Below are positions 1 to 36,131 of a stretch of 36,131 nt of DNA, one piece after another. Both the position numbers and the translations under genes were made by a program. The DNA is from an uncultured Porphyromonadaceae bacterium. Lineage in GTDB: Bacteria; Bacteroidota; Bacteroidia; Bacteroidales; Muribaculaceae. Position 1 is the stretch's first letter. Every line of letters starts with the position of its first letter. The notes under the pieces were generated by a model. The model worked only from the letters and a program-made list of their open reading frames with translations, searched no databases and had not been told where the DNA came from. The stretch spans positions 1 to 36,131 of the forward strand of contig CANOLV010000026.1 in the NCBI GenBank assembly GCA_947567425.1, given 5' to 3'.

Positions 1-79
1 TGAAATTTGAGGGGATTTCGGGTGTTTTAATTTGGGTGTTAAGGTCTTTAGGGTCTATAGCGGCCTCGGGGCGTGGTCT

Positions 80-111
80 ATTGCATGGGTGTGGGGGATT
101 TGTTAACTTTG
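80..111 (+). promoter_or_regulatory. Promoter for the chromate transporter pair
   Basis: ATTG at 80-83, then 20 bases, then TAACTTTG at 104-111. This fits the Bacteroidetes -33/-7 pattern (TTG, about 19-20 bases, TAnnTTTG). The predicted transcript start is near 117-119, so an upstream in-frame ATG at 73 cannot be used and the ATG at 130 is the likely start of the first gene. Confidence 0.6.
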
Positions 112-129
112 TCGTTAAAATATGAGAAT

Positions 130-726
130 ATGTCGAATGCTAATGTTTGCTGGCGCCTGTTCGTGACGTTTATGAAGATAGGCGCTTTTACTTTCGGCGG
201 GGGATGGGCCATGATATCGCTGATAGAGCGGGAGGTGGTGGACAAGAACCGCTGGATAGAAAAGGATGAGTTTCTGGACCTTTTGGCTATCTCGCAGTCG
301 CTGCCTGGCATTTTGGCGGTGAATATCTCCGTGGCCGTCGGCGACAAGCTCCGCGGTTTCAAGGGGAGCCTGTTTGCATCGTTGGGTGCCATTCTGCCGT
401 CGTTTCTGATAATCCTGCTGATAGCGATGTTCCTGACTCCCGACATAATCAAGGAGAACCGGGTGGTGTCGAGCATCTTCATGGGCATCCGCCCGTGTGT
501 GGTGGCTCTGATAGTGGCTCCGGTCATTACGTCGGCCCGCGCGGCGAAAATCACGTGGCGCACGGTGTGGATTCCGGTGGCCGTGGCTGTCCTGATCTAC
601 GTGGGCTGGAACCCGATAGTGTTTATCGTGGTGGGCGGCGTCGGAGGCTATCTTTGGTTCCGGCATCAGCATGAGGCACTTACATCGAAGAGGTCCGGGG
701 AGGACAGAAAGGAGGGTGACGAGTAA
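130..726 (+). CDS. Chromate transporter, first half-size subunit
   Basis: A half-size member of the chromate ion transporter (CHR) family, an inner-membrane protein expected to work with the next gene as a pair. In long-chain ChrA the two halves are fused. The protein opens with the family signature: MKIGAFTFGGGWAMISLIE, then a VVDK..W segment, then AISQSLPG. Several hydrophobic segments follow (LFASLGAILPSFLIILLIAMF, VVALIVAPVI, VWIPVAVAVLIYVGW, IVFIVVGGVGGYLWF). The reading frame is open from 73, but the predicted promoter at 80-111 makes the ATG at 130 the better start, giving 198 residues. Its stop overlaps the start of the next gene by one base (TAATG), so translation is probably coupled. 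Family assignment is firm. Chromate as the physiological substrate is inherited from the family name; other anions are possible. Confidence 0.88.
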   Translation: MSNANVCWRLFVTFMKIGAFTFGGGWAMISLIEREVVDKNRWIEKDEFLDLLAISQSLPGILAVNISVAVGDKLRGFKGSLFASLGAILPSFLIILLIAMFLTPDIIKENRVVSSIFMGIRPCVVALIVAPVITSARAAKITWRTVWIPVAVAVLIYVGWNPIVFIVVGGVGGYLWFRHQHEALTSKRSGEDRKEGDE

Positions 727-1256
727 TGGGCGTCTATCTTAAAATAATCTGGGCATACTTGAAGATCGGTCTGTTCGGCTTCGGCGGGGGCTACGCTATG
801 CTCGCGCTGATAGAGCGCGAAGTGGTCAGCCCGGGGTGGATAAGCGAACAGATGTTCACCGACATCGTGGCCATCTCGCAGATGACCCCCGGCCCGATCG
901 GCATCAACAGCGCCACTTATATAGGATATGCGGTGACGGGGAGCGTGTTCGGGTCGATCGTGGCTACGGTCACGGTGATGCTTCCGTCGTTTCTGCTCGT
1001 GATGTATGCGAGCCACTTCATCCGCCGCCATAAGGAGTCGGCCATCATCAAGGGTGCCTTCGCCGGACTGCGGCCTGTGGTGATCGGTCTGATCGCCTCG
1101 GCGGCGCTGCTGCTGATGAACAGGCAGAACTTCCCCGACAATACGTTCAGCATCCTGATCTGCGTGCTGTCGTTTCTGACGGTGTATTTTACGAAGCTGC
1201 ATCCGATATTCGTGATATGCCTTGCCGGATTGGCGGGATTTTGCATATATTATTGA
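726..1256 (+). CDS. Chromate transporter, second half-size subunit
   Basis: The second half-size CHR-family membrane protein, 176 residues, translationally coupled to the preceding gene through a one-base overlap. It repeats the same signature: LKIGLFGFGGGYAMLALIE near the N-terminus, then VVSPGW and AISQMTPGPIGINSATYIGY, where the PGP motif is typical of the family. Hydrophobic segments include VFGSIVATVTVMLPSFLLVMY, VVIGLIASAALLLM and FVICLAGLAGFCIYY at the extreme C-terminus. The two proteins are homologous to each other and probably form a heterodimer with inverted or complementary topology. That arrangement is known for short-chain CHR pairs and is inferred here. No regulator such as ChrB lies next to them within the window. 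Confidence 0.88.
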   Translation: MGVYLKIIWAYLKIGLFGFGGGYAMLALIEREVVSPGWISEQMFTDIVAISQMTPGPIGINSATYIGYAVTGSVFGSIVATVTVMLPSFLLVMYASHFIRRHKESAIIKGAFAGLRPVVIGLIASAALLLMNRQNFPDNTFSILICVLSFLTVYFTKLHPIFVICLAGLAGFCIYY

Positions 1257-1268
1257 GGATGTTTTTGC

Positions 1269-1289
1269 GGACGCACGAGCCGTGCGTCC
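1269..1289. repeat. REP-like perfect hairpin between the transporter pair and folC
   Basis: A perfect inverted repeat: GGACGCACG, a 3-base loop AGC, then CGTGCGTCC. It sits in the 50-60 base gap between the transporter stop and the folC start. No T-run follows on either strand, so it is not a classical intrinsic terminator. Short GC-rich palindromes of this kind recur in intergenic spaces of many Bacteroidetes genomes. Only one copy was seen here, so calling it a repeat family is inference. Confidence 0.5.
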
Positions 1290-1318
1290 CTACATATTAT
1301 TTATTAATGTATAGCGCG

Positions 1319-2566
1319 ATGACTTATCAAGATTCGATAGAGTTTTTGTTCGGCCAGCTGGCGTCGTTTGAGCGTGACGGCGCCTCTTATAAGCCGGGAC
1401 TTCAGACCACGCTCGAACTGTCGGCCATGTTCGGATCGCCCGAGCGTCGGCTTAAGACGATACATGTGGCCGGGACCAACGGAAAGGGGTCGACGTCGCA
1501 CACTCTGGCGGCGGTGCTGATGAGCGCCGGCTACAAGGTGGGGCTTTATACGTCGCCGCACCTGTTTGACTTCCGCGAACGCATACGTGTCGACGGCAGG
1601 ATGATAGGGCAGGGCGAGGTGGTCGACTTTGTGGAGCGCTATCTGGCGCGTCAGGCCGACTTCACGCGCCGCCCAACGTTCTTTGAACTGACCACGGTGA
1701 TGGCGCTGGAGCATTTTGTGCGCGAAGGTGTGGATGTGGCCGTGATCGAGGTGGGACTCGGCGGCCGTCTGGACAGCACCAACATCATAACTCCTGAACT
1801 TAGCGTGATAACCAACATATCGATGGACCACACGCAGTTTCTTGGCAACACCCTTGAGGAGATCGCCGTGGAGAAGTGCGGGATCATGAAGCCGGGTGTG
1901 CCTGCGGTGGTGGGCGAGGCCGGGAAGCTCCGTGAGGTTTTCGAGCGTGAAGCGGCCGGGCACGGATCGCCGGTGGTGTTCGCCGAGGATGCCGATTATG
2001 TCGGTGAGGCCGGTGCCCGCGGTTGGCTGAGCCTGCGTGGTGCCTATCAGTTGAAAAATGCCAATACGGTGCTGTGTGCGCTGTCGGTGCTCCGCGGTCT
2101 GCGAGGCTGGGATGTACCGACGGAAGCGGTGTCGGAGGGAATGCGCGGCGTGTGCCGTCTGACCGGTCTCATGGGCAGGTGGACGCAGCTGAAGGAGCGT
2201 CCATACGTGGTGTGCGACACGGGCCATAACGCCGGCGCATGGGAGTATCTGCCCTCGGAGATCGGGGCGATGCCCGGCCGGGTGCATATCGTGGTAGGAT
2301 TTGTGGCCGATAAGGATGTGTCGGGCATAGTCGGGATGATGCCTAAAGGGGCTGAGTATTATTTCACGCAGGCCTCGACTCCGAGGGCGCTTAAGTCGGC
2401 GGCTTTGGCTGAGACGGGTGCCCGATGCGGACTTAAAGGACGTGCGTTTGACGATGTCGCGTCGGCATGCCGTGCGGCGTTGTCCGATGCCGGCGAGGGT
2501 GACTCGGTGTTTATAGGCGGCAGCAACTTCGTGGTGTCGGAGATTCCGCCTGAGCTGCTTCCCTGA
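1319..2566 (+). CDS. folC: Bifunctional folylpolyglutamate synthase / dihydrofolate synthase
   Basis: A cytoplasmic ATP-dependent ligase of the Mur ligase superfamily. It adds glutamate to dihydropteroate to form dihydrofolate and extends the polyglutamate tail of folates. The P-loop AGTNGKGSTSHTLAAVL is followed by LYTSPHLFDFRERI, a folate-site signature. Later motifs are FFELTTVMAL, VIEVGLGGRLDSTN (metal-binding region), ISMDHTQFLGNTLEEIAVEKCGIMKPG, and the C-terminal CDTGHNAGAW. Length is 415 residues from the ATG at 1319, normal for the family. An in-frame ATG lies four codons upstream at 1307, and the frame is open from 1217 inside the previous gene. I prefer 1319 because MTYQDSIEFLFGQL matches the usual family start. 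A second folate gene, folK, lies far away at 25066-25530. This gene ends at a shared terminator facing the convergent transporter gene. Confidence 0.95.
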   Translation: MTYQDSIEFLFGQLASFERDGASYKPGLQTTLELSAMFGSPERRLKTIHVAGTNGKGSTSHTLAAVLMSAGYKVGLYTSPHLFDFRERIRVDGRMIGQGEVVDFVERYLARQADFTRRPTFFELTTVMALEHFVREGVDVAVIEVGLGGRLDSTNIITPELSVITNISMDHTQFLGNTLEEIAVEKCGIMKPGVPAVVGEAGKLREVFEREAAGHGSPVVFAEDADYVGEAGARGWLSLRGAYQLKNANTVLCALSVLRGLRGWDVPTEAVSEGMRGVCRLTGLMGRWTQLKERPYVVCDTGHNAGAWEYLPSEIGAMPGRVHIVVGFVADKDVSGIVGMMPKGAEYYFTQASTPRALKSAALAETGARCGLKGRAFDDVASACRAALSDAGEGDSVFIGGSNFVVSEIPPELLP

Positions 2567-2598
2567 TCCTGCACGCGAAAAAGTGACGATATTAACAA

Positions 2599-2640
2599 GG
2601 ACCGCCCCGATATCCGGAGCGGCCCTCGCAGTTTCTTTTA
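2599..2640. terminator. Bidirectional terminator between folC and the peptide transporter
   Basis: A GC-rich imperfect hairpin (GGACCGC at 2599-2605 against GCGGCCC at 2619-2625, with one mismatch). On the plus strand it is followed by a T-rich tail (GTTTCTTTT), and on the minus strand by TTGTTAATAT. It lies between two convergent genes, as expected for a shared terminator. Confidence 0.55.
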
Positions 2641-2659
2641 ACCAATATATGTGGTTGAC

Positions 2660-4450
2660 TTAGATGGCGTCGTCTTCGACGTTTTCGATTGATTCGACAG
2701 CCGGTTCGTCGGAAGTGGCGGCTTCAAGCTTCTTCATAATTGAGAATATGAATGCGGCCGAGAGCAGACAGATACAGATGAGTATGCCCCATATCACCGC
2801 TACGGAAATCTTGCCCCAGAGGAGCATGGGTATCGACACGAGGTAGTTGCCGATGGCGGTGGCGGCAAACCATCCGCCCATCATGGAGCCTTTCAACTTC
2901 GGAGGAGCTACCTTGCTGACGAAGGATATACCCATGGGCGAGAGCAGAAGTTCGGCGAAAGTGAGCAGCAGATAGGTGGAGATGAGCCAGTTGGAGGATA
3001 CGGCACCGTTGGTTCCCACGAGGTTGAGCGAGGCGAACACCATCACGCCGTAAGCGGCCGCGGCCATCACCATTCCGTAGCCGATCTTGCGCGGAGCCGA
3101 CGGCTCTTTGCCGCGTTTGGCCAGCCATGCAAACAGGGCCATGGAGAATGGAGTCAATGCCACTACATAGAACGGATTGAACTGCTGGTAAACGGCGGGA
3201 TCGACACCTTCGACCACTTCGGGAGTGGTGTGGTAGATGTAGCCTACAAGGCCGATCAGGGCAAGGAGGATGACTCCGCAGATGGCGCGGCCTTTGGCGG
3301 TGGTGCTCTGGATCATGCCGAACAGCGCGTAGACACCGGCGGCGATGGCTACGAGCGCCCAGATGTTAAATCCGATTCGGGTCCAGCCGGTGGCGTCGGG
3401 CGATGTGCAGCTCTTGGCAAATTCGGTGAGGGTCTGGCCGTTCTGGTGGAACACCATCCAGAAGAATATCACGACGGCAAACACCAGCAGAAGGGCCACG
3501 ACGCGCTGCTTAGTCTGCTCGGGAGTAAGCTCTCTGGCAGTCTTTACGGCAGTCTTTTTGCTTTCGGCGTTCTTCTTGTCGGTGATAATGTGGGCGTAGG
3601 TGCGGCGGCCGAGGGTGTAGATCAGGAAGCTGACGATCAGCGACACACATGCCAGGGCGAATGCGTAGGAGCATCCGGTGGAGAATGTGGTGATGTATTC
3701 GTTGGCGAAGTTAAGGAGCGCGTCGGACGACCATCCGCACTGTCCGGCGAAGTTGGTCAGATACTGCGTGAGGAATGCCGACAGGTCGCCTCCGGCCTCC
3801 ATGCCGTTCTGCACGGCAAATTCGGTCATGGTCTTGATCTTTTCCGGATCGGCGGGCATGTTGGTGAAGTTGTTGGTGTCGATGCACCAGTTGCAGACCG
3901 TAGCGGCCATAGGATTGTTGGTGAGAAATCCGGCGCTTGACAGGGCGAGGTTCTTCAGGCCGATAGCCGCCATCGGGGCGAACATCGAACCGAGGTTGAT
4001 GGCCATATAGAACAATGAGAATGCGGCGTCGCGGCGCTCACTGTAGCGAGGGTCGTTGTAGAGGTCGCCGACCATCACCTGGAGGTTGCCTTTGAAGAGT
4101 CCGGTTCCGACCGAAATCAACAGCAGTGCGGCGAAAAGAATCATCATTGAGGTGTTGGAGCGCACGGGTGTCGGGGCTGAAATCAGCGCGTAACCGACAA
4201 ACATGACTGCAATACCGGAAACGACGCACTTTGAGAAGCTCCATTTGTCGGCCAGCCAACCGCCTACGAGCGGCATGAAGTAAACCAGCGCAAGGAAGAT
4301 AGAGAAGATCTGTCCGGTCCATGTGGCGTCGAATCCAAACTTCGCCTGGAGGTAGAACAGGAAGATGGCGAGCATCGTGTAGTAGCCGAAGCGTTCGCCG
4401 GTGTTGGCGAGGGCAAGCACGTACAGGCCATTGGGTTGATTCTTAAACAT
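2660..4450 (-). CDS. POT-family proton-coupled oligopeptide transporter
   Basis: An inner-membrane major-facilitator protein of the POT/PTR2 family, which imports di- and tripeptides with protons. Evidence is ERFGYYTMLAIF in the first helix (residues about 19-30), GGWLADKW after helix 2, and FYMAINLGSMFAP, which is the family's FYxxINxGS signature. There are about a dozen hydrophobic segments across 596 residues. The first helix normally carries ExxERF; here it reads NTGERF, so the first glutamate is Asn16. A mostly polar insert with several cysteines lies at about residues 165-258, between helices, making the protein longer than the usual 450-500 residues. The C-terminal tail is acidic. It follows the SufE-type gene by 54 bases on the same strand and may share its transcript. 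Confidence 0.9.
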   Translation of the reverse strand: MFKNQPNGLYVLALANTGERFGYYTMLAIFLFYLQAKFGFDATWTGQIFSIFLALVYFMPLVGGWLADKWSFSKCVVSGIAVMFVGYALISAPTPVRSNTSMMILFAALLLISVGTGLFKGNLQVMVGDLYNDPRYSERRDAAFSLFYMAINLGSMFAPMAAIGLKNLALSSAGFLTNNPMAATVCNWCIDTNNFTNMPADPEKIKTMTEFAVQNGMEAGGDLSAFLTQYLTNFAGQCGWSSDALLNFANEYITTFSTGCSYAFALACVSLIVSFLIYTLGRRTYAHIITDKKNAESKKTAVKTARELTPEQTKQRVVALLLVFAVVIFFWMVFHQNGQTLTEFAKSCTSPDATGWTRIGFNIWALVAIAAGVYALFGMIQSTTAKGRAICGVILLALIGLVGYIYHTTPEVVEGVDPAVYQQFNPFYVVALTPFSMALFAWLAKRGKEPSAPRKIGYGMVMAAAAYGVMVFASLNLVGTNGAVSSNWLISTYLLLTFAELLLSPMGISFVSKVAPPKLKGSMMGGWFAATAIGNYLVSIPMLLWGKISVAVIWGILICICLLSAAFIFSIMKKLEAATSDEPAVESIENVEDDAI

Positions 4451-4504
4451 AGCTTAATAATGAATTGGTTTTAAAATGTTTCGTCGGTGGTTATGCTGCC
4501 GGGT

Positions 4505-4951
4505 TCAGTTGCCGGCTTCGAGCTTGGCCTTGTATGCCATGGCATAGAGCAGCATCTGCTTTACGAGCGCGGCCAGACCGTTGCTGCGTGTGGGCGAGAG
4601 GTTTTCGGCCAGTCCGATTTTGTCGATGAAGTAGAGCTTCGCGTCGGCGATTTCTGCCGGGGTGTGGCCGCTGAGCACCTTAAGCAGCATACTTATTATG
4701 CCTTTTACGATAATGGCGTCGCTGTCGGCGCGGAACACCACTTTGCCCTCGTCGTCGAGTTCGGCATGGAGCCAAGCCCTGCTCTGGCATCCTTCAATGA
4801 GGAATTGGGGAGTCTTGTACTCTTCCGGCATTGGGTCAAGGGCATTTCCCATGTCGATGATATATGCGTAGCGGTCCATCCAATCGTCGATGTCGTTGAA
4901 TTCATCGATCAGCTCGTCCTGTATTTCGTCGATAGTCATGTTATGATTCAT
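4505..4951 (-). CDS. sufE: SufE-type cysteine desulfuration protein
   Basis: A small cytoplasmic sulfur acceptor, 148 residues. In known systems SufE takes persulfide sulfur from the cysteine desulfurase SufS on one conserved cysteine and passes it to the Fe-S scaffold. Here the conserved segment is PQFLIEGCQSRAW, with the active cysteine at residue 55. Further family features are DWMDRYAYIIDMG near the N-terminus and VKGIISMLLKVLSGHTPAEI in the middle. An alternative start four codons later (4939, MTIDEIQDEL) fits the usual family N-terminus slightly better. No sufS, sufB, sufC or sufD gene is in the window, so it acts with partners encoded elsewhere. It lies between a glutaminyl cyclase gene and a peptide transporter gene on the same strand, with no clear functional link. 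Confidence 0.9.
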   Translation of the reverse strand: MNHNMTIDEIQDELIDEFNDIDDWMDRYAYIIDMGNALDPMPEEYKTPQFLIEGCQSRAWLHAELDDEGKVVFRADSDAIIVKGIISMLLKVLSGHTPAEIADAKLYFIDKIGLAENLSPTRSNGLAALVKQMLLYAMAYKAKLEAGN

Positions 4952-4962
4952 TAATAGTCGGT

Positions 4963-5934
4963 TTATGGTCGTTCGTTGTAAATCACATTTGCCACGGTCT
5001 GTCCTACGGCTTTAAGCGTGGCAGGGTCGATATGCTCCATGTCGTCATTGACGGTGTGCCACACGGGAGGGAATGATCCGGTGGTCTCGTTGGCGCATTC
5101 GATTATGTCGATGCAGGGTATTCCTGCGCGGTTTATAAACATGTGGTCGTCGACCACTCCCCCGGCCTGGCGGTTGACAAACCTGTCGCCGAATCCCGAC
5201 GCGTGGGCCATGGCCCATACGCGGTCGTTGACCGACGGGGCAAATTGGTCGGAGATATATTCGCGGGTGAATTTGGCATCGCGTCCACCGACCATGTCGA
5301 GCAAAATGGCGTAGGACGGCCGGTCGGAAACCTTATATGGCATCTGTTCGATCCATTTCTGCGTGCCGAGACACCAGCTCATGTCCTGGGAATCGGCTCC
5401 GGAGTCCTCGCCGTCGACAAACAGCAGGTCGACTCCTACAGGAGGCTTCTCCTGCCCGAAGATTCTGGCAAGTTCGAGAAGCACGCCGACACCGCTTGCT
5501 CCGTCGTTGGCTCCCGGTACGGGCTTGGAGTGGTTGGCCGGGTCGGGGTCATTGTCGGCCCAGGGCCTGGTGTCCCAATGGGCGAGCAGGAGCACTCTCC
5601 GCTTGGCGGCGGGGTTATAGCGTGCCATGATGTTCTGAAGGGGTAGTTTCTCGCCTTTGAAGTTGACCGCATCCGTCGACTGGATAAAAACGGTGTCGGC
5701 TCCGTAAGCATTCAAGCGTGCGGCTATGAATGCGGCGCAGTCGGAATGGCCTTTCGACCCGGGCGTTCTCGGCCCGAACTCGACCTGCGTCTTTACAAAC
5801 CGGTAGGCGCTGTCGGCATCAAATTCGGCTTTGGCGGCCGGCTTTGATGTCGGCGCCTCAGCCACGGCATTAGTCTTGCTTCCGCCGCAGGCCGTCAGAA
5901 TCAGTATTAATAGTACTAAGTGTAAGCGCATCAT
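4963..5934 (-). CDS. Type II glutaminyl-peptide cyclotransferase, M28-fold lipoprotein
   Basis: A zinc enzyme of the M28 peptidase fold, very like bacterial type II glutaminyl cyclases such as that of Porphyromonas gingivalis. These convert N-terminal glutamine of exported proteins to pyroglutamate. The mature protein carries LLAHWDTRPWADNDPDP, then VPGANDGASGVGVLLELAR (zinc-ligand Asp), VDGEDSG (acidic residue and ligand region), WCLGTQKW, LLDMVGGRDAKF, and VVDDHMFINRAGIPCIDIIE (His-containing ligand region). The start at 5934 gives a lipoprotein signal: RLHLVLLILILTAC, with the lipidated cysteine at residue 16. A longer frame opens at 5958, but that adds a non-signal-like extension and sits against a promoter-like sequence. 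Length is about 323 residues. An aminopeptidase is the alternative reading; the NDPDP and NDGASG context favours a cyclase. Confidence 0.8.
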   Translation of the reverse strand: MMRLHLVLLILILTACGGSKTNAVAEAPTSKPAAKAEFDADSAYRFVKTQVEFGPRTPGSKGHSDCAAFIAARLNAYGADTVFIQSTDAVNFKGEKLPLQNIMARYNPAAKRRVLLLAHWDTRPWADNDPDPANHSKPVPGANDGASGVGVLLELARIFGQEKPPVGVDLLFVDGEDSGADSQDMSWCLGTQKWIEQMPYKVSDRPSYAILLDMVGGRDAKFTREYISDQFAPSVNDRVWAMAHASGFGDRFVNRQAGGVVDDHMFINRAGIPCIDIIECANETTGSFPPVWHTVNDDMEHIDPATLKAVGQTVANVIYNERP

Positions 5935-5959
5935 TATGGTGCAAAAAATATCAGTCATT

Positions 5960-5992
5960 CAAATTTAGTAAAATCTATCCGACTTGCCTCAA
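5960..5992 (-). promoter_or_regulatory. Possible promoter for the glutaminyl cyclase gene
   Basis: On the minus strand TAAATTTG (5960-5967) matches the TAnnTTTG -7 element, with a TTG at 5990-5992 about 22 bases further up, slightly too far. The predicted start of transcription just before 5934 supports the shorter gene start. A second -7-like sequence, TAATTTTG at 6065-6072, is an alternative. Confidence 0.35.
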
Positions 5993-6113
5993 TAAAGGGT
6001 CGGCCGGGGATGTTATTATACAATTTTTAACGATTTATGGCCGTATGGACTGTCTGAATAAGCGCAAAATTACGTTTTTTCCCGCAAAAAATGGCAATGT
6101 CGGGGGAAATGAT

Positions 6114-6121
6114 TAATTTTG
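6114..6121 (+). promoter_or_regulatory. -7 element of a probable tyrS promoter
   Basis: TAATTTTG matches TAnnTTTG about 30 bases before the tyrS ATG. No convincing -33 element is seen 19-20 bases upstream. If used, transcription starts near 6128, which rules out the upstream in-frame ATG at 6091 as the tyrS start. Confidence 0.4.
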
Positions 6122-6150
6122 TGACTGATATAAACTTTAAATGCCATTCT

Positions 6151-7443
6151 ATGAATTTTGTAGAAGAATTGCGTTGGCGCGGTATGCTCCACGACATGAT
6201 GCCCGGTACGGAAGAACTTCTTAACAAGGAGAAGGTCACCGCATACATAGGCTTTGATCCGACAGCCGACTCTCTCCATATAGGCCATCTCTGCAGTGTG
6301 ATGATACTCCGTCATTTCCAGCGTTGCGGCCATAAGCCCCTTGCTTTGATAGGCGGAGCGACAGGTATGATAGGCGACCCGTCGGGAAAATCGGCGGAGC
6401 GCAACCTGCTTAATGAAGAGACTCTTCAGCGCAACATCGCCGGAATGAAGAAGCAACTGAGCAAATTCCTCGATTTTGAGTCGGATGCGGCCAATAAGGC
6501 CGAACTGGTCAATAACTACGACTGGATGAAGGACTATACGTTCCTTGACTTTGCCCGTGAGATAGGCAAGCACATCACAGTCAACTATATGATGGCCAAG
6601 GATTCGGTGAAGAAGCGTCTGAACGGCGAGGCCAGGGACGGTCTGTCGTTTACTGAATTTACCTATCAGCTTCTTCAAGGCTACGACTTCCTGCACCTCT
6701 ATGAGACCAAGGGCTGCAAGCTCCAGATGGGAGGTTCGGACCAGTGGGGCAACATCACCACCGGATCGGAACTCATACGCCGCACTAACGGTGGCGAGGC
6801 TTTCGCTCTGACATGTCCGCTGATCACGAAGGCCGACGGAGGAAAGTTCGGCAAGACCGAATCGGGAAACGTATGGCTTAATCCGGAATATACGTCGCCA
6901 TATAAGTTCTATCAATTCTGGATGAATGTGAGCGATGCCGATGCCGAACGCTACATAAAAATATTCACCGACCTTCCCCGCGAGGAGATCGAGGCCCTTA
7001 TCGAAGAGCAGCATAAGGATCCGGGTCTGCGTCCGATCCAGAAGCGTCTGGCCAAGGAGGTGACCACTATGGTTCATTCGGCCGAGGAATACGAGGCCGC
7101 CGTAGAGGCATCGCAGATCCTGTTCAGCAAGAATGCCGCCGAACAGCTCCGTAAGGTGGACGAGGCTACTCTGCTCGACATATTTGAAGGCGTGGACAGA
7201 TACGACGTGCCCCGCGAGTCGCTCGACGGTTCGGTAAAGTTGATCGATTTCCTGACGGAGACAGCTCCGGTGTTCCCGAGCAAGGGCGAGCTTCGCAAAC
7301 TTGCGCAGCAGAACGGTCTTTCGATCAATAAGGAGAAGGTGGCCGATGTCAATGCCGCGGTTTCATCCGATTTGCTTCTGGCCGACAAATATATTCTGGT
7401 GCAGAAGGGTAAAAAGCAGTATTATCTGCTTATCGTGAAGTAG
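6151..7443 (+). CDS. tyrS: Tyrosyl-tRNA synthetase
   Basis: A cytoplasmic class I aminoacyl-tRNA synthetase that charges tRNA-Tyr. The HIGH motif is intact in [13 protein letters not shown] (His43-His46). The tyrosine-binding segment [13 protein letters not shown] and [15 protein letters not shown] are present. The KMSKS-equivalent loop reads KFGKT (residues 232-236), the usual bacterial TyrS variant. A C-terminal S4-like RNA-binding domain is visible ([23 protein letters not shown] to the end). From the ATG at 6151 the protein is 430 residues, normal for TyrS. The frame is open from 6091, but that extension has no family counterpart and would overlap the promoter. The gene ends about 100 bases before tRNA-Gln. 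I saw no T-box leader, as expected for Bacteroidetes. Confidence 0.97.
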
Positions 7444-7475
7444 CGGCCGAAGAGATTAAAAAATCCACGGTGCTA

Positions 7476-7506
7476 TTGCACAACTCAAAAAAAGTGCATA
7501 ACTTTG
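7476..7506 (+). promoter_or_regulatory. Promoter for tRNA-Gln
   Basis: TTG at 7476-7478, 20 bases, then a perfect TAACTTTG at 7499-7506. The predicted start of transcription is about 30 bases before the mature tRNA 5' end. Confidence 0.65.
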
Positions 7507-7542
7507 CAGAGCTTTAGGCCGAAAGGCTTGGGCTATAAGGAT

Positions 7543-7613
7543 TGTCTTATGGTGTAATGGTAGCACTGCAGTTTTTGGTTCTGCCTGTCTTGGTTCGAAT
7601 CCAGGTAAGACAA
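7543..7613 (+). tRNA. tRNA-Gln (anticodon TTG)
   Basis: A 71-base tRNA. The acceptor arms TGTCTTA (7543-7549) and TAAGACA (7606-7612) pair perfectly, followed by discriminator A at 7613. The D arm contains GGTGTAATGGTAGCA. The anticodon loop TTTTGGT (7573-7579) places TTG at 7575-7577, reading CAA and, by wobble, CAG. The anticodon stem has a U-U mismatch at its loop end (positions 31-39). The T loop is GGTTCGAATCC with pairing flanks. The 3' CCA is not encoded and must be added after transcription. Confidence 0.95.
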
Positions 7614-7617
7614 CGTA

Positions 7618-7654
7618 TTAAGGAGTCGGGGTTAATTTAATCTCGACTCCTTAA
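7618..7654 (+). terminator. Terminator after tRNA-Gln
   Basis: An 11-base perfect inverted repeat, TTAAGGAGTCG at 7618-7628 against CGACTCCTTAA at 7644-7654, starting 5 bases after the tRNA and followed by TTAATT. Position and symmetry fit an intrinsic terminator, although the T-run is short. Confidence 0.7.
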
Positions 7655-7743
7655 TTAATTCATGGAGCCTATGTTCACGGCTGTTATTTTTAGTGAATTG
7701 ATATGTCTGCATATAAACTTTTAATCAAAATTATTTATAATCT

Positions 7744-9654
7744 ATGACCAACATTTACCAGCAAACTTTTGCCGGCATTGTAATGGCTATGGGCTTTTGG
7801 AGCGCGGTATCTTGCTCCGACCAGCAGTCCGGACCGGAAATTTATGATGGGGAAAGTCTTGAGTTGAATTTTTCGAGAAGCGGAGAAGGTGATTCCGGAA
7901 AGGATCCCTGCGATGTGGATGTCTATGTGTTCTCGGGCGAGACACTTGCCAGTGTGATACATTCCGACGATCCGAAGACGGATCCTGTTAAAATCAAGAG
8001 GGTGGGCACCGGAATTGTCTATGCCACATCCGGATTTGAACCGCTTGATGTAGAGGTGGACAAGAGTTTAGTGGGAGATATTGCCTCGTCGGTGGCATAC
8101 TGTGCCGATAATGCAAATTCCGCACCGATATTTCGTTCAGGATCGGCACTGTTGAACAGTGAAGTGTATGCCTCCGGACAGTTGACTGTCGAGATGGTTC
8201 GTTCTGTAGCCAGAATCGATCTTGTGAATGAGGTGGATCCTAAGATTACTGTAAATGAAATAATCGTGGAGAACGCTCCAAAGGCGTCATACGTCTTTGC
8301 CGGTGAAAGTCCGGTCGAGTGTCAGACTGTCAGTTTCTCCCATCTTTTCGAAAATCCGTTCAAAGGCAGAAGCGAAGGTCTGTTCTCTATATTTGAAAGC
8401 TCGAAGCCGGTAAGCGTGAGAATACGAGGCTATTACGGCAATACACCGATGGATATGACCGCTACTCTGTCGAAAGTGGAACGCAACAAGATCTATACTT
8501 TGCAGGTGGTGAACGTCGGTTCGAAAGTAGAGGCCACGTTTAAGGTAAAGGATTGGGAAGAGGGCGATACTTTGGGTGCCGGTGCAGAAATCGGATCAGG
8601 CATGACTATCGATCAGGAGCATTCGGTGATTCCCGAAGGCGTGAAGGTGGACTATGCCCATAATATAGTCACCGTGCCTTCCGGTGGTGTAGACGGCATG
8701 AAACTTGCGTTCAAGGGTGATACGAAGATCGAGCTGTCGTCGATCGACGGACTCACGCCGTCGACTACCATCTCGGAGAATCCTCTCGAAATGCTCGACA
8801 AGGGCTATGTCTCTTCGTTTAATGTCGGAGTCGACGCACAGGGTAAGGGACGTTTGGGCTATAGCGTAATTCTTCATCTGCGCAATGCCCTGCTGACCAA
8901 CAGCTATGACTATGTGGAAATCGTGGTCGAGCCTTCGCCTTACCAGATAGAGACGGTGTTTATCGGCGGCCATGAGTGGATGTGCTTCAATGCCACGTCG
9001 TCAAATCTGGATGACCAGATATACATACTTGACGGACTTGACAGTGTGGATGAGATGTACAATACGCGTTTTGCGGAGTCAGTGGGCAACTTCTTCCAAT
9101 ACGGGCGTGCCAATGCATATTCGCCCTGGACATCCAACGACCCCAATGCAAACCTGTTGCCTACGGATGCTGAATTGCTTGGACAGCACATACCATGGAT
9201 CAATCCCGTGCACATGCCTCTGCCAGAAGGATTCCATGTGGCTTCTTTCTCTGAGTGGGAGGATCTGATTCCGGCAAAGACTACCATTCCATCGGAATAT
9301 ACTTGCCGCACAGGGGAGAGAATCAAGGCTACGGTAGTGACTTTGCCAGGCACGCTTGTCACCCCCAATGCCAATGTCAACAAAAGGAACTTCAAGATGC
9401 GCTATGTACTGTTTGAGTCGTTGGACACCGGCAATAAGCTTTATGTGCCGATCTGCTCCAACAAGTCGAACAGTACGGCGGATGTGCCCGGATATAACTT
9501 CAAATATGAGGACCGTGTCACATACTGGTTGTCAAACGACCGTGGGGTATGGCTGATCGATTGGAAAAATGTCGATGGTGCCGACGGAGCCGTTTTGTCG
9601 GAAAGCAAGTGGAATTACAATGGATTCTGTCCGGTAAGAGGCATAAAGGATTAA
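7744..9654 (+). CDS. Surface lipoprotein: fimbrillin-like N-terminus with a FISUMP-like C-terminal domain
   Basis: A 636-residue exported protein of uncertain role. The N-terminus has a hydrophobic stretch ending in SAVSC (Cys24) that resembles a lipoprotein signal, although the first nine residues carry no lysine or arginine, which is unusual. Residues about 35-270 look like the beta-rich Mfa2/FimB/fimbrillin-like folds common in Bacteroidales (VDVYVFSGETLASV, SVARIDLVN, NKIYTLQVVNVG). From about residue 400 it resembles the FISUMP or C-type-lectin-like domain: GGHEWMCFNATSS, FFQYGRANAYSPW, LPEGFHVASFSEWEDL, and the final NGFCPVRGIKD, where family members usually end in VRCVKD. It is the first of three closely spaced genes on this strand (41 bases to the next), all exported. 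A role in adhesion or surface assembly is inference only. No clear promoter was seen in the 90 bases upstream. Confidence 0.6.
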   Translation: MTNIYQQTFAGIVMAMGFWSAVSCSDQQSGPEIYDGESLELNFSRSGEGDSGKDPCDVDVYVFSGETLASVIHSDDPKTDPVKIKRVGTGIVYATSGFEPLDVEVDKSLVGDIASSVAYCADNANSAPIFRSGSALLNSEVYASGQLTVEMVRSVARIDLVNEVDPKITVNEIIVENAPKASYVFAGESPVECQTVSFSHLFENPFKGRSEGLFSIFESSKPVSVRIRGYYGNTPMDMTATLSKVERNKIYTLQVVNVGSKVEATFKVKDWEEGDTLGAGAEIGSGMTIDQEHSVIPEGVKVDYAHNIVTVPSGGVDGMKLAFKGDTKIELSSIDGLTPSTTISENPLEMLDKGYVSSFNVGVDAQGKGRLGYSVILHLRNALLTNSYDYVEIVVEPSPYQIETVFIGGHEWMCFNATSSNLDDQIYILDGLDSVDEMYNTRFAESVGNFFQYGRANAYSPWTSNDPNANLLPTDAELLGQHIPWINPVHMPLPEGFHVASFSEWEDLIPAKTTIPSEYTCRTGERIKATVVTLPGTLVTPNANVNKRNFKMRYVLFESLDTGNKLYVPICSNKSNSTADVPGYNFKYEDRVTYWLSNDRGVWLIDWKNVDGADGAVLSESKWNYNGFCPVRGIKD

Positions 9655-9695
9655 TGCACAGGATTGACAACGGCTATTAACTTGACTGTAGTTAA

Positions 9696-11555
9696 ATGAA
9701 ACGAATAAATTTGTTGTGGTTTTTGTCGGTTATGCTGTTCAATGCGGCATGCGATTCCGGGCATTACGGATCGGCCGACGATGATTCAGACGGAACTGCT
9801 ACTTTTGTCATAGGCGCGCAAGACAGGTATGGACTGTCGGTAGTCACGCGTGCCGGCGAAGAGGAAGATGCCGGTTCTGACGAGGGGGACGGTGCCGGTG
9901 ATGTATTGCCGGAAGGACTGTCTGACCTGAAATATGTGCTTTCTGACGGCGAAGGAAATATTATAGGCCATCATCAGGCTGTAATGTCCGACGATTTCAG
10001 TCGTCTGACTCTTGAGGGACTTAAGAGCGGACGATATTCCATCATGTTTGTCGGCGGCGCTGCCGGCAATGGATCGATGGATCTTGAGTCGCCGGTGACG
10101 GTTTCCGATCCTTGGCTTGTCAATAAGAATTCCGGCAGACCTGTGAATTCCGTCTACTATTATAAAAAAGTAGATTTTGCCATAGGCTTTGATCAGGCTC
10201 CGGTCAATGAAAGCGTTGAGCTTGATCTGGCGGTGGCGAAAGTAGATGTGGCTGTCAGAATGGATAATCCTGCGTTATGGCGGCATATCAAGAAGGTCAC
10301 GGTGACGCTGGACGGAGAAGTATCTACGGCGCTTAATGCCGACGGTTCATATTCCGGAGGACATAAAGTGGCGGAATTTGACATTACGGATCCATCAGGA
10401 GTGCTTACGTTTGTATCTTTTCCTTCTGCAGAACCGGTCGACGGACATATCGATGTGGTGTCGACGGTCGACGGAGGGGAAGAATTTTCCACCCGGTATA
10501 CTTTTGAAGGCCTTAACTTAAGGAAGGGAACAGCTTCGCGCATCGAACTTGTCTACCGCCATCCGGAATCCAAGGCCGGCCTGTTGTATGTGGCTGACGA
10601 TCAGTTGTGGCGTTTTGAACCGGACACGATGTTCATGTCCGACGAACCGCGTGAGGTGTTCTACAATAACTCGATCCGATCGTTCTATGTCAATGCACCG
10701 CTGCGGTTTTTGATTTCTGATGACCATAAGCTTGGAGTCAGGCTGTTTTCTCCCATAGGGGTGGGCAATGTCAGAGTGCTGGGACGCTTCCGCGACATAA
10801 GCAGCGAGTGGGTTGACCTTGCCTACTTTGAGCGGATACCACCTTTCATGGAGTGCTTCTTCGACCTCCCTGTAGTGAGCAAGGAGTGCCTGTATAAGAC
10901 CGAATCCGGACGTTATGTCAGGATTCCGGCCCAGCCGGACCTCAGCTCAAACGACATAGAGATACGCTTTGAGACTGACGATCCGTTCATGGCCAAGATC
11001 TCTACCATCGACTCCCGGTGGTATATCAGATTCAGTCCGTTCGGCGCCGACAACGGACATGCATCCTGGCGCCACATGACTCCGATACTTTGCCGCCATG
11101 GTGTGGCGTTGGCATTGAACATGGCATTCATGTTTGCTTCACCGGAATTCAACGCCGAACTTAATAATTATGACGGCATACTGAAGGATAACGGCGGATC
11201 GCCCATAAACCTCAACAATCTGCGGAAATCAATCCGTAATCATGGCGGACTGCAGCTTGGCCGTGTGGTCGGCGTGGGAGGTCTTGGCGGCGGACAGACA
11301 TACGGACTTGCCGATTACTGCTACACGGGTGTATATCACGACGCTACAGCTCCCAATTCGAATCCTCACAATTATGCCCGTCAGGCCATGTTCCATGAAT
11401 ATGGTCACTGTCTGGGCTATAATCATAGTTCCAACATGACATACGGCGATGTGTGGACGGTGCTTTGTGCGAAGATGTTCGTGCAGCTGGGCAGAGAGGG
11501 TAAGTTGCCTGTGCCTAATCGTACAGATGTCACTTCGTTGCCTTACCAGCGTTGA
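9696..11555 (+). CDS. Lipoprotein with fimbrial-anchor-like N-terminus and metzincin-type zinc protease motif
   Basis: A 619-residue predicted lipoprotein (MKRINLLWFLSVMLFNAAC, Cys19). An acidic low-complexity run lies at residues about 54-69. The region from about 70 to 290 looks like the Mfa2/FimB fimbrial anchor family: a short peptide-like DLKYVLSDGEGNIIG strand and LEGLKSGRYSIMFVGG. Near the C-terminus FHEYGHCLGYNH (residues 566-577) is an exact HExxHxxGxxH zinc site, with His567, His571 and His577 as ligands and Glu568 as catalytic base. It is followed at once by SNMTYG, which fits a metzincin Met-turn (SxMxY), with Met581 unusually close to the third histidine. A secreted or surface zinc protease is therefore well supported. 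Its substrate is unknown. It sits in a probable operon, 41 bases after one exported protein gene and 34 before another. Confidence 0.72.
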   Translation: MKRINLLWFLSVMLFNAACDSGHYGSADDDSDGTATFVIGAQDRYGLSVVTRAGEEEDAGSDEGDGAGDVLPEGLSDLKYVLSDGEGNIIGHHQAVMSDDFSRLTLEGLKSGRYSIMFVGGAAGNGSMDLESPVTVSDPWLVNKNSGRPVNSVYYYKKVDFAIGFDQAPVNESVELDLAVAKVDVAVRMDNPALWRHIKKVTVTLDGEVSTALNADGSYSGGHKVAEFDITDPSGVLTFVSFPSAEPVDGHIDVVSTVDGGEEFSTRYTFEGLNLRKGTASRIELVYRHPESKAGLLYVADDQLWRFEPDTMFMSDEPREVFYNNSIRSFYVNAPLRFLISDDHKLGVRLFSPIGVGNVRVLGRFRDISSEWVDLAYFERIPPFMECFFDLPVVSKECLYKTESGRYVRIPAQPDLSSNDIEIRFETDDPFMAKISTIDSRWYIRFSPFGADNGHASWRHMTPILCRHGVALALNMAFMFASPEFNAELNNYDGILKDNGGSPINLNNLRKSIRNHGGLQLGRVVGVGGLGGGQTYGLADYCYTGVYHDATAPNSNPHNYARQAMFHEYGHCLGYNHSSNMTYGDVWTVLCAKMFVQLGREGKLPVPNRTDVTSLPYQR

Positions 11556-11589
11556 TTCCCGGTTTGTTTAACAAATAAAAAATATTCAA

Positions 11590-11967
11590 ATGTATAAACT
11601 GCTTTTAGTGTTTTTATGTCTGGTAAGTCCGGCACTATGTCTGGCCGACGGTGACGACGGCGACGGAGGTGTAGAAATTACCGAAAATGACTGGGATGAT
11701 CCGGACGGAGATATAAATATCGACATTGAAGGGGACACCCCTTCCGGTATAGATCAGGCGGTGAAAGATGTCCACGACGGCAAGACTGTGTCGGTTATGC
11801 TCAAGGACGGCAGAATTGTGATAGATTCTTCGCGTGAGACAGTCGTGCCGGTCTATAGGATCGATGTGCCGGTCGTGCGGATGTTCCGTGTCAATTCCGG
11901 AACCAATGTCCTGCCGCTTCCGCATGGACTTTACGTGGTAATGGGTAAAAAATACTTGTTGCGTTAA
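11590..11967 (+). CDS. Small secreted protein with a sorting-domain-like C-terminus
   Basis: A 125-residue protein. The first 20 or so residues form a cleavable signal peptide (YKLLLVFLCLVSPALCLA), followed by an acidic, glycine- and aspartate-rich stretch. The last 45 or so residues (GRIVIDSSRE, VPVYRIDVPVVRMFRV, LPLPHGLYVVMGKKYLLR) follow the pattern of the short C-terminal beta domains seen on many secreted Bacteroidetes proteins, including type IX secretion sorting domains (typical form: VYDxxGRxV, then LPxGIYIVxxGKK). The resemblance is by eye. It could equally be a stand-alone small beta protein. It is the last gene of the three-gene exported cluster and ends about 40 bases before a strong terminator. 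Confidence 0.6.
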   Translation: MYKLLLVFLCLVSPALCLADGDDGDGGVEITENDWDDPDGDINIDIEGDTPSGIDQAVKDVHDGKTVSVMLKDGRIVIDSSRETVVPVYRIDVPVVRMFRVNSGTNVLPLPHGLYVVMGKKYLLR

Positions 11968-12007
11968 GGTTAATATCCATCCTCTCGGGGGTGACGGCAA
12001 AATAGAA

Positions 12008-12047
12008 GCCCTGCATCGAGTCATTTCAGATGACATTGATGCAGGGC
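12008..12047. terminator. Bidirectional terminator between convergent operons
   Basis: A long nearly perfect hairpin: GCCCTGCATC at 12008-12017 against GATGCAGGGC at 12038-12047, with an inner stem GTCAT/ATGAC around the loop TTCAG. It lies between the end of the plus-strand exported cluster and the end of the minus-strand glycan operon. TGATTTATTTA follows on the plus strand and TTCTATTTT on the minus strand, so it probably serves both. Confidence 0.8.
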
Positions 12048-12064
12048 TGATTTATTTATGAATG

Positions 12065-14314
12065 TCAGATGTCGTAGGTGATGGTAACAGCTTTGCGGAT
12101 GTCAGTGGCCGGAACCACTACTACCGGGCAGTTTTTGTCAGAGTCGGTCTCGATACGTGCTTTTTTACCGTTGACTTTTACGGATGAGGCATCCTTAAGT
12201 CCGGGCAAAAGCAGACGGTAGTCTCTCTTCTTGACCAGTCCGGGATAATCACCTTGGGTCGGCGCTACTGTTACTGTGGCTTTGTTGCCCTTCTGCGTGT
12301 ATGTCAGGTCGGTGGTGGCATATACTCCTTTCTGGTAGTCGAGGGTGAGTCCGTCGTCTTCATAAAGGGAATACGTATTGCTGACATCGCCCGTGGCGGG
12401 ATAGACGCGCATGACGAGAGTGGTCAGATCGGCCGTGGCCGGACGTGAGGTGTATGGCTGTGTCGGCAGAATCCATCCTCCCTTCAGATACATGGGGAAT
12501 TCGTCGAGAGTCTTGCTGATAGACAGTGTCTGGCCTCCGTCGATTTTCTCATGTGTGAAATAGTCATACCATGTTTCGCCTGAAGGGAACCATACTGTCT
12601 GTGACGCAATCTTGTCGGGTCCTTCGCCGGGTGTGCTGATGGGTGCGGCAAGAATAAGGTCGCCAAAAGTAAACTCCTGCGGACAGTTGAACGACTCTTT
12701 TTCATGTCCGTAATCTATGTACATGCTTCTGTTGAGCGGCAACATGGTGTTATGTGTCTGCCATACGCTGCTGTAGATGTAGGGCATAAGTTCGGAGCGC
12801 ATGTGGTACATCTTGCGCATGGCTTTGGTCTCGCGGTCGCCGCTTATCCAGGGACGGCGGTCGAGTCGGGCATCTTTGGTAGAGTGTACGCGCAGGGCGG
12901 CGGAGAGTGCTCCGAACTGGGTCCATCGAGCCGTAAGCTCGGGGTTGGGTTCGCCACGGAAGCCTCCGATGTCGTGCGCCCAGTAATAGCAGCCTCCGTT
13001 GCCACTGCCGGAAGTCAATTTGACTTCAAACGCGAGCATGTCCCAATTGGCCTGGGCGTCGCCGGAGAACTGTATGGGATGGCGATGGTCGCCCCATCCG
13101 GCCCAGCGTGAGTAGCCGGCGCCACGCTTATTCTTGCGCATGGAGTTGCGGTAGTAGAGTTCGTTGATCCATGCTAAAGTGGTGGTGTTTGTGCCGGGCA
13201 CGTAAGGGTACAGATAGTTCTGCTGCCAGTCGAGCCACCAAAAGTCCACGCCTATGTCCTCCGACGGATGGTGGGCGTACTCGAAGAACTGCTTCATATA
13301 TTCAGGATCGCCTGGATTGAACAGCGGCACTTCTCCATCTTTGGCGCCAAGGGCTTTGGCAAATTCAGCATAATTCTCCTCGTGCGGGCGTATGCCGTCG
13401 TGCGGATGGTCGTTGAGCGACACTGTGATGCCACGGCTGTGGATTGAGTCGAGCAGGGCGGCCGGATCAGGAATCAGTTCGCGGTTCCATGTGTAGCCGT
13501 TCCAGTTCAGGTGGCCGTTGTGTCCGGTTCCGACTTTCGCGTCGTTGGTGTGCCATCCCATGTCGAAAACAATGTTGTCGAGAGGGAAGTCGTTGTCGTC
13601 ATATCCGCGTATGATGTCGAGAAATTCATCGGATGTATAGTCCCAGTATCTGCAGTACCACACTCCGTGGATATACTTGCGGGTCATGGGCACTTTTCCG
13701 CTGATGGCACCGAGCGAAGCAAGCGCCGCCTTGAAGTCATTGCCGTAGATGAAGCAGTACTGGTCCTGTATATGGTTCTTGGTGTCGCGGGGCTGAATCC
13801 AACCGTCGACAAGAATGTCGGCGCGTCCGTCGTCGATCATGTACCATCCGTCGGTGCTCAGCAGTCCGTCGTCCATAGGGATCTCCTTAGTGACTCGGTC
13901 GAGAGTCTCTACCGGGCCGCCGAGATTGTTCTTGGTGATGAACCGGTTGGTAAACTTCTTTTCCTTGCCGTTGAGAGTGTAGAACACGTTGAGGTTGGCT
14001 GTCGAAAATGGAAATCCGTCGTTGTGGTAGCGGATGCGCAGGGCCGGAGTGTTTATCTCATACCAGTCGCCGTCGAGCGGAGTCACAGTTATGGAATCCA
14101 TGCTCAAGGTGTTTGACCTGTCGTAGGCAAACATGGTGGGCTCATCAATGAACTTGCCGTCGTTGGCATATTCAAGACGAAGGAGCGTGGGGGTGATGAT
14201 GGTCATTCGGGCATTCCCGAACACCAGGGGATTTCCCTTGGTGTCCGTGGAGGCTACAGCTGATGAGAACCCGAGAGTCAGCAGCAGGATGATTGAAAAT
14301 ACTCGATTAAACAT
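12065..14314 (-). CDS. GH31 family alpha-glycosidase, exported
   Basis: A 749-residue retaining glycoside hydrolase of family GH31 with a signal peptide (FSIILLLTLGFSSAVA). Domain order fits the family: an N-terminal beta-sandwich (about 25-205), a catalytic barrel (about 210-560) and C-terminal beta domains. The nucleophile is Asp362 in VDFWWLDWQQN and the acid/base is Asp419 in IQFSGDAQANW. Other barrel strands are HGVWYCRYWDY, LDNIVFDMGWH, ITVSLNDHPHDGIRPHE and YYWAHDIGGFRG. GH31 covers alpha-glucosidases, alpha-xylosidases, alpha-galactosidases and alpha-N-acetylgalactosaminidases, and the sequence alone does not settle which applies. There is no lipobox, so it is probably periplasmic. 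It is the last gene of the glycan operon, 16 bases after the phosphoesterase gene, and is expected to trim imported oligosaccharides. Confidence 0.9.
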   Translation of the reverse strand: MFNRVFSIILLLTLGFSSAVASTDTKGNPLVFGNARMTIITPTLLRLEYANDGKFIDEPTMFAYDRSNTLSMDSITVTPLDGDWYEINTPALRIRYHNDGFPFSTANLNVFYTLNGKEKKFTNRFITKNNLGGPVETLDRVTKEIPMDDGLLSTDGWYMIDDGRADILVDGWIQPRDTKNHIQDQYCFIYGNDFKAALASLGAISGKVPMTRKYIHGVWYCRYWDYTSDEFLDIIRGYDDNDFPLDNIVFDMGWHTNDAKVGTGHNGHLNWNGYTWNRELIPDPAALLDSIHSRGITVSLNDHPHDGIRPHEENYAEFAKALGAKDGEVPLFNPGDPEYMKQFFEYAHHPSEDIGVDFWWLDWQQNYLYPYVPGTNTTTLAWINELYYRNSMRKNKRGAGYSRWAGWGDHRHPIQFSGDAQANWDMLAFEVKLTSGSGNGGCYYWAHDIGGFRGEPNPELTARWTQFGALSAALRVHSTKDARLDRRPWISGDRETKAMRKMYHMRSELMPYIYSSVWQTHNTMLPLNRSMYIDYGHEKESFNCPQEFTFGDLILAAPISTPGEGPDKIASQTVWFPSGETWYDYFTHEKIDGGQTLSISKTLDEFPMYLKGGWILPTQPYTSRPATADLTTLVMRVYPATGDVSNTYSLYEDDGLTLDYQKGVYATTDLTYTQKGNKATVTVAPTQGDYPGLVKKRDYRLLLPGLKDASSVKVNGKKARIETDSDKNCPVVVVPATDIRKAVTITYDI

Positions 14315-14330
14315 GTAATTGGTACTGAAT

Positions 14331-15857
14331 TTATTGGTTATTTACTGATGCGGTGTAGACGTTGCCGAAGGTATCCGCGGCGCGGACGGTGATGGTCTGC
14401 CACTGCGGATTGGCGGGCTTGTAGAGGAACATGTGGTCATTGTTCTCTTCAGGTTCAGCCGAGGGGCGCTTTTCCCATTCGTTGTTGCCCTGAAGTGTCT
14501 TGACTGCTTCAGGGTCAAGAGTCTTGATGTTATAGAGTTCTGTCCATGAGCCACCGTCTTCCTGAATCTCCACAGTCCAGTCTGTGTGCCAGAAAAATAC
14601 GTTGACGAGCAGATTCTCATTGTCGATCTGGACGGGTTTGCCTGCCTCGTCCTTGCCGAATCTGAAAGAAGCCTCTTCCGGCAGGTATATCTTGATCTGA
14701 TAGTCGCGGGGAGTCTCCGACCCGATATAGTATTTGTCGACCACTTCGTTGCCGTCAAATTCGAGCACCGCATATCCGCGCGGGCTTCCGTCGTTGCAGA
14801 TGACACCGTTCCAATATGCACCCATCACGGCACCGATGGTGGTCTCGTTGATGTTGTCGGCAATGGTAGTGATATAGTTGTTGTGTGAATGTCCGGAAAG
14901 GATCTGGACCTGATGGTAGTCCTTCACGAGTTCATACAAGGCCGCGTTGTTAGTGACTTGCGAAGGCGAGTTGCGACGCATGGTGGGTATGTGTGTGGCC
15001 AGAAGAATCGACTTGTCCTTATCCACATGCTCCAGGTCCTTGGCTAGCCATTCGAGCTGCTGGTCGGTGATGGTGGCGTCGTAATCGTTGCGGCCGGTCA
15101 CTCCGCGGTAAAGGACATCGTCGAGCACTACGAGGTGCCACTGTCCGATATTGCAGGAGTAGTATGTGGGGCCGAGCTCATCGCGGAACTCGCGGTCGGA
15201 TTCTGTGTCGTTCTTCACTGTCTCGTTATGGTCGTGGTTGCCTATGACGGAGAACATGGGTATGCCGGGCTGTGCCACCATCTTTTTATACGTAGGGAAT
15301 AGATCGGGTTTGTTCCATACCAGGTCGCCTAATGATATGCCGTAGACATTTCCGGTCAGTGATGCGGCGAAGTCGACCATGTTGCCCATTATGTCGTCAT
15401 TCCAGATGGCTATGTCGACATTGTCGCCGATCTGGGGGTCGGCGATGGTGAAGAGCTTGAAGCTCTGCGACACCGGACGGCTTTTAAGCTTGAAATTCAT
15501 CTGAATGACGGCATCTTCCTCGAAATTCAGGGTCTTGTATATCTTCGGCAGTCCGCTTTCCACTGGAATTTCGCAGTCGGCCGGCACCGAGACGAATATG
15601 TGCTGGCGTCCGATGGACCGCATCTGGTATTCACCGTTTTCGTCGGTGGCGATCACGTTCATGCCGTCGCTTACTATGATGCCCTGACGCGGCGCTCCGT
15701 CGACAGTCACCCTCCCGACAACGTTCATGCCGGGGCGGTGCTGTATGGTCACTTCTTCATTTTCGACACCGTCGCGGTGTGCCACCTTGTTTTCTTCACA
15801 AGATGTCAAGATGGTGGCAACCAGCGCGGAGTATGTAAGATATCTAAATATTTTCAT
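14331..15857 (-). CDS. Calcineurin-like metallophosphoesterase, lipoprotein form
   Basis: A 508-residue lipoprotein (signal ending LTSC, Cys20, followed by EENK, an acidic sequence compatible with surface export in Bacteroidetes). Three regions are visible: an N-terminal small beta domain (about 45-125, VVGRVTVDGAPRQGIIVSDG to HIFVSVP), the central phosphoesterase (about 130-345) and a C-terminal beta domain. This matches the Bacteroidetes MetallophosN/Metallophos/MetallophosC architecture. Metal-site motifs are ADPQ (Asp140, Gln142), GD (177-178), GNHDH (206-210), THIP (His289) and GHSH (322-325). Canonical enzymes have DxH in the first motif; here it is DxQ. Substrate is unknown. It lies in the susCD operon, between susD and the GH31 gene, and has a close paralogue at 23255-24745. 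Hydrolysis of a phosphate mono- or diester on the target glycan is inferred. Confidence 0.85.
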   Translation of the reverse strand: MKIFRYLTYSALVATILTSCEENKVAHRDGVENEEVTIQHRPGMNVVGRVTVDGAPRQGIIVSDGMNVIATDENGEYQMRSIGRQHIFVSVPADCEIPVESGLPKIYKTLNFEEDAVIQMNFKLKSRPVSQSFKLFTIADPQIGDNVDIAIWNDDIMGNMVDFAASLTGNVYGISLGDLVWNKPDLFPTYKKMVAQPGIPMFSVIGNHDHNETVKNDTESDREFRDELGPTYYSCNIGQWHLVVLDDVLYRGVTGRNDYDATITDQQLEWLAKDLEHVDKDKSILLATHIPTMRRNSPSQVTNNAALYELVKDYHQVQILSGHSHNNYITTIADNINETTIGAVMGAYWNGVICNDGSPRGYAVLEFDGNEVVDKYYIGSETPRDYQIKIYLPEEASFRFGKDEAGKPVQIDNENLLVNVFFWHTDWTVEIQEDGGSWTELYNIKTLDPEAVKTLQGNNEWEKRPSAEPEENNDHMFLYKPANPQWQTITVRAADTFGNVYTASVNNQ

Positions 15858-15905
15858 TTATAAAATCGGTGTTAATCGTTAAGTGTATCAGAATATGATA
15901 AAAAT

Positions 15906-17558
15906 TTAGTAGCCGGGATTCTGTTCGAGCAGCGGATTACCGGCGATAGCGGTGCTCGGTAGCGGGAATATGCGCTTTGTTGCATCCGAAGGCTCGTGGT
16001 CCCACCATGATTCGGTGTCCCAGAGTCCAAGGCGGATGAGGTCTGTGCGGCGACGTCCTTCTCCGAGGAACTCGGTCATCCATTCGTCGGCGAGACGGTA
16101 GATGTCGAAGTCGTCGGGCACGGGATCCGGATCCACATTTCCTGCGAAGTTGCGCTGGCGCACCTTGTTGATGAGCTCGGCGGCTTCGGTCTTGTTGCCC
16201 TCACGCCAGCGGCATTCTGCGAGCATGTAGTAAATCTCGGTCAGGCGTATCACCGGGCAGTCGGGATTCCAAAGATACTGAATATCCGTGTTATTTGGAA
16301 TAGGAGCTTTTACTAATCTTACGCCAGAGTCCTCGGAACCGGCAAGCATGTTGGATTCTTTTCCGGTCACATTGATATAGTCCTTAAGCACGATGTCCTG
16401 TCCGGCCTTGTCCTTCATGCCTTTCACGGTCTTTCCGGTGATGGGATTCTTCTGTTCGCCAACGCAGAACATGCCCTGGTATTTCTTGCCGCCAAGATAG
16501 ACGTAAGGCTTTTTGCGGAGGTCCTTGTCATGGAATTTCTCGTAAGTGTTGCCGAGTTTCCAGTCGGAGTATACAGGGCTTCCTTCTGATTCGCGCGAAG
16601 GGGTAAGGCAGAAACCATTGTAGATCGAGGCAGGGAATGCTACATCGAAGTAGTCACGGGCCTGCTGGCTGTAGAAGTAGCGGTAATACCAGTTCCATTC
16701 CAGTTTGGCATTTTCCGAGGGTACGTTCCAGATGGCTTCGGGCGACTTGTCGTTGTCAAACGAGTGGGGTCCGTACCATGTCGGGTCGAGATCATACTTT
16801 CCGTATACACCGTTGATTATGTCCTCGCAGATTTTCGCGGCATCTGCGAATCGGTCCACACCGGTGTATGCCTTGGAGTTGAAGTAGAGCTGTGCGAGCA
16901 TCGCGGCGGCTGCACCCTGCTTGATGTAGCCGTCTTCGCTTGCCCCGAGCACTTCCTTCTTATTGAGCACCGGGATGGCTTCCTTGAATCGCTTTTCAAT
17001 GAAGTCGAATGTCTCCTGCGCGGACGATCTGGAAGTCACGGCGTCGTTCACGGAGCTGTAGAGGGCCATTCCACCGAAGAAGTCAAGACCGCGCATGTAG
17101 AAGTATGCCATGATGGAGTTGAGCTGGTTGAGGTGGTCGGCCTTGACTTTGTCGTCGAGGCCGATGGCGTTGTAGTTAACTCCGGCGAGGTCTTCGTAGG
17201 CCTCGAGCGCGCGGGCTACGCCCTGTACCGTGCCGGTGTAGGTGTTGTCGATGAATCGGTCGTTAGGAGCCCACGTGTGGTACTGCAGACGCAGGTACTC
17301 GCCATTGTTGTAGAAGTCCGAGCCGCGTGTGGGGCAGGTCATCTCGTCGGTTGTCAGCTCCTGCAGATACCATCTGTCGGCGCCGATATACCATTTCCAG
17401 TGGGTGAATGGCCGGGACAGGATGGCGTAGGTGTTCTCCGGACATGTGATGAACGTGTCGGGAGTGACGCTCGAATAGTATACCTCGTCGAGGTCGCAGG
17501 AGTTCAAGGTCACGGCTCCAAAAAGAGCGAACAGTGTATATTTTAGTTTTTTCTTCAT
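15906..17558 (-). CDS. SusD/RagB-family nutrient-binding lipoprotein
   Basis: The outer-membrane glycan-binding partner of the SusC protein encoded just upstream (32-base gap). From the ATG at 17558 the protein starts MKKKLKYTLFALFGAVTLNSC, a lipoprotein signal with the lipidated cysteine at residue 21, followed by acidic DLDE. The frame is open to 17621, but that extension has no signal character. Family features are the helical TPR-like region (LNSIMAYFYMRGLDFFGG, AAAAMLAQLYFNSKAYTG), RLTEIYYMLAECRWREGNKTEAAELINKVRQR, FLGEGRRRTDLIRLGLWD, and the C-terminal RIFPLPSTAIAGNPLLEQNPGY, which is typical of SusD proteins. Length is 550 residues. SusD acts as a lid on the SusC pore and confers glycan affinity. 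Which glycan cannot be read from sequence. Confidence 0.95.
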   Translation of the reverse strand: MKKKLKYTLFALFGAVTLNSCDLDEVYYSSVTPDTFITCPENTYAILSRPFTHWKWYIGADRWYLQELTTDEMTCPTRGSDFYNNGEYLRLQYHTWAPNDRFIDNTYTGTVQGVARALEAYEDLAGVNYNAIGLDDKVKADHLNQLNSIMAYFYMRGLDFFGGMALYSSVNDAVTSRSSAQETFDFIEKRFKEAIPVLNKKEVLGASEDGYIKQGAAAAMLAQLYFNSKAYTGVDRFADAAKICEDIINGVYGKYDLDPTWYGPHSFDNDKSPEAIWNVPSENAKLEWNWYYRYFYSQQARDYFDVAFPASIYNGFCLTPSRESEGSPVYSDWKLGNTYEKFHDKDLRKKPYVYLGGKKYQGMFCVGEQKNPITGKTVKGMKDKAGQDIVLKDYINVTGKESNMLAGSEDSGVRLVKAPIPNNTDIQYLWNPDCPVIRLTEIYYMLAECRWREGNKTEAAELINKVRQRNFAGNVDPDPVPDDFDIYRLADEWMTEFLGEGRRRTDLIRLGLWDTESWWDHEPSDATKRIFPLPSTAIAGNPLLEQNPGY

Positions 17559-17590
17559 TTTGTCTTTTAAATATATGTGTGTCTGAAATA

Positions 17591-20554
17591 TTAGAAAGTC
17601 AATTGAGCTCCGAATGTCCATCTCGTGGTCTGCGGATACATGCTTGTGGCACTTCTTACGTATTCAAATCCGGGGAAGAGTCCGTTGATGTTCACTTCCG
17701 GATTGTAGCCGTTGTACTTCGTGAACGTCACAAGGTCGCGTGCGGTCACATACAGGCGTGCGCGGGTCAGATACTTGTTCCATCGTGAGGTGTCGATGGT
17801 GTAGCCTAAAGTCAGTGCGTCTATCTTCAGGAACGATGCATCGGAGATGAAGTAGTCGGATGTGATACGTGTGTCGTTGATGGCCTTGTTGTCTGTGTAG
17901 GCAATCTTGAGCACATTCTGCTGCGACGACGACTTAAGGCCGTGGTACAGGTTGATCTGGCTGAAGGCGTCGTAGTCGATCCATGAGCGGAGCGAGATGC
18001 CGAGGTCGAAGTTGCGGTAGCGGAAGTTGTGGTCCATGGACAGTACCAGTTTCGGAACCGCATTTCCGACATAGTGCTTGTTCTCGTCGATGAGGTTGTT
18101 GACAGCTCCGTCACGTGCCGGCACTACGTTCATGTCCTTGTCGTAGATGAGCCACTTGCCGTCGGAGTCCAGACCTGCATGCTTGAACACCCAGAACTGT
18201 CCGATAGTCGAGCCGTTGACGATCTTGCTTGCATAGCCCATCGAAGCGGGGAATGCGTCGCCGTACAGATAGGAGTTTGCCGCACCGAGATTCTTGATTT
18301 TCGACGAGTTCTGCGAGGCACGCAGTGTGGTCGACCATGAGAAGTGGCGGTTCTGTATGATATCGCCTCCGATCTCGAATTCCCATCCGTCGTTGGTCAG
18401 ATTGCCGACATTCTTCATAATGGTGTCATAGAGCATCGGCGGTACGGGTGCGGGCACTTCAAAGAGCATGTCGTCGACCTGGCGGTGGTATAAGTCGAAT
18501 TTACCATAGAGGCGGTTGTTAAAGAACGAGTAGTCGATGCCGACATTGAACTCTTTCTTTTCTTCCCACTTCAGGTCGGGATTGATGTTGCGGGTAGATC
18601 CGTAGCCGGGCTGCCAGATGCCGAGTGTGGGCCAGAGGTCGTTTGACTTGTAGGTACGGACAGTATATCCCGAACCGAAGTCGTTGTTACCGGTGACACC
18701 GTATCCCACGCGGAGTTTGAGGTCGTTGATCCATTCCACGTCTTCAAGGAACTTTTCGTTGCTTATGCGCCATCCTCCGGAGATTGACCAGAAGTTACCC
18801 CAACGGTTGTTAGGACCGAATTTGGAGCTTCCTTCACGACGGTAGCTTACAGTGGCCATATATGTGTCGCGGAATGAGTAGTTGGCGCGACCGAACAGGG
18901 CGAGGAGTCTTTCTCTGGGATCTTTGCGGGATGTCATAGTGGCGTATCCGTCGGAGAGGTCGGTACCGGCCGACATGTCCCATCCGCCGATTCCGTCTAC
19001 GGTAAAGTTGGCGTTTGTCATGCTGAACGCTTCGCCGTTCTCTTCATAGAAGCTCCATCCGGCCACTGCGTCGAAGCGGTGGTCGCGTCCGAAGTCGCGC
19101 ATGAATGTGGCGTATGCCTCGAATGATTTGTTGATGGTCTTTGAATACTGGTGTTCAGCCTTTCCGCGCTTGCCCGAGTCGATGCTTTCGCGGTGGCTCT
19201 GATTGTAGTAAAGGTATTTCTGATATTGACGCTGGTCGATACCCATCGTTCCTTGTATCCAAAGTCCGTCAAGAAGGGTTATCTTAAGAGTGGCGTCGGC
19301 GAGCAACCACTGGTCCTTTCCGCTGTAGTCCTGATATTCGATGTCGGCCACGGGGTTCCAGTCGGTGCCGGAGAATCCGATGGTGTTGACATTGTACTTT
19401 TTAGGATTGTTGGGATCCATCAAGGGGATGGTGGGGTTCAGTTCGATGGCTTTCTGGAATGTGTATGAACCGTTTCTGCGGTCGCGGTCTGCCTGACGGT
19501 ACTGGGCTTTCATTGAGATCTCCACTTTCCCATCCCACATCTGATAGCGTCCGTTGATGCGTCCGGAGTAGTCGGCGCGTCCGTCGCCGATAACTACACC
19601 CTCCTGGTTCTGATATACGAGCGAGGTGTAGAGCTGAAGCGACTTAGTGCCTCCTGAGATCGAGAGCGAGTGGCGCTGTGAGAATGGATTGCTGCGGGTC
19701 AGTTCGCTGTACCAGTCGGTGTCGGAGCCGTAGTCCTGTCCGATGCCGTATTCGATGTACTCCTGAGATGAAAGGAGGTCAAGATGCTTGCGCACGCTTT
19801 CAGTGGATAGCTCCACTGAATAGTTGACCTGGGTCTTGCCCTCTTTGGCGCGTTTGGTGGTGACGAGGATTACACCGGCGGCGGCGCGGGTTCCGTAGAT
19901 TGCTCCGGCGGATGCGTCCTTAAGCACGTCGATTGATTCTACGTCTTCCTGGTTGATGGCGCGGAGGTCGCCTCCGGGTACTCCGTCAATCACGACGAGC
20001 GGACCCTGTCCGGCATTGACCGAAGCCACACCGCGGAGCTGATAGTCGTTGGAGGCATTGGGGCTTGAGCTTCCCGAGATGGTCAGACCCGACACTTTTC
20101 CCTGAAGGGCAGTGGCGATTGTCGAACCACCGAGTCCGGATATGAGGTTGTCGCCCTTAATCGATGTGATGGACGAGGTGACCCTCTTCTTCTCCATTGT
20201 TCCATAGCCAACCACCACTACGTCTTTGAGAAGGGTGGCGCTCTCCTTGAGCACAACGTCGAGGTGGGTCTGGTCGGCAATCTTTATATTGGCAGTCTCA
20301 TAGCCGACGGAGGATATGCGCAGTTCCTGGCCTTTCTTGGCGTCGATGGAGAAATTTCCGTCGAGGTCGGCCGAGGTGCCTATTGATGTGCCGCTGATCA
20401 TGACGGTGGCTCCGATCAGAGGCTCGCCCGTCGGGTCGGTGACGGTGCCGGTGATCTGTGCGATGGCCGAGGAGAGTCCTCCGGAGACCATGCACATAAG
20501 CAGTATGCAAATTATCTTATTCAGATTTATTGCGTTCGTAAATCTGGATGTCAT
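17591..20554 (-). CDS. SusC/RagA-family TonB-dependent outer-membrane transporter
   Basis: A 987-residue outer-membrane beta-barrel importer. In order: a signal peptide (about 1-33), a carboxypeptidase-regulatory-like domain (ITGTVTDPTGEPLIGATV to ISSVGYETANI, about 34-95), the TonB-box-like VVVVGYGTMEKK, a plug domain (LQGKVSGLTISGSS, YQLRGVASVNAGQGPLVVIDGVPGG, DVESIDVLKDASAGAIYGTRAAAGVILVTTK) and a long barrel ending TTRWTFGAQLTF, with the C-terminal aromatic residue usual for outer-membrane proteins. It imports oligosaccharides too large for porins, powered through TonB. No anti-sigma-type N-terminal extension is present, so an ECF-sigma relay is not indicated. It follows a BACON lipoprotein gene by 18 bases and precedes susD. 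Confidence 0.96.
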   Translation of the reverse strand: MTSRFTNAINLNKIICILLMCMVSGGLSSAIAQITGTVTDPTGEPLIGATVMISGTSIGTSADLDGNFSIDAKKGQELRISSVGYETANIKIADQTHLDVVLKESATLLKDVVVVGYGTMEKKRVTSSITSIKGDNLISGLGGSTIATALQGKVSGLTISGSSSPNASNDYQLRGVASVNAGQGPLVVIDGVPGGDLRAINQEDVESIDVLKDASAGAIYGTRAAAGVILVTTKRAKEGKTQVNYSVELSTESVRKHLDLLSSQEYIEYGIGQDYGSDTDWYSELTRSNPFSQRHSLSISGGTKSLQLYTSLVYQNQEGVVIGDGRADYSGRINGRYQMWDGKVEISMKAQYRQADRDRRNGSYTFQKAIELNPTIPLMDPNNPKKYNVNTIGFSGTDWNPVADIEYQDYSGKDQWLLADATLKITLLDGLWIQGTMGIDQRQYQKYLYYNQSHRESIDSGKRGKAEHQYSKTINKSFEAYATFMRDFGRDHRFDAVAGWSFYEENGEAFSMTNANFTVDGIGGWDMSAGTDLSDGYATMTSRKDPRERLLALFGRANYSFRDTYMATVSYRREGSSKFGPNNRWGNFWSISGGWRISNEKFLEDVEWINDLKLRVGYGVTGNNDFGSGYTVRTYKSNDLWPTLGIWQPGYGSTRNINPDLKWEEKKEFNVGIDYSFFNNRLYGKFDLYHRQVDDMLFEVPAPVPPMLYDTIMKNVGNLTNDGWEFEIGGDIIQNRHFSWSTTLRASQNSSKIKNLGAANSYLYGDAFPASMGYASKIVNGSTIGQFWVFKHAGLDSDGKWLIYDKDMNVVPARDGAVNNLIDENKHYVGNAVPKLVLSMDHNFRYRNFDLGISLRSWIDYDAFSQINLYHGLKSSSQQNVLKIAYTDNKAINDTRITSDYFISDASFLKIDALTLGYTIDTSRWNKYLTRARLYVTARDLVTFTKYNGYNPEVNINGLFPGFEYVRSATSMYPQTTRWTFGAQLTF

Positions 20555-20572
20555 AGTATTCTCTTATTGATA

Positions 20573-21859
20573 TTAGTTTGTTGTGTCTATACGTGTAACT
20601 TTAATGTTGTCAAGGAACCAGCGGTAGTAGCCGGAGCCAAGTCCGAATTGGGTGGAACGGATCATGATGCGGGTGTCGGCTGTGACGCCTTTGATTTTTA
20701 TGGATCCGTCTTTCCACTGCCAGTTGATGTTCTTGTCCGAGTTGTTGACGGGTTCGAACGGGGTGCTGATGAGAGAGTGCTTTCCGTTCTCTATCTTGCC
20801 GTCATTCTCAATTTCTACGGACAGGGTCACTTTGTCGGTGCCGTTTTTGGCGAAGGTGAACGTCAGTTCCACGTCGGCCATCTCTCCCTGGGGTATGTCA
20901 AGCGGATTCTTTATGCAGACGCCTGTCTGGTTGCTGCCTTTTCCGAGCTTTAGATATCCGTCGGCCACGTAGATACAGCTTCCGGCGGGATTGAGGTCGA
21001 TCAGGGCATTGTCAAACGCAGAGCGAAGATGCTCGTTGCCGCTATTGTACAGAGGCTTTGTCTTGCCGTTCTTGCCGTTGATGCTTCCTACCTGGTCCTG
21101 ACAGTCGTCGGGATACATAAGAGCCTCTTCGTGTGCCCAGTCGAATGTCTCTGAAAAGTAGACATGGCCGGCTGTTTTGGCGTCGGGAGTGTAGGTGCCC
21201 TGCTGTCTGATGCTTATCGGGAACGTTTTCTTTCCTGCCACGACGAGTATGTCTGCTTCACGGGCCTGATTGGTAGAGTTAGGTTCGGCGGTGATCTTGA
21301 TCTCGGTGGTTCCGGGATGTCCGTCGTTGTGGTCGAGGGTTATCCAGTCGTTTCCTTCGGGCAGTTGTATACTCCATTCATAGTTTGTCACGATGGAGAA
21401 TGACGGCGTGGCAGATCCATAGATGTCGATGCCTTCTTTGTCGAGCGGCATTGAATTTGTGGAGATCTCCATTTCGAGGACTTTAGTCTTCTGCGATACA
21501 CCTACCTGCTCGGGCTTTCCTCCGTTGAGCTGGAATTCGATGACACCGTAGCGGTCTTCTCCGGTGTAGTTCTCTTCGGCGGTGACGTGTATGGTGAGAC
21601 GTCCGCGGTCGCCGCTTTCATAGTTGAGCTGCACCCATTCCGGAGCGTAAACCACTTTCCAAGCATCGTTGGCTCCAAGCTGAAACGAAGCCGGTGTGCC
21701 GTCGGCGGTAAGTCCGTTGTCTTCGAGGACTATTTCGTTCTCCGTAGTGTCGATGTAGGGCGGAGCGTCCTTTTCGTTGTCGCAGCTTGTCAATACTGCC
21801 AGTCCGCAGAATAGCACCGCACTCAGGGCTATGTATGTGAATTTATTTATTAATTTCAT
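20573..21859 (-). CDS. BACON-domain surface lipoprotein, two BACON repeats
   Basis: A 428-residue lipoprotein (VLTSC, Cys26, then acidic DNEKD). Two BACON-type beta domains are visible, about residues 35-125 (FQLGANDAWKVVYAPEWVQLNYESGDRGRLTIHVTAEE to IEFQLNGGKPEQVGVSQK) and about 130-220 (FSIVTNYEWSIQLPEGNDWITLDHNDG to ILVVAGKKTFPISIRQQG). A C-terminal domain of about 200 residues begins VYFSETFDWAHEE and ends GYYRWFLDNIKVTRID, which suggests a jelly-roll carbohydrate-binding-like fold. The next gene upstream encodes a protein with the same C-terminal domain. BACON proteins usually serve as spacers or glycan-binding parts of surface glycan-binding proteins. This one is likely a binding protein for the SusCD complex. 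No catalytic residues were recognised. Confidence 0.82.
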   Translation of the reverse strand: MKLINKFTYIALSAVLFCGLAVLTSCDNEKDAPPYIDTTENEIVLEDNGLTADGTPASFQLGANDAWKVVYAPEWVQLNYESGDRGRLTIHVTAEENYTGEDRYGVIEFQLNGGKPEQVGVSQKTKVLEMEISTNSMPLDKEGIDIYGSATPSFSIVTNYEWSIQLPEGNDWITLDHNDGHPGTTEIKITAEPNSTNQAREADILVVAGKKTFPISIRQQGTYTPDAKTAGHVYFSETFDWAHEEALMYPDDCQDQVGSINGKNGKTKPLYNSGNEHLRSAFDNALIDLNPAGSCIYVADGYLKLGKGSNQTGVCIKNPLDIPQGEMADVELTFTFAKNGTDKVTLSVEIENDGKIENGKHSLISTPFEPVNNSDKNINWQWKDGSIKIKGVTADTRIMIRSTQFGLGSGYYRWFLDNIKVTRIDTTN

Positions 21860-21880
21860 AATCTGTGTCTTGATATTTGC

Positions 21881-22822
21881 TTAGTTGTCAAGAATTTCTT
21901 TAAGCTGTACGTTGTCAAGGAACCATCGGCAATATTTGTTGGCTCCTTTGCCATTGGTATGGATCGAGATCTTGGAGTCGGCCGAGATACCTACGAGCGT
22001 TACACCCATCTGGTGCCATTTCCACTGTTCGGCAGGTATCATGGCTTCGCTCATTGTCTTCCCTGTTTCGGCGATTGTTCCGGGGCCGTCAATTATCTCC
22101 ACCACGATGGGCACTGTGTCGCCACTGCCGCCTCCGTCCTTGCAGGCCTCAAAGGATAGTGTTGCGTTAACGTATCCTTCTGCATCTATTCCAGGGAGGA
22201 TTACTCCGGTGTCGAAGTTGCTGTTGGAATTGAAGTGGATATAGTGCAGGTATAGGCCGATGGCTTTTCGTTCGGGATTCCAGTCGGTGAGCTTGCAGTT
22301 TGCGGCCCATGCATCTTTGCCGGTATCGTCGGAGTATATGTTCCAGCGGTTGCTGTTGCCGCCACCTAAGGCTACCGGATCAGATTCCGGTTTTGCGATG
22401 GGTATTGCCCAGTCGAATGTCTCGGAGTAGAATACTCTGGCGAGGTCGATTTCGGCAAGAGTCTGCGTTACTTTGATGTTTTCTACGAGATGGTGACTTC
22501 TGACGGTCAGATTGCCTGTTCGGGGAGCCTCTGTGTCATTTGACTCGGCTTTCACGGTGACCCATGTGTAGCCTTGTCCGGAAGGTTTGTTTACGGTCAG
22601 CCAGGGTTGGTCGCTGACGATTTCGTATCCTTTGTTGGCGATGACTAATATAGTGGCGTTTGATCCGGTCGATAGCTGTCCGTTGCGGGTGATTTCGACT
22701 TGTGATTTATCCACGGACAGTCGAGGTCCCGCTTCATCGGCTTGATCTTCCACTCCACATGAAGCTGTAGTCAACAGCAGGGCGAGGCATGACAGCCACG
22801 CGAGGTAGTTGAGCATTTTCAT
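21881..22822 (-). CDS. BACON-domain surface lipoprotein, one BACON repeat
   Basis: The first gene of the glycan operon. It encodes a 313-residue lipoprotein (LTTASC, Cys22, then GVEDQADE). One BACON-like domain spans about residues 35-125 (ILVIANKGYEIVSDQPWLTVNKPSGQGYTWVTVKAES to LVENIKVTQT). The C-terminal domain starts VFYSETFDWAIPIA and ends KYCRWFLDNVQLKEI, clearly homologous to that of the next gene, so the pair arose by duplication. The region between contains SNFDTGVILPGIDAEGYVNATLSFEACKDG, consistent with a beta-sandwich. A surface glycan-binding role is inferred from family and operon. The gene starts about 140 bases after the predicted transcript start, leaving a long leader, and is 21 bases from the next gene. 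Confidence 0.8.
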   Translation of the reverse strand: MKMLNYLAWLSCLALLLTTASCGVEDQADEAGPRLSVDKSQVEITRNGQLSTGSNATILVIANKGYEIVSDQPWLTVNKPSGQGYTWVTVKAESNDTEAPRTGNLTVRSHHLVENIKVTQTLAEIDLARVFYSETFDWAIPIAKPESDPVALGGGNSNRWNIYSDDTGKDAWAANCKLTDWNPERKAIGLYLHYIHFNSNSNFDTGVILPGIDAEGYVNATLSFEACKDGGGSGDTVPIVVEIIDGPGTIAETGKTMSEAMIPAEQWKWHQMGVTLVGISADSKISIHTNGKGANKYCRWFLDNVQLKEILDN

Positions 22823-22941
22823 TTAGAAATTGTTGAATTTGAATTTAAGTTAAGGTTTAAATTTGAAAAAGATAAGGGTAGTGGAGATTGTCGAATTAAA
22901 CCTCCGAAATTAGATTAGGATTAGGGCTCATAAACGGGATT

Positions 22942-22976
22942 CCGTTTCGTCGATGTTTCATTGCGAAACAAAGGTA
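22942..22976 (-). promoter_or_regulatory. Conserved promoter-leader block, copy 1
   Basis: A 35-base block read on the minus strand from the -7 element TACCTTTG into the start of the transcript. It matches the block at 24948-24982 at about 80 percent or more of positions. It contains the inverted repeat GTTTC-GCAAT-GAAAC right at the predicted start site, and an ATG (22961-22959) opening a 21-codon frame, MKHRRNG onward. It is probably a shared operator or leader signal. Confidence 0.65.
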
Positions 22977-22999
22977 GTTGATGAAAATGTAACAACAAA
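22969..22999 (-). promoter_or_regulatory. Promoter of the BACON/SusCD/phosphoesterase/GH31 operon
   Basis: On the minus strand TTTG (22996-22999), exactly 19 bases, then TACCTTTG (22969-22976). This is a complete match to the Bacteroidetes -33/-7 pattern. The predicted start of transcription is near 22962. Confidence 0.8.
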
Positions 23000-23153
23000 A
23001 TATTATATAGAAAAAAATTCGCGCTACAACATTTTTTGTGTAAGAAGGTTCGCAAACGGCCTCTGTTTTAAGAGATTTAAATGCTTTAATGCGGTTTGGC
23101 AAACAGTTGTTAATGGGTAGGGGCAGATTGCGGATTCGGGGTTTTAAATAAGT

Positions 23154-23179
23154 ACGTGCCGGCGATATCGCCGGCACGT
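23154..23179 (-). terminator. Perfect 26-base palindrome, possible terminator of the second phosphoesterase gene
   Basis: A fully symmetric sequence with half-site ACGTGCCGGCGAT, about 75 bases downstream of the phosphoesterase stop. As RNA it gives a very stable hairpin. On the minus strand it is followed by ACTTATTTAAAA rather than a clean T-run, so a terminator is likely but not certain. A protein-binding palindrome is the alternative. Confidence 0.5.
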
Positions 23180-23254
23180 GAATGCATCGCAGGCGGAACT
23201 TACGCAATCGGTAATCAGTTCCAGCCTGTCCGGATGAAATAGCCTGCTGGAGGT

Positions 23255-24745
23255 CTATTTGCGCTTTTCAGTGGTAATGTATACGTTGCCGTATGGGTCG
23301 GTGGCCCGCACGGTGACTGACTTCCATTTGCGTCTTGTAGGCTTGTAGAGGAACATGTGGTCATTGCGTTTCGTAGGTTCTGCGCTCGGGCGTTTTTCCC
23401 ATGGGTTTTTGCCCTGGAGCAGTTTTACGGCGGCGGGGTCGAGCGCGAACTGGTTGGACAGTTCTGTCCACTCTCCGTTGTCCTCTTTGATTTCGACCTT
23501 CCAGTCAGTGTGCCAGAAGAATACGTTTACAAGTATGCTGTCGTTGTCAATCTTGAGCGGTTTGCCGTCGGCATCTTTTCCGAACCGGTATGATGCCTCT
23601 TCCGGACGGTATATCTTAATCTGGTAGTCCTTGGGCGTGGTGGATCCTTTGTAGTAGTTGTCTACGATGCGGTTGCCGTCGAATTCATACATGGCAAAGC
23701 CTCTTGGACTTCCGTCGTCGCATATATCCCCGTTCCAGAATGCACCCATCATTGACGCGAGGGTCTGTTCGGTTATGTTCGAGGCTATGTCGGTCTTGAA
23801 GTTGTAGTGCGTGTGTCCGGACAGAATCCTGACATCATTGAAGTCCTTCAGTATGTCATAAAGTTCGGCGGCGTTGTTGATGTGGGCAGGAGCGTTTCGC
23901 CTGCTTGTGGGTATGTGCATGGCCACGATGAGCGATTTGTCTTTGTCAACGTGGGAAAGGTCTCTTCTGAGCCAGTCCATCTGCTGCGGGGTTATTTCGC
24001 CGGTGTAGTCGCCTCTTCCCCGGATTCCGCTCATAAGAACGTCGTCGAGCACTACAAGGTGCCAGTCGCCGATATTGCATGAGTAGTAAGTAGGTCCGAA
24101 TGTATCACGGAATTCCTTGTCGGAGAGTGTGTCGTCATGGACAAATTCATTGTGGTCGTGATTGCCGATTACGGGAAATACTGGAATTCCCATTCTGGTG
24201 ATGTGGTAATTATAGGAATCGTACAGACCCGGATTGTTCCAGACGATGTCGCCGAGGCTTATGCCGTAGACGTTTCCGGAGAGTGTGGAGGCGAATTCGA
24301 TCATGCCGGGCATGATCTGTTCGTCGAGCATGGCTATCTCCACAAGGTCGCCGGGCTGGACGTCGGCCATGGCCAGAAGCTTGAATTTTGTGGCTTTCGG
24401 TTGGCTTTCGAGGTTAAAGTCGATCTGCAACGGCTTTTTCCCGTCTTTGAATTCGATTTCTTCGTAAATTTTCGGCATTCCGTCCTTTAGGGGTATGCGA
24501 CAGTCTGACGGGACGGAAACGAACACATGCTGCCGTCCGGAAGTATTCATCTGATACACGCCGTTTTCATCAGTCACCACGACGTTTATGCCGTCGCTGA
24601 CTACTACCCCCTGCCTCGGGGCGCCGTCGACGGTGACACGTCCGGCAAGGTTACGTCCCGAAAGAGGGCGTATGGCATCTGCCTCAGCCGCCGTTACCGA
24701 TGCAGCGGATAGCAGAGATATTGCTATTAGTGTATGAAACTTCAT
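23255..24745 (-). CDS. Calcineurin-like metallophosphoesterase, soluble exported form
   Basis: A 496-residue paralogue of the lipoprotein phosphoesterase at 14331-15857, with long identical stretches (GRVTVDGAPRQG, GNVYGISLGD, FGPTYYSCNIG or its near copy, HLVVLDDVL). The same three-part architecture is present. Metal-site motifs are ADVQ (Asp128, Gln130), GD (165-166), GNHDH (194-198), MHIP (His277) and GHTH (310-313). The key difference is the N-terminus: a classical signal peptide (HTLIAISLLSAASVTAA) with no lipobox cysteine, so the product should be periplasmic or released. It is transcribed alone from its own promoter, which shares a conserved block with that of the susCD operon. Substrate is unknown. 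The pair may act on the same phosphate-bearing glycan on the two sides of the outer membrane. Confidence 0.85.
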   Translation of the reverse strand: MKFHTLIAISLLSAASVTAAEADAIRPLSGRNLAGRVTVDGAPRQGVVVSDGINVVVTDENGVYQMNTSGRQHVFVSVPSDCRIPLKDGMPKIYEEIEFKDGKKPLQIDFNLESQPKATKFKLLAMADVQPGDLVEIAMLDEQIMPGMIEFASTLSGNVYGISLGDIVWNNPGLYDSYNYHITRMGIPVFPVIGNHDHNEFVHDDTLSDKEFRDTFGPTYYSCNIGDWHLVVLDDVLMSGIRGRGDYTGEITPQQMDWLRRDLSHVDKDKSLIVAMHIPTSRRNAPAHINNAAELYDILKDFNDVRILSGHTHYNFKTDIASNITEQTLASMMGAFWNGDICDDGSPRGFAMYEFDGNRIVDNYYKGSTTPKDYQIKIYRPEEASYRFGKDADGKPLKIDNDSILVNVFFWHTDWKVEIKEDNGEWTELSNQFALDPAAVKLLQGKNPWEKRPSAEPTKRNDHMFLYKPTRRKWKSVTVRATDPYGNVYITTEKRK

Positions 24746-24947
24746 TTTAGGGTTTCTGTTAGTTATAATTCCTTGTTAATCATATCGCCTGTATACACTA
24801 TCACAACTTGTTAGGGTAAAAGGAAAAATTCTTGTCCGATATCCATAATCACGAAGACTAATTTTGTGGTATTTACATTTGAGGTATAGTATATTTAAAA
24901 TTATGGTATGCTTTAATCTATCTACTTTTATATGTTTCAAGTGCAAA

Positions 24948-24982
24948 ACGAAACGTTGGTGTTTCATTTCGCAACAAAAGTA
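24948..24982 (-). promoter_or_regulatory. Conserved promoter-leader block, copy 2
   Basis: The counterpart of 22942-22976. From the minus-strand -7 element TACTTTTG it continues with GTTGCGAAATGAAACACC, against TTTCGCAATGAAACATC in copy 1. GAAAC and GTTTC arms with a 6-base spacer form a small inverted repeat just inside the transcript. Confidence 0.65.
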
Positions 24983-25005
24983 GTTATCATATTTTAAACG
25001 GCAAA
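24975..25005 (-). promoter_or_regulatory. Promoter of the second phosphoesterase gene
   Basis: On the minus strand TTTG (25002-25005), exactly 19 bases, then TACTTTTG (24975-24982). It has the same spacing as the susCD operon promoter. The predicted start of transcription is near 24968. Confidence 0.8.
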
Positions 25006-25065
25006 ATTTATTTTAGAAAAAAATACTGTAGTAATGAAGTTTTAACATTTCGATGCGAACAAGTG

Positions 25066-25530
25066 CTAAATATCGGCTATAAGTTCGGCAATAGATTTAT
25101 TGAGAATGGGATGCTTCCATCGGGGTGCTATCTCCAGCATCGGAATCAGAACGAACTTCCGAAGGTGCATCCGGGGATGGGGAAGAGTCAGGCCGGGTGT
25201 GTTTATGATCCGGTCGTCGACTGCTATCAGATCGATGTCGATAAGACGGTCTATGTATGTGCCGTCGGCGCCTCGATGTGAATCGGGGGATATCCGGTGT
25301 TGGATTGACAGGAGTGTGTCGAGAAGTTCCTGCGGAGTCAGCGAAGTGGGCATGGATATGCCTATGTTGAGAAACTCATTAGGGGAGTCGTAGCCCCATG
25401 GCGGAGTGGTTATGTAGCGTGAACGGGTGACCTTATATCCGGATTGGAATTCAATAAGGGCGATAGCACGCTCGATTATAGCGCGGCTATCGCCCTTATT
25501 TGAGCCTATGTTGATGTAGGCTACCGGCAT
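25066..25530 (-). CDS. folK: 2-amino-4-hydroxy-6-hydroxymethyldihydropteridine pyrophosphokinase
   Basis: A cytoplasmic folate-pathway enzyme that transfers pyrophosphate from ATP to 6-hydroxymethyl-7,8-dihydropterin, preparing it for dihydropteroate synthase. The protein has 154 residues, normal for FolK. Motifs are YINIGSNKGD at the N-terminus, TTPPWGYDSPNEFLNIGI, RLIDIDLIAVDD (magnesium-binding DxD in DIDL) and LTLPHPRMHLRKFVLIPMLEIAP, which carries the substrate-binding HPR signature. It starts 11 bases after infB on the same strand, so it is probably the last gene of the rimP-nusA-infB transcript. No obvious terminator follows before the phosphoesterase promoter. Confidence 0.95.
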   Translation of the reverse strand: MPVAYINIGSNKGDSRAIIERAIALIEFQSGYKVTRSRYITTPPWGYDSPNEFLNIGISMPTSLTPQELLDTLLSIQHRISPDSHRGADGTYIDRLIDIDLIAVDDRIINTPGLTLPHPRMHLRKFVLIPMLEIAPRWKHPILNKSIAELIADI

Positions 25531-25541
25531 GTCGGATAGGA

Positions 25542-28500
25542 TCAGAGGGTCTTCTTAACCTCGACTTCCTCGAATGCTTCGATGAAGTCGCCCTCCTGAA
25601 GGTCGTTGTATCCGGCGATGCTCAGACCGCAGTCATATCCGGAAAGCACTTCCTTGACGTCGTCTTTGAAACGTTTGAGCGAACCGAGTTCTCCGGTGTA
25701 GCGCACAATGCCGTCGCGGATTAGGCGCACTTTGCATGAGCGCTTGATTTTGCCTTCGCGTACAATAGCGCCTGCGATAGTGCCGACTTTAGATATATGA
25801 TATGTCTGCAGTACTTCTGCGGTACCTACTACTTCTTCTTTTATTTCGGGTGCAAGCATTCCTGCCATTGCATCCTTGACCTCTTCGATGGCCTGGTATA
25901 TTACCGAGTACAGACGGATTTCCACACCATCGCGTTCGGCCGCCCTGCGTGCCGCCAGTGAAGGACGTACCTGGAATCCGATGATGATGGCGTCGGAAGC
26001 CGCCGCCAATGTGACGTCGCTTTCCGAAATGGCTCCGACTGCTTTGTGGAGCACATTTACCTGAACTTCTTCGGTCGACAGCTTTATGAGCGAATCGGAC
26101 AGGGCTTCGATCGAACCGTCGACATCACCCTTCACGATGATGTTCAGTTCGTGGAAGTTGCCTATGGCGCGACGTCGGCCGATCTCTTCAAGGGTCATGC
26201 GCTTGTTGGTGCGCAGTCCGAGTTCGCGCTGGAGCTGTTCGCGTTTGTTGGCTATTTCTCTTGCCTCCTGTTCGGATTCGAGGACATTGAATGTGTCGCC
26301 TGCAGTGGGCGCACCGTTTAGTCCGAGGACAAGTACCGGAGTTGCCGGACCTGCTTCCTTGATGCGCTGGTTACGTTCGTTGAACATGGCCTTTATCTTG
26401 CCGTAGTGTGTTCCGGCAAGAACTATGTCGCCGATGCGCAGTGTTCCGTTGTTGACGAGCACCGTGGCGATGTAGCCGCGTCCTTTGTCAAGCGAGGATT
26501 CGATTATTGAGCCGGTAGCGAGTCGGGTGGGGTTTGCTTTCAGGTCAAGCATTTCGGCTTCAAGCAGGACTTTCTCCATAAGCTCTTTTACGCCGATACC
26601 TTTTTTTGCTGAAATGTCCTGCGACTGATATTTACCACCCCAGTCCTCTACAAGATAGTTCATGGCCGCAAGCTCTTCCTTGATCTTGTCGGGATTGGCT
26701 GTCGGCTTGTCGATCTTGTTGATGGCGAATACTATCGGAACTCCGGCAGCTGAAGCGTGGTTTATGGCTTCAACGGTCTGAGGCATGACGTTGTCGTCGG
26801 CGGCTACGATGATGATACAGAGGTCGGTGACTTTGGCTCCTCGTGCACGCATTGCCGTAAACGCTTCGTGGCCCGGAGTGTCGAGGAATGTTATTCGGCG
26901 TCCGTCCTCGAGTTTGACGTTGTATGCTCCGATGTGCTGGGTTATACCTCCGGCTTCGCCTGCAATCACATTGGCGTTTCGGATATAGTCGAGCAATGAT
27001 GTCTTACCGTGGTCGACATGGCCCATTACAGTCACGATAGGCGGTCGGGTGACGAGATCGTCTTCTTCGTCCTCGTCCTGCTGGATGGCTTCTACCACTT
27101 CGGCAGATACGAATTCAGTCTTGTAGCCGAATTCGTCGGCTACGATGTTGATGGTCTCTGCATCGAGCCGCTGGTTGATGGATACCATGACTCCGAGGTT
27201 CATGCATGTGGCGATGACGTTGTTGACAGGAACGTCCATCATCACGGCAAGGTCGTTGGCGGTCACAAATTCCGTGAGTTTCAGGATTTTGCTTTCAGCG
27301 GCTTCCATCTCAGCGGCTTCACGTTCGCGGGAGTGGAATGCTTCGCGCTTCTCTTTACGCCACTTTACGCCCTTCTTCTGGCCTTTGTCTTTGTTGATAA
27401 GGCGTGCAAGGGTCTCTTTGACCTGTTTCTGTACATCCTCTTCGCTGATCGGTGCCGCTACGGGACGTCTGTTGCGATCCTTTGAGCGTGAATTTCTGTC
27501 GTGGTCGCGACGGCCACCGCCGTTTGACTGCGCGTTGTTGCGGCTGTCAGCCGCGGGCTTTCTGTCGGCCGGCTGCTGGTTGGAGGTCTTTTCGATGTCA
27601 ACCTTCTCTTTGCCTATGCGGCGGCGTTTTTTGCGGTCGCCTTGACCTGTTGCCCCTGCTCCTTGTCCGGGAGTCTGCTGAGCCTTGTCTTTGGCTATGC
27701 GTTCGTTGCGACGTTCCTCCTTGGTCTTTTTCTTGGGACGGGTCTGCTGGTTGATGGCGGAGAGGTCGATCTTGCCGATTACATTCAGCTGCGGTCCTCC
27801 ATTTGGAAGTCCGGTGGTGAATATTTCCGGTTCTTTAGATTTCGGAGCTTCCTGAGCGGCAGGAGCTTCTTTAGCTTGGGTGTCCAATGTAGTGTCTGCG
27901 GATTTTTTTTCGTTGGGTACAGCCGTGGGTTTTGCCGGTTCAGTTTTGGGCTGTTCTTTTTTCTCAGCTTTGGAGGGTGCCGTTTTCTTTTCTTCCAGCT
28001 TGATGGTCTGGACAGTCTCCGGCGCAACCTTTACCTGCTCCGGCGTAGCGGCGGGGCTTTTGGGTTCAGGTTTAGTTGTCTGTGGTTCCGGCGTATGTAC
28101 GGGTTCCGGAGCGACCTTTACCACAGGCGCTTCCTTCTCTTTGAGCACAGGAGCGGCCAGCTGTTCTGAGTTCTTCTTTTCGATAGGTTCGGAAGCTTCC
28201 TTCTGCTGTTTTACCGGGGCCTTTTTTATAGGCTGCCCCTTTGCGTCAAGGTCGATGTGGCCTACGACGGTAGGCTTTACGGTGGTGCCGAGTTTGATTT
28301 CCTTGGTTTCTTGTGCGGCCGGTGTTTTTACTCGATCCTTTTGGCGGTCGGATGAGAGTTGCGCCGACTTTTGTTTGAGATCCTTGTCTTTGTCGTATTC
28401 AGCTTTGAGGAGACGGTATGCATCTTCGTCGATATGTGAATTAGGATTCATGTCCACGCTGATTCCTTTCGATTGCAGGAATTCGACGGCTGTGGACAGT

Positions 28501-28547
28501 CCGATATTTAGTTCTTTTGCTACTTTGCTTGTTTTATATCTCGCCAT
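25542..28547 (-). CDS. infB: Translation initiation factor IF-2
   Basis: A GTPase that places fMet-tRNA on the 30S subunit and promotes subunit joining. The protein has 1001 residues. The first 50 or so form an IF2-N-like domain ([22 protein letters not shown]). A long, charged low-complexity linker (about 55-400) is rich in Lys, Glu, Pro and Ala and contains two related short motifs, VVGHIDL (94-100) and VIGKIDL (256-262). A second IF2-N domain follows (about 425-475), then the G domain: [15 protein letters not shown] (G1, about 506-520), a [10 protein letters not shown] switch, DTPGHEAF (G3) and NKIDKP (G4). The remaining beta-barrel and fMet-tRNA-binding domains are intact. It lies downstream of nusA and rimP, the classical bacterial order. 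Confidence 0.98.
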
Positions 28548-28583
28548 GTTATGAATTAGGGGTTGTCGAAATTAGACGGTCTA

Positions 28584-29840
28584 TTAGTCTTCAAATTCAG
28601 CCTTCAGTATTGAAAGCACATTGTCGACGGTGCTTTCTTCCAGGTCGGCTTTCTCGATGAGAAGTTCACGAGGAGTGGCAAGTACGTTCTTGGCAGTGAT
28701 GCATCCGATATTTTTAAGAGCATCGATGACCCAGGTGTCGATTTCATCTTTGAATTCGTCCAGATAGATGTCGTCGTTGAATTCTTCGCCGGTGTCGCGG
28801 TAAACGTCAATGAGATATCCGGTAAGTTTTGACGCGAGTTTGATGTTCAATGCGCCCTTACCGATGGCCAACGGCACTTCTTCGGGACGCAGGAATACCT
28901 CTGCGCGCTTTTCTTCCTGATTCAGGCGTATGGACGAGACCTTGGCAGGACTCAATGCACGCTGAATGAACAGCTCGGGGTTTGAGGTATAGTTGATTAC
29001 GTCGATGTTCTCGTTGCGGAGTTCGCGGACGATGCCGTGGATTCGCGAGCCTTTTACGCCTACGCAGGCACCTACGGGATCAATGCGGTCGTCGTAGCTC
29101 TCGACGGCTATTTTCGCTCTTTCTCCCGGTATGCGGGCAACGGCACGGATGTTGATCAGTCCGTCGTGTATTTCGGGTACTTCAAGCTCAAACAGACGTC
29201 GCATGAAGTCTTCGGATGTACGTGATACGGTGATCTTTATGTTGTTGTTCTTGTTGTCGACTTTCTGGATGACGGCTCTGATGGTCTCGCCTTTGCGGAA
29301 AAAGTCGCCCGGAATCGCTTCGGTCTTCGGAAGTATCATCTCGTTGTCCTCAGAGTCGAGGAGCAGAGTCTCCTTGCTCCATGTCTGATAAACTTCGCCG
29401 GAGACGAGCTCGCCTTCGCGGCCTTTGAACTGCGAGAAGATGGCTTCTTTCTGTAGGTCGAGAATCTTCGACTGAAGCGTCTGGCGCAGGTTCAGAATGG
29501 CTCTGCGGCCAAACTTTTCGAATATGATTTCGCGTGTGTGTTCGTCGCCGATTTCGACGTCGGGGTTTTGGTCGGCGCGTGCATCGCTGAGCGAGATCTG
29601 GGTGTATGGATTTGAAACTTCCCCGTCAGGCACGACTTCGAGATTTTGGAATATCTGCACGTCGCCCTTGTCGGGGTTCATAATTACGTCAAGATTCTCG
29701 TCGGTCCCGAACATCTTCGCGAGCACATTGCGGAAAGACTCTTCGAGGACTGAGATCATTGTAGTTTTGTCGATATGCTTTAGTTCCTTGAATTCGGCAA
29801 ATCGTTCCACCATATTGGTGGCTTCTTCTTTCTTAGCCAT
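28584..29840 (-). CDS. nusA: Transcription termination/antitermination factor NusA
   Basis: An RNA-polymerase-associated factor that affects pausing, termination and antitermination. The protein has 418 residues. In order: an N-terminal polymerase-binding domain (about 1-130, ISVLEESFRNVLAKMFG), an S1 domain (EGELVSGEVYQTWSKETLLL), KH1 and KH2 (RIPGERAKIAVESYDDRIDPVGACVGVKGSRIHGIVREL, with EVPLAIGKGALNIKLASKLTG in KH2), and a short C-terminal helix-hairpin-helix part (IGCITAKNVLATPRELLIEKADLEESTV). It lacks the two acidic repeats that lengthen the Escherichia coli protein, as is usual in this phylum. It lies 15 bases after rimP and 36 before infB. Confidence 0.98.
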   Translation of the reverse strand: MAKKEEATNMVERFAEFKELKHIDKTTMISVLEESFRNVLAKMFGTDENLDVIMNPDKGDVQIFQNLEVVPDGEVSNPYTQISLSDARADQNPDVEIGDEHTREIIFEKFGRRAILNLRQTLQSKILDLQKEAIFSQFKGREGELVSGEVYQTWSKETLLLDSEDNEMILPKTEAIPGDFFRKGETIRAVIQKVDNKNNNIKITVSRTSEDFMRRLFELEVPEIHDGLINIRAVARIPGERAKIAVESYDDRIDPVGACVGVKGSRIHGIVRELRNENIDVINYTSNPELFIQRALSPAKVSSIRLNQEEKRAEVFLRPEEVPLAIGKGALNIKLASKLTGYLIDVYRDTGEEFNDDIYLDEFKDEIDTWVIDALKNIGCITAKNVLATPRELLIEKADLEESTVDNVLSILKAEFED

Positions 29841-29855
29841 AATATAGTCAGGGGT

Positions 29856-30323
29856 TTATTTGAAATCTATTAAATATTTTACGTATTTGCATTCGTCCAT
29901 CTTGAAGCTCTCGGGTTCCGCTACCTCGACCGGCTTCTTTTTGCCGGGTTCTTTTACCTTTTTGAGGATCTCGATGGTGAATGCATCGTCGCTGACTTCT
30001 GTCAGTGTGCCTTTGAGCTTGCGTCCGTCCTTGGTCAGCACTTCTACCTGATTGCCGATATTTTTCTCATACTGACCTTTCACTTTAAAAGGCGAGGTGA
30101 GTCCGGCAGAACCGACTTCCAGTTCATAGTCCTCCTTGTCGCGGTCGAATTCGCTTTCGATCTTCCGGGTTATGTCTGCGCATGTGTCGATGTCGATTCC
30201 CTGCGGGCTGTCGATCTCGACCACGATGACATTGCCGGGGTTCACCTGAAGGTCAACAATGAATACGGATGTGCCTGCTATGGCTTTTTCTACGGTTTCT
30301 TTGAGAAGCGTCTTGTCTATCAT
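29856..30323 (-). CDS. rimP: Ribosome maturation factor RimP
   Basis: A small cytoplasmic protein needed for maturation of the 30S subunit, 155 residues. The N-terminal domain includes VFIVDLQVNPGNVIVVEIDSPQGIDIDTCADITRKIE, and the centre holds YELEVGSAGLTSPFKVKGQYEKNIG, the conserved RimP signature. The C-terminal domain is SH3-like (VEVLTKDGRKLKGTLTEVSDDAFTIEI). It is the first gene of the rimP-nusA-infB operon, a conserved order. Its leader contains a strong hairpin, noted separately. Confidence 0.96.
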   Translation of the reverse strand: MIDKTLLKETVEKAIAGTSVFIVDLQVNPGNVIVVEIDSPQGIDIDTCADITRKIESEFDRDKEDYELEVGSAGLTSPFKVKGQYEKNIGNQVEVLTKDGRKLKGTLTEVSDDAFTIEILKKVKEPGKKKPVEVAEPESFKMDECKYVKYLIDFK

Positions 30324-30360
30324 TCGGCGGATGTTATGATGTTAATATCTCATTATACGA

Positions 30361-30388
30361 ATCGGAGGGGACATGTGCCCCCTCCGAT
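30361..30388 (-). promoter_or_regulatory. Strong hairpin in the rimP operon leader
   Basis: A perfect 10-base-pair stem (ATCGGAGGGG at 30361-30370 against CCCCTCCGAT at 30379-30388) with an 8-base loop. On the minus strand it starts about 10 bases after the predicted transcript start and is not followed by a T-run. It is therefore inside the rimP-nusA-infB leader rather than a simple terminator. Termination of the upstream permease transcript remains possible. Confidence 0.6.
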
Positions 30389-30403
30389 CCGCAAATCTGT
30401 ATG

Positions 30404-30434
30404 CAAAGATACAATAATATTATGCAAAGTGCAA
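30404..30434 (-). promoter_or_regulatory. Promoter of the rimP-nusA-infB-folK operon
   Basis: On the minus strand TTG (30432-30434), 20 bases, then TATCTTTG (30404-30411). The predicted start is near 30397, about 75 bases before the rimP start codon. Confidence 0.65.
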
Positions 30435-30491
30435 CCGCATGTCGCTATTGCATAGTGCCGTTAACACTTGTATGCTGTTATTTAAATTAAA

Positions 30492-31733
30492 TTAACAGAT
30501 GACGATGCGTCTCTTTAGTCGTTTTTGGGTGAAGAGCGAAGTGGCAGACGATGTCAGCCAACCGATGACGGCTACGAGAAATATGGCCGCGGCCAAGTCG
30601 GTCAGTTCGATTCTGACCGGATAAATGTCGGTGGTCATCATGTCGTGGTTGCCTCCGAGCTTTATGAATCCGAATGCCTGCTGCGAGGCGCACAGGATCA
30701 CTCCTAAGGCAATTCCGATTAGTCCGCCGAGCAACGATATGAGCCATCCCTCTGTGAAAAATATTCTTGAAATCAGCTTCTTGGACGCTCCGAGAGCAAA
30801 CAGGGTCCGTATGTTGTCCTCTTTCTCGATGACCAGCATGGAGAGTGTGGAAATGACGTTGAACGAGGCTATCAGGAGGATGAATGCCATTAGCATGAAT
30901 GTGATCCATTTTTCCATCTTTATCATCCTGAATGAGCTGTCCTGCTGTCGGAGCCTGTCTTTTACGAGCATGCTTTGTCCGAGGGTGTCCTGAAGCCGAT
31001 GCGCGACTTCGTCGGGCGATGCGTCGGGCTTAAGCCTGATCTCTATGGCAGAGGCTTCCGATGTGTAGTTCAGAAGGCCTCGCATGACGGAGAGCGGGAC
31101 TATCACCACGTCAGTGTCGAATTCGGCCTGGTCCATCTGGAATACGCCTCCTACGAGAAGTGTGTCGGAGCGGAATGCTCGGGCCGGATTGGCAGGGTTT
31201 ATCCGTCCCTCCCGGCGTGGAACGTAAAGTTCGAGATGATTGACGAATCCAGGGCGTGCTCCGAGATTCAGAGCGGTGCCCACGCTGATCGTGGCGAACT
31301 GTCCCCATGTGGAGTCTTGAAGGATGAATGCTCCGTCCTCTTTGGTGAGTCGGTCAATGTCGGTCAGTTTTGAGTAGGATTCGGTCACGCCTTTAGCTCT
31401 GACGGGGGTCTGCATCCCGTCGTATATGGCCAGGGCCCGTTCTTCAAGAGTGGGCTCTGCCAGGTCGATTCCGGGGATTGCCTGTATAGTGCCTATGATT
31501 GAATCTGCCCGGGTGATTATTTTACCTTGCGCCGGTTCGATTCTCAGGTCGGGAGCCAGAGTGGAAATCTGTTTGTAGGCAAGGTCGGAAAATCCGTTGA
31601 ACACAGATAGTACGCACACAATCGCGGCGGTGGCGAGGGCTACCCCCGCCACCGATATCAGCGATATTATGTTTACCGCGCTGTGGGCTTTCTTTGAGAC
31701 GAGATAGCGCAGCGCTATTTTTAATGAGACCAT
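30492..31733 (-). CDS. LolC/LolE-type ABC transporter permease
   Basis: An inner-membrane permease of the FtsX/MacB superfamily, 413 residues, closest in layout to LolC/LolE, which release lipoproteins from the inner membrane to the carrier LolA. An N-terminal helix (VNIISLISVAGVALATAAIVCVLSVFNGF) is followed by a periplasmic domain of about 220 residues. Three helices follow (WITFMLMAFILLIASFNVISTLSML, the pair around LLGGLIGIALGVILC, and DLAAAIFLVAVIGWLTSSA). The segment EKEDNIRTLFALGASKKLISRIFFTEGWLIS is the usual cytoplasmic coupling region. No ATPase gene is next to it, so the partner is encoded elsewhere. It lies 31 bases after rbfA, a pairing common in Bacteroidales genomes. Role in lipoprotein sorting is inferred from family. 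Confidence 0.85.
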   Translation of the reverse strand: MVSLKIALRYLVSKKAHSAVNIISLISVAGVALATAAIVCVLSVFNGFSDLAYKQISTLAPDLRIEPAQGKIITRADSIIGTIQAIPGIDLAEPTLEERALAIYDGMQTPVRAKGVTESYSKLTDIDRLTKEDGAFILQDSTWGQFATISVGTALNLGARPGFVNHLELYVPRREGRINPANPARAFRSDTLLVGGVFQMDQAEFDTDVVIVPLSVMRGLLNYTSEASAIEIRLKPDASPDEVAHRLQDTLGQSMLVKDRLRQQDSSFRMIKMEKWITFMLMAFILLIASFNVISTLSMLVIEKEDNIRTLFALGASKKLISRIFFTEGWLISLLGGLIGIALGVILCASQQAFGFIKLGGNHDMMTTDIYPVRIELTDLAAAIFLVAVIGWLTSSATSLFTQKRLKRRIVIC

Positions 31734-31764
31734 CTCTCTACGTGTGGTAATTTCAGGTCTCGGG

Positions 31765-32136
31765 TCATTCTTTGACTGAGCCGTCTTGATGCGGCGTGTG
31801 GTCCTTGGCTAAGAGAGTGTCGATGTTTTCGAGGTAATCGAGCGAGTCGTCGAGGAAGAACGACAGTTCAGGTGTCTTGCGGAGCTGGTATCTGACTTTT
31901 TGTGCCAGTTCGTAGCGTATGGTTTTTGCGCTTCTGTTGACATTGTCGAGTATTTCCTTGCTTTTGTCGGAGGGGAATACTGACAGATATGCTTTTGCGA
32001 CGCTTAGGTCGGGCGACACTCTTACGGCGCTGACAGATATCAGGACGCCATGTGTCTTCGCTGTCTGAAGACGGAATATCTCGCTGAGTTCTTTTTGGAG
32101 CAATCTTGCGATTTTGGCTTGACGGGTAGTTTCCAT
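31765..32136 (-). CDS. rbfA: Ribosome-binding factor A
   Basis: A small KH-fold protein that helps the final maturation of 16S rRNA in the 30S subunit, 123 residues. Typical features are RQAKIARLLQKELSEIF at the N-terminus, LISVSAVRVSPDLSVAKAYLSVFP in the centre, and IRYELAQKVRYQLRKTPELSFFLDDSLDYLENIDTLL at the C-terminus. It is separated by 51 bases from the O-methyltransferase gene and followed closely by the permease gene. It is one of four translation-related genes in this half of the window, with rimP, infB and the transcription factor gene nusA. Confidence 0.95.
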   Translation of the reverse strand: METTRQAKIARLLQKELSEIFRLQTAKTHGVLISVSAVRVSPDLSVAKAYLSVFPSDKSKEILDNVNRSAKTIRYELAQKVRYQLRKTPELSFFLDDSLDYLENIDTLLAKDHTPHQDGSVKE

Positions 32137-32182
32137 ATTGTTGTTTATTTTGGTTATATTATGTATAACGCTATAAAAGCGT

Positions 32183-32190
32183 CAAAGTTA
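32183..32190 (-). promoter_or_regulatory. Possible -7 element of an rbfA promoter
   Basis: TAACTTTG on the minus strand matches TAnnTTTG and overlaps the O-methyltransferase stop codon. A short hairpin (ACGCT/AGCGT) follows. No good -33 element is seen, so this is weak. Confidence 0.3.
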
Positions 32191-32847
32191 CATGCCGGAG
32201 TCTGCGTGGGCGCATTCCGGCTTCTTGTATATTATCGTAAGTCCGTCGCGGAGGGGCAGAATCACTTTCTCGACTCTGTTGTCGCGGGCTATATGGTCGT
32301 TGAATGCCATGATGCCGAGCGTCTGTGCGTCATGGCAATTGGTGTCTGACACTTTTCCGTACCACAGTGTGTTGTCGGCGATTATGAATCCTCCGGGTCT
32401 TACTTTAGGCAGGATCAGATCGTAGTATTCTACGTATGAGCGCTTGTTGGCGTCGATGAACACGAGATCCCAGGATTCGTCGATTTCGGCGGTTATCTGT
32501 ACGGCGTCGCCGACATGCAGGTGTATTCTTTCGGCTAAAGGCGATGCGTCAAAGCGCTCCTGGATAAAGTCGGCGAGTTCGTCGTTGATCTCGATAGTGT
32601 GCAGTTCGGCGCCGTCAGGCATTCCTTCAGCGAGGCATAGAGCCGAATATCCGGTGAATGTGCCGAGTTCGAGGATGCGTTCGGGACGGATCATCCGTGT
32701 CAGCATCTTTAACATGCGTCCTTGAAGATGTCCTGAGCACATGTTGGAGTACAGGCACATCAGATGAGTGTCGCGGTTCAGCCGTTTGAGATTGTCCGGC
32801 TCGGGGTCGATGTGGTCAAGTATGTAGTCCTCTAATTCTTGGGTCAT
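32188..32847 (-). CDS. SAM-dependent O-methyltransferase of the catechol/caffeoyl-CoA type
   Basis: A 219-residue cytoplasmic class I methyltransferase of the Methyltransf_3 family. The SAM-binding glycine motif is ILELGTFTGYSALCLAEGM, followed by ELHTIEIND (acidic ribose-binding residue). DLVFIDANKRSYVEYYDLILPKVRPGGFIIADNTLWYGKV holds the metal-binding DAnK and aDN residues of the family. Bacterial members have broad or unknown acceptors, and some act on tRNA (TrmR). The start overlaps the pyruvate kinase stop by four bases (ATGA), so the two are translationally coupled. There is no metabolic link evident between them. Confidence 0.87.
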   Translation of the reverse strand: MTQELEDYILDHIDPEPDNLKRLNRDTHLMCLYSNMCSGHLQGRMLKMLTRMIRPERILELGTFTGYSALCLAEGMPDGAELHTIEINDELADFIQERFDASPLAERIHLHVGDAVQITAEIDESWDLVFIDANKRSYVEYYDLILPKVRPGGFIIADNTLWYGKVSDTNCHDAQTLGIMAFNDHIARDNRVEKVILPLRDGLTIIYKKPECAHADSGM

Positions 32848-34301
32848 TGCTTGGTCGGTGGTTCTAAGTTGGGTAGCCTGTAGTTTTTGTAATTATCGAT
32901 TATCTCGCCTACATTGTTGATTTCGAGGAATGACGTTCCGTGTCCTTCTCCGAGGGTGCCTCCGAGATAGGCGATCGAGTCGGAGCGGGAGATGTCGCAG
33001 TTGTTGATCATCTGCTTCAATGCCACGAGCAGGTAGCGCCTGGCCGAACGTACCCCTTTCTCAAACACGGGCGTGACTCCGTAGGACAGAGCCAGCAACC
33101 GGACTGTGGATTGCACATAGCACAATGCGAGGGTGGGGTAGTTGGCGCGGTATGACGAGATGTATCTTGCCGTCTTTCCGGAGTAACTGTCGGTGAATAT
33201 GGCTTTGGTGCCGAGGACCACCGTGGAGGCTACTGCCTGCCTCGACAGGAACGAGGTGGTGTCTGCCTCGAATGCCGGTACTGGTCGCTGGTTGGCCAAT
33301 GAGCGTTCGACTTCCGCGGCCACTTTTGACATGGTGGCGATTGCTTCGATCGGGTATTTGCCGTTGGCCGTTTCTCCGCTGAGCATGAGCGCGTCGGTAT
33401 GCTGGTTGACGGCGTTGGCTATGTCGCTGACTTCGGCCCTTGTCGGACGCGGATTCTCGATCATGGAGTGCAGCATCTGAGTGGCCACGATCACGGGCTT
33501 GTGCTTAAGTATGCACTTTTGTATGATCATGTTCTGTATCGCCGGTATTTTTTCCGCAGCTACTTCTATTCCGAGGTCTCCGCGTGCCACCATTATGCCG
33601 TATGAAGCGTCGAGGATGCTGTCGAAATTGTCGACTCCCTCCTGGTTCTCGATTTTCGAGATGATTTTGATGCCGCTGTGGTTGGCGTCGAGAATGTCCT
33701 GCACGGATTGTACGTCTTTTTCGCTTCTGACAAATGAATGCGCGATGAAGTCTACGCCTAATTCGATGGCTATCATTATGTTGGCCTTGTCGCGCTCGGT
33801 CACGGAAGGCAACGCTATCTGTACTCCCGGTATGTTGACGCTTTTTCTTGATCCGAGGGTGCCGTGGTTTGATGCTGTCGCGTGGATTATGTCGCCTTCG
33901 ATGCTGTCGATCAGGAAGTCCATTTCTCCGTCATCGATGAGGATATGTGCTCCGGGGTGGACATCGTTGGCTATGTGCGGATACGATAGGCAGATGGTGT
34001 CGTGCGAGGTTGTGCCGGCCGGATTGCCTATGAAGTCGACTTTTTCGCCAGTATTGAATGTGATCGGGCTGTCGTCTATGTTTGTGGTGGTTCTTATCTC
34101 CGGGCCTTTCGTGTCCATCATTATTCCGATTGACGGCGATACGGCCCTTACGTTGTTTACGATTTTTTCAAACCCTTCGCGGTTGAGGTGCGCCGAGTTC
34201 ATGCGGACCACGTCAAGTCCGTTTTCGTGCAGGGCGCGAATAAATTCTACATCGCATCTGCGGTCAGATATTGTAGCTACAATTTTTGTAAACTTTTTCA
34301 T
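32844..34301 (-). CDS. pyk: Pyruvate kinase
   Basis: A glycolytic enzyme converting phosphoenolpyruvate and ADP to pyruvate and ATP. From the ATG at 34301 it starts MKKFTKIVATIS and has 485 residues. The frame is open to 34322, but family proteins start at the later methionine. Motifs are RMNSAHLNREGF (the usual RxNxSH is here RMNSAH), IMMDTKGPEIRTT, ISKIENQEGVDNFDSILDASYGIMVARGDLGIEV (catalytic lysine and metal ligands), VIVATQMLHSMIENPRPTRAEVSDIANAV and LMLSGETANGKYP. The C-terminal allosteric-type domain is complete. It overlaps the methyltransferase gene by four bases and lies 135 bases after aroQ. Confidence 0.97.
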   Translation of the reverse strand: MKKFTKIVATISDRRCDVEFIRALHENGLDVVRMNSAHLNREGFEKIVNNVRAVSPSIGIMMDTKGPEIRTTTNIDDSPITFNTGEKVDFIGNPAGTTSHDTICLSYPHIANDVHPGAHILIDDGEMDFLIDSIEGDIIHATASNHGTLGSRKSVNIPGVQIALPSVTERDKANIMIAIELGVDFIAHSFVRSEKDVQSVQDILDANHSGIKIISKIENQEGVDNFDSILDASYGIMVARGDLGIEVAAEKIPAIQNMIIQKCILKHKPVIVATQMLHSMIENPRPTRAEVSDIANAVNQHTDALMLSGETANGKYPIEAIATMSKVAAEVERSLANQRPVPAFEADTTSFLSRQAVASTVVLGTKAIFTDSYSGKTARYISSYRANYPTLALCYVQSTVRLLALSYGVTPVFEKGVRSARRYLLVALKQMINNCDISRSDSIAYLGGTLGEGHGTSFLEINNVGEIIDNYKNYRLPNLEPPTKQ

Positions 34302-34340
34302 GTCTTGGAATTTTTGTTTCAAAGTGTGGTTACGTTTAGA

Positions 34341-34371
34341 GCCGGCATGGTTCTGAGAGAAAATTGCCGGC
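34341..34371. repeat. Inverted repeat between aroQ and pyk
   Basis: GCCGGCA at 34341-34347 and TGCCGGC at 34365-34371 form a 7-base stem with a 17-base loop. There is no clear T-run on the minus strand. It may weakly separate the aroQ and pyk transcripts or lie in the pyk leader. Confidence 0.35.
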
Positions 34372-34436
34372 AGTGCTTAACTTACTAAATGCATGAAAAG
34401 CTTAAATTGTTGAGTCGGAGTCGTCGTGCGAGCCGA

Positions 34437-34859
34437 TTACTGCTTGCGGAATGACTCGATGGCGAGCCTGTAGACGTCGGTGCCAAATCCGAGGATGACG
34501 CCTTTGCACACTTTTGAAATCATTGATCGGTGCCGGATTTCTTCTCGCGCGTGTACATTAGATATATGGACTTCTACTACCGGAGTGTTTATGGCCGCGA
34601 TGCAGTCGGCGATGGCCAGTGAGGTGTGGGTGTAGGCGCCGGCGTTGAGTATTATTCCGTCGCAGTCGCCGAACCCTACCTTCTGGAGGTGGTCTATGAT
34701 GTCTCCCTCGTGGTTGCTCTGGAAGTATGTGATGGTGTCGTTCGGATATGATTGCCTCAGATGTTTCAGCACAGATTCAAAATCTTCGTGCCCGTATATG
34801 CCGGGTTCGCGTGTCCCGAGCAGGTTGAGATTTGGTCCGTTGATTATGGTGATGTTCAT
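34437..34859 (-). CDS. aroQ: 3-dehydroquinate dehydratase, type II
   Basis: A shikimate-pathway enzyme that dehydrates 3-dehydroquinate to 3-dehydroshikimate. The protein has 140 residues, normal for type II, which forms dodecamers. Key parts are INGPNLNLLGTREPGIYG (catalytic Tyr22 in GIYG, with Arg17 just before), YFQSNHEGDIIDHLQ, GIILNAGAYTHTSLAIADCI (substrate Asn and general region), VEVHISNVHAREEIRHRS (catalytic His in EVH and Arg in the lid) and GFGTDVYRLAIES. It is the first minus-strand gene of its group, divergent from the exported nuclease-like gene across a 126-base gap. Confidence 0.96.
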   Translation of the reverse strand: MNITIINGPNLNLLGTREPGIYGHEDFESVLKHLRQSYPNDTITYFQSNHEGDIIDHLQKVGFGDCDGIILNAGAYTHTSLAIADCIAAINTPVVEVHISNVHAREEIRHRSMISKVCKGVILGFGTDVYRLAIESFRKQ

Positions 34860-34879
34860 TCTCTGAAATTTTGAAGTGG

Positions 34880-34887
34880 CAAAATTA
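34880..34887 (-). promoter_or_regulatory. -7 element of a probable aroQ promoter
   Basis: TAATTTTG on the minus strand matches TAnnTTTG about 20 bases before the aroQ start. No clear -33 sequence is found at the expected spacing. Confidence 0.35.
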
Positions 34888-34985
34888 CGATTTTTTTAGG
34901 GAATATTGGCCTGTGTCACAAATTAAATCGCTAATTTTACGGAGTTAACCTATATGTTTATTTGTGTTTAAATATAAATTCAGCT

Positions 34986-36071
34986 ATGCGTAAATTGTTT
35001 TTGTTGCCGTTATTGGCATTGATGTCGGTTGTGCTTACGAGTGCCGGCGTCGGTGATAGTGGCGAGTCGTCGGAGAAGAAGTGCCTTGTTGTAGGGGTGG
35101 CATTCTATAACTTGGAGAATCTGTTCGACACAATTAATAATAATGGTAAATATGACTTGGAATTTTCGCCTGAAGGAGTGCGTATGTGGAATTCCGAAAA
35201 GTATTATAAGAAACTGTCCAATCTGGCCAGGGCTATTGTGGCGATGTCTACACCCGAAACACCTTACGGTCCCGGCGTGATAGGTATAAGCGAGGTGGAA
35301 AATCGAGGCGTTGTCGATGACTTGGTGAAAAAGGTGGATGAGTTGTTGCTGTCAGAGGGCCGTGAGCCTTGGAACCTTCAGGTGGTTCATCATGATTCCC
35401 CTGACCGTAGAGGCATCGATGTGGGGCTTTTGTATAATCCGATGTATTTTCAGGTGACTAATGTGACCAATCATAGATTGTCGATTCCTGACGAGCCGGA
35501 TTTCCTGACCCGCGACCAGCTGTGCGTTTCCGGAATGATGCTTGACGCTCCGATGAGTTTTATCGTAAACCATTGGCCGTCCCGTCTGGGAGGGCAGGCC
35601 GAGTCGAGCTATCTGAGAGAGGCGGCCGCTAAGCTGTCGCGTCATGTCGCGGATTCTCTTCTTGCCGTCGACCCCGGACAAGGGGTGATTATGATGGGCG
35701 ATCTTAACGATGACCCGCAGGATAAGTCATGTTCGGTCGCTTTCGGAGCTGTTCGTGATAGGGAAAATGTGAAAGATGGCGCGTTTTTTAATCCGTTCTG
35801 GTGGATTCTTGATAATGGAGTGGGCACGTTGTGCTATCGTGGGCAGTGGAATCTGTTTGACCAAATAGTAGTTTCTGGCAATCTTATTGAAGGCACGCCT
35901 TCGGGATTGCAGTATTGGAAGGCCACGGTACATAATCACGAATTTTTGCGGACTAAAGGCGGACAGTATCACAATTATCCGCATAGAACCTTCTCTGGCA
36001 AGAAGTTCCTTAACGGATATTCAGACCATTTCCCGACTGAAATATTCCTGCTCCGGGAAATTTCCGAATAA
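34986..36071 (+). CDS. Exported endonuclease/exonuclease/phosphatase-family protein
   Basis: A 361-residue protein with a signal peptide (MRKLFLLPLLALMSVVLTSAG) and the EEP fold shared by DNase I, exonuclease III and inositol phosphatases. Motifs are VAFYNLENLFD (metal-binding Asn), IGISEVENRGVVDDL (catalytic Glu), HHDSPDRRGIDVGLLY (catalytic His and Asp region), VNHWPSRLGG, MMGDLNDDPQDKS (GDxN catalytic motif) and GYSDHFPTEI (terminal SDH). All key residues are present, so it should be active. The substrate could be nucleic acid or a phosphoester. The start at 34986 is chosen because it opens a proper signal peptide; an in-frame ATG at 34962 adds eight residues. No lipobox is seen. Confidence 0.85.
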   Translation: MRKLFLLPLLALMSVVLTSAGVGDSGESSEKKCLVVGVAFYNLENLFDTINNNGKYDLEFSPEGVRMWNSEKYYKKLSNLARAIVAMSTPETPYGPGVIGISEVENRGVVDDLVKKVDELLLSEGREPWNLQVVHHDSPDRRGIDVGLLYNPMYFQVTNVTNHRLSIPDEPDFLTRDQLCVSGMMLDAPMSFIVNHWPSRLGGQAESSYLREAAAKLSRHVADSLLAVDPGQGVIMMGDLNDDPQDKSCSVAFGAVRDRENVKDGAFFNPFWWILDNGVGTLCYRGQWNLFDQIVVSGNLIEGTPSGLQYWKATVHNHEFLRTKGGQYHNYPHRTFSGKKFLNGYSDHFPTEIFLLREISE

Positions 36072-36095
36072 TTTGAAAAAAAAGTTGCTGAAAAA

Positions 36096-36127
36096 TTTGG
36101 TGGGTAATGGAAAAGTGCCTACCTTTG
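36096..36127 (+). promoter_or_regulatory. Strong promoter pointing out of the window
   Basis: TTTG at 36096-36099, 20 bases, then TACCTTTG at 36120-36127, a full match to the Bacteroidetes pattern. Whatever it drives starts beyond the right edge. Confidence 0.65.
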
Positions 36128-36131
36128 CACT

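Follow-up and report, generated by a model that had tools for sequence, protein, structure and literature searches.

The genome of this uncultured Muribaculaceae bacterium (2.92 Mb in 57 contigs; closest named relative found by the phosphoesterase MPE1 a Muribaculum sp. MAG, 85% identity) carries two neighbouring transcription units on the minus strand of contig C26, and the promoters of these units share a sequence block that continues beyond the -7 box. We asked what this block does and which other genes carry it. The window, meaning the whole stretch of DNA analysed, is contig C26 (36,131 nucleotides). Its features that matter here are the following.

24975..25005, minus strand: P1, sigma-ABfr-type promoter, TTTG-19-TACTTTTG (TTTG at 25005-25002, TACTTTTG at 24982-24975)
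24943..24974, minus strand: putative operator of P1, TTGCGAAATGAAAC-ACCAAC-GTTTCGTTTTGC, with inverted half-sites (from sequence and matrix)
23255..24745, minus strand: metallophosphoesterase MPE1 (MetallophosN/Metallophos/MetallophosC by Pfam), sole gene of unit 1
22969..22999, minus strand: P2, sigma-ABfr-type promoter, TTTG-19-TACCTTTG (TTTG at 22999-22996, TACCTTTG at 22976-22969)
22942..22968, minus strand: putative operator variant of P2, TTTCGCAATGAAACATCGACGAAACGG, both half-sites flipped relative to P1 (from sequence and matrix)
21881..22822, minus strand: BACON-domain protein 1 (BACON1), first gene of unit 2 (Pfam)
20573..21859, minus strand: BACON-domain protein 2 (BACON2), unit 2 (Pfam)
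17591..20554, minus strand: SusC/RagA TonB-dependent receptor, unit 2 (Pfam and NCBIfam)
15906..17621, minus strand: SusD family lipoprotein, unit 2 (Pfam)
14331..15857, minus strand: metallophosphoesterase MPE2, fifth gene of unit 2, 59-62% identical to MPE1
12065..14314, minus strand: GH31 alpha-glycosidase, unit 2 (top PDB sequence match 7wj9, E 2.4e-106)

Unit 2, with the gene order BACON1-BACON2-SusC-SusD-MPE2-GH31, has its SusC and SusD genes adjacent, as in a polysaccharide utilization locus (PUL). The identity between MPE1 and MPE2 bears out the first-pass annotation, which had described the phosphoesterases of the two units as paralogous. The stop codon of an HPPK gene (window 25066-25530), which itself follows the genes for NusA and IF-2, precedes P1 by about 60 bp, and the phosphoesterase unit of the sister genome G155 stands behind the same housekeeping genes. 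Elsewhere in the window, on the plus strand at 7744-11555, two neighbouring proteins of 636 and 619 aa had no Pfam match above cut-off, the 636-aa protein giving a weak Fib_succ_major match.

Promoter boxes and the shared block

The coordinates of both promoters and the 19-base spacing from TTTG to TAnnTTTG were exactly as first annotated, and both promoters have the boxes of the sigma-ABfr consensus, TTTG near -33 and TAnnTTTG near -7, as it appears in the excerpted text of PMC7366714. These boxes are generic, the pattern TTTG-N18-20-TAnnTTTG having 205 matches in the whole genome (109 + 96) and the reversed pattern 9 + 10. The block behind the -7 box is not generic. Counted from the TA of the -7 box, P1 and P2 were identical at 24 of 29 bases (83%), at 26 of 35 (74%) and at 30 of 45, so the strong likeness described earlier stands, while the exact figure over 35 bases is lower than the roughly 80% first given. 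The 24 bases preceding the -7 box agreed at 13 positions, a shared TTTTG included, and the spacers between the boxes thus differ, as had been noted. Over the 27 bases behind TTTG, P1 and P2 agreed at 19, compared with a mean of 7.6 for the 153 pairs that can be formed from 18 sigma-type promoters among the 205 matches; the second-best value, 14 of 27, was shared by two pairs, P1 with the glpA promoter and the unrelated L007/L003. When a 25-base block was searched in the whole genome with up to 3 mismatches, only P1 and P2 were found, and the reversed-pattern control gave 0. The same search in 198 family genomes was too loose to be used (18 places vs 10 reversed-control matches); its 16 places outside this genome included four that were regulon-like, in G155, G105, G004 and G024, the last of these with an MPE-like gene.

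The core site across the genome and the family

The core of the block, TAnnTTTG followed by the half-site TTGCGAAA, had three occurrences in this genome, before MPE1 (P1), glpABC and a HAD phosphatase gene. From the -7 box on, P1 reads TACTTTTG-TTGCGAAATGAA, while the glpA promoter reads TACTTTTG-TTGCGAAACTTG and the HAD promoter TACTTTTG-TTGCGAAACTAA; P2 is a variant of this core with flipped half-sites. The exact cores of G155 were likewise located, 3 of 3, before HAD, glpA and MPE1. The first-pass annotation had spoken of a two-unit glycan regulon, which was right in the regulator it implied and too narrow in scope, because the same core also precedes glpABC and the HAD gene here, and precedes either glpA or phosphoesterase/SusCD units in relatives. 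At least four promoters belong to the proposed regulon, those of the two original units among them, and its parts are dispersed in the genome, with the PUL on C26, glpABC with a transporter gene, HAD and GDPD on C6, and the candidate regulator on C41.

Across 397 family genomes, TANNTTTGTTGCGAAA was found at 66 places, spread over 51 genomes, compared with 13 places for the reversed pattern; the 66 collapsed to 65 distinct contexts, all of which were inspected. With a TTTG at -33, 34 of 41 contexts were within 400 bp upstream of a regulon gene (glpA 26, MPE 4, BACON1 2, HAD 2), whereas without it only 3 of 24 were, all before glpA (Fisher 3e-8; since family genomes share ancestry, this and the following p values overstate independence and serve as guides only). 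Seven exact cores with a -33 box were not before a reference gene. In G323 the core was found at a contig edge beside deoR, and the cores before genes for PEPCK (L161), ArgR (L130) and a carboxypeptidase-regulatory-domain receptor (L119), proteins recognised by eye, were taken as chance. The other three, L131, L133 and L134 from one genus, stand before genes for similar secreted proteins of 412-415 aa, possible extra members of the regulon; the first 300 residues of one of these proteins had no Pfam match. The block is thus specific in genome and family searches, a placement upstream of many unrelated genes was not observed in either, and a bound regulator acting on both units, as originally suggested, is its best account.

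The site is not uniformly kept within the family. Of the 97 genomes that have glpA as well as DeoR, 69 showed no exact core before any regulon gene, and the six glpA promoters inspected among these 69 (G013, G057, G092, G024, G182 and G287) were all looser or degenerate, the same-genus promoters of G057, G013 and G092 being degenerate. In G155, the P1, glpA and HAD sites are intact and P2 (L043 near 9955) reads TAACTTTGTACAGCAACAAAAAC, with the promoter kept and the block lost. Joint control of both units, proposed at first reading, agrees with the block at P1 and P2 in this genome but would not be a fixed feature, and sister species may be diverging in how the SusCD unit is regulated.

Matrix scoring of the site

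A 14-bp matrix was built from 42 sites of other genomes and used to scan the window and two other stretches of this genome on both strands, 136,186 positions in all. The first 14 bp of the P1 operator ranked first with 20.5 bits, followed by the HAD site with 16.5 bits, and the own glpA site came seventh with 12.6 bits; the third rank was taken by L087:1732 (15.6 bits), which is not behind a -7 box. P2 was weak in promoter orientation (rank 16, 9.3 bits) and ranked fourth, with 15.1 bits, when read on the plus strand from 22961, which indicates that P2 has the same half-site in reversed orientation (TTTCGCAA for TTGCGAAA). The four regulon promoters were the top four among the 18 sigma-type promoters, the next one scoring -3.1 bits.

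A leave-out test was made without the loci that had been fetched by means of the exact core. In it, at least 5 bits were reached by 23 of the 28 regulon promoters, the other 5 falling below, and by 4 of 83 other sigma-type promoters. Two of these four (L209 and L242, from Rikenellaceae and Alistipes MAGs) stand before a gene for a GlpA-like dehydrogenase (26-28% identity). This gene adjoins homologues of deoR and glpT, and homologues of MPE and SusC follow at a greater distance; the matrix that scored the two promoters contained no Rikenellaceae/Alistipes site. The remaining two are in L022, one of them before an MPE-like gene, and are not independent because that locus was fetched with a related block pattern. 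Outside the family, only 3 of 62 MPE loci had a site of at least 9 bits, though 16 of 62 had a glp or deoR gene nearby, and one of the three sites (L173) was not before a reference gene. PULs of Segatella, Prevotella, Dysgonomonas and Sphingobacterium have kept the genes, and before most of them the full block was not found; L170 and L173 have TTTCGTTTGAAACC behind a -7 box, which resembles the second half-site only.

Two further observations concern C6. A 13.5-bit match at L087:5950 precedes the -7 box of the own glpA promoter by about 180 bp, and a cluster of TTGCGAA/CAATGAAAC/GTTTCGTTT elements at L087:5950-6030, about 110-180 bp upstream of that box, is possibly an auxiliary operator. A possible second phospho-glycan locus occupies L087:12372-17581, downstream of glpABC and the transporter gene. 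Its GDPD gene, just in front of which a half-site match of 12.9 bits was found (L087:12342), is accompanied by one more SusC homologue and by a third phosphoesterase with 26-29% identity.

A DeoR-family protein as candidate regulator

In the window, a Pfam scan of 27 of the 28 non-overlapping ORFs retained (all except 22896-23207, with shorter or overlapping ORFs outside the set) revealed no DNA-binding regulator, in agreement with the earlier statement that the window holds no regulator gene. The candidate regulator is a DeoR-family protein encoded on another contig (C41:5186-5947), which was assigned by NCBIfam DeoR-family models and by 59-98% identity to other family copies; orthologues in L047 and L048 have HTH_DeoR and DeoRC domains by Pfam. 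Its best NCBIfam model was AgaR (NF040755) with 230.9 bits, below the cut-off of 260, followed by SrlR with 198.9, and the E. coli-type GlpR model PRK10906 gave 104.6 bits vs a cut-off of 331. We therefore name it DeoR-family, neither GlpR nor AgaR.

A DeoR orthologue was present in 100 of 397 family genomes, and in at least 85 of these 100 it was within 3.5 kb of glpA. Among the 31 genomes in which a site precedes a regulon gene, 29 had it, vs 71 of 366 others (Fisher 4e-17), and when only glpA genomes were considered, the counts with and without DeoR were 28 and 2 for site genomes vs 69 and 57 for genomes without a site (p 4e-5). Counting this genome, 15 of the 397 family genomes had relatives of MPE1 at E 1e-120 or better, and DeoR was present in all 15. 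In 9 of the 15, one stretch holds the DeoR gene, divergent glpABC encoding anaerobic glycerol-3-phosphate (G3P) dehydrogenase, and MPE or the PUL; among these nine stretches, a GlpT-like transporter gene was present in at least 6, GDPD in at least 8 and HAD in at least 2. The cultured Duncaniella muris (L178) likewise possesses a cluster of glpA, deoR, SusCD, MPE, GH31 and GDPD genes. In G037, which has glpA but yielded no match to DeoR, the 420 bp read upstream of glpA showed neither a recognisable promoter nor a site, a single case that is consistent with a DeoR-site link and is no proof of it.

Half-site geometry and alternative explanations

Directly behind the -7 box stands the core half-site, and a second CGAAA/TTTCG half-site follows 18-22 bp on in varying orientation. 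A second half-site, direct or inverted, was present in 35 of 48 tails, which come from related genomes, vs 26% of shuffled tails. PUL promoters had an inverted TTTCG 18-19 bp beyond the first CGAAA in 10 of 14 cases, while glpA promoters had a direct CGAAA 21-22 bp on in 17 of 32 and an inverted one in 5 of 32. In P2, TTTCG comes before CGAAA with centres 19 apart, both flipped compared with P1. The target promoters thus show repeated short half-sites, as is expected of a DeoR regulon. The range of spacing is narrow while the orientation is free, a pattern better suited to a dimeric or tetrameric protein on DNA than to a hairpin in RNA.

The first-pass annotation had left room for an RNA leader signal, and some data lean that way: the block is within the presumed transcript, P1 RNA folds better than shuffles (z -2.6), folding is more than 2 SD better than shuffles in 7 of 14 PUL leaders, and both transcripts could begin near ATGAAACAC/T, which by eye would give MKH[QR]R. 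We nevertheless find it very improbable that a 5' hairpin or a short leader peptide controls the mRNA, as folding and half-site orientation differ among the classes of site. Only 6 of 32 glpA and 0 of 2 HAD leaders folded as well, so that z < -2 held for 13 of 48 leaders, mostly of the PUL type, without a predicted fold common to all, and P2 itself had z -1.1. The direct repeats of glpA sites are unable to form the P1 hairpin, an ATG at the position in question was seen in only 4 of 32 glpA sites, and the block had no Rfam match above gathering score. On these folding, start-codon and Rfam results, hairpin and leader peptide were rejected as the common mechanism.

Explanations that dispense with a regulator fared still worse. 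The position of the block directly behind the -7 box would suit a sequence preference of RNA polymerase in the initially transcribed region; given how rarely other sigma-type promoters passed the leave-out test that most regulon promoters passed, there is little chance that this is the cause. Least probable of all is that the likeness of P1 and P2 was left over from a duplication of the phosphoesterase unit. MPE1 and MPE2 are indeed paralogues, but P2 serves a BACON gene with MPE2 only fifth in the operon, the P1 and P2 spacers differ, and BACON-operon and glpA promoters of other genera also carry the block; we rejected duplication on the cross-genus sites and the spacers. A protein other than this DeoR might bind the block, since the DeoR-site link rests on sequence, the own deoR is unlinked, on C41, with a promoter that shows no clear site, and G320 and G384 have the site without DeoR. 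We regard this as unlikely, because DeoR accompanies nearly all site genomes and is close to glpA in most genomes that have it, G320 and G384 are only 77% and 74% complete, and the TTTCG/CGAAA core presumably resembles DeoR-family sites.

Proposed regulon and probable substrate

We consider it quite likely that the shared block serves as operator for a DeoR-family repressor of G3P use, with the SusCD locus among the targets. The operator would cover the -7 box and start region of G3P-regulon promoters. At sigma-ABfr promoters, transcription begins some 7 bases past the -7 box, and with the second half-site 18-22 bp in, about two helical turns, a bound dimer or tetramer would lie over the predicted start site. 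G3P or a close metabolite would bind the sensor domain of DeoR, upon which the repressor would leave, allowing joint expression of glpABC with the transporter gene, the HAD phosphatase gene, MPE1 from P1, and the BACON-SusCD-phosphoesterase-GH31 operon from P2. The enzymes of the SusCD unit would then cut phosphodiesters and alpha-glucosides, and G3P would be imported and oxidised. Predicted joint expression with G3P genes suggests that the SusCD unit is probably a locus for a glycerol-phosphate-containing glycan.

That phosphoesterases, GDPD and SusCD share a regulon with glpABC and GlpT-like genes points to G3P as the product and to a glycerol-phosphate-containing glycan or a glycerophosphodiester as the substrate. 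The structural model of MPE1 (pLDDT 90.6) matches class III phosphodiesterases, with the glycerophosphodiesterase GpdQ at rank 7 by E-value, and supports a phosphodiesterase of this general fold, with no particular substrate. Kojibiose and alpha-glucose are known to decorate some lipoteichoic acids. The top match of the GH31 protein, 7wj9, is a Lactococcus alpha-1,3-glucosidase that, according to the excerpted text of PMC9061262, is active on nigerose and acts on kojibiose at 13% of that efficiency. The authors of that paper propose alpha-1,3-glucans, not teichoic acid, as natural sources (PMC9061262), so the GH31 match by itself is no argument for teichoic acid. As a tentative reading, less likely than the operator itself, Muribaculaceae might have a dedicated system under one G3P-responsive DeoR repressor that strips and eats glycerol-phosphate polymers, for example the glucosylated teichoic acids of Gram-positive neighbours, by means of SusCD uptake, two phosphoesterases, GDPD and an alpha-1,3/alpha-1,2-type GH31, followed by import and oxidation of G3P.

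Comparison with known systems and significance

The targets of GlpR in E. coli include glpABC and glpT. In the excerpted text of PMC7567609, GlpR is a DeoR-family regulator of several G3P-metabolism operons, which is similar to the regulon proposed here. Unlike GlpR, the candidate regulator scores far below the PRK10906 cut-off, the sites fall on the -7/start region of promoters of the Bacteroidales type, and a SusCD locus and phosphoesterases are among the predicted targets. Among regulators of the AgaR/SrlR type, AgaR, the best-scoring model here, has the consensus TTTCRTTTYR, which resembles GTTTCGTTTTG at the sites, but the protein is below the AgaR cut-off and its predicted targets are G3P genes, not amino-sugar genes. 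PULs are usually controlled by a local hybrid two-component or sigma/anti-sigma system. Like other Bacteroidales PULs, the locus combines SusC and SusD with BACON proteins and a glycosidase in a single run of genes, whereas its two phosphoesterases, its GDPD neighbours in relatives and its predicted control in common with G3P catabolism, in place of such a local system, set it apart. The literature matches listed (titles and abstract openings, mostly of non-subscription literature) included no paper on a glycerol-phosphate or teichoic-acid SusCD locus or on this regulator in Bacteroidales, and the titles and abstract openings listed for DeoR-family operators, AgaR included, gave no consensus for comparison.

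From sequence alone, these results propose a regulator and an operator for an uncharacterised SusCD locus, together with a probable class of substrate, and link outer-membrane glycan uptake to G3P catabolism. The operator is also a handle for finding further members of the regulon. If it is true that the substrate is teichoic acid or a similar polymer, the regulon would offer a testable explanation of how gut Bacteroidales exploit neighbouring Gram-positive bacteria as food.
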